Shown piece after piece: positions 1 through 64,000 of a stretch of 64,000 bases of DNA (positions within the stretch are counted from its first letter, which is position 1; the number at the start of each line of letters is the position of its first letter). The stretch lies in contig NZ_JRJG01000014.1 of assembly GCF_000759435.1 (NCBI RefSeq), forward strand, positions 1 to 64,000, read 5' to 3'. The translations under genes and the position numbers were made by a program. Under the pieces are notes generated by a model that was not told the DNA's origin, made no database searches, and saw only the letters and a list, made by a program, of their open reading frames with translations. This stretch comes from Hoeflea sp. BAL378 (lineage in GTDB: Bacteria; Pseudomonadota; Alphaproteobacteria; Rhizobiales; Rhizobiaceae).

Positions 1-427
1 GCGGCGCAGCCGCGTGGGGGTCCACCGAAGGAGCGGCCATGCCGGCGGCGCGCGCGCGGGGCGCCGCTTCGGGCCAGGCCGGTTCGGACCAGGAGGGGTC
101 GGCTGGGCCGCGGGCGGCGACCGGTCCGGGCCCGCGCGGCTCCGGATCGACCGAGGGAGGGGCAACCACCGGAGCGGCTGGAGAGGGATCGGGTCGCTCT
201 GCCGGGGACACCGCGTCGGCCTCATCCGGCGGCGTCCATTCCGCCTCGATGCCGGCGATCAGCACCTCCAGCCGGCGCCGGTGCTCGGCGATCTGCTGGG
301 CATCGGCGATGCCCTGGCGCTCGAGGCTGCGGTCGAGCGCGCCGCGGGCCGAATCATAGATCCGTCGCCGCGCCTGCGCGCCGGGAATCCCCGCCTTCTC
401 CAGTGCCCCGCGAATAGCCGCTTCCAT
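1..427 (-). CDS. Conserved protein of unknown function, N-terminal part (runs off the left edge)
   Basis: An uninterrupted reading frame starts at the ATG at 427-425 and stays open to the window edge, giving 142 residues without a stop. It begins MEAAIRGALEKAGIPGAQAR and continues with a charged helical stretch to about residue 68 (through RRRLEVLIAGIEAEW). After that it becomes rich in Pro, Ala and Glu. I recall N-termini of this kind (MxAAIRNALERA..., then R-IY-SAR-AL) in rhizobial proteins of unknown function; this rests on memory, not a search. The Pro-rich segment is probably a linker to a domain outside the window. No function can be assigned. It is divergent from the nitronate monooxygenase gene, with 267 bases between the two starts. 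Confidence 0.68.
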   Translation of the reverse strand, partial: MEAAIRGALEKAGIPGAQARRRIYDSARGALDRSLERQGIADAQQIAEHRRRLEVLIAGIEAEWTPPDEADAVSPAERPDPSPAAPVVAPPSVDPEPRGPGPVAARGPADPSWSEPAWPEAAPRARAAGMAAPSVDPHAAAP

Positions 428-654
428 GCCGGTCAAATGTCTGTCTCCATGCCCGCGCGGTCGGGCCCACGCCAACGGGCCAATCTCGCGCTCCGGCGGT
501 CGGGCGCCGCCGGCCGCGGGTCGCCGCGGTTTTCATCTGCGTATCCGCTAACCCGGCAAAACTCAAGCACACAGCGCAGGCAGGCCCCAGGGCGGAGGCC
601 GCCGGCGGCGCAGGACGCAGCCTTTTCAGCGCCGGCCGGCTCTGCTATGGGGAT

Positions 655-674
655 TGACGTTTGCGTAAACGTCA
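655..674. promoter_or_regulatory. Palindromic operator candidate upstream of nitronate monooxygenase
   Basis: The sequence TGACGTTTGCGTAAACGTCA is a 20-base palindrome with 9 of 10 pairs matching, 20 bases before the ATG at 695. ACGT-rich palindromes of this type are linked in proteobacteria to MerR-family LiuR-like regulators of fatty-acid and branched-chain amino-acid catabolism. That link is from memory and unproven here. A related TGACGTAAACGTCA lies upstream of fadD (54681-54694). The remainder of 428-694 shows nothing else recognisable. Confidence 0.5.
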
Positions 675-694
675 TCCGAGACCTGCGAGGCCCC

Positions 695-1654
695 ATGACC
701 CTTCCCGCCATCCTCAAGGACAATTTCCGGCTTCCCGTGGTGGCCGCGCCCCTGTTCATCATCTCGCATCCGCCGCTGGTCCTGGCCCAGTGCAAGGCGG
801 GCGTGATGGGCTCGTTCCCGGCGCTCAACGCACGGCCCGAGGCGCAGCTCGACGAATGGCTGGCGGAGATCACCGAAGGCCTCGCCGACCACAACGCCAA
901 GAACCCGGACCGCCCGGCCGCCCCCTTCGCCGTCAACCAGATCGTCCACCGCTCCAACACGCGGCTCGAGCACGATCTCACCATGTGCGTCAAATACAAG
1001 GTGCCGGTGGTGATCTCCTCGCTCGGCGCGGTGCCCGAGGTCAATGCGGCGATCCATTCCTATGGCGGCATCGTGCTGCACGACATCATCAACAACCGCC
1101 ACGCCCATTCGGCCATCAACAAGGGCGCCGACGGGCTGATCGCGGTCGCCGCCGGCGCCGGCGGCCATGCCGGCCCGCTCTCGCCCTTTGCGCTCATCCA
1201 GGAAATCCGCGAATGGTTCGACGGCCCGCTGCTCCTGTCCGGCTCGATCTCCACCGGCGGCGCGGTGCTGGCGGCCGAGGCGATGGGCGCCGATATGGCC
1301 TATATCGGCTCGCCCTTCATCGCCACCAATGAAGCCCGCGCGGTCGACGCCTACAAGCAGATGATCGTCGATTCGACCGCCAAGGACATCGTCTATTCGA
1401 ACTATTTCACCGGCATTCCCGGCAATTACCTCAAGCCCTCGATCGCCGCCTCCGGCCTCGACCCCGACAATCTGCCCGAAGCCGATCCGTCGAAGATGAA
1501 CTTCGACGGCGCCACCTCGGGCGCCAAGGCCTGGAAAGACATCTGGGGCTGCGGCCAGGGCATCGGCGCGGTCAAGAAGATCGGCCCGGTCTCCGATCTC
1601 GTCGATCGGCTGGAGAGCGAATACAAGGCGGCGCGGGCGCGTCTGGCGCTGTAG
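695..1654 (+). CDS. Nitronate monooxygenase (2-nitropropane dioxygenase family)
   Basis: This 319-residue FMN enzyme should oxidise alkyl nitronates to carbonyl compounds and nitrite. It has the TIM-barrel pattern of the family: an N-terminal PVVAAPLFIIS strand, the central VAAGAGGHAG loop with the likely catalytic His158, and the phosphate-binding LLSGSISTGG and GADMAYIGS segments. The ATG at 695 is chosen because homologous sequence begins there with MTLPAILKDNFRLPVV; the frame upstream is open but does not look coding. A palindromic operator candidate sits 20 bases upstream. Some relatives are annotated as enoyl reductases or as acting on propionate 3-nitronate, so the in vivo substrate is uncertain. 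Cytoplasmic. Confidence 0.88.
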   Translation: MTLPAILKDNFRLPVVAAPLFIISHPPLVLAQCKAGVMGSFPALNARPEAQLDEWLAEITEGLADHNAKNPDRPAAPFAVNQIVHRSNTRLEHDLTMCVKYKVPVVISSLGAVPEVNAAIHSYGGIVLHDIINNRHAHSAINKGADGLIAVAAGAGGHAGPLSPFALIQEIREWFDGPLLLSGSISTGGAVLAAEAMGADMAYIGSPFIATNEARAVDAYKQMIVDSTAKDIVYSNYFTGIPGNYLKPSIAASGLDPDNLPEADPSKMNFDGATSGAKAWKDIWGCGQGIGAVKKIGPVSDLVDRLESEYKAARARLAL

Positions 1655-1767
1655 ACCCAAAAAAACCGGGCGCGCGCGCATGGTCGCTTGAAATCGGCCG
1701 GCAATCAGGCTAATTGCCAGCATCCCGTGCGTGCGGCCTGGCTTTGAGCCCCCGCGCGAAACGGTAC

Positions 1768-1843
1768 GCCGCTTTAGCTCAGGTGGTAGAGCACATCATT
1801 CGTAATGATGGGGTCGCAGGTTCGAGTCCTGCAAGCGGCACCA
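1768..1843 (+). tRNA. tRNA-Thr (anticodon CGT)
   Basis: The acceptor arms GCCGCTT (1768-1774) and AAGCGGC (1833-1839) pair perfectly, followed by discriminator A and an encoded CCA (1841-1843). The anticodon stem CATCA/TGATG encloses the loop TTCGTAA, giving anticodon CGT, which reads the Thr codon ACG. The T arm GCAGG-TTCGAGT-CCTGC is canonical. No integrase gene or partial copy of the tRNA 3' end was noticed nearby. Confidence 0.96.
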
Positions 1844-1930
1844 CTTTTCCCTTCGAGAATTCCGGTTGAACCGGTGATCTGCGCCTCCGGGCGTGGGCCC
1901 GGTCGCGCCAATGCAGCCGTCGCCCAAACA

Positions 1931-1954
1931 GATCGGGGCCCGAAGGCCCCGATC
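1931..1954 (-). terminator. Terminator of the glp operon
   Basis: GATCGGGGCC and GGCCCCGATC form a perfect 10-bp stem around a 4-base CGAA/TTCG loop, 33 bases after the glpV stop. On the minus strand it is followed by TGTTTG, only a weak U-tract. It could also serve tRNA-Thr on the other strand. Confidence 0.7.
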
Positions 1955-1987
1955 CGTGTCGTGTTGTCGCGTGCGAACGGGGCAGGC

Positions 1988-3709
<1,722 letters not shown>

Positions 3710-3772
3710 TGCAGTTTCCTCCCGACTTGCGAAAACGGTCGCGGCGGTATTGCCGCGGCCGGTAGTCAAGCC

Positions 3773-4054
3773 CTAGACGAAGCGGAACACGCCGATGGCG
3801 TAGACCACGGACAGGGCAAGAGCCCACCACAGGTTCGGACCGACAAGTCCGAGCCAGGCGAGATGGATGAACGCCGAACCGAGCAGCGAGACGAACAGAC
3901 GGTCGCCGCGCGTGGTTTCAAAGCGCAGGATGCCGACCCGCGGCGAACCGCCGGGCGAAAAATACTCCCAGACCCCCATGCCGACGAGCAGCAGGAAGAT
4001 GACGAGGAAGAAGATGGCGGTCGGGCCGGTCCAGGCCATCCAGGAAAGATCCAT
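3773..4054 (-). CDS. glpU: Small membrane protein GlpU (DUF2160) of the glycerol ABC operon
   Basis: The 93-residue protein begins MDLSWMAWTGPTAIFF and has an N-terminal hydrophobic helix (about residues 12-29) and two C-terminal hydrophobic segments (about 56-72 and 74-91). A soluble GVWEYFSPGGSPRVGILRFETTRGD region lies between them. The small GlpU/DUF2160 protein sits at exactly this position, between the second permease and the binding protein, in rhizobial glp operons; its role is unknown. The start at 4054 follows the site GAGGCGC, 11 bases after the glpQ stop. Confidence 0.85.
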   Translation of the reverse strand: MDLSWMAWTGPTAIFFLVIFLLLVGMGVWEYFSPGGSPRVGILRFETTRGDRLFVSLLGSAFIHLAWLGLVGPNLWWALALSVVYAIGVFRFV

Positions 4055-4065
4055 CACGCGCCTCC

Positions 4066-4956
<891 letters not shown>

Positions 4957-4965
4957 GGTTCCTCC

Positions 4966-5832
<867 letters not shown>

Positions 5833-5833
5833 T

Positions 5834-6904
<1,071 letters not shown>

Positions 6905-6913
6905 GGCTGCTCC

Positions 6914-7990
<1,077 letters not shown>

Positions 7991-8094
7991 GTAGAAGAAG
8001 CCCTCCCAAGCCTCGCCTCCAGATTGCGGATCCGTCGCACCGGCCAGCCGTCGCGCGAACCCGCCGCAGGTAAGTCTATCACCTGCGTCCCCGA

Positions 8095-8150
8095 TTTCGT
8101 TAAGAATTAAAAGGAACCTTAATTGAATGTCAAACGAATATAAACGAAAC
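8095..8150 (-). promoter_or_regulatory. glp operon promoter with GlpR-like TTTCGTTT repeats
   Basis: On the minus strand a TTGACA box (8134-8129) and an AT-rich TTAATT (8111-8106) lie 17 bases apart, about 115 bases before glpS. TTTCGTTT (8150-8143) and TTCGTTT (8139-8133) are near-direct repeats next to or overlapping the -35 box. An inverted copy, AACGAAA on the minus strand, lies at 8101-8095. TTTCGTTT half-sites are typical of DeoR-family GlpR regulators, so repression relieved by glycerol-3-phosphate is likely. The rest of the 7991-8412 intergenic region shows no convincing gene. Confidence 0.6.
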
Positions 8151-8412
8151 TCTAATATAGGGATCGCTTGGCGGATTTCCCTGCGCCCGGAAGTTGCGGC
8201 GCGGGGGAGGGGCGCGCAGCCGGCTTCGGCCCGGGAGGCCCGCTTCACGGCCGGACGGCCGCGGCCAGGAGGGCCGAGGTTGAAGCCATTGGGGCTCGAT
8301 CCGGGTGGGACGATGGTCCCGCGGATGTTTTGTCGCGGAGAGGAGGAAAGGGCTCGCGGGATCCGGGAAGCGCTGATAGGCATGGCCGCGTGAAACCCGG
8401 AGACGATCCGCC

Positions 8413-8757
8413 ATGACCCTTTTCATTCTTGCAGGTGGCCTGATCGGTGCTGCGGGCGTCGGCCTGTCCGCCTATGGCGCCCATGCAGGCGGCGACACCG
8501 TCGCCACCGCCGCGCAATTCCTGTTGTTCCATGCGCCGCTGTTCGTGGCCTTGGGCCTTCATGCAAACCCCAACCGGCTGCGCAGCGCGGGTGGCGGCAT
8601 TCTGGGCCTGGGTCTCGCGCTGTTTTGCGGCGACCTGCTGCTCAGGCATTTTGCCGGCACGCGGCTGTTTCCGATGGCGGCGCCTGCCGGCGGCATCGCC
8701 ATGATGCTCGGCTGGCTGGTGATCGCAGCCTCGGCATTCGGCGCGAGGTCCCGCTGA
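8413..8757 (+). CDS. DUF423 family small membrane protein
   Basis: The 114-residue protein is almost entirely hydrophobic with four predicted helices (about 1-20, 35-52, 57-76, 88-110). It has the family hallmarks GxxLGAxxVGxxAYGAHA near the N-terminus (here LIGAAGVGLSAYGAHA) and the later FxGDLLLR and AP-GG segments. DUF423 proteins are conserved inner-membrane proteins of unknown function. It stands alone, divergent from glp and convergent with doeD. Confidence 0.85.
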   Translation: MTLFILAGGLIGAAGVGLSAYGAHAGGDTVATAAQFLLFHAPLFVALGLHANPNRLRSAGGGILGLGLALFCGDLLLRHFAGTRLFPMAAPAGGIAMMLGWLVIAASAFGARSR

Positions 8758-8921
8758 GAAGGTCAGCCTAGGGCGAGCCTTTGGGGCGGCAAGCACCGGG
8801 GTGCCAAGGTGCGCGGCAACCCGCCTTCGGGCTTCATCGCCGCCCAGAAACTCAAAGAGGCCCGGATCTCTCGACCCCGACCTCCATGGGTCTCTGACCT
8901 TGCGGCGCGCGGCGCCTGTCT

Positions 8922-10292
8922 TCAGCCCAGCACTTCCTTGACGGCCTCCGCCATGGCCGAGACCACGGTGTCGGCTTCCTCGCGGCTGAGGCACAGCGGC
9001 GGGGCGAAGCCGATGATGTCGCCCTGCGGCATGGCGCGGGCGATGACGCTGCGCTTGAGCAGGGCGGCGGCAATCGCCGGGCCGGTCTTTTTCGCCGGGT
9101 CGAAATACACCCGGTTGTCCCGGTCCTCGACCAGTTCGACGGCGCAGAGCATGCCTTCGCCGCGCACGTCGCCCACATGGGTGTGGCCGCCCACGGCGTC
9201 CTTCATGGACTTGTTGAGATAGGCGCCAATCTCGCCGGCATTCTTGACGAGGCCCAGGTCGTCAATGACCTTGAGATTGGCGACGCCGGCGGCGGCGCCG
9301 ATTGGGTGGGCGGAATAGGTCCAGCCATGGCCGATCGCGCCATATTCGTCGGTGCCCTGTTCCAGAACCTTCCAGACATTCTTCGAGATGATCGATCCCG
9401 ACAGCGGCGCATAGGCCGAGGTCAGGCCCTTGGCGATGGTGATGATGTCGGGTTCGATGCCGTAATGGGTCGAGCCCATCATGGTGCCGAGACGCCCGAA
9501 GCCGGTCACCACCTCGTCGGCGACCAGAAGGATGTCGTGCTTCTTGAGCACCTTCTGGATCGCCGCCCAGTAGCCCGCGGGCGGCGGCACGATGCCGCCG
9601 GTGCCCAGCACCGGCTCGCCGATGAAGGCGGCGATGGTATGGGCGCCCTCGCGCTCGATCATGGCTTCGAGCTCGCTCACGCAATGGTCGACGAATTGCG
9701 CTTCCGACTGCGCGAGATCAGCGCGGCGGTAGTAATAGGGCGCCTCGGTGTGCAGCACCTGGCTGAGCGGCAGGTCGAACTTCTTGTGGAACAGCTCGAG
9801 GCCGGTGAGCGAGCCGGTCATCAGGCCCGAGCCGTGATAGCCGCGCCAGCGCGAGATGATCTTCTTCTTCTCCGGCCGTCCCAGAATGTTGTTGTAGTAC
9901 CAGATCAGCTTGACATTGGTCTCGTTGGCGTCCGAGCCCGAGAGGCCGAAATAGACCCGGCTCATGTTCTCCGGAGCCCGGTCGATGACCATCTTGGCGA
10001 GCGTCACCGAGGCTTCGGTGCCGTGGCCGACATAGGAGTGGTAATAGGCGAGCTCCTTCGCCTGGGCGGCGATGGCTTCCGCCACTTCCTGGCGGCCATA
10101 GCCGATATTGACGCAGTAGAGCCCGGCGAAGGCGTCAAGCAGGCGATTGCCCTCGCGGTCGGTGATGTGGACGCCGTCGCCGCCGGTGACGATGCGGTTC
10201 TTGATCTCGCCGCGGGCAAACTGGGCGAGATGGGTCGAGGGATGGAAAAAGTGATCGTGATCCCATTGGTCTAGCTGATCATTGCGCAACAT
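8922..10292 (-). CDS. doeD: Class III aminotransferase, probable diaminobutyrate transaminase of ectoine catabolism (DoeD/Atf)
   Basis: A 456-residue PLP enzyme of fold type I. The PLP lysine is Lys288 in TIAKGLTSAY, and Asp259 in VADEVVTGFGR contacts the cofactor ring. By itself the family points to omega-amino acid:pyruvate transaminases. Position next to doeC, asnC and the enuR-ueh-eut genes indicates that it converts L-2,4-diaminobutyrate to aspartate semialdehyde in ectoine breakdown. It is the last gene of the minus-strand arm, 24 bases after doeC. Alternative substrates such as beta-alanine or taurine cannot be excluded from sequence. Confidence 0.85.
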   Translation of the reverse strand: MLRNDQLDQWDHDHFFHPSTHLAQFARGEIKNRIVTGGDGVHITDREGNRLLDAFAGLYCVNIGYGRQEVAEAIAAQAKELAYYHSYVGHGTEASVTLAKMVIDRAPENMSRVYFGLSGSDANETNVKLIWYYNNILGRPEKKKIISRWRGYHGSGLMTGSLTGLELFHKKFDLPLSQVLHTEAPYYYRRADLAQSEAQFVDHCVSELEAMIEREGAHTIAAFIGEPVLGTGGIVPPPAGYWAAIQKVLKKHDILLVADEVVTGFGRLGTMMGSTHYGIEPDIITIAKGLTSAYAPLSGSIISKNVWKVLEQGTDEYGAIGHGWTYSAHPIGAAAGVANLKVIDDLGLVKNAGEIGAYLNKSMKDAVGGHTHVGDVRGEGMLCAVELVEDRDNRVYFDPAKKTGPAIAAALLKRSVIARAMPQGDIIGFAPPLCLSREEADTVVSAMAEAVKEVLG

Positions 10293-10316
10293 TGGTCTGT
10301 CCTTTTTGAAAATTCG

Positions 10317-11828
10317 TCATGCCCAGTCGCGGCATACATATTTGACTTCGGTGAAGGCTTCCATGCCGAGGCGGGAGCCTTCGCGTTCGAGGCCCGATTG
10401 CTTCATGCCGCCGAAGGGGATCGGCGCGCCGGTGACCTTGGTGCGGTTGACCGCCACCATGCCAAACTGCAGCGCCCGGCTGGCGCGGTAGATGCGGCGC
10501 GGGTCCTGGGTGTGCAGATAGGCCACCAGCCCGTACTCGGTGTCGTTGGCGCGTGTCAGCGCTTCCTCTTCCGTGTCGAAGGCGGCGATCGCCGCCACCG
10601 GCCCGAAGGTCTCCTCATGCATGATCGCCGCATCGGCGGGCACGTCGGCGAGCGCGGTGGGCTCGAAGAACAGCGGGCCGGCCGCGTGCCGCTTGCCGCC
10701 GGTCAAGAGCCGTGCGCCCTTGGCGAGCGCGTCGCGCACATGTTCCTCCTGCTTGGCCACCGCCTTCTCGTTCATCAGCGGGCCGATGTCGGGGTCGTCC
10801 ATGCCGACCCCGACCGACAGCTTCGCCGTGGCCTGGGTGAAGGCGGCGCAGAAGGCGTCATAGACGGAGCGCTCGACCAGGAACCGGTTGGCGCCGAGGC
10901 AGTCCTGTCCGGAGGTGGCGAACTTGGCCTTGACCGCCTCTTCGACGGCCTGGTCGAGATCGGCGTCGGCGAAGAGGATGAACGGCGCGTGGCCGCCCAG
11001 TTCCAGCACCAGCCGTTTCACCGTGTCGGCGCTCTGGCGATAGAGCAACCGACCGATCTCGGTGGAGCCGGTGAAGGAGACGGCGCGCACGCGCCGGTCT
11101 TCCATCCACGGCGCGACCACGGTCGCGGCCACGCCGGTGACGACGTTGAAGGCGCCCGCCGGAAATCCGGCGCGCTCGGCGAGTTCGGCCAACGCCAGCG
11201 CCGAATAGGGTGTCTCGGCGGAAGGGTGGGCGACGACGGTGCAGCCGGCGGCGAGCGCCGCGGCGGCCTTGCGGGTGAGCATGGCGGAGGGAAAGTTCCA
11301 CGGCGTGATCAGGGCTGCGACGCCCACCGGCTCGCGCCAGACCTCGACCTCGGCGTCGGGCAGATGCGAGGTGACGCTCTCGATGTTGGGCCGCCGGGCC
11401 TCCTCGGCGAAGAACTCGATGAAGGAGGCGGCGTAGTCGATCTCGCCGCGCGCTTCGGAGACCGGCTTGCCCTGTTCCAGCACCATGATCCGCGCCAGGT
11501 CGTCCGCGTGCTCGAGCATCAGCTCGAACCAGCGCCTGAGGATCTTCGAGCGCTGCTGCGGCAGAAGCTTCGACCAGACGCCGAATGCCTGCTGCGCGGC
11601 ATCGACGGCGAGCCGGCTGTCGTCCGCCGACAGGCTGGCGACATCGCCCAGATGGCTGCCGTCGGCCGGATTGGAGACGGCGAAGGTCTTCGATTTCGCG
11701 CCGGCCGTCCAGCGGCCGCCGATATAGGAGAATCCGCGAAACAGCGCCGGATCGGAAAGACCGAGCGGCGTCGCGGCGAAGCGGGAGGTCCCGGAGGAGC
11801 CTGGGGAGGGATTGATTGACTGTGCCAT
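10317..11828 (-). CDS. doeC: Aldehyde dehydrogenase, probable aspartate-semialdehyde dehydrogenase of ectoine catabolism (DoeC/Ssd)
   Basis: This 503-residue NAD(P)-dependent aldehyde dehydrogenase carries the oxyanion-hole Asn178 (PWNF), general base Glu276 (LELGG) and catalytic Cys310 (SGQDC). In the coenzyme-binding stretch the usual KPAExTP lysine is a histidine (AHPSAETP, His201). It resembles succinate-semialdehyde dehydrogenases. In this locus it most likely oxidises aspartate semialdehyde to aspartate, the last step of diaminobutyrate use. It lies between the AsnC regulator and the transaminase and should be co-transcribed with both. Confidence 0.85.
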   Translation of the reverse strand: MAQSINPSPGSSGTSRFAATPLGLSDPALFRGFSYIGGRWTAGAKSKTFAVSNPADGSHLGDVASLSADDSRLAVDAAQQAFGVWSKLLPQQRSKILRRWFELMLEHADDLARIMVLEQGKPVSEARGEIDYAASFIEFFAEEARRPNIESVTSHLPDAEVEVWREPVGVAALITPWNFPSAMLTRKAAAALAAGCTVVAHPSAETPYSALALAELAERAGFPAGAFNVVTGVAATVVAPWMEDRRVRAVSFTGSTEIGRLLYRQSADTVKRLVLELGGHAPFILFADADLDQAVEEAVKAKFATSGQDCLGANRFLVERSVYDAFCAAFTQATAKLSVGVGMDDPDIGPLMNEKAVAKQEEHVRDALAKGARLLTGGKRHAAGPLFFEPTALADVPADAAIMHEETFGPVAAIAAFDTEEEALTRANDTEYGLVAYLHTQDPRRIYRASRALQFGMVAVNRTKVTGAPIPFGGMKQSGLEREGSRLGMEAFTEVKYVCRDWA

Positions 11829-11916
11829 GCCCGATGCTAACCGACGGGAGGCAGAGGAATCCTCTGATGCGCCGCCGCCCCGGAGAGAGTTCCTCCGAAT
11901 TTCTGGCGCCAGGGCG

Positions 11917-12417
11917 TCAGTCCGTCTCCGGATCCAGCCCCATCAGGATGTCGAAGGGCGGCGTCGCCGACTGTTTGACCGGCTTGGTGACGATATAGGT
12001 GAAATAGCGTGCGAGCCCGGCCCGGCGCGCCAGCAGGTCGTCGATCAGCCGCTGGTAGCTGTCGATGTCGCGGGTGACGATCTGCATGAGGTAGTCGAAG
12101 CCGCCGCCCAGCGCCCAGCAGGACAGGATCTCGTCGTAATGGGCGACCGCCTGCTCGAAGGCCTGGAAGGTCGCCGCCCGGTGGTTGTCGAGTTCCGCCA
12201 TGACGAACACCGTCACCTGCGGGGCGATATGCCTGAGTTCGATCGAGGCCTGGTAGCCGGAGATGATGCCGGCCTTCTCCAGCCGGCTCAGCCGTTCCCA
12301 GCAGGGCGTGGCGCTCAGATTGACCCGCTTGGCGAGCTCGGATTTGGAGATCCGGCCCTCCCGCGACAGGATTGCCAGAATCTTGATATCGCGGTCGTCG
12401 AGCTTGATCGGGGCCAT
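11917..12417 (-). CDS. Lrp/AsnC-family regulator of the ectoine locus (DoeX/AsnC type)
   Basis: A 166-residue regulator with an N-terminal winged helix (LDDRDIKILAILSREGRISK; recognition helix around NLSATPCWERLSRL) and a C-terminal RAM domain (from about residue 65, ending TKPVKQSATPPFD). AsnC/DoeX-type regulators accompany ectoine catabolic genes in many proteobacteria and respond to pathway intermediates; this is family knowledge. The gene diverges from enuR with only 65 bases between the two start codons, and a motif at 12477-12488 lies between or over both promoters. The next minus-strand gene, doeC, begins 88 bases downstream. Confidence 0.87.
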   Translation of the reverse strand: MAPIKLDDRDIKILAILSREGRISKSELAKRVNLSATPCWERLSRLEKAGIISGYQASIELRHIAPQVTVFVMAELDNHRAATFQAFEQAVAHYDEILSCWALGGGFDYLMQIVTRDIDSYQRLIDDLLARRAGLARYFTYIVTKPVKQSATPPFDILMGLDPETD

Positions 12418-12476
12418 GCCGGCGACTTTTGAGCCAGCACGGGGGGGTTGTCAATTTCCCGGTTTGGGGTCATCAA

Positions 12477-12488
12477 TAAATCATGACA
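12477..12488 (+). promoter_or_regulatory. Motif TAAATCATGACA at the asnC/enuR divide, candidate EnuR operator (copy A)
   Basis: The 12-base element includes the enuR start codon (12483-12485). The same 12 bases occur inverted at 13970-13981, and TAAATCATAACA occurs at 14024-14035 before uehA. The limitation to the regulated intergenic regions suggests binding by EnuR (or AsnC). A TTGTCA at 12448-12453, read as TTGACA on the other strand one base offset, may supply -35 elements for both divergent genes. Confidence 0.45.
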
Positions 12489-13871
12489 ATCTGGCCTCCC
12501 AAATCAGAAGACCTTCTCCGCCCCGCCTATAAATCCCTCGCCGACGCGCTGGTCCGGGCCGTCGAAGCGGGGGAGTTGCGCAGCGGCGACCGGCTGCCGA
12601 CCCATCGCAATCTGGCGACCGACCTGGGGCTCAGCGTGCAGACGGTGAGCCGGGCCTATGAGGAGCTGATCCGGCGCGGCGTCATCGCCGGCGAGGTCGG
12701 GCGCGGCACCTTCGTGCGCGGCGGCCGCAGCGACACGCGGCCGCCCTATGTGCCCGACAGCCAGAACGAGGAGTTCATCGACTTCTCGATCCTGATGCCG
12801 GTGTTCGAGCCGCTGCACCTGAAGGAAATGCGGCGCGCGCTGACGCGGCTCGGCGCCGATCTGCCGGCCTCCACCGTGTCCGCCTTCCGGCCCTCCACCG
12901 CCTTGCGCAAATACAACGGCGCGGCAGTGAAATGGCTGGCGCTGTGCGGCCTGGTTCCCGGCACGCAGGGCCTGCTGATGACCAACGGCAACACCTCGGC
13001 GATGACCATCGCGCTGATGACGGCGGCGAGTTCCGGCGACCTGATCGTGACCGAGGAACTGGGGCACCACACGCTCAAGGCGCTGTCGCGCTATCTGGGC
13101 CTGCGGGTGCAGGGGCTCGAGGTCGACGCCGAGGGCATCGTGCCGGCGGCCTTCGCTGCCGCCTGCCGGAAGGCGTCGGTCAAGGCGATCTACCTGATGC
13201 CGGCGGGGCTCAACCCGAAAGCCCTGACGATGTCGGCGGAACGGCGCTCGGAACTGGTCGAGATCGCCCGGCGGCGCGAGGTGCTGATCATCGAGAACGA
13301 CGCCTGGGGGCCGCTGCAGCCCGACAGGCCGGCGCCGATCGCGGCGATCGCGCCCGAGCGCACCTTCTATTTCACCAGCCTCACCAAATGCATCATGCCG
13401 GGCTTGCGCTTCGGCTACCTGACCATGCCGCTGGCCTTCGAATCGGCGGCCGCCAACCGGCACCTGGTCACCAACTGGATGGCCACGCCGCTGATGGCCG
13501 AGATCGGCAGCCGCTGGATCGAGGACGGCACGGCGGAGCGCCTGCTGGACTGGCAGAAGGCGGCGCTCGGCGAGCGCAACCGGCTCGCCGCCCGGGTCCT
13601 GGCCGGCCTGCCGTTCCTGGCGAGCGCGAACGGCATGCATGTCTGGCTGCCGATGCCGGGGTCCTGGACCGAGGAGGCCTTCGTCGCCCATGCAAGGCTC
13701 AACGGCGTGGCGATCGCCCCGGGCTCGGCCTTCGACATGTCCCAGACCGTGCGCAGCCAGGGCGTCCGCATCTGCCTGGGCGCCGAGTCCGTCCAGGCGC
13801 TGGAACGCGGCCTGACCATCATCGCGCGGCTCGCGCGCAGCAATCCCGAACCCGCCCTGCTGACCCTGTAG
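12483..13871 (+). CDS. enuR: EnuR, MocR/GntR-type PLP-containing repressor of ectoine utilisation
   Basis: A 462-residue regulator with an N-terminal GntR winged helix (about residues 14-80, ending GRGTFVRG) fused to an aminotransferase-like domain. The PLP lysine is Lys302 in TSLTKCIMPGLRFGY, the same number reported for Ruegeria pomeroyi EnuR. EnuR represses ueh/eut genes until it binds N-alpha-acetyl-diaminobutyrate or diaminobutyrate through PLP (established for the family). No ribosome site precedes the ATG, and the motif TAAATCATGACA overlaps it. The transcript could therefore be leaderless and the gene autoregulated. It is followed by a 346-base regulatory gap and then uehA. Confidence 0.92.
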   Translation: MTIWPPKSEDLLRPAYKSLADALVRAVEAGELRSGDRLPTHRNLATDLGLSVQTVSRAYEELIRRGVIAGEVGRGTFVRGGRSDTRPPYVPDSQNEEFIDFSILMPVFEPLHLKEMRRALTRLGADLPASTVSAFRPSTALRKYNGAAVKWLALCGLVPGTQGLLMTNGNTSAMTIALMTAASSGDLIVTEELGHHTLKALSRYLGLRVQGLEVDAEGIVPAAFAAACRKASVKAIYLMPAGLNPKALTMSAERRSELVEIARRREVLIIENDAWGPLQPDRPAPIAAIAPERTFYFTSLTKCIMPGLRFGYLTMPLAFESAAANRHLVTNWMATPLMAEIGSRWIEDGTAERLLDWQKAALGERNRLAARVLAGLPFLASANGMHVWLPMPGSWTEEAFVAHARLNGVAIAPGSAFDMSQTVRSQGVRICLGAESVQALERGLTIIARLARSNPEPALLTL

Positions 13872-13969
13872 CCGCAGGCTCACTCCCGGTCATCCGCAAG
13901 CGCAGTCTCCGCCCGGGGGATATCGCCGCGCTGCCCCGCGCGACGGCGATCCTGTCCGTCCCTGAAAAG

Positions 13970-14035
13970 TGTCATGATTTAAATAAGCGCATTGACTCTT
14001 GATTGTCCTTGTTTCAATTTGAGTAAATCATAACA
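13970..14035 (+). promoter_or_regulatory. uehA promoter region with two inverted copies of the candidate EnuR motif
   Basis: TGTCATGATTTA (13970-13981, minus-strand copy B) and TAAATCATAACA (14024-14035, copy C) form an inverted pair whose centres are about 50 bp apart, near five helical turns. The AT-rich stretch between them holds TTGACT (13992-13997) and TTGATT (13999-14004) as possible -35 boxes. The assignment of the -10 box is unclear. MocR regulators are known to bind paired, helically phased sites. The 14042-14217 leader shows no other feature except the GAGAGGA ribosome site before uehA. Confidence 0.5.
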
Positions 14036-14217
14036 ATAAAACAGGGGAAGGAACAAAAGTCACATCAAGGACGTTGGAAAGGCGCCGGCGGCAGAAACTG
14101 TGCCGGATGCATTGCGATGTGAGGGGCGGCCGCGCCTGAGCGGCCCGCGTCATTTTCCGCCGGCCGTCCGGCCGGACACCGAACACTTCAGACAAATAAA
14201 AACGAGAGGAACCAGAT

Positions 14218-15237
14218 ATGAAATCCATTACCCGCACGTTTTTCGCAGGCGCCGCCACCGCGGCGCTCCTGGCTGCCGGCACGATGGCCGCGCAGGCAGA
14301 GAGTTGGAAATACGCTTTTGAGGAATCGCTGACCGAGGTCCAGGGCGTCTACGCCACCAAGTTCAAGGAGGCCGTCGAGGCCAATTCCGACCACACGATC
14401 CAGCTCTTCCCCTATGGCACGCTCGGCGAATCGGCCGACATCATGGAGCAGGCCCAGGCCGGCATCCTGCAGTTCGTCGACCAGTCGCCCGGCTTCACCG
14501 GCGCGCTGATCCCGGAAGCCCAGGTCTTCTTCGTGCCCTATCTGCTGCCCACCGACCAGGAGCACCTCGCCCGCTTCTTCAAGGAGAGCAAGGCCATCAA
14601 CGAGGATTTCGAGGGTCTCTACGCCGAGCAGGGCCTCGAGCTTCTGGTGATGTTCCCCGAAGGCGAGGTGGCGATGACCACCAAGGAGCCGGTCCGGAGC
14701 TGCGAGGATCTCAACGAGGTCAAGTTCCGCGTCATGACCAACCCGCTGCTGGTGGAATCCTACAAGGCCTTCGGCGCGACGCCGACGCCGCTGCCCTGGG
14801 GCGAGGTCTATGGCGGCCTGCAGACCAACATCATCCAGGGCCAGGAGAACCCGACCTTCTTCCTGTACTCGACCGGGCTCTACGAGGTGACCGACTACAT
14901 CACCTACACCGGCCACAACAACTTCACGACCGCCGTGATGGCAAACAAGGACTTCTATGACGGCCTGTCCGACGCCGACAAGAAGGTGGTCGAGGACGCC
15001 GCGGCTTCCGCCTTCGACTACATCGTCGAATACCAGAAGGGCCTGGCCGACAGCGAGCTCAAGAAGATCATGGAAGCCAAGCCGGAAATGACCGTGACGG
15101 TGCTTTCGGAAGAAGAGCGCTCCTGCTTCAAGGAGGCTGCCGCCGACGTCGAGAAGACCTTCATCGAGATGACCGGCGACAGCGGCAAGGCCATTCTCGA
15201 ACAGTTGAAGGCTGACCTCGAAGCCACCAAGAACTGA
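14218..15237 (+). CDS. uehA: UehA, ectoine/5-hydroxyectoine-binding protein of the TRAP transporter
   Basis: A 339-residue periplasmic DctP-type receptor with a signal peptide cleaved after AQA (about residue 27). The TRAP-receptor arginine is in KFRVMTNP (Arg171). In mature numbering Glu9, Trp167 and Asn184 (full-length 36, 194, 211) fall at positions I recall as ligand contacts in TeaA/UehA structures. It should capture ectoines for import by UehB/UehC. The ATG at 14218 follows GAGAGGA. A perfect 28-base palindrome after the gene probably stabilises its transcript relative to the permease genes. Confidence 0.92.
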   Translation: MKSITRTFFAGAATAALLAAGTMAAQAESWKYAFEESLTEVQGVYATKFKEAVEANSDHTIQLFPYGTLGESADIMEQAQAGILQFVDQSPGFTGALIPEAQVFFVPYLLPTDQEHLARFFKESKAINEDFEGLYAEQGLELLVMFPEGEVAMTTKEPVRSCEDLNEVKFRVMTNPLLVESYKAFGATPTPLPWGEVYGGLQTNIIQGQENPTFFLYSTGLYEVTDYITYTGHNNFTTAVMANKDFYDGLSDADKKVVEDAAASAFDYIVEYQKGLADSELKKIMEAKPEMTVTVLSEEERSCFKEAAADVEKTFIEMTGDSGKAILEQLKADLEATKN

Positions 15238-15267
15238 TCCTGCCCTGCTTCGCAGGTCTTGAGACCG

Positions 15268-15295
15268 CCGGAGGCCATGGATCCATGGCCTCCGG
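15268..15295 (+). other. Intercistronic stem-loop between uehA and uehB
   Basis: Bases 15268-15295 are a perfect 28-base palindrome (arms CCGGAGGCCATG and CATGGCCTCCGG around GATC), able to form a 12-bp stem with a 4-base loop. A smaller hairpin CCTGC-TTC-GCAGG precedes it at 15244-15256. There is no U-tract, so it is more likely a 3'-end-stabilising or partially attenuating element. This is the usual arrangement after abundant binding-protein genes. Confidence 0.7.
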
Positions 15296-15324
15296 TTCCC
15301 TCAGCCAACAGCCGGGAGGCGATC

Positions 15325-15903
15325 TTGGACGAGCCAAAGGCCAGTAATCCGCATGAATCGTCGCTTCCGGGACTGCTGGGGACGATCGACACCGCCGTGA
15401 GCCGGGTGGAATCGGTGCTGCTCGCCGCCGGCGTGCTGCTGATGGCGCTCAACACCATCGCCAATGTCGTCGGGCGGTTCGTGTTCCAGAACAGCCTGTT
15501 CTTTTCCGAGGAGCTCAACCGCATCCTCATCATCCTGATCACGTTCGCCGGCATCAGCTATGCCGCCCGCCAGGGCCGGCACATCCGCATGTCGGCGATC
15601 TACGACGCGATGCCGCCGCCCGCGCGCAAGGCCTTCATGGTGGTGATCGCCGCCGTGACCGCGCTGGCGATGTTCGGGCTGTGCTATTTCTCGATCGGCT
15701 ACATCACCAAGGTGGCGACCTCGGGCCGCGTGCTGCCCTCGCTGCAGGTGCCTGTCTACTGGATCTTCCTGTGGGTGCCGATCGGCTTCTTCATGACCGG
15801 CCTTCAATACGCGCTCACCGCCATCAAGAACCTGGTCGAAAAGGACATCTACCTGTCGACGCGCGTTCTCGAGGGATACGACAACGACGAACTCGAGATC
15901 TGA
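15325..15903 (+). CDS. uehB: UehB, small membrane subunit of the ectoine TRAP transporter
   Basis: A 192-residue DctQ-type protein with four predicted helices (about 28-52, 64-82, 104-125, 144-168 in this numbering). I place the start at the TTG at 15325 because a strong GGGAGG site sits five bases before it and no suitable ATG follows before the first helix. An upstream in-frame ATG would run through the stem-loop. UehB links the receptor to the UehC channel in the inner membrane. Confidence 0.88.
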
Positions 15904-15915
15904 GGGGCGACGACC

Positions 15916-17199
15916 ATGGCGCTGACCATTTTCCTCATCATGATCGTTTTGCTGCTGCTCGGCTTCCCGATGATGATTCCGTTGCTTGTCGCCACCTTTG
16001 TCGGCTTTGTCTTCATGTTCGGCGACATCGGCAAGATGGACTTCATGGTCCAGCAGATGATGGCGGGTATCCGCCCGGCGTCGCTGATCGCGGTGCCGAT
16101 GTTCATCCTCGCCGCCGACATCATGACCCGCGGCCAGTCGGCCGACCGGCTGATCGACATGGTGATGAAGTTCGTGGGCCACATCAAGGGCGGGCTCGCC
16201 GTCTCCACCGTGACGGCCTGCACCCTGTTCGGCGCGGTGTCCGGATCGACCCAGGCCACGGTGGTCGCCGTCGGCTCGCCGCTGAGGCCGCGGATGCTGA
16301 AGGCGGGCTACAAGGACTCCTTCATCATGGCGCTGATCATCAACGCCTCGGACATCGCCTTCCTGATCCCGCCCTCGATCGGCATGATCATCTACGGCGT
16401 GATTTCCAGCACCTCGATTTCGGAACTGTTCATTGCCGGCATCGGTCCCGGACTGCTGCTGATGGTGCTGTTTTCGGCCTACAGCATGATCTACGCCTCG
16501 GTCATGGGCGTGCCCACCGAACCCAAGGCAAGCTGGGCCGAGCGCGGCCAAGCCGTCAGGCAGGCGATCTGGCCGCTCGGCTTTCCGGTGATCATCGTCG
16601 GCGGCATCTATGGCGGCGTGTTCAGCCCGACCGAAGCCGCCGCGGCCTGCGTGCTCTACGCGATCATCCTGGAGTTCCTCGTCTTCCGCTCCCTCAACCT
16701 TCCCGATATCTACCGCATCGCCAAGTCGACCGGGCTGATCACCGCCGTGGTGTTCATTCTCGTCGCCGCGGGCGCGGCCTTTTCCTGGGTCATCTCCTTT
16801 GCCCAGATCCCCCAGGAAATCCTCGCCGCCGTCGGCGTCGCCGACATGGGGCCCAAGGGCGTGCTGGCGGTGATTTCGATCGCCTTCTTCATCGGCTGCA
16901 TGTTCGTCGATCCGATCGTGGTCATCCTGATCCTGGTGCCGATCTTCGCGCCGGTGGTGGATTCGGTCGGGCTCGACCCGGTGCTGGTCGGCACCGTCAT
17001 CACGCTGCAGGTGGCGATCGGCTCGGCGACGCCGCCCTTCGGCTGCGACATCTTCACGGCGATCGCCATCTTCAAGCGGCCCTATATCGAGGTCATCCGC
17101 GGCATCTTCCCGTTCACGGTGATCCTGCTGTGCGTCTCGGTCGCCCTCATCTACTTCCCGCAGATCGCCCTGTTCCTGCGCGATCTGGCGTTCCGGTAA
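15916..17199 (+). CDS. uehC: UehC, large permease subunit of the ectoine TRAP transporter
   Basis: A 427-residue DctM-type integral membrane protein, strongly hydrophobic throughout with about 12 helices or re-entrant segments. It has the family stretches VSGSTQATVVAVGSPL and the late GSATPPFGCDIF motif. It should be the Na+-coupled channel for ectoine and hydroxyectoine uptake. It starts 12 bases after uehB with a GAGGGG site and is followed 12 bases later by the stress-protein gene. Confidence 0.92.
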   Translation: MALTIFLIMIVLLLLGFPMMIPLLVATFVGFVFMFGDIGKMDFMVQQMMAGIRPASLIAVPMFILAADIMTRGQSADRLIDMVMKFVGHIKGGLAVSTVTACTLFGAVSGSTQATVVAVGSPLRPRMLKAGYKDSFIMALIINASDIAFLIPPSIGMIIYGVISSTSISELFIAGIGPGLLLMVLFSAYSMIYASVMGVPTEPKASWAERGQAVRQAIWPLGFPVIIVGGIYGGVFSPTEAAAACVLYAIILEFLVFRSLNLPDIYRIAKSTGLITAVVFILVAAGAAFSWVISFAQIPQEILAAVGVADMGPKGVLAVISIAFFIGCMFVDPIVVILILVPIFAPVVDSVGLDPVLVGTVITLQVAIGSATPPFGCDIFTAIAIFKRPYIEVIRGIFPFTVILLCVSVALIYFPQIALFLRDLAFR

Positions 17200-17211
17200 C
17201 GGAGGATAACC

Positions 17212-17649
17212 ATGTTTGAACGAATCCTGGTCGCGGTCGACGGCTCCGAGGGCTCCAAGAAGGCGCTGATCCTGGCGTCCAGGCTGCAGCAGACCTGCGA
17301 CGGCGAACTGCTGATCCTGACGGTGTTCCGGCACCATTCGCTGCTCGAGGCCTCGATGTCGATGGTGCGCCGGGACGAGCCGGACAACATCGACGACGCC
17401 ATGCGCGGCTACGCCAAGGAAGTGGCCGAGGAGGCCAAGAAGATCGCGGCAGAGACCGGCGCTGCCAAGGTGCGCGCCTTCGTCAAGGGCGGCCAGCCGG
17501 CCCGCATGATCGTCAAGTTCGCCGAGGAGCACAAGGCGGACCTGATCGTCGTCGGCAGCCGCGGCCAGGGCGACGTGCAGGGCTTCCTGCTCGGCAGCGT
17601 CTCGCACAAGGTCACGAGCCTCGCCAAGATCCCGGTGATGGTCGTCTGA
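17212..17649 (+). CDS. usp: Universal stress protein of the ectoine locus (TeaD-like)
   Basis: A 145-residue UspA-fold cytoplasmic protein. The ATP-binding signature G-2x-G-9x-G-S is visible as GSRG....GS within VVGSRGQGDVQGFLLGS near the C-terminus, so it belongs to the nucleotide-binding class. Genes of this type directly follow ectoine TRAP transporters; in Halomonas elongata the homologue TeaD dampens TeaABC activity. A similar control of UehABC is inferred. Confidence 0.9.
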   Translation: MFERILVAVDGSEGSKKALILASRLQQTCDGELLILTVFRHHSLLEASMSMVRRDEPDNIDDAMRGYAKEVAEEAKKIAAETGAAKVRAFVKGGQPARMIVKFAEEHKADLIVVGSRGQGDVQGFLLGSVSHKVTSLAKIPVMVV

Positions 17650-17702
17650 CGGGATCGACAGGGCCGGATTGAAGAGAACCTCGAACACCAGGGAGTCGTC
17701 GC

Positions 17703-18500
17703 ATGAACACAGACATGGTCTCGCTATCGGGGCAGCCGGTCCGCTTCAATGACAGGAGCGCCACCGCGCGGTTCGGGCTGATTGCGCTCGCCACCGACAT
17801 GACCAGCGAGCGCGACCTTTACCGGCAGCTTCCCGAGGCCAATGTCGCCATCCATGTCACCCGCGTGGCCTTCGAGAACCCGACGACGCCGGACAATCTG
17901 CGCCTGATGACGCCGCGGCTGAGCGAGGCGGCAGGCCTGCTCGCGCCGCTCAGCCCGCTCAAGGCGATCTGCTACAGTTGCACCGCGGCCTCCGTGGTCA
18001 TCGGCGACGCCGCGGTCACCGATGCGATCCAGCTCTCCGTCGGCCCGGTGCCGGTGGTCACGCCGGCCGGCGCCGCGCGCAGGGCGTTTTCGGCGCTGGG
18101 CGCGCGACGGATCGCGGTGCTGACGCCCTACACCATCGCCACCAGCCAGCCGATGGCCGAGTATTTCCTGGGCCACGGCCTGGAGATCACGAGCTTCGAC
18201 TGCCTCGGCCTCGAGGATGACCGCGACATGGCGCGGGTCAGCGACGCGACCATCATCGACGCGGCGCTCGCGGTCGACAGGCCCGACGCCGAGGCGCTGT
18301 TCCTCTCCTGCACCGGCCTGCCGGCGATCAATGTCATCGCCGAGATCGAGCGGCGCGCCGGCAAGCCGGTGGTCACCTCCAACCAGGCCAGCGCCTGGGC
18401 GATGGCGCGGCTGGCCGGTTTTGATGATCACCGGCCCGCAGCCTTCGGGCGGTTGTTCGACTGCGCGCTGCCCGCCGAGACGGTCGGGGAGGCGGCATGA
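17703..18500 (+). CDS. eutA: EutA, Asp/Glu racemase-like protein of hydroxyectoine catabolism
   Basis: A 265-residue protein of the aspartate/glutamate racemase and arylmalonate decarboxylase superfamily. The two expected cysteines are Cys93 (YSCTAASVVIG) and Cys203 (LSCTGLPAINVI). EutA, EutB and EutC are thought to convert 5-hydroxyectoine to ectoine; EutA may act as a racemase or epimerase. The ATG at 17703 follows GGGAG. The gene overlaps eutB by four bases (ATGA). Confidence 0.9.
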   Translation: MNTDMVSLSGQPVRFNDRSATARFGLIALATDMTSERDLYRQLPEANVAIHVTRVAFENPTTPDNLRLMTPRLSEAAGLLAPLSPLKAICYSCTAASVVIGDAAVTDAIQLSVGPVPVVTPAGAARRAFSALGARRIAVLTPYTIATSQPMAEYFLGHGLEITSFDCLGLEDDRDMARVSDATIIDAALAVDRPDAEALFLSCTGLPAINVIAEIERRAGKPVVTSNQASAWAMARLAGFDDHRPAAFGRLFDCALPAETVGEAA

Positions 18501-19501
18501 GCAGGACGGATCCCTTCGTCGGGCTTGACGAGATCGAGCAGGCGCGGGCCGCGATCGCCGGCACCGTGAGGGTGACGCCGGTTGCGGAGTCGCCGCAGCT
18601 CTCGGAGATGCTCGGCCAGCCGGTGCATCTCAAGCTCGAGCACACCCAGGTGACCGGCAGCTTCAAGCTGCGCGGCGCGAGCAATGCGGTGGCGAACCTG
18701 TCCGGGGAAGAATGCAGCCGCGGCGTCGTCGCCGCCTCGACCGGCAATCACGGCCGAGGCCTCGCCTATGCCGCCAGGGCCGCGGGCGCGCGGTGCATCA
18801 TCTGCATGTCGAAGCTGGTGCCCCAGGCCAAGATCGACGGCATCCGGGCGCAGGGCGCCGAGGTGCGCATCATCGGCCGGTCCCAGGACGAGGCGCAGGA
18901 GGAGGTCGACCGGCTGGTGTCCGAGGAAGGACTGACCATGATCCCGCCCTTCGACCACCGCGCCGTCATCGCCGGCCAGGGCACGCTCGGCCTCGAACTC
19001 CTCGAGCAGGTTCCCGATGTGGCGACCGTTTTGGTGCCGCTATCGGGCGGCGGGCTGATCTCCGGCGTCGCCGCCGCGCTCAAGGCGCGCCGCCCCGACA
19101 TAAGGGTGATCGGCGTCTCGATGGAGCGCGGGGCGGCGATGCATGAGTGTCTCAAGGCCGGCAGGCCGGTTCCTGTCGAAGAACTGGCGACGCTGGCGGA
19201 TTCGCTCGGCGGCGGTATCGGGCTCAACAACAGGCTCACCTTCGCCATGACCCGCGACCTGGTCGACGAGGTGGTGCTGGTGAGCGAGGCGGAGATCGCC
19301 CAGGCCATCCGCCACCTCTACTGGCAGGAGCGCCAGATCGTCGAGGGATCAGGCGCGGTCGGCGTCGCCGCCCTGCTTGCGGGCCGGATCACGAGCGCCG
19401 GTCCGGTCGTCTCCGTCCTCAGCGGCGGCAACATCGACATGACCCAGCACTTCCGCATCATCTCCGGCGAAGACGTCGACGTGACGAAAGAGGCGGCCTG
19501 A
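18497..19501 (+). CDS. eutB: EutB, threonine dehydratase-like PLP enzyme of hydroxyectoine catabolism
   Basis: A 334-residue fold-type II PLP enzyme with the lysine in TGSFKLRGASNA (Lys57), the SxGNHGRGLAYAA phosphate-contact loop, and the Gly-rich PLSGGGLISG segment. In the ectoine locus it is proposed to dehydrate hydroxyectoine-derived substrate, as threonine dehydratases eliminate water. It overlaps eutA by four bases and is followed one base later by eutC. Only the context separates it from a catabolic threonine dehydratase. Confidence 0.9.
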   Translation: MSRTDPFVGLDEIEQARAAIAGTVRVTPVAESPQLSEMLGQPVHLKLEHTQVTGSFKLRGASNAVANLSGEECSRGVVAASTGNHGRGLAYAARAAGARCIICMSKLVPQAKIDGIRAQGAEVRIIGRSQDEAQEEVDRLVSEEGLTMIPPFDHRAVIAGQGTLGLELLEQVPDVATVLVPLSGGGLISGVAAALKARRPDIRVIGVSMERGAAMHECLKAGRPVPVEELATLADSLGGGIGLNNRLTFAMTRDLVDEVVLVSEAEIAQAIRHLYWQERQIVEGSGAVGVAALLAGRITSAGPVVSVLSGGNIDMTQHFRIISGEDVDVTKEAA

Positions 19502-19502
19502 C

Positions 19503-20495
19503 ATGGCGAAGATCAGGATTCTGACAGAAGCAGATCTGCGCCGCGCGGTGGCGCTCGATCTCGACGCGATCGCCTGCGTCGAGGACGCCTTCGCGGCGCT
19601 CGCCACCGGCGATGTGGTGATGCCGCCGATTCTGTCGATGGCGATCAAGCCGTTCAACGGCGAGGTCGACGTCAAGACCGCCTTCGTCCCCGGCATCGAC
19701 AGTTTCGCCATCAAGATCTCGCCGGGCTTCTTCGACAATCCGAAGCTGGGCCTGCCCAGCACCTCGGGGCTGATGGTGCTGTTCTCGGCCAGGACCGGGA
19801 TGCTCGAGGCGCTGCTGCTCGACAATGGCTACCTCACCGATGTGCGCACGGCGGCCGCCGGCGCGGTGGCCGCCCGCCATCTCGCCCGCGCAGATGCGTC
19901 GAGCGCCTGCATCCTGGGCGCGGGCTGCCAGGCCCGGCTGCAGCTCAAGGCGTTGAGCCTGGTGCGTCCGCTCGAGCGCGCCACCATCTGGGCGCGCGAC
20001 GCCGACAAGGCCGCGGCCGCCGCCACCGAGATGACCGGCGACCTCGGCATCGAGGTGCGCGTGGCAGACGATCTGGCGGCAGCCGTGACTGAAGCCGACA
20101 TCATCGTCACCACCACGCCCGCGACCAGCCCGGTGCTGCGTGCCGAGTGGCTGAGGCCCGGTCAGCACATCACCGCCATGGGATCGGACCAGGAGCACAA
20201 GAACGAGATCGACCCGGCCTGCGTCGCGCGCGCCGATCCCTATGTCCCCGACAGGCTGTCGCAGACGAGGCTGCTCGGCGAACTGCGGGCGGCGATCGCC
20301 AGCGGCGCGGTTTCGGCCGAAACCCGCTTCGCCGAGCTCGGCGACATCGTCGCCGGCAAGGCCAACGGCCGCATCTCCGACGAGGCCATCACGTTAGCCG
20401 ACCTGACCGGCACCGGCGTCCAGGACACCGCAATCGCGACCTTCGCGCTCGGCCGCGCCTTCATGCTCGGCGCCGGCGCCGACTTCGCCAACTGA
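19503..20495 (+). CDS. eutC: EutC, ornithine cyclodeaminase-like protein of hydroxyectoine catabolism
   Basis: A 330-residue member of the ornithine cyclodeaminase/mu-crystallin family with a Rossmann NAD-binding site at CILGAGCQARLQLKALS (about residue 140) and the family segment TAAAGAVAARHLA before it. It probably provides the reductive step that, with EutA and EutB, yields ectoine from hydroxyectoine; this is inferred from the operon. The ATG at 19503 is one base after the eutB stop. Confidence 0.9.
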   Translation: MAKIRILTEADLRRAVALDLDAIACVEDAFAALATGDVVMPPILSMAIKPFNGEVDVKTAFVPGIDSFAIKISPGFFDNPKLGLPSTSGLMVLFSARTGMLEALLLDNGYLTDVRTAAAGAVAARHLARADASSACILGAGCQARLQLKALSLVRPLERATIWARDADKAAAAATEMTGDLGIEVRVADDLAAAVTEADIIVTTTPATSPVLRAEWLRPGQHITAMGSDQEHKNEIDPACVARADPYVPDRLSQTRLLGELRAAIASGAVSAETRFAELGDIVAGKANGRISDEAITLADLTGTGVQDTAIATFALGRAFMLGAGADFAN

Positions 20496-20525
20496 TCCCA
20501 TACCCAGAAAGGAAGACCTTCCCCG

Positions 20526-21713
20526 ATGCCCGCGCCAGTCCTCAATTTCAGCCGCGACGAATATGCCGGTCGCCTCGCCAAGACGCGCAAGGCCATGGAG
20601 GAAGCCGGGGTCGATGTCATCATCGTCTCGGATCCGTCCAACATGGCCTGGCTCACCGGCTATGACGGCTGGTCGTTCTATGTCCATCAATGCGTGGTGG
20701 TGGGCCCCGACGGCGATCCGGTCTGGTTCGGCCGCGGCCAGGACGCCAATGGCGCGCGGCGGACCTGCTATCTCGCCGAGGACCGCATCATCGGCTATCC
20801 CGACCATTACGTTCAGTCGGCGGTGCGCCATCCGATGGACTATCTCTCGGGCAAGCTCGAGGAACGCGGCTGGGCTGGCAAGCGCATCGGCGTCGAGATG
20901 GACAATTACTGGTTCTCGGCCGCAGCCTTCGCCTCGCTGCAGAAGCACCTGCCGAACGCGAAGTTTTCCGACGTCACTGCGCTGGTCAACTGGCAGCGCG
21001 CCGTCAAGTCGGCCCAGGAGCTCGACTACATGCGCAAGGCCGCCCGCCTGGTCGAACGCATGCACAAGACCATCACGGATAAATGCGAGGTCGGCTACCG
21101 CAAATGCGATCTCGTCGCCGACATCTACGAGGCGGCGCTGCGCTATGACGACGGGCTCGGCTTCGGCGGCGACTATCCGGCGATCGTGCCGCTGCTGCCC
21201 TCGGGCCCGGACGCCTCGGCGCCGCACCTGACCTGGGACGACCAGCCGATGAAATCGGGCGAGGGCACCTTCTTCGAGATCGCCGGCGTCTACAAGCGCT
21301 ACCACTGCCCGCTGTCGCGCACCCTGTTCCTGGGCAAGCCGACCGAAACCTTCATCGAAGCCGAGAAGGCCGTGCTCGAGGGCATGGAGGCGGGGCTCGA
21401 AGCCGCCAAGGCCGGCAACCTGTGCGAGGACATCGCGCACGCCTTCTTCAAGGTTCTGAACAAATACGGGATCACCAAGGACAACCGCACCGGCTACCCG
21501 ATCGGCATTTCCTATCCGCCGGACTGGGGCGAGCGCACCATGTCGCTGAGGCCCGGCGACAAGACCGTGCTCGAGGAGAACATGACCTTCCACTTCATGA
21601 CCGGGCTGTGGATGGACGACTGGGGCTTCGAGATCACCGAAAGCATCGTCATCGGCAAGACCGGACCGGAGTGCCTCGCCAATGTGCCCCGCCGGCTGTT
21701 CGTGAAGGACTAA
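20526..21713 (+). CDS. eutD: EutD/DoeA, ectoine hydrolase
   Basis: A 395-residue M24 (pita-bread) protein with a creatinase-like N-terminal domain (about 1-165) and a C-terminal hydrolase domain. It should open the ectoine ring to N-alpha-acetyl-L-2,4-diaminobutyrate, the metabolite that also induces EnuR. In the region where M24 peptidases bind metal, the sequence has GTFFEIAG and MTFHFMTGLW rather than a full set of Asp/His/Glu ligands, which is consistent with the non-peptidase creatinase branch. A GAAAGGAAGA site precedes the ATG at 20526. Confidence 0.93.
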   Translation: MPAPVLNFSRDEYAGRLAKTRKAMEEAGVDVIIVSDPSNMAWLTGYDGWSFYVHQCVVVGPDGDPVWFGRGQDANGARRTCYLAEDRIIGYPDHYVQSAVRHPMDYLSGKLEERGWAGKRIGVEMDNYWFSAAAFASLQKHLPNAKFSDVTALVNWQRAVKSAQELDYMRKAARLVERMHKTITDKCEVGYRKCDLVADIYEAALRYDDGLGFGGDYPAIVPLLPSGPDASAPHLTWDDQPMKSGEGTFFEIAGVYKRYHCPLSRTLFLGKPTETFIEAEKAVLEGMEAGLEAAKAGNLCEDIAHAFFKVLNKYGITKDNRTGYPIGISYPPDWGERTMSLRPGDKTVLEENMTFHFMTGLWMDDWGFEITESIVIGKTGPECLANVPRRLFVKD

Positions 21714-21720
21714 GTGCAAC

Positions 21721-22710
21721 ATGCCCGCCAACCCGATCGTACCCACCATTCCGCTGCACGAGGACGGCGCCCATCACGGCTTCCTGAGGCTGCCCTACAG
21801 CCGCGACGATTCCGCCTGGGGCTCGGTGATGATCCCGATCACGGTGATCAAGAACGGCGTCGGCCCGACGGCGCTGCTCACCGGCGCCAATCACGGCGAC
21901 GAATATGAAGGCCCCATCGCGCTGATGGAGCTTTCGGTGACGCTCAGGCCCGAGGACATCGAGGGTCGCGTGATCATCGTGCCGGCGATGAACTATCCGG
22001 CCTTCCGCGCCGGCACCCGCACCTCGCCGATCGACCGGGGCAACATGAACCGATCCTTCCCGGGCTCGCCGAGCGGCACGGTGACGGAGAAGATCGCCGA
22101 TTATTTCCAGACCGTGCTGCTGCCGGAGGCGAGCATCGTGCTCGATTTCCATTCGGGCGGCCGGACGCTGGATTTCATTCCCTTCGCCTCCGCCCATGTG
22201 CTCGAAAACAAGGAGCAGCAGGCAGCCTGCGTCGCCGCGGTGGAAGCCTTCAACGCACCCTACTCGATGATCATGCTCGAGATCGACACGGTCGGCATGT
22301 ACGACACCAGCGTAGAGGACCAGGGCAAGGTCTTCGTCACCACCGAGCTCGGCGGCGGCGGCACCTCGACGGCGCGCTCGAACGCGATCGCCAAGAAGGG
22401 CGTGCGCAACGTCTTGAAGCATGCCGGCATCCTGAAGGGCGAGCTCGAGACCGGGCCGTCGGTGATGCTCGACATGCCCGACGACGACTGCTTCGTGTTC
22501 GGCCGGGACGACGGCCTGTTCGAATCGATGAAGAACCTCGGCGATCCGGTCGAGAAGGGCGAGATCATCGCCCGGGTCTGGCCGCTCGACCGCACCGGCC
22601 GGCCGCCGATCGACTACCGCGCCAACCGGTCGGGCATCCTGGTGTCGCGCCATTGCCCCGGCCTGGTCAAGTCGGGCGACTGCATGGCGGTGGTCGCGGT
22701 CACGGTCTGA
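21721..22710 (+). CDS. eutE: EutE/DoeB, N-alpha-acetyl-diaminobutyrate deacetylase
   Basis: A 329-residue zinc hydrolase of the succinylglutamate desuccinylase/aspartoacylase family. Zinc ligands are visible in ANHGDEYEGP (His and Glu) and DFHSGG (His), and the N-R-FPG motif is NMNRSFPG. It should deacetylate the product of EutD to L-2,4-diaminobutyrate. It begins 7 bases after eutD and ends the plus-strand operon before a strong terminator. Confidence 0.93.
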   Translation: MPANPIVPTIPLHEDGAHHGFLRLPYSRDDSAWGSVMIPITVIKNGVGPTALLTGANHGDEYEGPIALMELSVTLRPEDIEGRVIIVPAMNYPAFRAGTRTSPIDRGNMNRSFPGSPSGTVTEKIADYFQTVLLPEASIVLDFHSGGRTLDFIPFASAHVLENKEQQAACVAAVEAFNAPYSMIMLEIDTVGMYDTSVEDQGKVFVTTELGGGGTSTARSNAIAKKGVRNVLKHAGILKGELETGPSVMLDMPDDDCFVFGRDDGLFESMKNLGDPVEKGEIIARVWPLDRTGRPPIDYRANRSGILVSRHCPGLVKSGDCMAVVAVTV

Positions 22711-22729
22711 GCCTCTTTCCCGAAACGAT

Positions 22730-22761
22730 GCCCTGCGTGCCTCCCGGCGCGCGGGGCTTTT
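22730..22761 (+). terminator. Terminator of the ueh-eut operon
   Basis: GCCCTGCGTGCC (22730-22741) and GGCGCGCGGGGC (22746-22757) form a 12-bp stem with two G-U pairs and a TCCC loop, followed by TTTT. It lies 20 bases after the eutE stop. Confidence 0.8.
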
Positions 22762-22844
22762 GCCGTGACCGGTCGGCAGGATCGATCCGCCGATCCGCGG
22801 CGTCGGTGCTGTGGGCGAAGCGTGAGGACGCTCTTGCAAATTGA

Positions 22845-22866
22845 AACATGAATCAGTATTCATGTT
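22845..22866 (+). promoter_or_regulatory. TetR operator 1, overlapping the tetR promoter
   Basis: AACATGAAT-CAGT-ATTCATGTT is a palindrome with perfect 9-bp arms. It lies between a TTGCAA (22834-22839) and the tetR ATG (22869), covering a possible -10 TATTCA (22857-22862). A near-identical element lies at 32096-32115 before the oppositely oriented transporter operon. Autoregulation of the TetR gene is inferred. Confidence 0.75.
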
Positions 22867-22868
22867 GA

Positions 22869-23459
22869 ATGTCGACCAATGCTTACCCGAGAACCAAGAG
22901 AGGCGTCGCCCGTCGCGAGCAGATCCTGCGCGCCGCGGAAGCGATGATCGGGGCGCAGGGCTTCTCCGCGGCCTCGATCGCCGACATCACCCGCCATGCG
23001 AAGACGGCGCTCGGAACCTTCTACATCTATTTTTCCGGCAAGGAAGACGTGTTCCGCGAGCTGGTCCTGGAGATGGGGCAACTGACCCGCGCCGTCATCA
23101 CCAAGGCGGTGGCCGGCGCGCCGAACCGGCTCGAAGCCGAGCGCGCCGGGCTCAAGGCGTTCCTGCAATTCGTCATCGAGCGGCCGTCGCTTTACCGCAT
23201 CGTGGAAGAAGCCCGCTTCATCGACGCCGACGCCTACAAGGCCTATTTCACCAGCTTCGCCCGGGCCTATGCCGCGCAATTGAGCGAAGCCGCCGCGGCG
23301 GGCGAGCTCAGGCCCGGCGACGCCGAGGTCCGCGCCTGGGCGCTGATGGGCATCGCCAAGACTTTGGGCGAGCGCTACGTGCTGTGGGACGACACTTCCG
23401 ACATCGACCACGTGGTCGACGAGGCCTTCTCGATGATAAGGGACGGTCTGGCGCCATGA
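22869..23459 (+). CDS. TetR/AcrR-family transcriptional regulator
   Basis: A 196-residue regulator with an N-terminal helix-turn-helix (RREQILRAAEAMIGAQGFSAASIADITRHAKTALGTFYIYFSGKEDVF, residues about 16-60) and an all-helical ligand domain. The ATG at 22869 is three bases after operator 1 and has no ribosome site, so the message may be leaderless. The stop overlaps the crotonase start (ATGA). The matching operator before the ABC operon suggests that it represses both arms and is released by the transported acid or its CoA thioester. The ligand is unknown. Confidence 0.88.
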   Translation: MSTNAYPRTKRGVARREQILRAAEAMIGAQGFSAASIADITRHAKTALGTFYIYFSGKEDVFRELVLEMGQLTRAVITKAVAGAPNRLEAERAGLKAFLQFVIERPSLYRIVEEARFIDADAYKAYFTSFARAYAAQLSEAAAAGELRPGDAEVRAWALMGIAKTLGERYVLWDDTSDIDHVVDEAFSMIRDGLAP

Positions 23460-24238
23460 CAGGGCTTGTGAGGGCGGAGATGACCGGCCTGCCCGACGGC
23501 GGAACCTGCGCCCGGTTGACCATGCGCGCGCCCCGCGCCAATGCGCTGGAGCCGGGACTGCTCGCCGACCTCGCCCGCGCGCTCGACGACGCCGAAGCAG
23601 CCGACGCCAAGGTGATCCTGCTCTGCGGCGGGCCGAATTTCTCGAGCGGCGGCGATGTCCGCGCCTTCCAGGCGGCATGCCTGAGCGGCGAGGCCACGGC
23701 CTATGCAGCCGAGGTGGTGCCGGCGCTGCAGGCGCTCGTCCTCCGCCTGATCGCCATGAAGCGGCTTGTCGTGGTGGCGGCGCGCGGGGCGATCACCGGC
23801 GGATCGGCCGGGCTGCTGTTTGCGGCCGACCTCGCGGTGCTGGCGCCCGACGCCTTTGTGCAGCCCTATTATTCCCGGGTCGGATTTGCGCCCGATGGCG
23901 GCTGGACCGCGCTGCTGCCCGAGCGCATCGGCGCCGGCCGCGCGCTCGAATGGCTGCAGTCGGACCGGCGGCTGTCGGCGGAAGGCCTGCGCGCCATGAG
24001 CCTGGCGACCGCCGTCTCGGACACGCCGGAGGCGGACGCGGAGGCTCTCGCATCGCACGGCGCGCTCGGCGTGCGTCTCGCCGCCAAGGCGCTGATCTGG
24101 GATGAGGCGCGCCGGGAAAGCATCCATGCGCGGCTCGAGGCAGAAACCGCTTCCTTCCTCGACCGGATCGCGCGCCCCGAAACGCTGCGCGGCATGGAGC
24201 GGTTTCTCGTGGGCCTGGGAGGCAGGAGCGATGTTTGA
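23456..24238 (+). CDS. Enoyl-CoA hydratase/isomerase family protein (crotonase)
   Basis: A 260-residue crotonase-fold protein. The oxyanion-hole region is FSSGGDVRAF (about residues 62-71), and the second conserved block is RGAITGGSAGLLFAADLAV. The active-site segment reads YSRVGFAPDGGWTALLPERIG, with Asp where hydratases often have the second Glu, so isomerase, lyase or other crotonase chemistry is possible. It overlaps tetR by four bases and the ligase gene by eight, so the set is translated as a unit. It acts on a CoA thioester; the substrate is unknown. Confidence 0.85.
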   Translation: MTGLVRAEMTGLPDGGTCARLTMRAPRANALEPGLLADLARALDDAEAADAKVILLCGGPNFSSGGDVRAFQAACLSGEATAYAAEVVPALQALVLRLIAMKRLVVVAARGAITGGSAGLLFAADLAVLAPDAFVQPYYSRVGFAPDGGWTALLPERIGAGRALEWLQSDRRLSAEGLRAMSLATAVSDTPEADAEALASHGALGVRLAAKALIWDEARRESIHARLEAETASFLDRIARPETLRGMERFLVGLGGRSDV

Positions 24239-25715
24239 CGACATTCCGGACATGGCGGCCAAGCGCGCCGAGATATCGCCCGACAGCGTAGCCTTCGTCG
24301 ATGCGGAGAGCGGCCGGCAGTGGCGCTTCGACGAGATAGACCGGGCCGCCAACGGCGTCGCCGCCGGTCTCAAGAAAGCCGGCCTGGGCGAGGGCGACCG
24401 GCTGGCGATGCTCTGCCTCAACCGCGTCGAATTCTTCGTCACGCTGTTTGCCTGCCAGAAGACCGGCATCATCCTCTGCCCGCTCAACTGGCGCCAGCCG
24501 GCGCCGGAACTGGTGGAAACGCTGGAGCCCGTGGGCGCCGGCGCGCTGATCCACGACGCGACCCATGCGAGGCTCGCCGCCGACGTGGCGCAGGCCTGCG
24601 CGCTGCCGCTTTTCGGCATGGAAACCGATCTGGCGGGATGGATCGCGGCCCCGGCCCCCGCGATCGCCGCAGACGTTCCCGCCACGAGGCCCTGGTACCT
24701 CCTGTTCACCTCGGGCACGACGGGCCGGCCCAAAGCCGTGATCCAGACCGCGCGGATGGCCTGGGCCAATGCGGTGAACATCTCCCAGGCGACGCGGATG
24801 ACCGGCGACGACCGTTCGGTCAATTTCCTGCCGCTGTTTCACACCGCAGGCATCAATCTCTACACATTGCCGCTGTTCCTGATGGGCGGATGCTCGACGG
24901 TGCTGCCGAAATTCGAGCCGGGCCAGATCTTCGATCTTCTCAGGCAGGGCCGGATCAGCCAGTTCTTCGGCGTCCCGGCGATCTACCAGGCCTTCAGCCT
25001 GCTCCCAGACGTGGGCGAAATCGACTGGAGCACGGTGCGGTGCGGCTGCGGCGGCGCGCCTTTGCCCGAGCCGCTGATCCGTTTCTTCGCCGGCCACGGC
25101 GCCAAGGTCTTGAACGGCTTCGGCATGACCGAGACCGGGCCGACCGTGTTCCTGATGGATCCGGACAATGCCGAGACCAGGATCGGCTCCGTCGGCCGGG
25201 CGCAGATGCTGACCCAAATGCGGCTCGACGGCGTCGCCGCCGGCGAGCCCGGCGCGGGCGAGATCCAGCTCAAGGGCCCCAACATCACGCCGGGCTATTA
25301 CCGCAATGACAAGGCCACGCGCGAGGCCTTCACCGACGACGGCTGGCTGAGGACCGGCGATGTCGGCCGCCGCGACCCCGACGGCTACATCTTCATCATC
25401 GACCGGATCAAGGACATGTATATTTCCGGCGGCGAGAACGTCTACCCGGCCGAGGTCGAGCGGGTGCTCAACGAACATGCCGACGTGCTTGAGGCCGCCG
25501 TCATCAGCATGCCCGACACGCGATGGGGCGAGGTCGGCGCGGCCTTCATCATCGCCCGGCCCGGCGCCAGCCTCGATCCCGAGGAACTGCGGCGCTGGAG
25601 CCGGGAACGGATGGCCGCCTACAAGGTGCCCGTCCGGGTGACGCTGGTCGAGGACCTGCCGCGCACCGCGGCGGGCAAGGTGCGCAAACCCGACCTGAGG
25701 AGCCTGCTGCCATGA
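24231..25715 (+). CDS. Acyl-CoA ligase (AMP-forming)
   Basis: A 494-residue ANL-superfamily enzyme with P-loop TSGTTGRPKAV (about residues 162-172), A5-type motif GFGMTETGP, GDVGRRDPDGY and the C-terminal catalytic lysine in RTAAGKVRK. It should activate a carboxylic acid to its CoA ester. The start at 24231 overlaps the crotonase gene by eight bases; the frame upstream is open but does not fit the family. It is distinct from the 561-residue FadD at 52868. Substrates could be an aromatic, alicyclic or branched acid; the sequence alone does not decide. Confidence 0.87.
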   Translation: MFDDIPDMAAKRAEISPDSVAFVDAESGRQWRFDEIDRAANGVAAGLKKAGLGEGDRLAMLCLNRVEFFVTLFACQKTGIILCPLNWRQPAPELVETLEPVGAGALIHDATHARLAADVAQACALPLFGMETDLAGWIAAPAPAIAADVPATRPWYLLFTSGTTGRPKAVIQTARMAWANAVNISQATRMTGDDRSVNFLPLFHTAGINLYTLPLFLMGGCSTVLPKFEPGQIFDLLRQGRISQFFGVPAIYQAFSLLPDVGEIDWSTVRCGCGGAPLPEPLIRFFAGHGAKVLNGFGMTETGPTVFLMDPDNAETRIGSVGRAQMLTQMRLDGVAAGEPGAGEIQLKGPNITPGYYRNDKATREAFTDDGWLRTGDVGRRDPDGYIFIIDRIKDMYISGGENVYPAEVERVLNEHADVLEAAVISMPDTRWGEVGAAFIIARPGASLDPEELRRWSRERMAAYKVPVRVTLVEDLPRTAAGKVRKPDLRSLLP

Positions 25716-26068
25716 TCATCGATCTGTCCTCCGCCTGGACGCCGACCCAGGCGGAATTCGACCTGTTTGCTAGGATTTCGGGCGACGACAACCCGATCCA
25801 TGTCGATCCGGCGTTTTCGGCCCGGACCGCCTTCGGCCGCACGGTGAGCCACGGCATGCTGATCTACACGAAATTGTGGGGCATGCTCACCGCCGCCCAT
25901 CCCGAAATCACCCAGGTGAGCCAGACGATGATGTTTCCCAATCCCTGCTACACCGGGGAGCAGGTCGAGCTCACCGTCAGCGGCGTGTGCCCGGGGACGC
26001 TCACGGTGCGGGCGCTGAGGGCCGAGGACGGGGCGGAGCTGCTGGTCGGCGAAACGGAGGTGGCGTGA
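25712..26068 (+). CDS. MaoC-like hydratase subunit with intact catalytic motif
   Basis: A 118-residue single hotdog domain. The hydratase-2 motif G-D-x-N-P-x-H is present as SGDDNPIH (catalytic Asp25 and His30), followed by FGRTVSHGML. It should add water to a 2-enoyl-CoA with R stereochemistry. Its start overlaps the ligase stop (ATGA) and its stop overlaps the next gene. The neighbour is another 118-residue hotdog protein without the motif, so the two probably form a heteromeric hydratase. Confidence 0.85.
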   Translation: MIIDLSSAWTPTQAEFDLFARISGDDNPIHVDPAFSARTAFGRTVSHGMLIYTKLWGMLTAAHPEITQVSQTMMFPNPCYTGEQVELTVSGVCPGTLTVRALRAEDGAELLVGETEVA

Positions 26069-26424
26069 TGGAACTCGGACAGGCGGCGGAAACAAGCCGC
26101 AGCTACAGCCGCGCGGATCTCGAAGGCTTCGCGTCACTCGGCGGGTCCGCGGTTCCCGCCACCGTGCCCGAACCGCTGATCGCGGCGCTGTTTTCCTACC
26201 TGCTCGGCGTCCACCTGCCGGGTCCGGGCACCAATTACCTCAAGCAGGACCTGAAGTTCCTCGCCAAGGCCGCCCCGGACACGGAACTGACCGCCAGGGT
26301 CGAGATCACCCGGCTTCGCCCCGACAAGCACCTGGTCGATCTCTGGGCCACCTGCACCGACGCCAGGGGCGTGCTGATCTGCGAGGGCCGGTCACTGGTC
26401 AAGGCGAAGGACGTGACGGCATAA
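26068..26424 (+). CDS. MaoC-like hotdog protein lacking the hydratase motif (partner subunit)
   Basis: A 118-residue protein whose central part (PGPGTNYLKQDLKFLAKAAPDTELTARVEI) matches the hotdog pattern of R-specific hydratases. The Gly-Asp-x-Asn-Pro-x-His motif is absent: the equivalent stretch reads SLGGSAVPATVPEPLIAA. It overlaps the active MaoC gene by one base. Split pairs of one catalytic and one structural hotdog subunit are known, for example in actinobacterial steroid side-chain degradation. A thioesterase role is an alternative. Confidence 0.78.
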   Translation: MELGQAAETSRSYSRADLEGFASLGGSAVPATVPEPLIAALFSYLLGVHLPGPGTNYLKQDLKFLAKAAPDTELTARVEITRLRPDKHLVDLWATCTDARGVLICEGRSLVKAKDVTA

Positions 26425-26457
26425 TTATATATGCCTGAACGGGATTGGCCGCGCCGG

Positions 26458-27219
26458 TCAGAGGCTGCCGGCGAACTCCACCAACCGGTCGGCAAAGGCC
26501 TGCGGCTCTTCCAGATGCGGCGAATGGCCTGACTCCGCGAAGACATGCATCTCGCCGCGCGAGGCCGTGGCTGCCAGCCATTGGGCGGCCGAGGCCGGAT
26601 AGACCCGGCTCCGGGCGCCACAGGCGGCGAGGAGCGGGCATCCGATCCGCCCGATCAGCGGCCTGTAGTCCATGGCGGTCATCGCCTGCCACATGGCGAT
26701 CATCCGCTCAGGGTCATTCGCCAGTATCTGCTCAAGCGCCGCCTGCCGGCTGTAACCGGCAGCACCCTCGCGACTGCCGAACATGGTGGTGGCGATCGCC
26801 TCGCTCATGCCGCGCCAGTCGGCGATCATCCGCTCGGTGGTGGCGGCGAGATCGGCCTCGCTTTGCCCGATCAGCCCATGCGGCCAGTCGGGCCCGGAGC
26901 CGAGCTTCGGGCTCATGTCCACCGTCACCAGGCCCGCGATCCTGTCCGCGCCGAACTCGGCGAGGAACCGCCAGGCCACCGCGGCGCCCATCGACCAGCC
27001 GACCAGCAGCACGTCGTCGAGATCATGGGTCTCGATGAGATCGGCCACCGATTGCGCGCACGCTGCCAGCGACGGCTCCCGGTCGGCGAGGGCGCCGTGG
27101 CCTGGAAGGTCCGGCGCGTGGCACACGAGCGAGGCGGGCAGCCGGGCGATGAGATCGTCGAAGATCGCGCCGCGCATGGTCCAGCCATGCAGCAGCACCA
27201 GCGGGCGCGGCCGGGGCAT
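26458..27219 (-). CDS. Alpha/beta hydrolase
   Basis: A 253-residue hydrolase from the ATG at 27219; a GTG at 27231, two bases after the livM stop, is an equally plausible start and would add four residues. The HGW oxyanion motif is LLHGWTM, the nucleophile elbow is GWSMG (Ser within VLLVGWSMGAA), and the catalytic His is in ESGHSPHLEEP. The fold resembles BioH-like carboxylesterases. It is the last gene of the transporter operon, so it may release the transported acid from an ester or cleave a CoA thioester or ring product. The physiological substrate is unknown. Confidence 0.82.
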   Translation of the reverse strand: MPRPRPLVLLHGWTMRGAIFDDLIARLPASLVCHAPDLPGHGALADREPSLAACAQSVADLIETHDLDDVLLVGWSMGAAVAWRFLAEFGADRIAGLVTVDMSPKLGSGPDWPHGLIGQSEADLAATTERMIADWRGMSEAIATTMFGSREGAAGYSRQAALEQILANDPERMIAMWQAMTAMDYRPLIGRIGCPLLAACGARSRVYPASAAQWLAATASRGEMHVFAESGHSPHLEEPQAFADRLVEFAGSL

Positions 27220-27233
27220 GTCCAGCGCCACCC

Positions 27234-28298
27234 TCAATCCCCGGACCTGAGCCGTCCGACAATGCCGGTGGGGAAGAAATAGACGCTCAGGATGAACAGC
27301 ACGCCGAGCCACAACAGCCAGCGGTCGGGATCGAGCAACTGCGGGATCAGCGGCAAGCCTTCGGTGGCGCCCGAGGCCATGCCCATCAGGTTCTGCAGAT
27401 AGTTCTGCGCCAGCACGAACAGCGTCGCGCCGATCACCGCGCCATACATCGTGCCCATGCCGCCGATCACCACCATCAGGAGGATGTCGAGCATGATCTC
27501 GAAGGACAGCGTCGTGTCGGGCCCGACATAGCGCAGCCAGATGGCGAACAGGCTGCCCGCAAGTGCTGCCACCGCCGCCGACAGGCAGGTGGCGAGCGTC
27601 CGGTAGAACACCACCCGGTAGCCGATGGCCTCCGCGCGGAAATCATTCTCGCGGATCGCCTGCAGCACCCGCCCGAAGGGCGAGTTCACCACCCGGAGCA
27701 GGAGCAGGAACAGCAGGAGCGAGGCGAAGAAGACGAGATAGTAGTTGAGGATCTTGCCGGAGATGTTGACCCCGAACAGTTCCCCGAGCTTGAAGGCCGG
27801 GGTGAGCTCGCGCGGGATCTGGTAATTGAGCCCGTCCTCGCCGCCGGTCAGCCCCGAGAGCTGGCTTACCAGCACCGCCACGGCGGAGGCGACGGCGAGC
27901 GTGATCATCGCGAAGAAGATCGCCCGGACGCGGAGCGAGAACAGCCCGATCATCAGCGCCAGCACGGCCGCGGCCGCGGCGCCGGCGAGCGTGCCGACGA
28001 GGAGCGCATCGTAGCCGCGCCCCATATGGGTCGAGGCCAGCGCCACCCCATAGGCGCCGAGGCCGAAGAACATGGTGTGGGCGAAGCTGACGATGCCGGA
28101 ATAGCCCAGGAGAAGGTCGTAGCTCGCCACCAGCACGATGAAGATGCATATCCGCGCCGCCGTCTCGAGCGAGCGCACGCCCGGAAACAGGAACGGCGCG
28201 AAGGCGAGCCCAATGAGGATGGCCAGTAGGACGATCGTAAGGATCAGCGAGCGTGGACGGTCGCCCGACAGGGTCCGGTTGAGGAATTGTGCCGCCAT
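27234..28298 (-). CDS. LivM-type permease of a branched-chain-type ABC transporter
   Basis: A 354-residue inner-membrane permease with about nine to ten helices. The family coupling region is RENDFRAEAIGYRV near residue 215, preceded by NSPFGRVLQAI, and GGMGTMYGAVIGA follows near residue 280. It begins one base after the livH-type gene. The HAAT transporter family carries branched-chain amino acids but also urea, amides and aromatic or alicyclic acids. Here the neighbours (acyl-CoA ligase, hydratases) favour an organic acid. Confidence 0.88.
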   Translation of the reverse strand: MAAQFLNRTLSGDRPRSLILTIVLLAILIGLAFAPFLFPGVRSLETAARICIFIVLVASYDLLLGYSGIVSFAHTMFFGLGAYGVALASTHMGRGYDALLVGTLAGAAAAAVLALMIGLFSLRVRAIFFAMITLAVASAVAVLVSQLSGLTGGEDGLNYQIPRELTPAFKLGELFGVNISGKILNYYLVFFASLLLFLLLLRVVNSPFGRVLQAIRENDFRAEAIGYRVVFYRTLATCLSAAVAALAGSLFAIWLRYVGPDTTLSFEIMLDILLMVVIGGMGTMYGAVIGATLFVLAQNYLQNLMGMASGATEGLPLIPQLLDPDRWLLWLGVLFILSVYFFPTGIVGRLRSGD

Positions 28299-28299
28299 C

Positions 28300-29331
28300 T
28301 TACTTCGCCTTCACGACTGGCATCATGCCCTGCGGCCGCCACATCAGGATGGCGGTCATCAGCGCGATGTTGGAAATCAGCGCCAGCTTGGGTTCGAGGA
28401 ACGCCACGTAGTTCTGCAGCAGTCCGACAAGAAGCGCGCCGATGAAGGCGCCCTCGACCGAGCCGAGCCCGCCGATGATGACGACGATGAACACCAGGAT
28501 CATCATCTCCTCGCCCATGCCGGCGGTGATCACCTCCTGGTAGAGCCCCCACATCACGCCGCCCAGCCCGGCAAGCGCGGAGCCCGCGACGAACACCCCG
28601 ATGAAGACGAGCTTCAGCCGGTAGCCGAGCGCCTCGACCATCTCGCCGTTCTGCACGCCGGCGCGGACGATCAGCCCGATCTTGGTGCGCTTGAGCACCA
28701 GCCGCATCGCCACGAACAGGGCGAGGCCGAAGACCACGGCGAGCAGCCGGTATTTCTCGATCGCGGCCCCCGCGAAGGTCACCGCGCCCTTGAGCATCTC
28801 CGGCCGGGTAAGGAAGATCTCGTCGGGTCCCCAGACCACCTGGATCAGCTGCTCGATGACGATGAGGCCGCCGACGGTGACCAGGATCTGCTTCAAATGC
28901 GCGCCATAGACCGGGCGCACGATCACCCGCTCGAAGCCCCAGCCGAGGAGGCCGGTGACGCACATGGCGGCGACCACCGCGGCGAGCACCGCCGCCACGT
29001 TGAGCACCAGCGAAGGAGCGCCGGTCCAGCCCTCGAGCGCCAGCAGTGCCGAGATGCCGACATAGGCGCCCACCGAGATGAAGGCGCCGTGGCCGAAATT
29101 GATCACGTCCATCAGCCCGAACACCAAGGTCAACCCCGAGGCCATGATGAAGATCATCATCCCCATGGCCAGCCCCGAGACGGTGAGCGTGAGCCAGCTC
29201 GAGGTCGATCCGATCGACAGGAAGCCCAGCACCACCAGGATCGGCACCAGCAGCAGCGGCATCATCTTGCCGATCGACTGGGTCATGGACAGGGCCGAGA
29301 TCTTGGGCGCGTGCCCGGGTGCTGCGGTCAT
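28300..29331 (-). CDS. LivH-type permease of a branched-chain-type ABC transporter
   Basis: A 343-residue permease with the LivH pattern: FGLMDVINFGHGAFISVGAYVG near the N-terminus and GGLGSVEGAFIGALLVGLLQN near residue 285. About eight helices are visible. The first 20 residues (MTAAPGHAPKISALSMTQSI) are soluble, and an internal ATG start at MTQSIGKMM is possible. It is one base from both neighbours, livF and livM. Confidence 0.88.
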   Translation of the reverse strand: MTAAPGHAPKISALSMTQSIGKMMPLLLVPILVVLGFLSIGSTSSWLTLTVSGLAMGMMIFIMASGLTLVFGLMDVINFGHGAFISVGAYVGISALLALEGWTGAPSLVLNVAAVLAAVVAAMCVTGLLGWGFERVIVRPVYGAHLKQILVTVGGLIVIEQLIQVVWGPDEIFLTRPEMLKGAVTFAGAAIEKYRLLAVVFGLALFVAMRLVLKRTKIGLIVRAGVQNGEMVEALGYRLKLVFIGVFVAGSALAGLGGVMWGLYQEVITAGMGEEMMILVFIVVIIGGLGSVEGAFIGALLVGLLQNYVAFLEPKLALISNIALMTAILMWRPQGMMPVVKAK

Positions 29332-29332
29332 C

Positions 29333-30055
29333 TCAGTGCGCCTCCATGCTCAGGCCCATCAGCCGTTCCTGCAGCGCCGCGTCGCCGGCGAGTTCGGCCA
29401 TCGTTCCGGCCCAGACGATGCGGCCGTCATCCATCACCGCCGCCGTGTCGCCGAGCGCTTTGGCCACGGCGAAATTCTGTTCCACCAGCAGGATCGACGC
29501 GCCCCTGGTCTTGAGGTCGCGCAGCGCGCCGGCCATGGTCGAGACGATCGCCGGCGCCAGGCCCTTGGTCGGCTCGTCGATCAAATAGAGCTGACGCTCC
29601 TCGGCCATGACGCGGGCGATCGACAGCATCTGCTTCTGCCCGCCCGACAGGTTGCCGGCTTCCGACTTCCAGAAAGTCCTGAGCGGCGGGAAGGCGGAAA
29701 AGATCCACTCGAGCCGCGCTTGCTCGAGCGGGCCGGAGGCCGCGGCCAGCACCATGTTCTCCTCGACCGTGAGGTCGGAGAAGATGCCCATGTCCTCGGG
29801 CACGAAGCCGATCCCCAGGCGCGCGCGCGCCGGCGTCGGCATGGCGGTGATGTGCGTGCCGTTGAAGCGGAGGCTGCCCGATTTCGCCTGCCAGTGGCCG
29901 ATGATGGTGCGCAGCGTCGTGGTCTTGCCGACGCCGTTGCGGCCCAAAAGCATGGTCACGCCGCCGCGCGGCACGACCAGGTCGACGCCCTGCAGGATGT
30001 GGTACTGGGCGATGTCGGTGTGGACGCCGGAGAGTTCGAGGATCGGATCAGACAT
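29333..30055 (-). CDS. LivF-type ATPase of a branched-chain-type ABC transporter
   Basis: A 240-residue ATPase with Walker A GRNGVGKTT (about 38-46), signature NLSGGQKQMLS (about 138), Walker B LYLIDEPTKGLAP and switch His replaced by VEQNFAVA, which is normal for LivF. The start overlaps the livG stop by eight bases. It pairs with LivG to drive import. Confidence 0.9.
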   Translation of the reverse strand: MSDPILELSGVHTDIAQYHILQGVDLVVPRGGVTMLLGRNGVGKTTTLRTIIGHWQAKSGSLRFNGTHITAMPTPARARLGIGFVPEDMGIFSDLTVEENMVLAAASGPLEQARLEWIFSAFPPLRTFWKSEAGNLSGGQKQMLSIARVMAEERQLYLIDEPTKGLAPAIVSTMAGALRDLKTRGASILLVEQNFAVAKALGDTAAVMDDGRIVWAGTMAELAGDAALQERLMGLSMEAH

Positions 30056-30812
30056 CGGCCAGGTCCCGTCCCATATAGGCTTCCTGCACCACGTCCGAGG
30101 CCATCACCGTGGCCGGGTCGCCGTCGGCGGCGAGCGCGCCGTTGTGCAGCACGATGATGCGGTCGGCGAGCGAGCGGATCACGTCCATCTTGTGTTCGAC
30201 CAGCAGGATGGTGCGGTCGGTGTCGGCCTTGAGCTCGGCGATCAGGTCGAGCACCACCGGCGCCTCGTCGACGCTCATGCCGGCGGTCGGCTCGTCGAAC
30301 ATGTAGACCACCGGATCGAGCGCGATCAGGATGGCGACCTCGAGCTTGCGCTGGTTGCCGTGGCTGAGCGCGCCGACCTTCTGGTCGCGCAGGGGCTCAA
30401 GCCGCACCCGCTCCAGCACCGCCATTGCCGCGACCGTGAGCTCGGTATGCGCGCTCGCCATGGAGAAAAGATTGAAGCCCATGCGGCGACGCGCCTGGAT
30501 CACCAGCCGCACATTCTCGAGCACGGTGAGATCTGGAAACAGGTTGGTCAACTGAAAGGCGCGCCCCAGGCCCTTGCGGCAGCGCACCGCCACCGGGTCG
30601 CGCGTCACATCCTCGCCCATCAGCCGGACGCTGCCGGCGGAAGCGGTGACCTGTCCGGAGATGAGATTGAAATAGGTTGTCTTGCCGGCGCCGTTGGGAC
30701 CGACGATCGCGGTCAGCTCTCCGGCCCGGAAGCTGCAGGTGACGGCATCGACCGCCACATGGCCGCCGAAGCGGACGGTCAGGCTGTCCGTTTCCAGAAG
30801 CGTCTGTGTCAT
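30048..30812 (-). CDS. LivG-type ATPase of a branched-chain-type ABC transporter
   Basis: A 254-residue ATPase with Walker A GPNGAGKTT (about 38-46), the LivG-type signature LSHGNQRKLE, Walker B VYMFDEPTAGMS and the VEHKMD switch motif. LivG-specific insertions such as RCRKGLGRAFQLTNLFPDLTV are present. It lies 66 bases after the binding-protein gene and overlaps livF. Confidence 0.9.
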   Translation of the reverse strand: MTQTLLETDSLTVRFGGHVAVDAVTCSFRAGELTAIVGPNGAGKTTYFNLISGQVTASAGSVRLMGEDVTRDPVAVRCRKGLGRAFQLTNLFPDLTVLENVRLVIQARRRMGFNLFSMASAHTELTVAAMAVLERVRLEPLRDQKVGALSHGNQRKLEVAILIALDPVVYMFDEPTAGMSVDEAPVVLDLIAELKADTDRTILLVEHKMDVIRSLADRIIVLHNGALAADGDPATVMASDVVQEAYMGRDLADV

Positions 30813-30878
30813 GGCGCACCCATCGGAAGAAGAAGATGCCGCGGGCGCGCCATAGCGGGCGCCCGCGGTTTTCGGGCC

Positions 30879-32054
30879 TCAGTTGCGGACCGGGATGTCC
30901 ATGTCGTCGATGCCGATCTCGCGCACCAGCACCGGGACGCCGTAGTCCTTGCCGTCCTGCACCTCGGTGCGGAAGTGATACATCGCCTGCAGCGCCTGGT
31001 GGTCTTCCTTGCGGAAGCGCATCGTGCCCTTGGGCGTTTCCCACTCCATGCCTTCCATTGCCGAGATCAGCGCCTCGGTGTCGGTGGAGCCTGCCTTCTT
31101 GATCGCCTCGACCACGGCGATGCCGGCCGCCATGCCGCCGGCGGTGAAGAAGTCCGGCGGCGAGCCGAAGCGGGCCATGTGCTCCTTGACCAGCCAGTCG
31201 TTGACCGGGTTCTTCGGGATCTCGTAGTAGTAATAGGTGGCGCCTTCCATGCCCGGAAGTTCCTTGTAGGCCGTCAGCGCCGCCAGGATGTTGCCGCCGG
31301 TGGCGATCTCGATGCCGAAGCGCTTGGGATCCATGGCGTTGATCTTGCCCATCGGATTGCCGCCGCCGGCCCAGATGATGAACAGCTTCTTCTTGCCTTC
31401 GACGCCCTCCATGGCGTTGAAGATGCGCTCCGCCGCGGCGGTGAAGTCGGTGGTGTCGGTGGGCACGTATTCCTCGTGCGCGATCTTGGCGCCGGTGGGG
31501 GCGAGCGCCTCGCGGAAGGCGGCGACGCCGTCGCGGCCGAAGGCGTAGTCCTGCGCCAGCGTGGCGATGGTCACGCCTTCGCCGCCCAGGGCCACGGCGT
31601 TGGAGATGGCGTCCTGCGAGGAATTGCGGCCGGTGCGGAAGATGTAGCGGTTCCAGTCCGCGCCGGTGATCGAGTCGGCCACGGCCGGCTCGACGACGAG
31701 GATCTTCTCGTATTCCTGGGCGACCGGCAGCATCGCCAGGGCGACGCCCGAGCTGACCGGCCCGACGGCGATGTCGGCCTCGTCGTCGCCATAGGCTTCG
31801 GCGAGCACAGCCTTGCCGATGTCGGGCTTGAGCTGGGTGTCCTTCTCGATGACGACGATCTTCTCGCCGTTGATCTCCATGGTGCCGTCGGTAGCGTATT
31901 CGAGGCCGAGCATCAGCCCGGCATGCGACTGCGCCGCATAGGCCTCGAGCGCGCCGGTCTTGCCGTAGACATGCGCAATCTTGATGTCGGCGAGCGCCGG
32001 GACCGTCAGCAGCACGGCTGCGGCGCCGCTTGCCAGTAGCGTTCTCATCTTCAT
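30879..32054 (-). CDS. Type I periplasmic binding protein of the TetR-linked ABC transporter
   Basis: A 391-residue LivK-like receptor with a signal peptide (MKMRTLLASGAAAVLLTVPALA) and a mature start DIKIAHVYGKTGALEAYAAQ. I chose the ATG at 32054 because GGAGGAG stands six bases before it. The upstream in-frame start would put a soluble leader before the signal sequence. The mature protein is aromatic-compound-receptor-like in overall layout, but the ligand cannot be read from sequence. It is first in the minus-strand operon, 42 bases downstream of TetR operator 2. Confidence 0.88.
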   Translation of the reverse strand: MKMRTLLASGAAAVLLTVPALADIKIAHVYGKTGALEAYAAQSHAGLMLGLEYATDGTMEINGEKIVVIEKDTQLKPDIGKAVLAEAYGDDEADIAVGPVSSGVALAMLPVAQEYEKILVVEPAVADSITGADWNRYIFRTGRNSSQDAISNAVALGGEGVTIATLAQDYAFGRDGVAAFREALAPTGAKIAHEEYVPTDTTDFTAAAERIFNAMEGVEGKKKLFIIWAGGGNPMGKINAMDPKRFGIEIATGGNILAALTAYKELPGMEGATYYYYEIPKNPVNDWLVKEHMARFGSPPDFFTAGGMAAGIAVVEAIKKAGSTDTEALISAMEGMEWETPKGTMRFRKEDHQALQAMYHFRTEVQDGKDYGVPVLVREIGIDDMDIPVRN

Positions 32055-32095
32055 TTGGGTCTCCTCCCCTGAGCGAACAATGGTGAAAACATGAA

Positions 32096-32115
32096 ACATG
32101 AATCAATATTCATGT
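32096..32115 (-). promoter_or_regulatory. TetR operator 2, in the promoter of the ABC transporter operon
   Basis: ACATGAAT-CAAT-ATTCATGT is a palindrome with 8-bp arms. With flanking bases it matches operator 1 at 22 of 24 positions. On the minus strand a TTGACA (32118-32113) begins at its edge, so the palindrome occupies the promoter spacer, as expected for repression. The interval from 32116 to 32304 shows no gene. Confidence 0.75.
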
Positions 32116-32304
32116 CAAGGTTCAACCGAAGCCGCGAACGCCGTGCGACAGGGCGCGGGAGGGGACTGGGCCGAAGGCGGGAAGGGCGTGGGCCGGGGTC
32201 CGGGCACACGGGCGCGGGGCAGTCCGCCGCTCGCCTGGCGCTGCTGCGGATGCAGTGCTGCGGAGCCCGGATGGCCGCCGGATCCCCCGGCGATGCGCCG
32301 CGGC

Positions 32305-33189
32305 TCAGGCCGCGGGACGCCGTCGGGCGCGGTTCTCGCCGCTTATGTTGATCCAGTTGGCGAGAATGATGACGCCGCCGCCGATGAGGATCAGCAGGTC
32401 GGCGCTTTCGCCGAACAGCACCATGCCCACCACCGCGATCAGCGGCAGCCGTGTGAAGTCGATCGGCATGACGAAGCTCGCCGGCGCCAGGGACAGCGCC
32501 GTGGTCAGGCAGTAATGCGCCATCAGCCCGGAGACGCCGATCACCACCAGCCAGGGGAAGGTCGAAAGCGTCGGCAAGGTCACCGACCCCTGCAGCGCGA
32601 GACAGATGAGGCCGAAGCCCATCTGCAGGCTCGTCAGCCAGAACAGGATCGAGACGATGCTCTCATGCCGCGTCAGCGCCTTGGTCATGATGATGGTGGC
32701 GGCGAAGAACACCGCCGAAGCCGCCGCCGTCAGCAGGCCGGGCTCGAGCGCGCCGAAATCCGGCCGCGCCACGATGAGAATGCCGGCGAAGCCCAGCCCG
32801 GCCGCGACCACCCGGTATCCGGTCAGCCGCTCGCCCAGGAACAGAAGGCCCAGCACGATCACCCAGATCGGCGTGGTGAATTCGAGCGCGAACACCTGCG
32901 CCAGCGGAATCGAGGCGAGCGCGAAGAACCACAGGTTCTGTCCGGTGAAATGGAACAGGTTGCGGAAGGCATGCTGCCTGATCCGCTCGGTCCGGATCTC
33001 CCACAGCCGGCGGTTGGCCGCGGCCAGCGCCAGCACGATGACGAGGCCGACGAGCGAGCGGAAGGTCATGATCTCGAAGGTCGAGTGCACCGCCGACACA
33101 TAGCGGCCGGCGACCGCCATGGTCGAGAACGCCACGATCGATCCGATCATCCAGAGGGCGGCAAGGCCGGGCCGGTGGGTTTGGGGCAT
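32305..33189 (-). CDS. EamA/DMT-family permease
   Basis: A 294-residue membrane protein with ten predicted helices in two EamA repeats (about residues 5-140 and 150-285). I start it at the ATG at 33189 (MPQTHRPGLAALW) with a GGAAG site, because the longer open frame upstream is Arg-rich and does not look coding. Members export or import small metabolites (amino acids, nucleotides, sugars). No substrate can be assigned. It ends convergent to the space after TetR operator 2 and diverges from denD. Confidence 0.87.
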   Translation of the reverse strand: MPQTHRPGLAALWMIGSIVAFSTMAVAGRYVSAVHSTFEIMTFRSLVGLVIVLALAAANRRLWEIRTERIRQHAFRNLFHFTGQNLWFFALASIPLAQVFALEFTTPIWVIVLGLLFLGERLTGYRVVAAGLGFAGILIVARPDFGALEPGLLTAAASAVFFAATIIMTKALTRHESIVSILFWLTSLQMGFGLICLALQGSVTLPTLSTFPWLVVIGVSGLMAHYCLTTALSLAPASFVMPIDFTRLPLIAVVGMVLFGESADLLILIGGGVIILANWINISGENRARRRPAA

Positions 33190-33483
33190 GCGTCTTGTCT
33201 TCCCGTGGAACCGGCGCCTGGCGCGGAGTGCGATTGAAGGCGGGCGGCTGAAGGTCCGGACAAAGCACTGGTCCGGCTGCCACCCGCGCCCACTCAAACG
33301 GATTCGGACCGGCAATGCAATCGGCCGCGCGGCCTCACCGAGAGAAGGCGTGCACGGGCGCGTGGTTCTCGCGCCAGAGCACCAGCGGTGGGGAAGAGCA
33401 TTCCCCGGACACCGTTGCTTGCGGCTGATTGTGCGGCGCGGCCCATCCGGCTATCGTCGCGCAAAACCGGAGGAAGCGCAGCC

Positions 33484-34473
33484 ATGCATGTCTTGATCAT
33501 CGGCGCGGCGGGCATGATCGGCCGCAAACTCGTGGGCGCCATCGCCCGCACCGGCAGCCTGGGCGCATTCCGCGTCGACAGGCTGACCCTGGCGGACGCG
33601 ATCAGGCCAGAGGCGCCCGAAGGGTTTTCAGGCGAGGTCGCCACCCTGGCGCGCGACATTTCCGATCCCCACACGGCGCCTGAGCTGCTGATCGGCCTGC
33701 CCGACGTGATCATCCACCTGGCGGCCATCGTCTCGGGCGAGGCGGAGCAGGATTTCGACAAGGGCTACCGGATCAATCTCGATGGCACCCGTTATCTGTT
33801 CGACGCGGTCCGCTCTCTGTCCGAGACCGACGGCTATTGCCCGCGGCTCGTCTTCGCCTCCTCGATCGCCGTCTACGGCGCGCCGCTGCCCGACGAGATC
33901 GACGACACCTTCCTGCTGGCGCCGCTCACCAGCTACGGCACGCAGAAGGCGATCGGCGAATTGCTGCTGCAGGATTATTCGCGCCGCGGCTTCTTCGACG
34001 GGCTGGCGATCCGGCTGCCCACCATCTGCATCCGCCCCGGCCTGCCCAACAAGGCGGCTTCGGGCTTCTTCTCCGGCATCCTGCGCGAGCCGCTGGCGGG
34101 CAAGCCCGCGATCCTGCCGGTTCCCGACACGGTGCGCCACTGGCATGCGAGCCCGCGGGCGGCGGTGGGCTTTCTCACCCACGCCGCGACCATGGAGACG
34201 GGCGTCGTCGGCCATCGCCGGGTGCTCAATATGCCGGGCATCTCGGCCACGGTCGCCGAGCAGATCGAGGCGCTGCGCCGGGTGGCCGGCGACAAGGCGG
34301 TGGCGCTGATCCGGCAGGAACCCGATCCGGCGATCCTGCGCATCGTCTCCACTTGGCCGCGCGGCTTCACCGCCGAGCGCGCCAAGGGCCTCGGCTTCAA
34401 GGCGGAAAGCTCGTTCGACGAGATCATCCGCATCCACATCGAGGACGAGATGGGCGGGTCGCTCCCGGGCTGA
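33484..34473 (+). CDS. denD: D-erythronate dehydrogenase (DenD-type SDR)
   Basis: A 329-residue extended short-chain dehydrogenase. It shows the NAD-binding GAAGMIG (about 7-13), FDKGYRINLDGTRYLFDA, catalytic SSIAVYGA and Y-x3-K as SYGTQKAIGELLL, and the DenD-typical RLPTICIRPGLPNKAASGFFSGI and RHWHASPR segments. DenD oxidises D-erythronate to 2-oxo-tetronate. The kinase (OtnK), isomerase and aldolase partners are not in the window, so the pathway must be completed elsewhere or the substrate differs. An AGGAAG site precedes the ATG at 33484. The 33190-33483 upstream gap holds no clear gene. Confidence 0.83.
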   Translation: MHVLIIGAAGMIGRKLVGAIARTGSLGAFRVDRLTLADAIRPEAPEGFSGEVATLARDISDPHTAPELLIGLPDVIIHLAAIVSGEAEQDFDKGYRINLDGTRYLFDAVRSLSETDGYCPRLVFASSIAVYGAPLPDEIDDTFLLAPLTSYGTQKAIGELLLQDYSRRGFFDGLAIRLPTICIRPGLPNKAASGFFSGILREPLAGKPAILPVPDTVRHWHASPRAAVGFLTHAATMETGVVGHRRVLNMPGISATVAEQIEALRRVAGDKAVALIRQEPDPAILRIVSTWPRGFTAERAKGLGFKAESSFDEIIRIHIEDEMGGSLPG

Positions 34474-34484
34474 GACCGGGAGCG
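34460..34484. terminator. Bidirectional hairpin between denD and ridA
   Basis: CGCTCCCGG (34460-34468) and CCGGGAGCG (34476-34484) form a 9-bp stem with a 7-base loop that contains the denD stop codon. It sits between convergent genes, so it could end both transcripts. No U-tract is present. Confidence 0.55.
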
Positions 34485-34485
34485 G

Positions 34486-34878
34486 TCAGTCCGCCTGGGA
34501 AACCTGGGCGGTGACCTCGATCTCGATCAGCATTTCCGGGCGGATCAACTGGCAGACGATCATCGTCGCCGCCGGGTCGATGCCGCCCAGATGCTCGGCC
34601 AGCACCGGCGCCACGGCGTCGAAATGCTCGGGGCTGGTCACGTAATAGCGCACCCGGACGATGTCGCTCAGGCTCGCATCCAGCGCCTTGAGCGACGCGG
34701 CGATGGTCGAGAAACAGTTGCGCGCCTGGGCGGCCACGTCGGCCGGCATTTCCATCGCGGCATAATCATAGCCGGTGGTGCCGGAGACATGCACGAACGG
34801 CCCCTGCCGCACCGCGCGGGAATAGGCAGCGGTCTTCTCGAAGGGCGAGCCGGTGGAATGCTTGCGTCGTTCGCTCAT
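34486..34878 (-). CDS. RidA/YjgF-family protein
   Basis: A 130-residue Rid-family protein with VSGTTGYD near residue 32, the central AAxxxxNCFxxIxAxLKALDA segment and VTAQVS at the end. RidA proteins hydrolyse reactive enamine/imine intermediates released by PLP enzymes. In RidA proper an arginine in the C-terminal part binds the substrate; here the region reads CQLIRPEMLIEIEVTA with Arg before Pro, in keeping with the Rid2/Rid3-like subgroups, so activity is not certain. It lies 24 bases after a branched-chain aminotransferase gene, a fitting partner. Confidence 0.85.
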   Translation of the reverse strand: MSERRKHSTGSPFEKTAAYSRAVRQGPFVHVSGTTGYDYAAMEMPADVAAQARNCFSTIAASLKALDASLSDIVRVRYYVTSPEHFDAVAPVLAEHLGGIDPAATMIVCQLIRPEMLIEIEVTAQVSQAD

Positions 34879-34902
34879 GCCGCGTGCTCCCTCAACCGCG
34901 CC

Positions 34903-35769
34903 TCAGCCATGCGCCCAGTCCATGTAGAGTTCGCGCGCATTGCGCGCCACGGGGCCGGCCTGCAGTTCGCGGCCCTCGATGCGGATGACCGGCACCACCT
35001 TGGAGTGGTTGCCGGTCGAGAAGATCTCGTCGGCATCCATGAAGTCGCCGACCGAGAGCGATTTTTCCACCACTTCGGTTCCCGCCTCGCGCAACAGCCT
35101 GATCGTGCGCGACCGTGTGATGCCCGACAGGAACGTGCCGTTCGGCGCCGGCGTGAACACCACCCCGTCCTTGACCATGAAGATGTTGGAGGTACCGGTC
35201 TCGGCGACATTGCCGAGCATGTCGAGCACCAGCGCATTGTCGAAGCCGCGCGACTTGGCCTCCATGATCGCCCGGCCGTTGTTGGGATAGAGGCAGCCGG
35301 CCTTGGCATTGGTCGGCGCGGTCTCGTAGGTCGGACGCCGGAACGGCGAGACGCTCACGGAGAATCCGGACGATGCGATCATCGGGCTTTCGAACAGGCA
35401 CAGGCAGAAGCGCGTCGAATCCGGGTCGGCCGGCACCGACATGTAGCCGCCATGCTCGGCCCAGTACATCGGCTTGATGTAGACCGCGGTCTTGCCGTCG
35501 AACTTCTTCAGGCCCTCGCGCGCCAGATCCTCGATGGCCGCGGCCTCCATGGTGGCGCGAAGCCCCAGCGCATTGGCCGAGCGGTTGACCCGCTGGCAGT
35601 GCAGGTCAAGATCCGGCGCCACGCCGTCGAACCAGCGCGCGCCGTCGAACACGGTCGATCCCAGCCACATGGCGTGGCTGACCGGACCGATCAGCGGCGG
35701 ATTGCCCTCCAGCCACTCTCCGTCCACATAGGTCCAGGTCTTTGTGCGCGCTTGGGTGTTGACGGCCAT
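34903..35769 (-). CDS. Branched-chain amino acid aminotransferase (class IV)
   Basis: A 288-residue fold-type IV PLP transaminase. The catalytic lysine is Lys156 in TNAKAGCLYPNN, and the phosphate-binding loops ETGTSNIF and SGITRSRTI are present. Length and motifs fit short rhizobial IlvE-type enzymes; the reaction is transfer between branched-chain amino acids and 2-oxoglutarate. The start at 35769 has CAGGAG before it. It is separate from the D-amino-acid transaminase at 46071, which is the same fold. Confidence 0.85.
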   Translation of the reverse strand: MAVNTQARTKTWTYVDGEWLEGNPPLIGPVSHAMWLGSTVFDGARWFDGVAPDLDLHCQRVNRSANALGLRATMEAAAIEDLAREGLKKFDGKTAVYIKPMYWAEHGGYMSVPADPDSTRFCLCLFESPMIASSGFSVSVSPFRRPTYETAPTNAKAGCLYPNNGRAIMEAKSRGFDNALVLDMLGNVAETGTSNIFMVKDGVVFTPAPNGTFLSGITRSRTIRLLREAGTEVVEKSLSVGDFMDADEIFSTGNHSKVVPVIRIEGRELQAGPVARNARELYMDWAHG

Positions 35770-35985
35770 GGGGGTCTCCTGAAGGGTGTCATCGCAAAGA
35801 CTGAACATTCGGACGGGGCAGCCACCGCCGTCAAGTCATGGCCGGCGCCGCCCGCCGGGAAATATCGCAATTGCACGATCCTTGCGCGGAGGTGCCCCGT
35901 CGGGACACAAATGGGCGTGTGGGACGCCCCCACCTCATGGTCCGGCCGTCCGGAGGGACCCTGGAAGTGCGCCGCGCGGCTTGAC

Positions 35986-36000
35986 TGTTGCACTGCAACA
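35986..36000. promoter_or_regulatory. Perfect palindrome upstream of the HAD gene
   Basis: TGTTGCACTGCAACA is a 15-base perfect palindrome (7-bp arms around C), 33 bases before the ATG at 36034. The position fits an operator for the HAD dehalogenase or the divergent aminotransferase. The binding protein is unknown. Confidence 0.4.
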
Positions 36001-36033
36001 TGAGCATCGTGGCGAGGAATGGAGATTTTGCCG

Positions 36034-36687
36034 ATGGCCTACGCCGCCTATGTGTTCGATGCTTACGGAACCCTGTTCGACGTGCATGCGGCGGTGCGCC
36101 GCCATGCCGATGCGATCGGCCCCGACGGGCAGCAGTTTTCGGACATCTGGCGCGCCAAGCAGCTCGAATATTCCTGGACGCGGGCGCTGATGCGCGAGTG
36201 GAAGGATTTCTGGGCGCTCACCGAAGACGCGCTCGACCACGCCTTCGAACGGATCCCCAGCGCCGACAAGAGCCTGCGCGCCGACCTGCTCGACGCCTAT
36301 TTCAAGCTCGACTGCTACCGCGAGGTGCCGTCCGTTCTCAAGGCGCTCAAGGCCACCGGCGCGCGCGTGGCGATCCTGTCCAACGGCTCGGTGCCGATGC
36401 TGGAATCCGCCGTCAGGAACGCGGCGCTCGACACGGTGATCGACGACGTCTTCTCGGTGGACGAGCTCAGGACCTTCAAGACCGATCCGGCGGTCTACGA
36501 CATGGTCACCACCGCCTACCGCCTCTATCCCGACGCGGTGTCGTTCCAGTCCTCCAACCGCTGGGATGTGGCGGGCGCAACGAAGTTCGGCTTCCGCACG
36601 GTGTGGATCAACCGCGCCAGGATGCCCGACGAATACCGCGATCTGTCCCCGTCGCTGATCCTGCCGGATCTCAACGGCGTCGAATAG
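36034..36687 (+). CDS. Haloacid dehalogenase, type II (HAD superfamily)
   Basis: A 217-residue HAD protein. The nucleophile is Asp9 in VFDAYGTLFD, motif II is ILSNGS, motif III Lys in FKTDPAVYD, and SSNRWDVAGATKFGF is the type II L-2-haloacid dehalogenase stretch. It should hydrolyse the carbon-halogen bond of L-2-haloacids, although members of this group can be phosphatases. I prefer the ATG at 36034 to that at 36019 because the GGAG site is correctly spaced only for the later one. Confidence 0.85.
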   Translation: MAYAAYVFDAYGTLFDVHAAVRRHADAIGPDGQQFSDIWRAKQLEYSWTRALMREWKDFWALTEDALDHAFERIPSADKSLRADLLDAYFKLDCYREVPSVLKALKATGARVAILSNGSVPMLESAVRNAALDTVIDDVFSVDELRTFKTDPAVYDMVTTAYRLYPDAVSFQSSNRWDVAGATKFGFRTVWINRARMPDEYRDLSPSLILPDLNGVE

Positions 36688-36892
36688 GCCGCGCAATCAC
36701 ACCGGCTTCACGGCGATATCATCGGGAATGACCCCACTGTGGCAAGTTCACCACAAGCCTGGCGTGGGATGGACACAATCGGAACTCAATTGTGAACCGC
36801 GCGTTGATCGGAACCGGAGCATCTCCGGCAGGTGTCGGCGCCGCCCTGTTTTCTCGACCGCCTGTTTCTCGACCGAAGGACCTTCCCGCGAC

Positions 36893-37660
36893 ATGACCGG
36901 ACCCAAACAAAAAGACGCGAACTTCTCCGGAGTTCCCGGATTCCCCGCTGACGCCCGCGCCCTGTCGCGGCGCGGCTTCCTGGCGCTGGGCACGGCTGCC
37001 ACCGCCGTGCTCGCCGGCTGCACGGGAACGACAACCAGGCGGTTCGCCGAAGAAACCGCGCCGATCTACCGCACGCCGGACAACCGCGTGTCGGGCCTCG
37101 GCCGGGGATCACCCTATTACGACGCCATGTACGGGCCGAAGCTCGACGAGCCGTTTCCCTTGCCCGCCATTCCCTACACCGAGATCGACCCGGCCTATCT
37201 GCGCCAGGAAGTGGCCGATCCGACCGGAGAGCGTCCGGGCACGATCGTGGTCGACACGGCGCAGCGCTTCCTGTTCCTGGTCCGGGAAAACGGCCGCGCC
37301 ATGCGCTACGGCGTCGGCATCGGCCGCGACGGCTTCTCCTGGTCGGGCCGCGCCGTCGTGCAGTGGAAGCAGAAATGGCCGAAATGGACGCCGCCGGGCG
37401 AGATGATCGCGCGGCAGCCGGAACTGGCCAAGTGGTCGGCCGAGAACGGCGGCATGCCGCCCGGCCTCGACAACCCGCTCGGCGCCCGCGCCCTCTACAT
37501 CTTCCAGAACGGCGAAGACACGCTCTACCGCCTGCATGGCAGCCCGGAATACCAGTCCATCGGCAAGGCCGTGTCGTCAGGCTGCGTGCGGCTGATCAAC
37601 CAGGATATCTGCGACCTCTACGACCGGGTTCCGACGCGCACGCCGATCGTCGTGATCTAG
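36893..37660 (+). CDS. L,D-transpeptidase with Tat-type lipoprotein signal
   Basis: A 255-residue protein with a Tat-like signal, SRRGFLALG (residues 25-33), running into the lipobox LAGC (Cys43), so it should be a periplasm-facing lipoprotein. The YkuD catalytic domain covers about residues 113-255 with His215 and the nucleophile Cys231 in AVSSGCVRL. It should cross-link peptidoglycan by 3-3 bonds or attach proteins to it. The ATG at 36893 is the only start that gives a proper signal. An M23 peptidase gene follows by 110 bases on the same strand, suggesting a cell-wall pair. Confidence 0.87.
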   Translation: MTGPKQKDANFSGVPGFPADARALSRRGFLALGTAATAVLAGCTGTTTRRFAEETAPIYRTPDNRVSGLGRGSPYYDAMYGPKLDEPFPLPAIPYTEIDPAYLRQEVADPTGERPGTIVVDTAQRFLFLVRENGRAMRYGVGIGRDGFSWSGRAVVQWKQKWPKWTPPGEMIARQPELAKWSAENGGMPPGLDNPLGARALYIFQNGEDTLYRLHGSPEYQSIGKAVSSGCVRLINQDICDLYDRVPTRTPIVVI

Positions 37661-37770
37661 GCTGTTCATGGCGGGGATCGCCCGCTTGAGAGCACGCCCC
37701 GGATCATGCTACCGGATTCGGGGTTGCCGGAGGTGGACTGGGTGCTCCGGCGGGTCGCGGGGGCGAGCGC

Positions 37771-38388
37771 ATGACCGGTTCGGGGTCCTTATCCGCGTGT
37801 CTGGCCGGGGCGGCGTCGGCACTGCTGGCCGCAAGCTGCGTGCCGCAGGATCACGGATGGGCGTCGCGGTACCGGCCGGCGCAGGAACTCAAGATCGCGG
37901 TGGTGATGCCGCCCAACGCGCCGTCGATCTCGCAGCAGTTCCTGTTCACCACCAATGACGCCAAGCACATCGGCATCGATGTCATCGGCCGGGTCGGAAC
38001 CCCGGTCATCGCCGCCGCGGACGGCCGGGTCCGGGGCTCGTTCTACGAGCCGGCCTACGGCCACCGCATCGAGATCGAGCATGGTCCGGACTCCGCCGGC
38101 AGGCGCGCGGTGACCGTCTACAAGCATCTGAGGGAGCGGCTGGTGGGCGAGGGCGCGCTGGTCAGGCGCGGCGAGCAGATCGCCACGCTCGGGACCACTG
38201 GCATGCTCGGCGGCGGCATCCCGCACCTGCATTTCGAACTGTTCCGCCAGGCAGGTGATGAGAGCGAGGTCTCCGCCGATCCGCACCTGTTCTGGGCCGG
38301 CGGCGTCGGCCGGGTCACCTGCTTCGATCCGGCTGCCCATTATGACGCAACCCTTTTCCGCACCACCTATCCGGTGCCATGCCGCTGA
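37771..38388 (+). CDS. M23-family (LytM-type) peptidase, predicted lipoprotein
   Basis: A 205-residue protein with an N-terminal hydrophobic segment and lipobox LAASC (Cys23). The LytM domain has the expected zinc residues: His66 and Asp70 in KHIGID, and His154 in PHLHFE, with His119 and His152 as active-site histidines. It is likely a peptidoglycan endopeptidase anchored to a membrane. The ribosome site is weak. Neighbour of the L,D-transpeptidase; a terminator hairpin follows ten bases after its stop. Confidence 0.85.
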   Translation: MTGSGSLSACLAGAASALLAASCVPQDHGWASRYRPAQELKIAVVMPPNAPSISQQFLFTTNDAKHIGIDVIGRVGTPVIAAADGRVRGSFYEPAYGHRIEIEHGPDSAGRRAVTVYKHLRERLVGEGALVRRGEQIATLGTTGMLGGGIPHLHFELFRQAGDESEVSADPHLFWAGGVGRVTCFDPAAHYDATLFRTTYPVPCR

Positions 38389-38397
38389 CAGACGGTG

Positions 38398-38424
38398 AAG
38401 GCCCGCGGACATGCCGCGGGCCTT
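38398..38424. terminator. Bidirectional terminator between the M23 gene and the Arg/Asp-rich protein gene
   Basis: AAGGCCCGCGG and CCGCGGGCCTT form an 11-bp stem around ACATG. It lies exactly between the two convergent genes. Confidence 0.75.
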
Positions 38425-38435
38425 GCAAGGGGCGT

Positions 38436-38918
38436 CTATTCGCAGATCTGCAGCGGGCCGAACTGAACGCAAGTGCCGCTGCGGCCGAGCCTGCGGCCGG
38501 TGACCTGCCTGCAGAGCTGGCGATTGTCGTGGCGGAACCGATTGGATTGACGGCACTCCCGTTCAACGTCGCGCCGGCTCATGCGCCGCGGGCCCCGGTC
38601 ATCGCGCCAGCGTCTGCGGTTATCATCGCGGCGGAAGCCATTGTCGTCGCGACGGCGGAAGCCGTTGTCGTCTCGCCGGCGCTGCAGGTCGTCCCTGTAC
38701 TGGGCCAGTTCGACCCCGGCGTCGCCGGCTTCCGGCGTGGAAAGCGGAGCGAGGCCTGCGGCCGACGCCGCGCTGACGCCGATCTTCGACGCCACGTAGA
38801 CGGCGCCGATGGCGGCGCAGCCGCCGAACAGGAATGCGCGACGCGACAGCGCTTCCGGCGTGGCCGGTGAGGGACTTTTTAGGGACCCGGTGAGTGTCTT
38901 CAGGAGCTTGCTGATCAT
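38436..38918 (-). CDS. Secreted Arg/Asp-rich protein of unknown function with Tat-type signal
   Basis: A 160-residue protein starting at MISKLLKTLTG. Residues about 24-49 carry a twin-arginine-like signal (SRRAFLFGGCAAIGAVYVASK). The middle (about 80-115) is a low-complexity stretch in which RRDDNGF recurs, ending WRDDRGPRR. The C-terminal 50 residues hold three Cys (ERECRQSNRF, LCRQVTGRRLG, GTCVQFGPLQICE), enough for disulfides. I do not recognise a family. A longer frame upstream is open but lacks a signal at its N-terminus. Confidence 0.7.
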   Translation of the reverse strand: MISKLLKTLTGSLKSPSPATPEALSRRAFLFGGCAAIGAVYVASKIGVSAASAAGLAPLSTPEAGDAGVELAQYRDDLQRRRDDNGFRRRDDNGFRRDDNRRRWRDDRGPRRMSRRDVERECRQSNRFRHDNRQLCRQVTGRRLGRSGTCVQFGPLQICE

Positions 38919-39183
38919 GACGGGAAGTCCACTTCGTGTGAGAGGGCGGGGACAGCAGCGACAGGCGAGCGGCGGGACCGCGAAGGCGGACCCCGGCACG
39001 TTCGCACCCCACTATCTCCCCAATTGAGTCAATACGTTGTCCACCCCCGCTCCGCCCGGTGCTGCTGCGAGGCAGATGTCGACGGGCGCACGGGATCGCG
39101 CAGCCGAACGGCCCGACGTCGGGCGTCGGCACCTGGGCAAGGATCGGGGTCTTGGCCCCGCCGGGCGCGTCTGGGCGGGGAGC

Positions 39184-40767
39184 CTAGAACCCCTTTTTCA
39201 GCGATCCGAGGATGCCGCGCACCAGCGCCCGGCCGAGCGAGCTTGCCGCCGACCGCGCCACCGACTTGATCACCGCTTCGGTGACCGTCTGGCGCTGGTA
39301 ACCGGGCCGCGAGCGGCTCGAGGTCTTGCGCGGCGTCGGACTTCTGTCCTCGCGCTCCCCGGCGTCGTCGCCATAGCCGGGCAAGGTCCAGCGGCGGCTT
39401 TCGGGGCGTTTTTCCTCGGTTTCCTCCTCGCGGGCGCGCTCCTGCTCCTCGGCCTTGGCGGCGTCCGCGGCGCGGCGCTGAAGCATCTCGAAGGCGCTGT
39501 CGCGGTCGAGATCGGTGTCGTACTGCCCGGCCACGGGACTGACCGCCATGACCTTCTGCCGCTCGGGTTCGGTGACCGGCCCGAGCCGCGACGAGGGCGG
39601 CCGCACCAGCGTGCGCTCGACCATCGAGGGCACGCCCTTGGCCCCGAGCGTCGAGACCAGCGCCTCGCCCACGCCCAACTGGGTGATGGCCTCGAAACAG
39701 TCGAAGGCCGGGTTCGGCCGGAAGGTTTCGGCCGCCACCTTCACCGCCTTCTGCTCACGCGGCGTATAGGCCCGGAGCGCATGCTGGATGCGGTTGCCGA
39801 GCTGCGACAGCACGCTCTCGGGCACGTCGAGCGGGTTCTGGGTGACGAAATAGACGCCCACGCCCTTCGACCGGATCAGCCGCACCACCTGCTCGACCCG
39901 GTCGATCAGGATCTTCGGCGCCTCGTCGAACAGCAGATGCGCCTCGTCGAAGAAGAACACCAGACGCGGCTTGTCGGGATCGCCGACCTCGGGCAGTTCC
40001 TCGAACAGTTCGGACAGGAGCCACAGCAGGAAGGTGGCGTAGAGCCGCGGGTTCATCATCAACCTGTCGGCCGCCAGCACCGAGATCGCGCCGCGGCCGT
40101 CATTGGTGGTGCGCATGATGTCGGCGATCCTGAGCGCCGGCTCGCCGAAGAAGTTCTCCGCGCCCTGCTGCTCGAGCACCAGCAGGCCGCGCTGGATCGT
40201 GGCCAGCGACTGCTTGGTGATGTTGCCGTACATCGCCGACAATTTCTCGGTCTCGCCCGACATGTAGCTGAGCAGCGACTGCAGGTCCTTGAGGTCGAGC
40301 AGCGGCAGGCCGTTCTCGTCGGCCAACTTGAAGGCGATGTTGAGCACGCCCTCCTGGGCCTCCGACATGTCCATCAGCCGCGCCAGCAGCAGCGGGCCCA
40401 TCTCGGTGATGGTGGTGCGGACCCGGTGGCCCTTCTCGCCGAACAGGTCCCAGAAGATCACCGGGAATTCCTGGAACTCGTAGGGATCGAGACCGATCGC
40501 CTTGGCGCGCTTTTCGAGGAAATCCTTGTATTCGCCGATCGCGGCGATGCCCGAGAGGTCGCCCTTGACGTCGGCGCAGAACACCGGGACGCCGGCGTTG
40601 GAGAAGCTCTCGGCCAGGATCTGCAGCGTCACCGTCTTGCCGGTGCCGGTGGCGCCGGTGATCAGCCCGTGCCGGTTGGCGTATTTGAGATCGAGATACT
40701 CGCCCTTGTTGATGCTGTCGTCGGGATTGCGGCTGGTGCCGATGTAGAGCTTGCCTTCTTCGAGCAT
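39184..40767 (-). CDS. HerA-like ATPase (DUF853/YjgR family)
   Basis: A 527-residue P-loop ATPase. Walker A is GATGTGKT (38-45), Walker B is VFFFDEAH (about residue 290), and the arginine and QNP motifs (FVTQNPLDVPESVLSQLGNRIQHAL) of the HerA/FtsK group follow. The C-terminal 100 residues are charged and Ser/Arg-rich (EEQERAREEETEEKRPES), probably a flexible tail. YjgR-like proteins are widespread; their role is not settled and a link to DNA translocation or membrane remodelling is inferred only. The ATG at 40767 is chosen because sequence similarity begins at MLEEGKLYIG. Confidence 0.83.
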   Translation of the reverse strand: MLEEGKLYIGTSRNPDDSINKGEYLDLKYANRHGLITGATGTGKTVTLQILAESFSNAGVPVFCADVKGDLSGIAAIGEYKDFLEKRAKAIGLDPYEFQEFPVIFWDLFGEKGHRVRTTITEMGPLLLARLMDMSEAQEGVLNIAFKLADENGLPLLDLKDLQSLLSYMSGETEKLSAMYGNITKQSLATIQRGLLVLEQQGAENFFGEPALRIADIMRTTNDGRGAISVLAADRLMMNPRLYATFLLWLLSELFEELPEVGDPDKPRLVFFFDEAHLLFDEAPKILIDRVEQVVRLIRSKGVGVYFVTQNPLDVPESVLSQLGNRIQHALRAYTPREQKAVKVAAETFRPNPAFDCFEAITQLGVGEALVSTLGAKGVPSMVERTLVRPPSSRLGPVTEPERQKVMAVSPVAGQYDTDLDRDSAFEMLQRRAADAAKAEEQERAREEETEEKRPESRRWTLPGYGDDAGEREDRSPTPRKTSSRSRPGYQRQTVTEAVIKSVARSAASSLGRALVRGILGSLKKGF

Positions 40768-41076
40768 GTCGTCCTCTTGCTGCGCCGGTCGCGGCTTCCT
40801 TCGCATGCGCCGAGCGCAGGCTTCGTCGGATACTTATAGCAAGCCCGGCTGCCGGAACAATGCTTGTTGCCTCGCCGCCGCGGCCGGCTTCCGCCGCCGC
40901 GCCAGCCTGGGGAAAGCTTGTCTGCCTAGGGTCGGCGATCAGAGCGCCAGGGGATTATCGGGCATCATGGAGCACGGGGCGACGCCAAAGCCTGAAAACG
41001 CCTGCCGGCTGACACGCCCGGCGGGTCGGTCCGCCAATGTGCGAGCGCCGGTCCGGCAGGTTCCGGGAGCCCTGGC
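40768..41076. other. Intergenic region between the HerA-like gene and the CDP-sugar genes
   Basis: These 309 bases contain the divergent promoters of the HerA-like gene and rfbF. ACTTATAGCAAGC near 40831 is the only AT-biased stretch. No ORF, repeat or RNA gene was recognised. Confidence 0.6.
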
Positions 41077-41847
41077 ATGAAGGTCGTCATTCTTGCCGGC
41101 GGCCTGGGCTCGCGCCTGTCCGAGGAGACCCATCTCAAGCCCAAGCCCATGGTGGAGATCGGCGGCCGCCCGATCCTGTGGCACATCATGAAGCTCTATC
41201 ACGGCCACGGCCTCAGGGATTTCATCATCTGCTGCGGCTTCCGCGGCTATGTCATCAAGGAATATTTCGCCAATTACGCGCTGCACATGTCGGACATGAC
41301 CTTCGACATGTCGGAGAACACCGTGCATTTCCACCGCCAGAGCGCCGAGGACTGGCGGGTCACGCTGGTCGACACCGGCGAGACCACCCTGACCGGCGGA
41401 CGATTGAAGCGCGTCGCGCCCTATCTCGAGGGCGAGGAGAGCTTCTGCTTCACCTATGGCGACGGCCTGTCGGATGTCGACATCTCCGCCACCATCGGCT
41501 TTCACAAAAGCCATGGCCGCCTGGCGACGGTGACCGCCGTGCGCCCGCCCGCCCGCTTCGGCGCGCTCAAGCTCAAGGGCGACGAGGTCCAGGGGTTCAT
41601 CGAGAAGCCCGAAGGCGAGGGCGGCTTCATCAATGGCGGCTTCTTCGTGCTGTCCCATCCGGTTCTCGAGCGGATCGAGGGCGACCGCACCAGCTTCGAG
41701 GGCGAACCGCTGGCGGATCTCGCCGGCGAGGGGGAGCTGCGGGCGTTCTTCCACCGCGGCTTCTGGCAGCCAATGGACACGCTGCGCGACAAGACCATGC
41801 TGGAAACGCTCTGGACGGAGGGCAATCCGCCATGGAAAAGCTGGTGA
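41077..41847 (+). CDS. rfbF: Glucose-1-phosphate cytidylyltransferase
   Basis: A 256-residue nucleotidyltransferase with the N-terminal LAGGLGSRLSEET and KPKPMVEIGGRPI signatures, a YGDGLSDVD metal site and the GFIEKP segment. It makes CDP-glucose from CTP and glucose-1-phosphate. Length and motifs match RfbF closely. It overlaps rfbG by 16 bases and begins the CDP-deoxysugar operon. Confidence 0.93.
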   Translation: MKVVILAGGLGSRLSEETHLKPKPMVEIGGRPILWHIMKLYHGHGLRDFIICCGFRGYVIKEYFANYALHMSDMTFDMSENTVHFHRQSAEDWRVTLVDTGETTLTGGRLKRVAPYLEGEESFCFTYGDGLSDVDISATIGFHKSHGRLATVTAVRPPARFGALKLKGDEVQGFIEKPEGEGGFINGGFFVLSHPVLERIEGDRTSFEGEPLADLAGEGELRAFFHRGFWQPMDTLRDKTMLETLWTEGNPPWKSW

Positions 41848-42935
41848 CATCGCAAAGCCTGCCCGATCCGGATTTCTGGCGCGGCCGCAGGGTGCTGTTG
41901 ACCGGGCATACCGGCTTCAAGGGATCGTGGCTCTTGTTCTGGCTTGAGGCCATGGGCGCCAAGGTCACCGGCTGCGCCCTGCCTCCCGAAGCGCCCGCCG
42001 CATTGTTCCCGCTGCTGCATGCCCAGGACCGACTGTCGGGCGAGATCGCCGACATCCGCGATGCCCATGAACTCAGCAACCTCGTCGAGCGCGCCCGGCC
42101 TGAGATCGTGCTCCATCTCGCCGCCCAGTCGCTGGTGAGGCGCAGCTACGCCGATCCGGTGGGCACCTTCGCCACCAATGTGACCGGCACCGACAATCTG
42201 ATGCAGGCGCTGGCGCGGACCGGAACGGCGCGCGCCATCGTGGTGACCACGACCGACAAGGTCTACCGTAATTCCGGCGACGGCCGCCGGTTCCGCGAAA
42301 CCGATCCGCTCGGCGGCGAGGATCCCTATTCCGCGAGCAAGGCCGCCTGCGAAATGGTGGTGGCCGGATGGCGCGCCCATTTCGAGAATGCCGGCTGCGG
42401 CATCGCCACGGCGCGGGCCGGAAACGTCATCGGCGGCGGCGACTGGGCCGAGGACCGGCTGTTTCCCGATGCGATCCGGGCCTGGTCGAAGGGGGAGGTT
42501 CTCGCGGTGCGCCGGCCCTTCGCGACGCGGCCCTGGCAGCATGTGCTCGAGCCGCTGCGCGGCTATCTGGTGCTGGCCGAACGATTGGCCTCCGGCGCCG
42601 AGCTTGCGCCGGCCTACAATTTCGGCCCCGTCGAGGACAGCGCCGCCGTGCGTGACGTGCTGACGCTCGCCGCCAGCCATTTCGGCAGCGCCGGGATCGA
42701 GTATGACGAAATGCCCGAGGGCCCGGCGGAAGCCCACGCGCTGGCGCTCGACCCGTCGCTCGCGGCCGCCGATCTCGCCGTCTCGGGGCTGTGGAAGCTC
42801 GACCAGACCGTGGCCCTGACCGCGCGCTGGTACCGCGACCATCTGGACGGCCGCTCCGTCAGGGATCTGTGCGAGGAAGATTGCAGCGCCTATGTCCATG
42901 CGGCGCGGCCCGCATCCGCGGGAAACGGACGGTGA
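41832..42935 (+). CDS. rfbG: CDP-glucose 4,6-dehydratase
   Basis: A 367-residue extended SDR. The NAD site is GHTGFKG (about 26-32), the active-site TTTDKVYRN has the Thr/Asp pair and the Y-x3-K is PYSASKAACE. The late WKLDQTVALTARWYRD segment is typical of RfbG. It converts CDP-glucose to CDP-4-keto-6-deoxyglucose. The start at 41832 lies within the 3' end of rfbF, so the pair is translationally coupled. Confidence 0.93.
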   Translation: MEKLVTSQSLPDPDFWRGRRVLLTGHTGFKGSWLLFWLEAMGAKVTGCALPPEAPAALFPLLHAQDRLSGEIADIRDAHELSNLVERARPEIVLHLAAQSLVRRSYADPVGTFATNVTGTDNLMQALARTGTARAIVVTTTDKVYRNSGDGRRFRETDPLGGEDPYSASKAACEMVVAGWRAHFENAGCGIATARAGNVIGGGDWAEDRLFPDAIRAWSKGEVLAVRRPFATRPWQHVLEPLRGYLVLAERLASGAELAPAYNFGPVEDSAAVRDVLTLAASHFGSAGIEYDEMPEGPAEAHALALDPSLAAADLAVSGLWKLDQTVALTARWYRDHLDGRSVRDLCEEDCSAYVHAARPASAGNGR

Positions 42936-43495
42936 GCGCCTCTCCCTTCACATTCACGCCGCTGATGCCGGGCGCGTCCGGCGGGCCGGTGCTAGTGACC
43001 CGCACGCCGCGCGTCGACGACCGCGGCGCCTTCGCCCGGATCTTCTGCGCCGAGGCCCTCGCCGGAATCGGCTGGCCCGGGCCGGTGGCCCAGATCAATC
43101 ACAGCCGCACCGCGCGCCGCGGCACCGTGCGCGGCCTGCATTACCAGATCCCGCCGCATGCCGAGGCCAAGCTCGTGGTCTGCATCCGCGGCGCGGTGCT
43201 CGATGTTGCCGTCGATATCCGCGCGGACAGCCCGACGCGCCACGCCCATGGCGCCGCGGAACTGTCGGCCGAAACCGCGACCGCGATGTATGTGCCGGAG
43301 GGCTTCGCCCACGGGTTCCAGGCGCTCACCGACGAGGTAGAGCTGATCTATGTCCATTCGGCGCCCTATGCGGCCGCGGCGGAGGCCGGGCTTCGCCATG
43401 ACGATCCCGCGCTCGCGATCGCCTGGCCGTTGTCCGTCAGCGGGCTTTCGGAGCGCGACGCCGCGTTTCCGCTGATCGAAGGTGGTGGCCAATGA
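42932..43495 (+). CDS. dTDP-4-dehydrorhamnose 3,5-epimerase-like protein (probably CDP-linked)
   Basis: A 187-residue RmlC-type cupin. The catalytic His is in RGLHYQ, with KLVVCIRGAVLDVAVDIR and PEGFAHGFQAL following. The GTG at 42932 overlaps the rfbG stop (GTGA). An ATG at 42965 is the alternative. Given the CDP-sugar neighbours, it should epimerise C3/C5 (or only one) of CDP-4-keto-6-deoxyhexose; the sequence does not tell which carbon. It overlaps the C-methyltransferase gene by four bases. Confidence 0.85.
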   Translation: MSASPFTFTPLMPGASGGPVLVTRTPRVDDRGAFARIFCAEALAGIGWPGPVAQINHSRTARRGTVRGLHYQIPPHAEAKLVVCIRGAVLDVAVDIRADSPTRHAHGAAELSAETATAMYVPEGFAHGFQALTDEVELIYVHSAPYAAAAEAGLRHDDPALAIAWPLSVSGLSERDAAFPLIEGGGQ

Positions 43496-44724
43496 TGCGC
43501 TGCCGGCATTGCGGCGGCGGCGATGTCATCCCGTTCCTCGACCTGGGGCTGGCGCCGCCCTCAAATTCCTATCTCCGCGCCGAGGATCTCTCCCGGCCGG
43601 AAAAGCACTATCCGCTGGTCATCCGCACCTGCACCGCCTGCTGGCTGACCCAGACCGAGGATTTCGCCGACCGGGAGGAGTTCTTCTCGGGCGATTACGC
43701 CTATTTCTCCTCCTTCTCCCGCACCTGGCTCGACCACGCCAGCGCCTATGTCGCCGCCATGCGCGACCGCTTCGGCCTCGGGCCTGACAGCCTGGTGGCG
43801 GAGGTGGCCGCCAATGACGGCTATCTTCTGCAATATGTCCAGGCGCTCGGCATTCCCTGCTACGGCGTCGAGCCGACCCATGGCACGGCCGAAGCCGCCC
43901 GGGCCAAGGGCATCGAGATCGTCGAGGCGTTCTTCGGGCGCGATCTCGCCGCCACGCTCGCGGGCGAAGGCCGGCAGGCCGACCTCATCGCCGCCAACAA
44001 CGTGCTGGCCCATGTGCCCGACATCAATGATTTCGTGGCGGGCTTCGCCCTGCTGCTCAAGCCCGCGGGCGTCGCCACCTTCGAGTTTCCGCATATCCTG
44101 GAGATGGTGCGCGGCAACCAGTTCGACACCGCTTATCACGAGCACTACTCCTACCTGTCGCTTCTGGCGGTCGAGCGCATCTTCCGTAAGAATGGGCTTA
44201 CCGTATTCGATGTCGGCACCACGCCGCACCACGGCGGCAGCCTGAGGGTCTATGCCTGCCGCGCCGATCACTCGGCCCATGCGGTTGCGCCGGCGGTCGC
44301 CGGAATGCTTGAGACTGAGCGCAAGGCGGGGCTCGACGGCGAGACGTTCTATGCCGGCTTCCAGGCGAGCGCCGAATCGGCACGCGACGCGTTTCGCGAA
44401 TTTCTCACGGACATGCGGGCCGCGGGTCAGAAGGTCGCCGCCTACGGCGCCGCGGCCAAGGGCAACACGCTTCTCAATTTCGCGGGCGCGACCGCCCGCG
44501 ATATCGCCTTCGTCGTCGACCGGAACCCCGCCAAGCAGGGCCGCTACCTGCCCGGCTCGCATATTCCGATCGTGGGCGAGGACACATTGCTCTCCGAGCG
44601 ACCAGACAAGGTGGTGATATTGCCATGGAATATCGAGACAGAAATCAGGAGCCAGCTTTCCTGTATCAAAGACTGGGGTGGACAGTTCGTGACGGCCATC
44701 CCGAGCCTCGCGATCCGGGAGTAA
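43492..44724 (+). CDS. NDP-sugar C-methyltransferase (zinc-binding, TylC3/TcaB9-like)
   Basis: A 410-residue three-part enzyme. The N-terminal zinc site is Cys4-x2-Cys7 with Cys47-x2-Cys50. The SAM motif is VAEVAANDGYLL (about 102-113), and HEHYSYLS near residue 217 holds the catalytic His/Tyr residues. A C-terminal Rossmann-like domain ends in ILPWNIETEI. Enzymes of this group add a methyl group at C3 of a 4-keto-6-deoxy sugar. The product here would be a branched CDP-3-C-methyl sugar (inferred). It overlaps the epimerase gene by four bases. Confidence 0.87.
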   Translation: MMRCRHCGGGDVIPFLDLGLAPPSNSYLRAEDLSRPEKHYPLVIRTCTACWLTQTEDFADREEFFSGDYAYFSSFSRTWLDHASAYVAAMRDRFGLGPDSLVAEVAANDGYLLQYVQALGIPCYGVEPTHGTAEAARAKGIEIVEAFFGRDLAATLAGEGRQADLIAANNVLAHVPDINDFVAGFALLLKPAGVATFEFPHILEMVRGNQFDTAYHEHYSYLSLLAVERIFRKNGLTVFDVGTTPHHGGSLRVYACRADHSAHAVAPAVAGMLETERKAGLDGETFYAGFQASAESARDAFREFLTDMRAAGQKVAAYGAAAKGNTLLNFAGATARDIAFVVDRNPAKQGRYLPGSHIPIVGEDTLLSERPDKVVILPWNIETEIRSQLSCIKDWGGQFVTAIPSLAIRE

Positions 44725-44801
44725 GCACGCCTGTCATCGTCGAACTGACGGAAACGCCGACCGAGCCGATCGCGCCGCAGCCCGCCAAGCCCGACGCCTG
44801 A
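44625..44801 (+). CDS. Possible overlapping small ORF at the end of the C-methyltransferase gene
   Basis: A 58-residue frame opens with ATG at 44625, inside the C-methyltransferase gene in another frame, and ends 77 bases after it. The tail STPVIVELTETPTEPIAPQP is Pro/Thr/Glu-rich. A GGTGGTG stands before the ATG. It could be chance in GC-rich DNA, and I recognise no family. Confidence 0.15.
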   Translation: MEYRDRNQEPAFLYQRLGWTVRDGHPEPRDPGVSTPVIVELTETPTEPIAPQPAKPDA

Positions 44802-44821
44802 GGGCGGACCGGACCGGCCGG

Positions 44822-45931
44822 TCAGGCCTCGAGCAACCCGGTGAGGACGGCTGCGACGCGGGCCTGCGCGGCCTCGTCCATGCCGTGATAGCTCGGCAGG
44901 TTGATGGCGCGGCCGGCAATGTCGTGCGCGTTGACATTGTCCGGGCGGGCGTCGAACATCGGCAGCTCCGACAGCGGCCAGAAGAACACCCTTGCGTCGA
45001 TATTGGCGGCCGCGAACGCGGCGGCGAGCCGCTCCCGGGTGACGCCGGTCTCGGGCGAAAATACCGCGGTGGGCATCCAGTAGCCATTGGTGACGCCCTC
45101 GGGCTCGGCGTTGAGGGCGATGCCGTCGTGGCCCGACAGCAGCGCGCGGTAGCGCGCCATGATCTGACGCTTACCCTCGATCAGCTCGCTTATCCGCTCG
45201 ACCTGGGCACAGCCGATGGCGGCCGAGACATTGGCCATCTTGAACTTGTAGCCGGTGACGGTGGGGAAGAACTGGCGCGGTTCGCTCGCGTCGCGGCCGT
45301 GATTGGCGAGCGTCGCCACCCGCGCGTAAAGCGCCGGGTCGTTGGTGACGAACATGCCGCCCTCGCCGGTGGTCATGGTCTTGGTGCCGTGGAACGAGAA
45401 CGTGCCGAACGCGCCCATGGAGCCCGCCCGCCGGTTTCCCCAGGCCGAGCCGATGGCCTCGGCCGCGTCCTCGATCACCGGGATGCCGTGGCGCGCGCCG
45501 AGGGCGAGAAGCCGGTCCATGTCGCCCATCGAGCCGTAGAGATGGACCGCGATGATTGCCTTCGTGCGCGGCGTGATCGCGGCTTCGACCAGCGCCGGGT
45601 CGAGGCACCAGGTGTCTTTCAGAATATCCACGAAGACCGGCGTGGCGCCGAGATGGACGACCGGGGCGACGGAGGCGATCCAGTTGCTTTCGGCGAGGAT
45701 CACCTCGTCGCCGGGCCCTATGCCGAGCGCCGCCAGCCCCAGATGCAGCGCGCCGGTGCAGCTCGAGGTGGCAATGGTGTGGGCGACGCCCAGATGGGCG
45801 GCGAAATCGCGCTCCAGCCGGTGGATGTAGTCGTAGCACTGCGCGCCCCAGCCATTGCGCGCCGCATCGGTGGCGTAGGTCACCTCGAGCTCGGTGATCG
45901 ACGGCTTGGTATAGGCGATGCGCTCGGTCAT
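44822..45931 (-). CDS. DegT/DnrJ/EryC1-family sugar aminotransferase
   Basis: A 369-residue PLP aminotransferase with the lysine Lys184 in SFHGTKTMTTGEGG and Asp155 in VIEDAAEAIG. The overall pattern resembles perosamine synthase-like enzymes, which transfer an amino group to C4 of 4-keto-6-deoxy sugars. The presence of Lys rather than His excludes a RfbH-type 3-dehydrase. It runs toward the C-methyltransferase, so it has its own promoter. An NDP-4-keto sugar from the neighbouring pathway is a possible substrate (inference). Confidence 0.87.
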   Translation of the reverse strand: MTERIAYTKPSITELEVTYATDAARNGWGAQCYDYIHRLERDFAAHLGVAHTIATSSCTGALHLGLAALGIGPGDEVILAESNWIASVAPVVHLGATPVFVDILKDTWCLDPALVEAAITPRTKAIIAVHLYGSMGDMDRLLALGARHGIPVIEDAAEAIGSAWGNRRAGSMGAFGTFSFHGTKTMTTGEGGMFVTNDPALYARVATLANHGRDASEPRQFFPTVTGYKFKMANVSAAIGCAQVERISELIEGKRQIMARYRALLSGHDGIALNAEPEGVTNGYWMPTAVFSPETGVTRERLAAAFAAANIDARVFFWPLSELPMFDARPDNVNAHDIAGRAINLPSYHGMDEAAQARVAAVLTGLLEA

Positions 45932-46070
45932 GGAGGCGTTCCTGCGGCGGGTCCGGGCCTGTCTAGCGCTTCGAGCCTGCGCGGAGATTGCGCCGGTTCG
46001 TGAAAAATCCCGTTGGCGGGCGGCCGCGTTTTCTGGCAAGAGAAAAACGGCCGGAAACAAGGGGACCCAC

Positions 46071-46925
46071 ATGCGCACGGTTTATGTCAACGGAGACTAT
46101 TTGCCGGAAAACGAGGCCAAGGTCTCGGTCTTCGATCGCGGCTTCCTGTTCGGCGACGGGATCTACGAAGTGGCCTCCGTGCTCGGCGGCAAGCTCATCG
46201 ATTTCCCCGCCCACATGGCGCGGCTGCACCGCTCGGCGGGCGAGCTCGGCATGCGGTTTGCCGTGAGCGACGACGACCTGCTGGCGATCCACCGCGAACT
46301 GGTGCGCCGCAACGGCGTCGAGGAAGGCGTCGTCTACCTGCAGATGACCCGTGGCGCCACCGACCGCGATTTCACCTTCGACACCGAAAAGCTGACGCCG
46401 ACGCTGGTTCTGTTCACCCAGTCGCGGCCGCTGATCGACACCAAGGTCGCCCGCGACGGCATGAAAATCGTCTCGATCCCCGACCTGCGCTGGGGCCGCT
46501 GCGACATCAAGACCGTGCAACTGCTCTACCCCTCGCTCGGCAAGATGGAAGCCAAGGCCCGCGGCGCCGACGACGCCTGGATGGTCCGCGACGGCGTGGT
46601 GACCGAAGGCACCTCCAACAACGCCTTCATCGTCACGAAGGCCGGCGCCATCGTCACCCGGCCGCTGTCGCATTCGATCCTGCCCGGCATCACAAGGGCG
46701 ACGCTGATGCAGTATTCCCGCGAGAACGGAACGGCGGTCGAGGAGCGCGAATTCACGCTCGAGGAAGCCAAGGACGCCGCCGAGGCCTTCATCACCTCGG
46801 CCTCGGTCTTCGTCGGCCCGGTGATCTCCATCGACGGCGTCGAGCTGTCGGGCGGCAACCCCGGGCCGGTGACGCTGGGGCTGCGAAAGACCTATCTCGA
46901 GGAAAGCCTCAAGCGCGCGCTCTGA
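46071..46925 (+). CDS. dat: D-amino-acid transaminase
   Basis: A 284-residue fold-type IV transaminase. Catalytic Lys147 is in CDIKTVQLL, and FDRGFLFGDGIYEV and EGTSNNAFIV are the family motifs. It should make D-glutamate or D-alanine by transamination, feeding peptidoglycan. The ATG at 46071 has AAGGGG before it. A bidirectional hairpin follows 40 bases after the stop. Confidence 0.88.
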   Translation: MRTVYVNGDYLPENEAKVSVFDRGFLFGDGIYEVASVLGGKLIDFPAHMARLHRSAGELGMRFAVSDDDLLAIHRELVRRNGVEEGVVYLQMTRGATDRDFTFDTEKLTPTLVLFTQSRPLIDTKVARDGMKIVSIPDLRWGRCDIKTVQLLYPSLGKMEAKARGADDAWMVRDGVVTEGTSNNAFIVTKAGAIVTRPLSHSILPGITRATLMQYSRENGTAVEEREFTLEEAKDAAEAFITSASVFVGPVISIDGVELSGGNPGPVTLGLRKTYLEESLKRAL

Positions 46926-46965
46926 GGATCAGGACGCCGCACCACACAAACTTTTGAACCAAAAA

Positions 46966-46986
46966 GCCCTGCTGATACAGCAGGGC
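46966..46986. terminator. Bidirectional terminator after the D-amino-acid transaminase gene
   Basis: GCCCTGCTG (46966-46974) and CAGCAGGGC (46978-46986) form a 9-bp stem with loop ATA. AAAAA precedes it, which gives a U-tract to the minus-strand transcript, and CTT follows. Confidence 0.75.
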
Positions 46987-46989
46987 CTT

Positions 46990-47396
46990 AAGGCGTTTAG
47001 CTAAACCAGTCTAAGATGGTGATCAGCCAATTAAAAATGCGAATGAGAGCTTCCAGCGCGCGCTCCCAGCGCGAAATTGGTATCTTCATACCTATCTCCC
47101 GTGAGCTGCGAAGGCAGCCCGACCGGAAGTTCACGGTTCATTGCCACCTTCATCAAAACAATATCTAGTTTCAATGAGGTGGCTTGTTTTGCATTCGGCA
47201 TAGGAATCTCCATCGCCAACGAAACAAACTCATCCTTCTTAACCGGTTGTAGCTACATCTTAGCCTCCATGTCGTTTCAAATTTTCCACCTAATGATGTG
47301 GGGATGAGATTTTCTCTTTTCAATATTTTTTTTAAACAACTATGTTCGTTCCATGTATGGATGGTTTGCGAGCCGTTGCGGCGGGTCGCGCCCGCC
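46990..47396. other. AT-rich intergenic stretch with no recognised gene
   Basis: About 400 bases of visibly lower GC content than the rest of the window separate the terminator at 46986 from the SDR gene end at 47397. Two short frames are open: 47031-47219 (minus, 62 residues, TTG start, ends ALGARAGSSHSHF) and 47077-47307 (plus, 76 residues, Cys/Ser/Phe-rich). Neither has a clear ribosome site or recognisable family. It may be a remnant of acquired DNA or hold a small RNA. Confidence 0.5.
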
Positions 47397-48185
47397 TCAG
47401 ACCGACTTGATCGCGCCGCCATCGCAGCGGATCATCGAGCCGTTGATGTAGCTCGCCCGGGCGCTGACCAGGAAGGCGGCAACGGCCGCGAACTCCTCGA
47501 CCTCGCCATAGCGCCCCACCGGAATCTGCGCCCGCGCCGCATCGGCCACCGCGTCGAGGCTCCTGCCCGTGCGCTTGGCGTTGGCGGCGTCGAGCTGCTT
47601 GAGCCGGTCCGTCTCGATCCGGCCGGGCAGCAGCATGTTGAAGGTCACGCCGTCCTGCGCCGTCTCGTTGGCCATGGATTTCGACCAGCCAGCGAGCGAG
47701 GCGCGCAGCGCGTTGGAAAGACCGAGATTCGGGATCGGCTGGATCACGCCGGACGACGCGATGGTCAGCACCCGGCCCCAGCCGCGCTCCCGCATGCCTG
47801 GCAGGAAGCGGGCGGTCACGTCCATCACGCTCAGCACCATGATCTCGAACTGGCGGTGGACCACCGAAAGGTCGGCCTCGCTCATCGCGCCGGGCGGCGG
47901 GCCGCCGGTGTTGTTGACCAGGATGTCGAGCTGGCCGAATTCCCTGGCGACGCTCTCCTCAAGAAGCGCCGGTGTGGCCTTGTCGGACAGATCCGAGACG
48001 ACATGGCGTGCCTTGCCGGCGCCGCGTCCGTTGATGGCGTTGGCGGCGGCCTCGAGCCGGGCGCCGTCGCGTCCGGTGATCATCACGTCGCAGCCTTCGG
48101 CGGCGATCGCTTCGGCCACGCCGAGACCCAGCCCGCGTGACGACGCCAGCACCAGCGCCCGTTTTCCTGTCAGTCCGAGATCCAT
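47397..48185 (-). CDS. Short-chain dehydrogenase/reductase with altered catalytic motif
   Basis: A 262-residue SDR. The cofactor site is [14 protein letters not shown] (about residues 14-27), NNTGG (91-95) is the structural Asn motif and the catalytic Ser is in TIASSGV (144/145). In place of Y-x3-K the sequence reads S-NAL-R (157-161), so the usual Tyr and Lys are both missing. This LSNxxR pattern occurs in a known subgroup annotated only as SDR oxidoreductases. The reaction is unknown. The ATG at 48185 has AAGGAAAG before it. It is divergent from pyrC. Confidence 0.85.
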
Positions 48186-48300
48186 GATGTCTTTCCTTGC
48201 TTGCCGGTTGCCTGCTAAAGGCTTGCCCATACGTCGCCGCAGAGGCGGCAAAGGTCAACCCGTCCGGTCGTCATTCGGGGCGGAACGCGAGGAACCCACC

Positions 48301-49338
48301 GTGGTCGAGATCACCATCCCCAAGCCCGATGACTGGCACCTGCACCTGCGCGACGGCGCCATGCTCGAGGGCGTGCTGCCGTTTTCGGCCCGCCATTTCG
48401 CCCGCGCCATCATCATGCCCAACCTGGTGCCGCCGGTGGTGACAAGCGCGGATGCGCAAGCCTATCGCGACCGGATCCTCGCGGCGCTGCCCGCGGATCT
48501 CGAGTTCACGCCGCTGATGACGCTCTACCTGACCGAGGGCACCGACCCGGCCGATGTGGCGAGCGCCCATGCTTCGGGCCTGGTGACGGCGGTCAAGCTC
48601 TACCCGGCCGGCGCCACCACCAATTCCCATTCCGGCGTGCGCGACCTTTCCAAAGTCATGCCGGTTCTCGAAAAGATGGCCGAGATCGGCATGCCGCTCT
48701 GCATCCATGGCGAGGTCACGGATCCCTCGGTCGATATCTTCGACCGCGAGGCGGTGTTCATCGAGACCGTGCTCGATCCGCTGCGCGCCCGCGTGCCGGA
48801 CCTGAAGATCACGCTCGAGCACGTGACCACGTCGCAGGGCGTCGATTACGTCATGGGAGCGGACGCCAATCTGGCGGCCAGCATCACCACCCATCACCTG
48901 ATGATCAACCGCAACGCCATCCTCGCCGGCGGCATCCGGCCGCATTACTACTGCCTGCCGGTGGCCAAGCGCGAAAGCCATCGCCTGGCGCTGCGCAAGG
49001 CAGCGACCTCGGGCGACGCGCGGTTTTTCCTCGGCACCGATTCCGCGCCCCATGTCGATCCGCTCAAGGAATGCGGGTGCGGCTGCGCCGGCATCTTCAC
49101 GGCGATCAACACGCTCTCATGCCTCGCCCATGTGTTCGAGGAGGAGGGCGCGCTCGACCATCTGGCCGCGTTCGCGAGCCGCAACGGGCCGGCCTGGTAC
49201 GGGCTCCCGGTCAATGACGAGACCGTCACGCTGGTCAAGCGCGACCAGCCGGTCCACTGGCCCGACAAGATCTTCACCGGCGACGGGCCGGTCACCGTGT
49301 TCGATCCGCTTTTGCCCATCCACTGGGAAGTTGCCTGA
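48301..49338 (+). CDS. pyrC: Dihydroorotase (class II)
   Basis: A 345-residue amidohydrolase, the usual length of PyrC. The metal-binding HxH is DWHLHLRDG near the N-terminus, the carboxylated lysine is in TAVKLYPAG, further His are in CIHGEV, LEHVTT and ITTHHL, and the catalytic Asp is in LGTDSAPH. It closes carbamoyl aspartate to dihydroorotate in pyrimidine synthesis. The GTG at 48301 is chosen because GAGGA stands before it and the family begins [12 protein letters not shown]. pyrE follows by 100 bases. Confidence 0.92.
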
Positions 49339-49438
49339 GCAGCCTTTCAAGGCTCGAGCGAAGCTGGTATTCGGATCGCCGAGACAAGGGGGCGGCGATT
49401 GCAGGCCGGCCCGATCCTTTGAGCCGGGAGCGCCGCCG

Positions 49439-50137
49439 ATGTTTTCCAACACCTTCCCCGACAAGGCCAAGATCGCCGAGATCGTCTCCGGCCAGCTCCT
49501 GGAAATCAAGGCGGTGCATTTCAACGCCGCCGAGCCCTACAAGCTGGCGTCCGGCATGATGAGCCCGGTCTATATCGACTGCCGCAAGCTCATCTCCTAT
49601 CCGCGCATCCGCTCGGCGGTGATGGATTTCGCCGCCGCCACCATCCTCACGGAAGCCGGCTTCGAGCAGTTCGACTGCGTCGCCGGCGGTGAGACGGCGG
49701 GCATCCCCTTCGCCGCCTTCCTGGCCGAGCGCCTGGGCCTGCCGATGATCTATGTCCGCAAGAAGCCCAAGGGCCATGGCCGCAACGCCCAGATCGAGGG
49801 CGACCTGCCCGAAGGCTCGCGCGTGCTGGTGATCGAGGACCTGACCACCGCCGGCGGCTCGATGTTCACCTTCATCGACGCGATCCGTGCGGCCGGCTGC
49901 ACGGTCGACCACGGCATCGCCCTGTTCTACTACGGCATTTTCGCCGAAGCCGAGAGCCGCTTCGCAAAGGGCGGGATCACCCTGCACCATCTCGCCACCT
50001 GGCGCGACGTGCTGGCTGCGGCGACCAGGAAACAGGCCTTCGAGCCGGCGACGCTCAGGTCGGTGGAAGCGTTCCTCGATGCGCCGCTCAAATGGTCGGG
50101 CGAGCATGGCGGCGTTTCCGAACTGCCGGGTCAATAG
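49439..50137 (+). CDS. pyrE: Orotate phosphoribosyltransferase
   Basis: A 232-residue enzyme with the PRPP-binding motif [13 protein letters not shown] (about 130-142) and the catalytic-loop segment [14 protein letters not shown]. It joins orotate to PRPP to make OMP. The ATG at 49439 follows GGGAG. Together with pyrC it forms a short pyrimidine operon; the fructokinase gene begins 38 bases later. Confidence 0.92.
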
Positions 50138-50175
50138 CAGCAGGCCGGCCGGGCCGGCCAGGGGAGGAGACGGAG

Positions 50176-51099
50176 ATGATCATCTGTTGCGGGGAAGCCC
50201 TGATCGACATGCTGCCGCGCACGACGGCTGAGGGCGAGGACGCGTTCGCGCCCTATGCCGGCGGCTCGGTGTTCAACACGGCAATCGCGCTCGGACGGCT
50301 GGGCGTCGACACCGGCTTTTTCACCGGCCTGTCGTCCGACATGTTCGGCGACATCCTGCGCAAGGTGCTCACCGACAGCGGTGTCGATCACAGCCCCTGC
50401 GCCACGCTCGATCTGCACACCACGCTGGCTTTCGTCCGGCTGGTGAACGGCCAGGCGAGCTACGCCTTCTTCGACGAGAACACCGCCGGGCGGATGATCA
50501 CCGAGGCGCATCTGCCGGAGCTCGGCGACGATGTGGAAGCCATGCATTTCGGCGGGATCTGCCTCATTCCCAATCCGTGCGGCGCGACTTACGAACTCTT
50601 GATGGCGCGCGAGAAGGACAGGCGGGTGATGTGGCTCGACCCCAATATCCGCCGCGGCTTCATCACCGATGCTGCGGCGCACCGCGCCCGCATCGACCGC
50701 ATGATCGGCATGAGCGACATCCTCAAGCTCTCCGACGAGGACCTGGAGTGGTTCGACATCGGCGGCATCGACGAGGCCGCGGCCTATTGGCTGGATCGCG
50801 GACCGAAACTGGTGATGATGACCCGGGGCGCCAGGGGCGCCATCGGCATCACCGCCCATCATCGGGTTGAGGTCTCCGGCGAGAAGGTCACCGTGGCCGA
50901 CACCGTCGGCGCCGGCGACACCTTCAACGCCGGAGTGCTGACGTCGCTCAAGCGGGATGGCTGCCTGAGCAAGAATGGTATCTCCGCGCTTACCGAAGCG
51001 CAGATCCGCGGCGCGCTCGCCCTCGGCGCCAGGGCCGCCGCCGTCACCGTGTCGCGGCCCGGCGCCAATCCGCCCTGGGCCCGTGAAATAGGCCTCTGA
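50176..51099 (+). CDS. frk: PfkB-family sugar kinase, probable fructokinase
   Basis: A 307-residue ribokinase-fold kinase. The N-terminal Gly motif is YAGGSVFNTAIALGRLG, and the catalytic Asp and anion hole are in DTVGAGDTFNAGVL (about 248-261). GSVFNTA is typical of fructokinases; fructose or another ketose is the likely substrate. The GGAGGAGACGGAG site precedes the ATG at 50176. Its stop abuts the pgi stop on the other strand. The adjacent pgi gene supports fructose-6-phosphate metabolism. Confidence 0.85.
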   Translation: MIICCGEALIDMLPRTTAEGEDAFAPYAGGSVFNTAIALGRLGVDTGFFTGLSSDMFGDILRKVLTDSGVDHSPCATLDLHTTLAFVRLVNGQASYAFFDENTAGRMITEAHLPELGDDVEAMHFGGICLIPNPCGATYELLMAREKDRRVMWLDPNIRRGFITDAAAHRARIDRMIGMSDILKLSDEDLEWFDIGGIDEAAAYWLDRGPKLVMMTRGARGAIGITAHHRVEVSGEKVTVADTVGAGDTFNAGVLTSLKRDGCLSKNGISALTEAQIRGALALGARAAAVTVSRPGANPPWAREIGL

Positions 51100-52758
51100 T
51101 CAGCCTTTGGCGCGCATGCCGCGGATCGTTTCGGCCAGCATCAGCGTCGAGGCATCATGGCTTTCGCCCCGGCTCTCGCCCTTGACCACCGGCAGCAGCG
51201 CCGTCGCCAGTTCCTTGCCGAGCTCCACGCCCCACTGGTCGAAGGCGTTGATGCCGAAGATCTGCGCCTCGACGAAGACCCGGTGCTCGTAGAGCGCGAT
51301 CAGCCGCCCGAGCGCGAAAGGCGTCAGCCGATCCTGCACCAGCGTGATCGACGGCCGGTTGCCCGGGAAGGTCTTGTGCGACGCGAGCCGGTCGGCCTCG
51401 GCGTCCGAAGCGCCGCCGGCGATGAGCTGCGCATGGGCCTCCGCGCGGCTGCGGCCGCGCATCAGCGCCTCCGATTGCGCCAGGCAATTGGCGATCAGCA
51501 GCTCGTGCTGATGGCCGAGATGCGGCTCGTGGCCGTTGGCCGAAATGATGAACTCGACCGGGATCACGTCGGTGCCCTGGTGCAAAAGCTGGAAGAAGGC
51601 ATGCTGCCCGTTGGTGCCCGGCTCGCCCCAGACGATGGGCCCCGACGCCGTCGACAGCGGCTCGCCGTCGAGGCCGACGGACTTGCCGTTCGATTCCATG
51701 TCGAGCTGCTGCAGATAGGCCGGGAACCGCGACAGCCGCTGCTCATAGGGAATGATCGCCCGGCTCGGATAGCCGCAGGCGAGCCGGTGCCAGATCCCCA
51801 GCAGTCCCAGCATCATCGGCAGGTTCTCGGTGACCGGAGCGGCCTTGAAATGCGCGTCCATGGCGCGCGCGCCGGCCAGGAACTTGCCGAAGGCGCTTTT
51901 CCCGATGGCGATCATCAGCGGCAGGCCGATGGCCGACCAGAGCGAATAGCGCCCGCCGACCCAGTCCCAGAAGCCGAAGACGCGGGCCGGGTCGAGGCCG
52001 AATGTCGAGACCTTGTCGAGCGCGGTGGAGACGGCAGCGAAATGCTGCGCCACGGCGCTTTCGCCGAGCCTCGAGACGATGAAGGCCCGCGCGGTGGCGG
52101 CGTTGGTCATGGTCTCGATGGTGGTGAAGGTTTTTGAGGCGACGATGATCAGCGTCGTCTCCGGATCGAGCCCCGAGAGCGTGTCGGCGATATGGGCGCC
52201 GTCGACATTGGAGACGAAATGCGTGCGCGGCCCGTCATGATAGGGCGCCAGCGCCAGCGTCGCCATCACCGGGCCGAGGTCGGAGCCGCCGATGCCGATA
52301 TTGACGACATCGGTGAAGGCCTTGCCGGTGGCGCCGCGGATCGAGCCGTCGCGGATCCCGTCCGAGAAGGCGCCCATGGCGTTCAGAACCGTGTGAACGC
52401 CCGGCACCACGTTCTCTCCGTCGACCCTGATGTCGGCGTCCGCTGCGGCGCGCAGCGCGGTGTGCAGCACGGCGCGGCCCTCGGTCGCATTGATCGCTTC
52501 GCCCGCGAACATGCGGTCGCGCCTCGCCTCGACATCGGCGGCGGCGGCCAGCGCGCCGAGCAAGCCGAGCGTCTCCTGGGTGACGGCGCATTTGGAAAAA
52601 TCCATCCGCAGGTCGTCGAGCCCGATGGTGAAGCGCCGGGCGCGATCGGGATCGGCCTGGAACGCCGCGCGCAAGGTGCCCGTGGCGGAGCTGTCACGAT
52701 GGGATTTCAGGCGGGACAAAGCCAGTTCGACGGATTTCGGCAAGGGACGGGCCTCCAT
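51100..52758 (-). CDS. pgi: Glucose-6-phosphate isomerase
   Basis: A 552-residue enzyme of the usual Pgi length. Family signatures are [14 protein letters not shown] (about 148-161), [28 protein letters not shown] and [17 protein letters not shown]. It interconverts glucose-6-phosphate and fructose-6-phosphate. The start at 52758 ([17 protein letters not shown]) is preferred to the longer open frame. A stem-loop lies just upstream. Confidence 0.95.
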
Positions 52759-52781
52759 GTTGGGTTGCCCACCTATGCGGC

Positions 52782-52815
52782 GGGGGCCGCGGAAAATCAA
52801 GTTTCCGCGGCCCCC
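52782..52815 (-). terminator. Stem-loop after fadD, upstream of pgi
   Basis: GGGGGCCGCGGAAA (52782-52795) and TTTCCGCGGCCCCC (52802-52815) give a perfect 14-bp stem with a 6-base loop, 52 bases after the fadD stop and before the pgi start. No U-tract follows on the minus strand, so it could either end fadD transcripts or lie in the pgi leader. Confidence 0.65.
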
Positions 52816-52867
52816 TGAGTGGCTTAGAGGCTGGCTGGCCCGTCAAACGCGACGGAACGCGGGCCGT

Positions 52868-54553
52868 CTAGAGATCGCGCAGTTCGCGGCGCAGGATCTT
52901 GCCGACATTGGTCTTGGGCAGGTCGTCCTTGAAGACGATGACCTTGGGCCGCTTGTAGTTGGTGAGCCCCGTGGCGCAGTGCGCCTTGACGTCGGCCTCG
53001 GTGAGGTTCGGATCCTTGCGGACGATGAACAGCTTCACCGCCTCGCCGGAATTCTCGTCGGGAATGGCGATCGCGGCGGCTTCGGCGATGCCGGGATGGG
53101 ACACCGCCACCTCCTCGACCTCGTTGGGATAGACGTTGAAGCCCGAGACCAGGATCATGTCCTTCTTGCGGTCGACGATCTTGGTGTAGCCCGCCTCGTC
53201 CATGAAGCCCATGTCGCCCGAGCGGAAATAGCCGTCGGCGGTCATCACCTTCACGGTCTCGTCGGGCCGGTTCCAGTAGCCCGCCATCACCTGCGGACCC
53301 TTGATGCAGATCTCGCCCACCTCGCCCAGCGCCACGGCGTTGCCGTCCTCGTCGCGGATGTCGATGGAGGTCGAGGGCAGCGGAAGGCCGATGGTGCCGG
53401 TGAACTCGGTGGCGTCGAACCGGTTGGCGGTCGCCACCGGCGAGGTTTCCGACAGGCCGTAGCCTTCCGAGATCACGCAGCCGGTCAGCTTCTTCCAGCG
53501 CTCGGCCACCGGCCGCTGCACCGCCATGCCGCCGCCCAGCGTCAGAAGCAGCGGCTTGAAGTTGAGGCTCTGGAAATCGTCGTTGTTCAGCAGCGCGTTG
53601 AACAGCGTGTTGAGGCCGGGGAAGACGTTGAACTCGATCTTCTTGAGTTCCTTGACGAAGCCCGGAATGTCGCGCGGATTGGGGATGAGGATATTGTGCG
53701 CGCCCTGCTGCATGCCCATCAGCGCGTTCACCGTGAGCGCGAAGATGTGATAGAGCGGCAGCGCGCAGACATAGACCAGGACCTCGGGCTTGGGCTTGTT
53801 GATGAAGGCCGCCTTGAGCCAGAGATCGTTCTGCGCCGCGTTCGACAGCACGTTGGAATGCGACAGCGTCGCGCCCTTGGAGACGCCGGTGGTGCCGCCG
53901 GTATATTGCAGGAAGGCCACGTCGTCGGGCTTCGTGTCGGCCGGCTTGAGCGTCTTGCCCTGGCCCGCCGCCAGCGCCGCCTTGAAGCTCACATGGCCGG
54001 GAAGCTGCCAGTCCGGCACCATCTTCTTGACCTTGCGGACGACGAAATTGACGATATGGCCCTTGAGCCCGAGCAGGTCGCCCATGGTCGCCACGCAGAC
54101 ATGCTTGACGTCGGTCCTGGCGATGACCTGCTCCAGGGTGACGGCGAAGTTCTCGAGGATGATGATCGCCTTGGCGCCCGAATCCTTGAGCTGGTGCTCG
54201 AGCTCGCGCGGCGTGTAAAGCGGGTTGACATTGACCACCGCATAGCCGGCGCGCAGCACGGCGGCCATCGCCACCGGCATCTGCAGCACATTGGGCATCA
54301 TCAGCGCCACCCGGTCGCCCTTCTGCAGCCCGAGCGACTGCAGCCAGGCGCCCAGCGTGGTCGAGAGCTTTTCCATCTCGCCGTAACTGATGGTCTTGCC
54401 CATGCAGGTGAAGGCCGGACGGCTGGCGTAGCGCTTGAACGAATCCTCGATCAGCGCCGCGACCGACGGATGGGCCAGCGGCGCGATCTCGGCCGGCGTG
54501 TTGGGCGGATAGGACTTGAGCCAGATGCGGTCGGCGGCAGCGGTGTTGGTCAT
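52868..54553 (-). CDS. fadD: Long-chain-fatty-acid--CoA ligase
   Basis: A 561-residue ANL enzyme of typical FadD length. Its ATP P-loop is YTGGTTGVSKGA (about residues 216-227), GYGLSETSP is the A5 motif, and the FACS region spans DGYFRSGDMGFMDE through DRKKDMILVSGFNVYPNEVEE. The C-terminal lysine is in NVGKILRREL. It activates fatty acids for beta-oxidation. The ACGT palindrome at 54681-54694 lies about 128 bases upstream of the start. Confidence 0.92.
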   Translation of the reverse strand: MTNTAAADRIWLKSYPPNTPAEIAPLAHPSVAALIEDSFKRYASRPAFTCMGKTISYGEMEKLSTTLGAWLQSLGLQKGDRVALMMPNVLQMPVAMAAVLRAGYAVVNVNPLYTPRELEHQLKDSGAKAIIILENFAVTLEQVIARTDVKHVCVATMGDLLGLKGHIVNFVVRKVKKMVPDWQLPGHVSFKAALAAGQGKTLKPADTKPDDVAFLQYTGGTTGVSKGATLSHSNVLSNAAQNDLWLKAAFINKPKPEVLVYVCALPLYHIFALTVNALMGMQQGAHNILIPNPRDIPGFVKELKKIEFNVFPGLNTLFNALLNNDDFQSLNFKPLLLTLGGGMAVQRPVAERWKKLTGCVISEGYGLSETSPVATANRFDATEFTGTIGLPLPSTSIDIRDEDGNAVALGEVGEICIKGPQVMAGYWNRPDETVKVMTADGYFRSGDMGFMDEAGYTKIVDRKKDMILVSGFNVYPNEVEEVAVSHPGIAEAAAIAIPDENSGEAVKLFIVRKDPNLTEADVKAHCATGLTNYKRPKVIVFKDDLPKTNVGKILRRELRDL

Positions 54554-54680
54554 GGATGTCTCTCCCTCATTATGTGCCGGACGCGCCTATGATTCTGCGG
54601 CTTGCCGCGGGGCTCCTCTCCCGGCGTCCGTGCTGACAGAAGATTTAAAGTGCCCCCGGTCCCGTTGCAATGCCTTCCCT

Positions 54681-54694
54681 TGACGTAAACGTCA
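54681..54694. promoter_or_regulatory. ACGT palindrome upstream of fadD
   Basis: TGACGTAAACGTCA has 6-bp arms around AA. It shares CGTAAACGTCA with the element at 655-674 before the nitronate monooxygenase gene. It is a candidate site for a fatty-acid or branched-chain catabolic regulator of the LiuR type. The rest of 54554-54799 has no clear gene. Confidence 0.45.
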
Positions 54695-54799
54695 CTAATT
54701 GCGCGAAAAAACGCGCTCCGGCCCGGCCCGTCGCCGAATTGGGCCGCGCCGGCCGGCGTCGGCCGCAACCGGACCGCTCCGCCGCGGCCGCCCGGGCTG

Positions 54800-55732
54800 T
54801 CAGCCGGTCAGTTCCTCCGGCCCGGTGCTGACAATGGCCTCGTCCAGGTCCCCGATCGCCCCCTTGTCCTTGCCCGTATAGGGAAGCTCGATCAGCATCG
54901 TGCGGATGACGTTGAGACGGGCCCGGCGCTTGTCATTGGCGCGCACCACGGTCCAGGGGGCGTGGCTGGAATGGGTTTCCTTGAGCATCAGGTCGCGCTT
55001 CTCGGTGTAGTCGTCCCATTTGTTGAGACTGGCGATATCCATCGGCGACAGTTTCCAGGACTTGAGCTTCGAGTGGCGGCGGTCGTGGAACCGCTTGAGC
55101 TGCATCTCGCGGCCGATATTGAGCCAGAACTTGAACAGATGGATCCCCTCCTTCACCGGCATGCGCTCGAAATTGGGCGTCTCCTCGAGAAAATGAACGT
55201 GCTGTTCGGGCGTGCAGAACCCCATCACCGGCTCGACGCCGGCCCGGTTGTACCAGGAGCGGTCGAACAGCACCATTTCGCCCGACGTGGGGAAGTGGTC
55301 GATGTAGCGCTGGTAGTACCATTGTCCCCGCTCGGTGTCGGTGGGCTTGGGCAAGGCGACGATGCGCGCCGAGCGCGGGTTCATATAGGCCCGGGTGGCG
55401 CCGATCGCGCCGCCCTTGCCGGCGGCGTCGCGGCCCTCGAACACGGCGATGACGCGCTTGCCGGTATCGCCGAGCCAGGCCTGCACCTTGACCAGTTCGA
55501 TCTGCAGCGCTTCCAGCGCGTCCTCGTACTCGTCCCAGTCGAGCTTCTTCTTGTAGGGATAGTCGCCGGAGGAAAATGCCTCGTCCTCGACCCAGTCCGG
55601 CAGCTTGGGATCGTCGATGTCAAAGACCCGCTCTTTGCCGTTGATGGTCAGTTCCACGGCGTTGCCGCCTTGCTTTTTACCCACGGGCGTTTCCTTTGCT
55701 GTGTTTTTCGGTGTGACAGGAGAAAGGGCCAC
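54800..55732 (-). CDS. ppk2: Polyphosphate kinase 2
   Basis: A 310-residue PPK2 protein. Walker A is [14 protein letters not shown] (about residues 98-111), Walker B is [11 protein letters not shown], and the lid has [18 protein letters not shown]2 enzymes transfer phosphate between polyphosphate and nucleotides; single-domain forms of this length often favour NDP phosphorylation. It diverges from phoR with 80 bases between starts, which fits a role in phosphate storage. Confidence 0.9.
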
Positions 55733-55812
55733 ATCGTCATTGTGATTTCAAGCAGTGCGGGTAAACAAGTTATCACATCAACGATTGCACGGCACCAAGG
55801 GCGCACTGGCAG

Positions 55813-57123
55813 ATGAGCGAAATCAGGCAGGATCCATTGGCTGAACCTCAGGCGGCGGACAGTCTGGCGGCCCGGGCAAGGGCGCTTGCCCGTCCGCTGG
55901 GTGCCGGGGCGGCGCTCGCGCTCGTCGCGGTTCCGGCGGGCCTGGAAGCCTGGCAGGCGATCGCCGGCTATGGCGTCTTCGCCGGGGCCCTCCTGTTCTG
56001 GCCCGCCGGCCGCGACAAGGCCCGCTCCCGCGCCCTGGCCAAGGGCGCGGCCGCCAGTTCGGGGCATCCCGATTTCGCGCTGATCGAGGCGCTGGATCTG
56101 CCGACCATCGTGTTTGACCGCGACACGCAGGTGGTGCGGCAGAATTCCGCCGCCCAGTCGCTCGTCGGCGCCTATCCCGAGCGGGCGACCCTGTCGGCGC
56201 GGATCCGCTCGCCGGCGATTCTTGATCTCGTGGGTCGCGTGGTGGCGCGCGGCTTCCCCGAAAGCGTCGAGCATTCCGAGCGGGTTCCCTCCGAGCGCTG
56301 GCACGAGGTGCGCGTCGCGCCGGTCAATCCCGCCGCCGAGCCGGCGGCGCGGCTCTATGTGATGACCTTCCGGGACCTGACCGAGGCGCGCCGCATGGAC
56401 CGCATGCGCACCGATTTCGTCGCCAATGCCAGCCATGAGCTGAGAACCCCGCTCGCCTCGCTGATGGGCTTCATCGAGACCATGCAGGGTCCGGCGCGCA
56501 ATGACGAGGCCGCCCGCACCCGCTTCTTCGGCATCATGCTCGAACAGGCGCAGCGCATGGCGCGGCTGATCGACGATCTCCTGTCGCTGTCGCGGCTCGA
56601 GATGCGCGCCCATGTGCCGCCCGAGGGCCAGGTGGACCTGGGCAAGACCATCACCCATGTGATTGACACGCTGAAGCCGATGGCCAATGATCTCGGCGTC
56701 GAGATCGCGCTCAGCCTGCCCGAAGCCCCCGTGGTCGTGACCGGAGACGTCGACGAACTGATCCAGGTCTTTTCCAACCTGATCGAGAACGCCTGCAAAT
56801 ACGGCCAGGCCGGCAAGCGCGTGCAGATCACCGTGGCCAACTCCGACGCCGAAGGCGCGCAGGTCACCGTTCAGGACTTCGGCCCCGGCATCGCCAAGGA
56901 ACATGTTCCGCGCCTCACCGAGCGGTTCTACCGCGTCGATGTCGAGACCAGCCGGACCAAGAAGGGCACCGGCTTGGGCCTGGCCATCGTCAAGCACATC
57001 CTCGCCCGCCACCGCGCCCGGCTGGTGATCAAGTCGGTTCCGGGCGAGGGATCGGCCTTCACTGTCAAATTCAGCCGTCATGAACCGGCGAAGATTGCCC
57101 TCAGGCGGGAAATATATCAGTGA
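55813..57123 (+). CDS. phoR: Phosphate regulon sensor histidine kinase PhoR
   Basis: A 436-residue kinase with two N-terminal membrane segments (about 32-48 and 50-64), a PAS-like region (about 90-190), the H-box with phospho-acceptor His208 in NASHELRTPL, the N-box NLIENACKY and the Gly-rich GTGLGLAIVKH. It should phosphorylate PhoB when phosphate is scarce. It precedes the Pho box and so is not driven by it. A full pstSCAB-phoU-phoB set follows. Confidence 0.9.
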   Translation: MSEIRQDPLAEPQAADSLAARARALARPLGAGAALALVAVPAGLEAWQAIAGYGVFAGALLFWPAGRDKARSRALAKGAAASSGHPDFALIEALDLPTIVFDRDTQVVRQNSAAQSLVGAYPERATLSARIRSPAILDLVGRVVARGFPESVEHSERVPSERWHEVRVAPVNPAAEPAARLYVMTFRDLTEARRMDRMRTDFVANASHELRTPLASLMGFIETMQGPARNDEAARTRFFGIMLEQAQRMARLIDDLLSLSRLEMRAHVPPEGQVDLGKTITHVIDTLKPMANDLGVEIALSLPEAPVVVTGDVDELIQVFSNLIENACKYGQAGKRVQITVANSDAEGAQVTVQDFGPGIAKEHVPRLTERFYRVDVETSRTKKGTGLGLAIVKHILARHRARLVIKSVPGEGSAFTVKFSRHEPAKIALRREIYQ

Positions 57124-57138
57124 AAACAACAGACTAAA

Positions 57139-57171
57139 TTGTCATAAAACAGTGATGATACTGTCATAAAA
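57139..57171 (+). promoter_or_regulatory. Pho box of three 11-base units before pstS
   Basis: TTGTCATAAAA (57139-57149), CAGTGATGATA (57150-57160) and CTGTCATAAAA (57161-57171) are tandem 11-base units. The outer two match the CTGTCAT-plus-AT-rich Pho box consensus and the middle one is partly degenerate. They lie 99 bases before pstS and mark PhoB-activated transcription. Confidence 0.88.
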
Positions 57172-57269
57172 CGGAATCTCGAAGGGCCTAGAAAGGGGCA
57201 GCCTTAGATGGCTGACACCATGGTCCTGCAAAAGGACCTTGCCACCCTGACCCATGACGGGAGATTTCA

Positions 57270-58304
57270 ATGAACGCACTCAAATTCGCCGCTGCCGCAC
57301 TCGTGGCCACCACGGCCTTCGCCGGCGCCGCTGTCGCCCGCGACCAGATCAAGATCGTCGGTTCCTCGACCGTTTTCCCCTATTCCCAGGCTGCTGCTGA
57401 AGAATATGCCAACAAGACGGGCTCTGCCGCACCGGTTGTCGAATCGACCGGCACCGGCGGCGGCTTCAAGGCCTTCTGCGGCGGCATCGGCCCCGATTTC
57501 GCAGACATCACCGGCGCTTCGCGCGCCATCAAGGAATCCGAAGTCAAGCTCTGCGCCGACAACGGCGTGACCGACATCACCGAAGCCCTCATCGGCTATG
57601 ACGGCCTGTCGATCGCCCATGCCCGTTCGGCTCCGGACATGGACCTGACCGAAGAGCAGATCTTCAAGGCGCTCGCCGCCGAACTTCCCGACGGCAAGGG
57701 CGGCTTCGTCGCCAACCCGAACAAGAAATGGTCCGACATCGACGCTTCCCTGCCCGATTTCGACATCATCGCCTTCGGCCCTCCGCCCACGTCCGGCACG
57801 CGCGACGCTTTCGTCGAGCTCGTCATGCATGACGGCTGCAAGGATCTGGCCGGCATGGCCGACCTGAAGAAGGCCGACGAAGACAAGTGGAACGAAGTCT
57901 GCTCGCGCATGCGCCAGGACGGTCCGTTCGTCGAAGCCGGCGAGAACGACAACCTGATCGTTCAGCGTCTCGAATCCGATCCGAACGCTGTCGGCATCTT
58001 CGGCTACTCGTTCCTCTATGAGAACAACGACAAGCTCAAGGCCGTCAAGGTTGCCGGCGTCGAGCCGACCTTCGAAACGATCGCCGACTTCTCCTACCCG
58101 GTCGCCCGTCCGATCTACTTCTACGTCAAGAACGCTCACCGCGATGTCATTCCCGGCATGAACGAGTTCCTGACCGAGTATCTCTCGGACGAAGCCCTTG
58201 GTCCGGACGGCTACCTGCCGGAGCGTGGCCTGACCCCGCTTTCCGATGAGAAGCGGGCGGAAGTCCAGAAGGCTGTTGCCGAAGCCAAGAAGCTCGGTTC
58301 GTAA
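57270..58304 (+). CDS. pstS: Phosphate-binding protein PstS
   Basis: A 344-residue periplasmic receptor with a signal peptide (MNALKFAAAALVATTAFAGAAVA) and the mature start RDQIKIVGSSTVFPY. Phosphate contacts are in GSSTVFPYSQ, TGTGGGFKAF, GASRAIK and TSGTRDAF. Its codons look more biased toward C-ending and frequent codons than those of its neighbours, in keeping with high expression. It is preceded by the Pho box and followed by a terminator that should reduce transcription into pstC. Confidence 0.94.
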   Translation: MNALKFAAAALVATTAFAGAAVARDQIKIVGSSTVFPYSQAAAEEYANKTGSAAPVVESTGTGGGFKAFCGGIGPDFADITGASRAIKESEVKLCADNGVTDITEALIGYDGLSIAHARSAPDMDLTEEQIFKALAAELPDGKGGFVANPNKKWSDIDASLPDFDIIAFGPPPTSGTRDAFVELVMHDGCKDLAGMADLKKADEDKWNEVCSRMRQDGPFVEAGENDNLIVQRLESDPNAVGIFGYSFLYENNDKLKAVKVAGVEPTFETIADFSYPVARPIYFYVKNAHRDVIPGMNEFLTEYLSDEALGPDGYLPERGLTPLSDEKRAEVQKAVAEAKKLGS

Positions 58305-58321
58305 TCGCCACTGGCGAGATG

Positions 58322-58350
58322 GCCGCCCCTCCTTGAGAGGGGCGGCTTTT
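58322..58350 (+). terminator. Terminator/attenuator between pstS and pstC
   Basis: GCCGCCCCT (58322-58330) and AGGGGCGGC (58338-58346) form a 9-bp stem followed by TTTT. It lies 17 bases after the pstS stop and should let only part of the transcripts reach pstC. Confidence 0.85.
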
Positions 58351-58373
58351 CAACACATGGGCAGGCGGGACCA

Positions 58374-59744
58374 ATGGTGAGCTATCTACTGATTATTTTG
58401 CTTGTGGCGTCGATCGCCTCGGCGATGGCCGGATTGCACCGGGCACGCAGGCAGCGGGATCTGGCGACGATCAAGGTTCATTCGCGACCGATCTACCACG
58501 CGCTGAACGCCGCCATCTGGACCGGGGTGCCCGCGTTTGTCTTCCTTCTGCTGTGGACGCTGGGCGAAGCCAGCATCCAGGACATGCTCGTCCTCTCCAG
58601 CTTTCCCGGCGCCGACCAGTTGTCCGGCCCCGAGCGCGACCTGCTCATCAGCGAGATCAGGCAGGTGCAGGCGGGCAACCTGTTCACCGAACCCTCGCCG
58701 GAAATCCTGGCGGCGGTCGATCATCTCAAGTCGCTGGAACTGATCTTCAACTGGGCCATGGTCGCCGTGGCGGCATCGCTGGCCAGTATCGGAGCCTTTT
58801 TCGGCTACCGGATCATCCAGGACCGTTACCAGGCCCGCTACAGCGTCGAGCGGTCGGTGACATGGTTCATGATCTTTTCCTCGATCGTCGCGATCATCAC
58901 GACGCTCGGCATCGTCTCGTCGCTGGTCTACGAGGCCTACCAGTTCTTCACCAAGGTTCCGTTCGCCGAGTTCTTCTTCGGCACGCGCTGGGAGCCGCAG
59001 ATCGCCATCCGCGCCGACCAGGTGGCCGGGCAGGGCGCGTTCGGCATGCTGCCGGTTCTGTTCGGCACCATGGTGATCTCGGCGCTCGCCATGGCCGTGG
59101 CCGTGCCCACCGGCATCTTCTCGGCCATCTATCTGACCGAATACGCCGATCAGCGCTTCCGCTCCGTGGTCAAGCCGCTGCTTGAAATCCTCGCCGGCAT
59201 TCCGACCATCGTCTACGGCTTCTTCGCGGTGCTGACGGTTGCGCCGGCGGTGAGGAGCCTCGGCCTGTCGCTCGGCATCGACGCCGCGCCCAACAGCGCG
59301 CTCGCCGCAGGCGGGGTGATGGGGGTCATGCTCATTCCGTTCATCTCCTCGCTGTCCGACGATGCCTTCGCGGCGGTGCCGCGCGCCATGCGCGACGGCT
59401 CCTACGCGCTCGGCGCCACCAAGGGTGAGACGATCCGCAAGGTTCTACTGCCCGCGGCCCTGCCGGGCATCATCGGCGGCGTCCTGCTCGCCCTGAGCCG
59501 CGCCATCGGCGAGACCATGATCGTGGTCATGGCCGCAGGCCTGATCGCCAAGATGACGCTCAATCCCTTCGACTCCGTGACGACCGTGACCGTGCAGATC
59601 GTCACCCTGTTGATCGGCGACAGCGAATTCGACAACCCCAAGACCCTTGCCGCGTTTGCCCTGGGCCTCGTGCTCTTCACCATAACGCTCGGCCTGAACC
59701 TGATCGCGCTGCAGACCGTGCGCAAATACCGGGAGAAGTACTGA
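58374..59744 (+). CDS. pstC: Phosphate ABC transporter permease PstC
   Basis: A 456-residue permease, longer than the E. coli protein (about 319) because of an N-terminal extension with extra helices (about 1-22, 42-62 and 122-140). The core permease part has the coupling motif VPRAMRDGSYALGATKGETIRKVLLP. Long PstC forms are usual in alphaproteobacteria. It overlaps pstA by one base. The ATG at 58374 follows GGCGGGA. Confidence 0.92.
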   Translation: MVSYLLIILLVASIASAMAGLHRARRQRDLATIKVHSRPIYHALNAAIWTGVPAFVFLLLWTLGEASIQDMLVLSSFPGADQLSGPERDLLISEIRQVQAGNLFTEPSPEILAAVDHLKSLELIFNWAMVAVAASLASIGAFFGYRIIQDRYQARYSVERSVTWFMIFSSIVAIITTLGIVSSLVYEAYQFFTKVPFAEFFFGTRWEPQIAIRADQVAGQGAFGMLPVLFGTMVISALAMAVAVPTGIFSAIYLTEYADQRFRSVVKPLLEILAGIPTIVYGFFAVLTVAPAVRSLGLSLGIDAAPNSALAAGGVMGVMLIPFISSLSDDAFAAVPRAMRDGSYALGATKGETIRKVLLPAALPGIIGGVLLALSRAIGETMIVVMAAGLIAKMTLNPFDSVTTVTVQIVTLLIGDSEFDNPKTLAAFALGLVLFTITLGLNLIALQTVRKYREKY

Positions 59745-61054
59745 TGAGCGCCGCCGCTACGCAGCCTGCCGTCCAGACCTCCAAACGCGGAACCGCTGTC
59801 AATTGGCAGTCTTCCGAGATGCTGGCCCTGCGCAAGAAGCGCTACGCCGCCGACCGCCGTCTCCAGGCCTATGGCATGCTGGCGATCTTCTTTGCGCTCG
59901 GCTTTCTCGTGGTGCTGATCGGCACGCTCACCTTCACCGGCTACCGCGCCTTCACCCAGTCGATGGTCACGATCGACATCGATTTCAGCTCGGCCGAGAT
60001 CAATCGCGAAAACCCGATGGAGTCGAACTGGCGGACGATCTTCCGCAAGGCCGTCATCGATGATGTCGGCGAATTGTCGCGCTCGGAAGAGCGGGACTAC
60101 TTCTCGATGTTCACGTCGTCGGCGCCGTTCCTGATCCGCGACCAGATCATCGCCGATCCGTCGATCCTGGACGGGCGCGCCAGCTTCACCGTGCCGATGT
60201 CCGATCCGATCGACCAGCTCGCCAAAGGCCTGGTCGACACCGACCTGCCGGAGAACCAGCGCCGGGTGAACGACAAGCAGATCGAGCTGTTCAACAAGCT
60301 CGAGGCGAAGGGCGCCATCTCGCAGCCCTTCAACTGGGGCCTGTTCTTCAACTCCGACAGCCGCTTCCCCGAACTCGCGGGCCTGGCCGGCGCCATTTCC
60401 GGGTCGTTCTGGCTGCTGCTGGTCTGCTTCCTGATCTCCTTCCCGGTCGGCATCGCCGCGGCGATCTACCTCGAGGAGTTCGCGCCCAAGAACCGCTTCA
60501 CCGACCTGATCGAGATCAACATCAACAACCTCGCGGCCGTGCCCTCGGTGGTGTTCGGCCTGTTGGGCCTGGCGGTGTTCCTGGGCTGGTTCGGCCTGCC
60601 GCGATCGGCTCCTCTGGTGGGCGGCATGGTTCTCGCGCTGATGACCCTGCCGACGCTGATCATCGTCACCCGGGCGTCGCTCAAGTCAGTCCCCTCCTCC
60701 ATCAAGGAGGCGGCGCTCGGCGTCGGCGCCTCCAAGCACGAGACCATCCTGCACCACATCCTGCCGCTGTCGATGCCGACGATCATGACCGGCACCATCA
60801 TCGGCCTCGCCCAGGCCCTGGGGGAAACCGCGCCGCTGCTGCTGATCGGCATGAACGCCTTCATCACCAGCCCGCCGTCGGGCGTCCTGGAGGCCTCCAC
60901 CGCGCTTCCGACCCAGATCTACATCTGGGCCGACAGTCCGGAACGAGGCTTTGTGGCAAGGACATCAGCGGCTATCCTGGTGCTTCTCGGGTTCCTCGTG
61001 CTGATGAACTCCATTGCAATTTTCCTCAGGCAGCGCTTCGAGCGTCGTTGGTAA
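59744..61054 (+). CDS. pstA: Phosphate ABC transporter permease PstA
   Basis: A 436-residue permease with a long N-terminal region (DUF3333-like, about residues 1-210) containing one membrane helix and a periplasmic part. The C-terminal permease core has the coupling motif VPSSIKEAALGVGASKHETILHHILP. The start codon overlaps the pstC stop (TGATG arrangement). With PstC it forms the membrane channel. Confidence 0.92.
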   Translation: MSAAATQPAVQTSKRGTAVNWQSSEMLALRKKRYAADRRLQAYGMLAIFFALGFLVVLIGTLTFTGYRAFTQSMVTIDIDFSSAEINRENPMESNWRTIFRKAVIDDVGELSRSEERDYFSMFTSSAPFLIRDQIIADPSILDGRASFTVPMSDPIDQLAKGLVDTDLPENQRRVNDKQIELFNKLEAKGAISQPFNWGLFFNSDSRFPELAGLAGAISGSFWLLLVCFLISFPVGIAAAIYLEEFAPKNRFTDLIEININNLAAVPSVVFGLLGLAVFLGWFGLPRSAPLVGGMVLALMTLPTLIIVTRASLKSVPSSIKEAALGVGASKHETILHHILPLSMPTIMTGTIIGLAQALGETAPLLLIGMNAFITSPPSGVLEASTALPTQIYIWADSPERGFVARTSAAILVLLGFLVLMNSIAIFLRQRFERRW

Positions 61055-61068
61055 AAAGGTAAAAGGAC

Positions 61069-61884
61069 ATGAATATGCTCACCGATACGGCAATCGAGAC
61101 AAAGCTTTCATCCATGACCAATCAACCCAGCATCAAGATGCGCGGCGAAAAGGTAGACGTTTTCTACGGCGAGAAGCAGGCCCTGTTCGGCGTCGACCTC
61201 AACGTGCCCGAACAGCAGGTGATGGCGCTGATCGGCCCGTCGGGCTGCGGCAAGTCGACCTTCCTGCGCTGCCTCAACCGCATGAACGACACCATCGACA
61301 TCTGCAAGGTGTTGGGCAACATCACGCTCGACGGCGAGGACATCTATGATCCGAAGATCGATGTCGTCGAACTGCGCGCCCGCGTCGGCATGGTGTTCCA
61401 GAAACCCAACCCCTTCCCCAAGTCCATCTATGAGAACATTGCCTACGGTCCGCGCATCCACGGCCTGACCAAGTCCAAGGCCGAGCTCGACGAGGTCGTC
61501 GAATCGAGCCTGCGCAAGGCGGCGATCTGGGAAGAGGTCAAGGACCGCCTGCAGGAGCCGGGAACCGGCCTGTCGGGCGGCCAGCAGCAGCGGCTGTGCA
61601 TCGCCCGCGCCATCGCCGTGAGCCCCGAGGTGATCCTGATGGACGAGCCCTGCTCGGCGCTCGATCCGATCGCCACCGCCAAGGTCGAGGAACTGATCGA
61701 CGAGCTTCGAGTCAACTTCACCATCGTCATCGTCACCCACTCGATGCAGCAGGCCGCCCGCGTGTCGCAGCGCACGGCGATGTTCCATCTGGGCAATCTT
61801 GTCGAGGAGGGCCCCACCGACAAGATGTTCACCAATCCGGACAACAAGCTGACCCAGGACTACATCACCGGCCGCTTCGGCTAA
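61069..61884 (+). CDS. pstB: Phosphate ABC transporter ATPase PstB
   Basis: A 271-residue ATPase with Walker [10 protein letters not shown] (about residues 54-62), Q-loop [11 protein letters not shown], signature LSGGQQQRL and Walker [14 protein letters not shown], followed by VTHSMQQA. These match PstB specifically. It starts 14 bases after pstA with AAAAGGA. Confidence 0.95.
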
Positions 61885-61930
61885 TGCGACCGCCCATCGC
61901 ATCACGTTTACAGGATTGAAGGATCACACC

Positions 61931-62653
61931 ATGCCCGAAGCCCATACCGTCACCTCCTATGATGACGAACTCCGCTTTCTTGTGCGCCGCCTGTCGGAAA
62001 TGGGCGGCATCGCCGAGCGCATGGTCGCCGACTCCGTCGCAGCGCTGGTCAATGCCGACGCCGCGCTCGCCCAGCGGGTGATCTCGGAAGACCTGCTGCT
62101 CGACAATGGCGAGCGCGAGATCTACGACAAGGCGGTTCTGGTGATCGCCAAGCGTCAGCCGATGGCGTCGGACCTGCGCGAGATCATCGGCTCGATCCGC
62201 ATCGCCTCCGATCTCGAGCGCGTCGGCGACCTCGGCAAGAACATCGCCAAGCGCGTGATCGCGGTCCACACCATGGCGCAGCCGCGCAAGCTGGTGCGCG
62301 GGCTCGAGCACCTGGCCGAACTGGCGCTGACCCAGCTCAAGGAAGTGCTCGACGCCTTCGCCACGCGCTCGCCCTCGCTCGCCAACTCGATCCGCGAGCG
62401 CGACGAGGAGATCGACGCGATCTACACCTCGCTGTTCCGCGAACTCCTGACCTACATGATGGAGGATCCGCGCAACATCACCGCCTGCACCCATCTCTTG
62501 TTCTGCGCCAAGAACATCGAGCGGATCGGCGACCACGCCACCAACATCGCCGAGACCGTCTATTATGTCGCCACCGGCGCGCAATTGACCGCGGATCGTC
62601 CCAAGGACGATGAGACCGCCACCATGGTCGCGCCGGCTCCAGGGTCGGCATGA
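61931..62653 (+). CDS. phoU: Phosphate signalling protein PhoU
   Basis: A 240-residue protein of two PhoU helical bundles. The metal-cluster motifs E-x3-D-x3-D type are visible in IRIASDLERVGDLGKNIAKR and AKNIERIGDHATNIAE. It damps PhoR signalling through the Pst complex. The ATG at 61931 follows GAAGGATC. Confidence 0.94.
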   Translation: MPEAHTVTSYDDELRFLVRRLSEMGGIAERMVADSVAALVNADAALAQRVISEDLLLDNGEREIYDKAVLVIAKRQPMASDLREIIGSIRIASDLERVGDLGKNIAKRVIAVHTMAQPRKLVRGLEHLAELALTQLKEVLDAFATRSPSLANSIRERDEEIDAIYTSLFRELLTYMMEDPRNITACTHLLFCAKNIERIGDHATNIAETVYYVATGAQLTADRPKDDETATMVAPAPGSA

Positions 62654-62676
62654 GCGTGCGCAGGAGTTAGACGACC

Positions 62677-63366
62677 ATGGCAATGAGCCCGCGCATTACA
62701 GTTGTTGAGGACGAGGAAGCACTCTCGGTGCTGCTTCGCTACAATCTTGAAGCCGAAGGCTATGACGTCGACACCGTGCTTCGCGGCGACGAGGCGGAAA
62801 TCCGTCTGCAGGAGCGGGTTCCCGATCTCCTGATCCTGGACTGGATGCTGCCCGGAATCTCCGGTATCGAGCTCTGCCGGCGCCTGCGCGCCCGGCCCGA
62901 AACCGAACGGTTGCCGATCATCATGCTGACCGCGCGGGGCGAGGAGAGCGAGCGCGTCCGGGGGCTGGCGACCGGCGCCGACGATTATGTGGTCAAGCCG
63001 TTTTCCACGCCGGAACTGCTGGCCCGGGTCCGGGCCATGCTGCGTCGTGCCCGACCGGAAGTGATCTCGAGCCTGCTCAAGGTGGGCGATGTCGAACTCG
63101 ACCGGGAAACCCACCGGGTCCGCCGGCGCGGCCGCGACGTCAAGCTGGGGCCGACCGAATTCAGGCTGCTCGAATATCTCATGAGTTCGCCCAGCCGCGT
63201 CTATTCCCGCGCCCAACTGCTCGATGGCGTCTGGGGCCACGACGTCTATGTCGACGAGCGCACGGTCGATGTCCATGTCGGCAGGCTGCGCAAGGCGGTC
63301 AACCTGGCCGGCATGCGCGACATCATCCGCACCGTACGCGGTGCCGGCTATTCGATCGAAAGCTGA
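62677..63366 (+). CDS. phoB: Phosphate regulon response regulator PhoB
   Basis: A 229-residue OmpR-family regulator: receiver domain (about 6-120) with the phospho-acceptor Asp55 in LILDWMLPG and Lys in VVKPFS, and a C-terminal winged helix (GPTEFRLLEYLMSSPSRVYSR; RTVDVHVGRLRKA). It binds the Pho box before pstS. It is the last gene of the operon. Confidence 0.94.
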   Translation: MAMSPRITVVEDEEALSVLLRYNLEAEGYDVDTVLRGDEAEIRLQERVPDLLILDWMLPGISGIELCRRLRARPETERLPIIMLTARGEESERVRGLATGADDYVVKPFSTPELLARVRAMLRRARPEVISSLLKVGDVELDRETHRVRRRGRDVKLGPTEFRLLEYLMSSPSRVYSRAQLLDGVWGHDVYVDERTVDVHVGRLRKAVNLAGMRDIIRTVRGAGYSIES

Positions 63367-63423
63367 CGGCGCCCGGGCGGCCGGCCGTGACGCCGGCGGC
63401 GCGATGGTGCCCCGTGCCGGTCC

Positions 63424-63741
63424 TCAGCGTATTGTGACCGAAAGGACGTCGGAAGTCAGTTCGCTGCCGAGTTCGACGGCGCCGGTCTGCTTGTCCATGA
63501 CGCAGATATAGCTCACCGCCGCGTCGCCGCCCTTGGCCTTGCCGGTCAGCACCGCCAGGCCGAAGCTCTCGGATCCGAAGGGATCGACAACCGCCTCCGC
63601 GGTCTCCAGCACCGGTGCGGCGGCTTCAAGACACTGCGTGCGCACCTTCTCGGCGAATTCCGCCCAGGCGTCGCCCGAAGACGCCGCTGCGGGGGCCATG
63701 CCTGCCATCAGGCTGGCAACGATCATCAAGCTCTTGCGCAT
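63424..63741 (-). CDS. Small secreted protein of unknown function
   Basis: A 105-residue protein with a signal peptide (MRKSLMIVASLMAGMAPAAA) and a mature part of about 85 residues with two Cys (RTQCLEAA and YICVMDK), which may form a disulfide. The start at 63741 has AAAAGGAC before it. I do not recognise a family. It is convergent with phoB. Confidence 0.72.
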   Translation of the reverse strand: MRKSLMIVASLMAGMAPAAASSGDAWAEFAEKVRTQCLEAAAPVLETAEAVVDPFGSESFGLAVLTGKAKGGDAAVSYICVMDKQTGAVELGSELTSDVLSVTIR

Positions 63742-63868
63742 CTGTCGTCCTTTTCGGGCTGGTTCGTGCATACGATCAATTTCTGCGACAGAAACACCGC
63801 CATGGCAACGGCCCGGCCTCGTCTGGTGCGCGGGATATTAAAACGCGGCCCCTGCCGCCCGCAAAATG

Positions 63869-63898
63869 AAAAAACCCGGGCGCCAGGCCCGGGTTTTT
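63869..63898. terminator. Bidirectional rho-independent terminator
   Basis: CCCGGGC (63875-63881) and GCCCGGG (63887-63893) form the stem, flanked by AAAAAA on the left and TTTTT on the right, so it works in both directions. It lies 22 bases beyond the gcrA stop. Confidence 0.88.
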
Positions 63899-63920
63899 GA
63901 AATCATCAGGCGCCGCCGGG

Positions 63921-64000
63921 TCAGCGGGCGCGCTTGCGCTCGCTCGACGGCTGGAAGGCAAGCTTCGCGTGATAGCCGCAATAGGGCGAGGCGTCGCCGG
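63921..64000 (-). CDS. gcrA: GcrA cell-cycle regulator, C-terminal end (runs off the right edge)
   Basis: The last 25 residues before the TGA at 63923-63921 read GDASPYCGYHAKLAFQPSSE and then RKRAR. The SPYCxYHAxLAYQP pattern is the C-terminal end of alphaproteobacterial GcrA, which activates cell-cycle genes together with sigma70 and CcrM methylation. Only 80 bases are visible, so the call rests on this motif. Confidence 0.75.
   Translation of the reverse strand, partial: GDASPYCGYHAKLAFQPSSERKRAR

Follow-up and report, generated by a model that had tools for sequence, protein, structure and literature searches.

The closest described analogue of the locus analyzed here is the MbdR system of Azoarcus sp. 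CIB, a regulon for 3-methylbenzoate. According to the accessible part of the source, its repressor, of the TetR family, has palindromic operators at the repressor gene, at the promoter of an ABC transporter/CoA ligase operon, and at an extra ligase promoter (PMC4424350). A second point of reference is FadRSa of Sulfolobus acidocaldarius (6en8, 6el2), for which the consulted sections name four CoA-contacting residues (R73, K77, R86, and R132) and report that R73 and R86 were tested by mutation and are required for the ligand response (PMC6449355). The original prediction could match its gene combination to no described pathway; the kind of system (TetR, ABC transporter, and CoA ligase) is known from MbdR (PMC4424350). 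Titles and abstract openings of the openly licensed PMC literature yielded no published description of this regulon.

The window, i.e., the whole analyzed stretch of 64,000 nucleotides, holds two arms (Table 1) that converge and, as had been stated, meet with their stop codons at 26424/26458. Its gene calls hold with two refinements: the MaoC part consists of two separate 118-aa genes, and the start of the binding protein is most likely 32054, behind GGGGAGGAG. A Peripla_BP_6 protein, two BPD_transp_2 permeases, and two ATPases (LivF by open reading frame and homology) make up an ABC transporter of the LIV/HAAT type, whose binding protein is 69% identical to the Rhodopseudomonas palustris structure 3n0x and also related to 3nnd. 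The alpha/beta hydrolase gave BioH- and PcaD-like NCBIfam matches, both under their cut-offs. Neither an acyl-CoA dehydrogenase nor a thiolase is among the cluster genes, in agreement with the original prediction; thus, the cluster is not a complete beta-oxidation operon of the pim type, and a complete pathway within it was rejected.

Table 1. Positions in the window of the two arms and their putative control elements
Feature	Position	Strand	Basis or remark
TTGCAA, -35-like box of the tetR promoter	22834..22839	+	Sequence; upstream of operator 1
Operator 1	22845..22866	.	AACATGAATCAGTATTCATGTT; 2 bp 5' of tetR start codon
tetR, FadR-like TetR-family repressor (predicted), 196 aa	22869..23459	+	PF00440; FadRSa best in PDB
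Crotonase-fold protein, probably isomerase, not hydratase	23456..24238	+	PF00378; G119, Y139, D147
Acyl-CoA ligase (AMP-binding), 494 aa	24231..25715	+	PF00501 + PF13193
MaoC1, putative active half of (R)-specific enoyl-CoA hydratase	25712..26068	+	PF01575; G-D-x-N-x-x-H
MaoC2, hot-dog half without catalytic motif	26068..26424	+	AlphaFold model pLDDT 96.1; PhaJ 1iq6 Z 17.7
Alpha/beta hydrolase, 257 aa, last gene of transporter arm	26458..27231	-	PF12697
LivM-like permease	27234..28298	-	PF02653
LivH-like permease	28300..29331	-	PF02653
LivF-like ATPase	29333..30055	-	ORF, conserved order, homology to relatives
LivG-like ATPase	30048..30812	-	PF00005
Periplasmic binding protein, 391 aa, first gene of transporter arm	30879..32054	-	PF13458
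Extra half-site TTTCATG	32090..32096	-	7 bp offset from operator 2
Operator 2	32095..32116	.	AACATGAATCAATATTCATGTC
TTGACA, -35-like box	32113..32118	-	Sequence; overlaps edge of operator 2

The palindrome AACATGAAT-N4-ATTCATGTT was found twice in the window, exactly in operator 1 and with one mismatch in operator 2, and not once in 100 shuffled windows. The claim of two near-identical operators was borne out: the stretches 22843-22866 and 32093-32116 are identical at 22 of 24 positions and, with two more bases, at 23 of 26. The two -35-like boxes that had been proposed are present and kept in relatives, but a sigma-70 scan found a full -35/-10 pair at neither operator and no consensus -10 at either head, and called no promoter at TTGCAA; therefore, our promoter labels rest on the boxes kept in relatives. 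The extra half-site may double as a -10 region. Only 2 bp separate operator 1 from the tetR start codon, so that a leaderless tetR transcript is possible.

At a limit of three mismatches, operators 1 and 2 are the only matches in the 5.48-Mb genome (281 contigs), where the pattern read backwards, as a control, gave one match per strand; the genome-wide search suggested in the original prediction thus led to only two places and not to many unrelated promoters. Across 49 genomes, there were 77 sites in all, and the reversed pattern gave 0 (this search excludes loci L087 and L118). Within the genus, all eight genomes with a TetR ortholog (own included) hold two to three sites, and nine of the ten without it hold none. 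If the limit is set at two mismatches, only one site is left in 5 of 27 convergent genomes and none in one tandem genome. A pattern for the divergent class gave one site in each of 13 genomes, which is partly circular, as the pattern was built from the same loci. Single extra sites lie in G073 (near a TRAP operon), in G092, and in G018 and G029, the latter two without a TetR ortholog.

The arrangement recurs in many Alphaproteobacteria in three gene orders: convergent arms usually carry two operators, tandem arms one, only at the binding-protein gene, and divergent arms one that is shared. The comparison covered 90 loci with seven duplicates left out (L033, L034, and L037-L041); the loci are not independent, since near-identical species remain (e.g., two Hoeflea alexandrii and two Celeribacter baekdonensis). 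Both heads score at least 12 of 14 half-site letters in 28 of 33 convergent loci (window included), the binding-protein head in 19 and the tetR head in 0 of 20 tandem loci, and the shared spacer, seen from both genes, in 19 of 21 divergent loci, to which L118 adds a score from one side; random 175-base windows of the loci reached 12 in 74 of 6,968 cases, true sites included. Scores below 12 were found for the binding-protein heads of L062, L094, L096, and L113 and, the tandem class apart, for the tetR heads of L058, L092, L103, L113, and L118, the tetR head of L112 being cut off. In further loci, no site of at least 12 was seen in L191, at tetR in L185, or at the binding protein in L186. Oceanicola granulosus, whose arms lie on separate contigs, has exactly two sites, one per arm.

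The surroundings of the operators are conserved as well. A TTG box near the place of TTGCAA occurs at 28 of 39 convergent-type or split tetR heads scoring at least 12, and TTGAC at the place of TTGACA at 34 of 50 binding-protein heads with such a score; the distance from operator to start is 2 to 4 bp in 24 of the 39 tetR heads, with starts extrapolated from tblastn. TCA directly behind the operator is present at 41 of 50 convergent and tandem binding-protein heads, and TGA on the opposite operator side at 26 of 39 tetR heads, which rules out an extra half-site exclusive to the transporter head. Its longer form, ATGA/TCAT, is commoner at transporter heads (32/50, versus 11/39 tetR heads).

The expected conservation of the full gene set was seen only in part. 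To judge from gene presence, regulator, ligase, and transporter are the core of the locus, whereas tblastn with the window's own proteins and identity limits, by which distant forms may be missed, detected a crotonase in 5 of the 21 divergent loci and MaoC1 in 6. In L180-L183, which we guess to be Bradyrhizobium or Rhodopseudomonas loci, no TetR, ligase, or operator accompanies the transporter within the 20 kb read (a FadX-like CoA-transferase precedes it in L181); hence, transporter and regulator are not inseparable. Penicillin-amidase genes lie beside the ligase in the divergent loci L105 and L107 (by Pfam) and L101 (by reading). No site of at least 11 of 14 was found in front of those of L105 and L107, and in L101 the sequence upstream is truncated; we do not count these genes in the regulon.

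The TetR protein belongs to its family by the N-terminal helix-turn-helix (PF00440, 48.1 bits versus a cut-off of 24), and its model is all-helical (mean pLDDT 91.6). FadRSa is both the closest PDB sequence (60 of 171 aligned residues identical) and, among Foldseek's own top 1000 chains, the best fold (6en8; Z 24.9, rmsd 1.5 over 188 residues), the next family reaching Z 20.2 in the same set. FadR or FasR proteins make up 8 of the first 11 rows of this comparison, and the drug-binding EthR2 and QacR are among the lower ones. The Bacillus-type FadR equivalog NF053878 was not reached (36.9 bits versus 200). R74 and R87, the counterparts of FadRSa R73 and R86, are invariant in 42 of 42 homologues and absent from two 30%-identical paralogues that align cleanly (L014 and L016; five were considered, and the other three aligned poorly). 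Conservation does not extend to two other CoA contacts of FadRSa, K77 and R132, or to its allosteric residue M101.

As for the enzymes, the best solved relatives of the ligase include feruloyl-CoA synthetase (8wev) and FadD13 (3r44). The alignment of the crotonase speaks against a hydratase (two of the 58 loci were left out because a stop falls within the alignment): at the two positions aligned to glutamate in 3kqf, it has G119 in 57 of 57 rows and Y139 in 55 (F in 2). Since both catalytic glutamates are missing, a second enoyl-CoA hydratase was rejected, and the protein, with D147 in all 57 rows, is probably an isomerase. The proposed R-type hydratase is split over two genes, and only MaoC1, with PhaJ 1iq6 as its best PDB match, carries G-D-x-N-x-x-H with the catalytic D and H (66/66 rows). 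MaoC2 has the catalytic D/H motif in 0 of 66 rows and no Pfam match; two plasmid records label it a phosphate acetyltransferase. MaoC1 and MaoC2 appear to form one heterodimeric (R)-hydratase of which only one half is active.

In sum, site rarity, conservation, and the way in which the operators track the promoters point toward the self-contained TetR regulon of the original prediction, joining uptake and CoA activation. We consider it likely that the TetR protein is the repressor of this locus and is released by a CoA ester made by the cluster's own ligase. In our model, a FadR-like repressor dedicated to the locus would occupy two palindromes, one covering its own, probably leaderless promoter and the other covering that of the transporter arm, and keep both arms shut. 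If the acid is present, basal transporter would import some of it, and the ligase would form the CoA ester, whose CoA moiety may be gripped by the two conserved arginines. Both operators would then be freed and uptake and activation induced together, and the MaoC1/MaoC2 pair and the isomerase-type crotonase may hand the CoA ester to ordinary beta-oxidation encoded elsewhere.

That the palindromes arose by coincidence, or belong to a global regulator with a widespread motif, is hardly credible as far as sequence can tell: although a few single extra sites exist, a chance palindrome is rejected by the shuffled windows, the rarity in the genome, and the co-occurrence with the TetR ortholog in the genus, a general motif by the reversed control, and either by sites at the same heads in rearranged loci. 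The original prediction had left the effector at the acid or its CoA ester. Many TetR regulators sense free small molecules, and the loss of K77, R132, and M101 would suit a protein that responds to the free cytoplasmic acid or another small molecule. However, this is unlikely in view of the arginines that were tested by mutation in FadRSa and are invariant here but absent from the paralogues, and of the FadR and FasR proteins at the top of the fold comparison (Foldseek's top 1000 chains). With two CoA-contacting residues of FadRSa invariant in these homologues, a CoA ester is a more probable inducer than the free acid.

Which acid is taken up is judged from relatives and enzyme types only, and these somewhat favor a fatty or hydroxylated fatty acid over an aromatic one. 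The same two-operator regulon for an aromatic or alicyclic carboxylic acid, with its CoA ester as the effector, is possible but doubtful. It would fit the naming of the best solved ligase relative as a feruloyl-CoA synthetase and the parallel with the benzoate transporter of R. palustris, yet no ring-attacking enzyme is recognizable in the conserved set, the fold is nearer to the fatty-acyl-CoA regulator FadRSa than to MbdR (Z 18.9), and the binding protein is distant from the aromatic-acid binder 4ey3 in a PDB sequence search (100 bits, versus 572 for 3n0x). Further points for it come from published work: MbdR, induced by 3-methylbenzoyl-CoA, pairs TetR, ABC transporter, and CoA ligase (PMC4424350), and aromatic-acid binding is reported for five solute-binding proteins of R. 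palustris (PMC3223731). The main text of the latter contains no locus tag beginning RPA43 or RPA44, and no relevant paper naming 3n0x or 3nnd was found in the openly licensed PMC literature; ligand data from the presumed Bradyrhizobium/Rhodopseudomonas lineage are not simply transferable, since the transporter there stands without TetR, ligase, and operator. It is also imaginable, if improbable, that the regulon scavenges (R)-3-hydroxy acids from lipid A, acyl-homoserine lactones, polyhydroxyalkanoates, or surfactants. Once activated with CoA, such an acid would be dehydrated by the MaoC heterodimer, from (R)-3-hydroxyacyl-CoA to 2-enoyl-CoA, which would enter ordinary beta-oxidation, so that the cluster would need no dehydrogenase or thiolase. 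Two repressor dimers might then bind side by side at the transporter promoter via the 7-bp-offset half-site, and with a weaker extra half-site on the other side at the putative leaderless tetR promoter, uptake would be closed more tightly than activation.

The proposed regulon gives a widespread gene set with vague or wrong annotations ("branched-chain amino acid" transporter, "phosphate acetyltransferase," and "enoyl-CoA hydratase") one regulator in common, an operator of defined sequence, and a logic that can be tested. It also suggests that what these LIV-type transporters bring in is not an amino acid but an acid destined to become a CoA ester. Loci in three gene orders, together with the unlinked one, are a natural test of operators following promoters. 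Should a CoA ester prove to be the effector, the pair of operators could be used as an acyl-CoA sensor in alphaproteobacteria.

Compared to known systems, MaoC1 and MaoC2 are both PhaJ-like. ChsH1-ChsH2 and HadAB are heterodimeric (R)-hydratases in which only one half is active; the heterodimer is a prediction here, and no steroid or mycolate genes were recognized beside MaoC1/MaoC2. In the parts of the R. palustris study consulted, ABC transporter solute-binding proteins likewise adjoin an acyl-CoA ligase acting on fatty and dicarboxylic acids, but pimFABCDE encodes all beta-oxidation enzymes (PMC3223731), whereas dehydrogenase and thiolase are lacking here. FadRSa shares the two CoA-binding arginines, few genomic sites, and operators that leave space for a second dimer on one side; it represses lipases and beta-oxidation genes (PMC6449355), whereas the proposed targets here are a transporter, a ligase, and auxiliary enzymes. 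MbdR differs in its operator (ATACN10GTAT versus AACATGAN8TCATGTT here) and is 17% identical to the TetR protein in the fold alignment, and mbd also includes a central degradation pathway, as far as the accessible text goes; in that text its inducer is the CoA ester formed by the ligase (PMC4424350), as proposed for the locus described here.

The two palindromic operators of the original prediction lie where it had placed them, with 22 of 24 positions identical between the copies, and the genome-wide search that it called for, allowing up to three mismatches, returned no place in the organism's own genome besides these two. Its gene calls were likewise borne out on both strands: the first arm consists of tetR, crotonase, CoA ligase, MaoC1 and MaoC2, successive genes overlapping by a few bases, and the second of binding protein, LivG, LivF, LivH, LivM and an alpha/beta hydrolase. 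Upstream, the tetR arm is adjoined by an ectoine/hydroxyectoine catabolic set (in order, TRAP-like permease and stress protein, both assigned by reading only, EutA, EutB, EutC, DoeA and DoeB). Some 135 bp separate the end of this set from operator 1, and its EutA scores below the family cut-off.

Coordinates of the operators, gene arms and associated features (L, locus read from another genome; G, genome searched; C, contig)
Feature	Position	Strand
Operator 1, before tetR	window 22845-22866	
Operator 2, before binding-protein gene	window 32095-32116	
tetR arm	window 22869-26424	+
Transporter/hydrolase arm	window 32054-26458	-
Ectoine/hydroxyectoine set	window 15916-22710	
Third operator copy, Hoeflea	NZ_CP011480.1 74853-74874 (L158:14854-14875)	
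Third operator copy, second Hoeflea genome	G010:C2:69253-69274	
Extra one-mismatch site, Thalassorhabdomicrobium marinisediminis	L155:2007-2028 (G073:C19:283006-283027)	
Penicillin-amidase family gene	L105:12132-14576	-
Penicillin-amidase family gene	L107:12135-14582	-
Penicillin-amidase family gene	L101:12146-14491	-
MaoC2 orthologue annotated 'phosphate acetyltransferase'	L158:8403-8759	
MaoC2 orthologue annotated 'phosphate acetyltransferase'	L172:15202-15561	
FadX-like CoA-transferase	L181:7039-9123	

With the TetR protein as query, 80 loci from named genomes, the nearest of them from Hoeflea, and 10 stretches from further relatives were collected; 7 of these 90 were duplicates and were left out, and 83 were used. 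The binding-protein gene lies inside the locus in 73 of the 83 (in several of the other 10 the contig ends), and three gene orders were seen: convergent as in the window (32/73), tandem, in which the transporter arm reads into tetR (20/73; e.g., Ruegeria, Leisingera, Thalassovita and Celeribacter), and divergent (21/73; e.g., Phreatobacter, Hyphomicrobium and Bradyrhizobium). Counting matches to the window's own proteins above identity limits, which distant forms may escape, the ligase is present in 32/32 convergent, 20/20 tandem and 20/21 divergent loci, the crotonase in 26/32, 20/20 and 5/21, MaoC1 in 32/32, 20/20 and 6/21, and the hydrolase in 30/32, 20/20 and 11/21. By these counts, regulator, ligase and transporter are the constant core of the system. 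In some divergent loci a gene of the penicillin-amidase family, assigned by PF01804 in L105 and L107 and by reading in L101, is convergent to the ligase, and acyl-amide cleavage by its product could be a source of the acid. Ten plasmid records (NZ_CP011480.1, NZ_CP029209.1, NZ_CP042263.1, NZ_AP022338.1 and six more) also carry this TetR gene or a homologue of 35-92% identity. One of them is a Hoeflea plasmid of 154 kb on which transposase genes lie close by, which suggests mobility.

Across these rearranged loci the predicted operators track the promoters. For each gene head, the stretch from -160 to +15 bases around the start was compared with AACATGAN8TCATGTT and scored by the highest number of the 14 half-site letters matched at any one place; 74 of 6968 random windows, true sites counted in, score at least 12. 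Both heads do so in 28/33 convergent loci, window included (exceptions: binding-protein head 11 in L062 and L096, tetR head 10 in L092 and 7 in L103, and a head cut off in L112). In tandem loci the binding-protein head reaches 12 in 19/20 (L094, 11) and the tetR head in 0/20, as expected if an upstream promoter serves tetR there. In 19/21 divergent loci this score is reached through one shared site (L113 stays below it, and L118 reaches it from one side only), and without a binding-protein gene the tetR head scores at least 12 in 9/10 (L058, 11). Later reading took in twelve stretches fetched via the binding protein, plus a single plasmid locus. A site lies at both heads in L187 to L190 (L188 and L190 being from the same genomes as L089 and L086), at the binding-protein head in L184 (tetR outside the stretch read) and L185 (no score of at least 12 at tetR), near tetR in L186 (no such score at the binding protein), and upstream of tetR in the plasmid locus L173; none was found in L191, divergent with the full gene set, or near the transporter in the four transporter-only loci L180 to L183.

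Over whole genomes, 77 sites with at most two mismatches were found in 49 genomes, and the reversed pattern gave 0 in the same 49. Convergent genomes have two sites in 19 of 27 cases, three in three and one in five; tandem genomes have one in 17 of 19, two in one and none in one; and two sites each occur in three genomes whose fetched locus was without a binding-protein gene. The TetR-ligase-MaoC and transporter arms of Oceanicola granulosus lie on different contigs, both distant from contig ends, and each has one site, with no further site found in the genome. Of 18 genomes in the window's genus (own included), 8 contain a TetR ortholog, and each of these has two or three sites; the other 10 lack the ortholog, and no site occurs in 9 of them, the exception being a 75%-complete genome with one. 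Beyond the genus, the ortholog-bearing genomes G021, G053 and G055 have 2, 1 and 0 sites (the motif is altered in the divergent class), and a single two-mismatch site occurs in 2/40 others. A third operator copy in two Hoeflea genomes precedes another, divergent ABC transporter of LIV type (IMCC20628_RS23125-RS23145), and the regulon may be larger there. The extra site in T. marinisediminis lies about 58 bp upstream of an apparent TRAP transporter operon (by reading).

The operator ends 2 to 4 bp upstream of the start codon at 24/39 tetR heads, and a TTG box stands ahead of it at 28/39; a leaderless tetR message is therefore likely. Of the 50 binding-protein heads in convergent and tandem loci, 34 have an operator that overlaps TTGAC. 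Furthermore, an extra half-site at a 7-bp offset prolongs the palindrome on one side: TCA directly follows the operator at 41/50 binding-protein heads, and TGA precedes it at 26/39 tetR and 15/20 divergent heads. Both sides are extended simultaneously at 0/50 binding-protein and 5/39 tetR heads, and the longer TCAT/ATGA form occurs at 32/50 versus 11/39. FadRSa, the acyl-CoA-responsive FadR of Sulfolobus acidocaldarius, binds as one dimer at some operators and as two at another, the second one-sided only (PMC6449355). By analogy, one-sided binding of a second dimer is a fair guess for the operators predicted here. At operator 2, however, the additional half-site may also be the -10 element, which a sigma-70 promoter scan did not recognize.

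Among Foldseek's top 1000 chains FadRSa (6en8) is the closest match to the AlphaFold model of the TetR protein, at Z 24.9 and with an rmsd of 1.5 across 188 residues. The following rows, at Z of at most 20.2, include Bacillus FadR proteins, FasR and Rv0078, and lower down MbdR, AibR, EthR2 and QacR. R74 and R87, the counterparts of the CoA-contacting arginines R73 and R86 on which the ligand response of FadRSa depends, are invariant in 42/42 homologues (the chance that two random aligned positions are both invariant and identical to FadRSa is 0.013), while FadRSa K77, R132 and M101 are not conserved. This favors a CoA ester as the effector, short of proof.

As for the enzymes, the G-D-x-N-x-x-H motif is present in 66/66 MaoC1 rows and 0/66 MaoC2 rows, and the predicted structure of MaoC2 has the fold of the (R)-specific hydratase PhaJ (1iq6, Z 17.7), with ChsH1-ChsH2 and HadAB also matched. 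The simplest reading is one predicted heterodimeric hydratase with a single active half. Two MaoC2 orthologues are annotated as phosphate acetyltransferase; the orthologues weakly match a two-domain hydratase/phosphate acetyltransferase family, from which the label was perhaps taken over. At the glutamate positions of 3kqf, the crotonase has G119 in 57/57 rows and Y139 in 55/57 (F in 2/57), and D147 is kept in 57/57 (L051 and L067, with a stop inside the aligned range, are not in the alignment). An aspartate at the D147 position is typical for PaaG-type isomerases.

What is the substrate? An aromatic acid is possible, since the ligase is akin to feruloyl-CoA synthetase. We somewhat favor a fatty or hydroxy fatty acid because of the regulator's kinship and because a predicted (R)-hydratase and a probable isomerase occur without a dehydrogenase. 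The same substrate class is favored by L181, from a presumably Bradyrhizobium-like genome, in which a FadX-like CoA-transferase (412 bits against the FadX model, under its cut-off of 750) precedes the same transporter in place of TetR and ligase. It is further favored because many solute-binding proteins of R. palustris bind fatty and dicarboxylic acids (PMC3223731).

A literature search of openly licensed PMC papers found no description of the Hoeflea TetR regulon. Its closest counterpart in logic is MbdR, the TetR repressor for 3-methylbenzoate in Azoarcus sp. CIB (PMC4424350). There, palindromes lie at the repressor gene itself as well as at the promoters for transporter and ligase, and a CoA ester is the inducer. 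To that extent the regulatory logic is the same, the CoA-ester inducer being only predicted in Hoeflea, whereas sequence, operator and enzyme set differ. We place the regulon with systems of a known kind, as a member not described in the papers searched.
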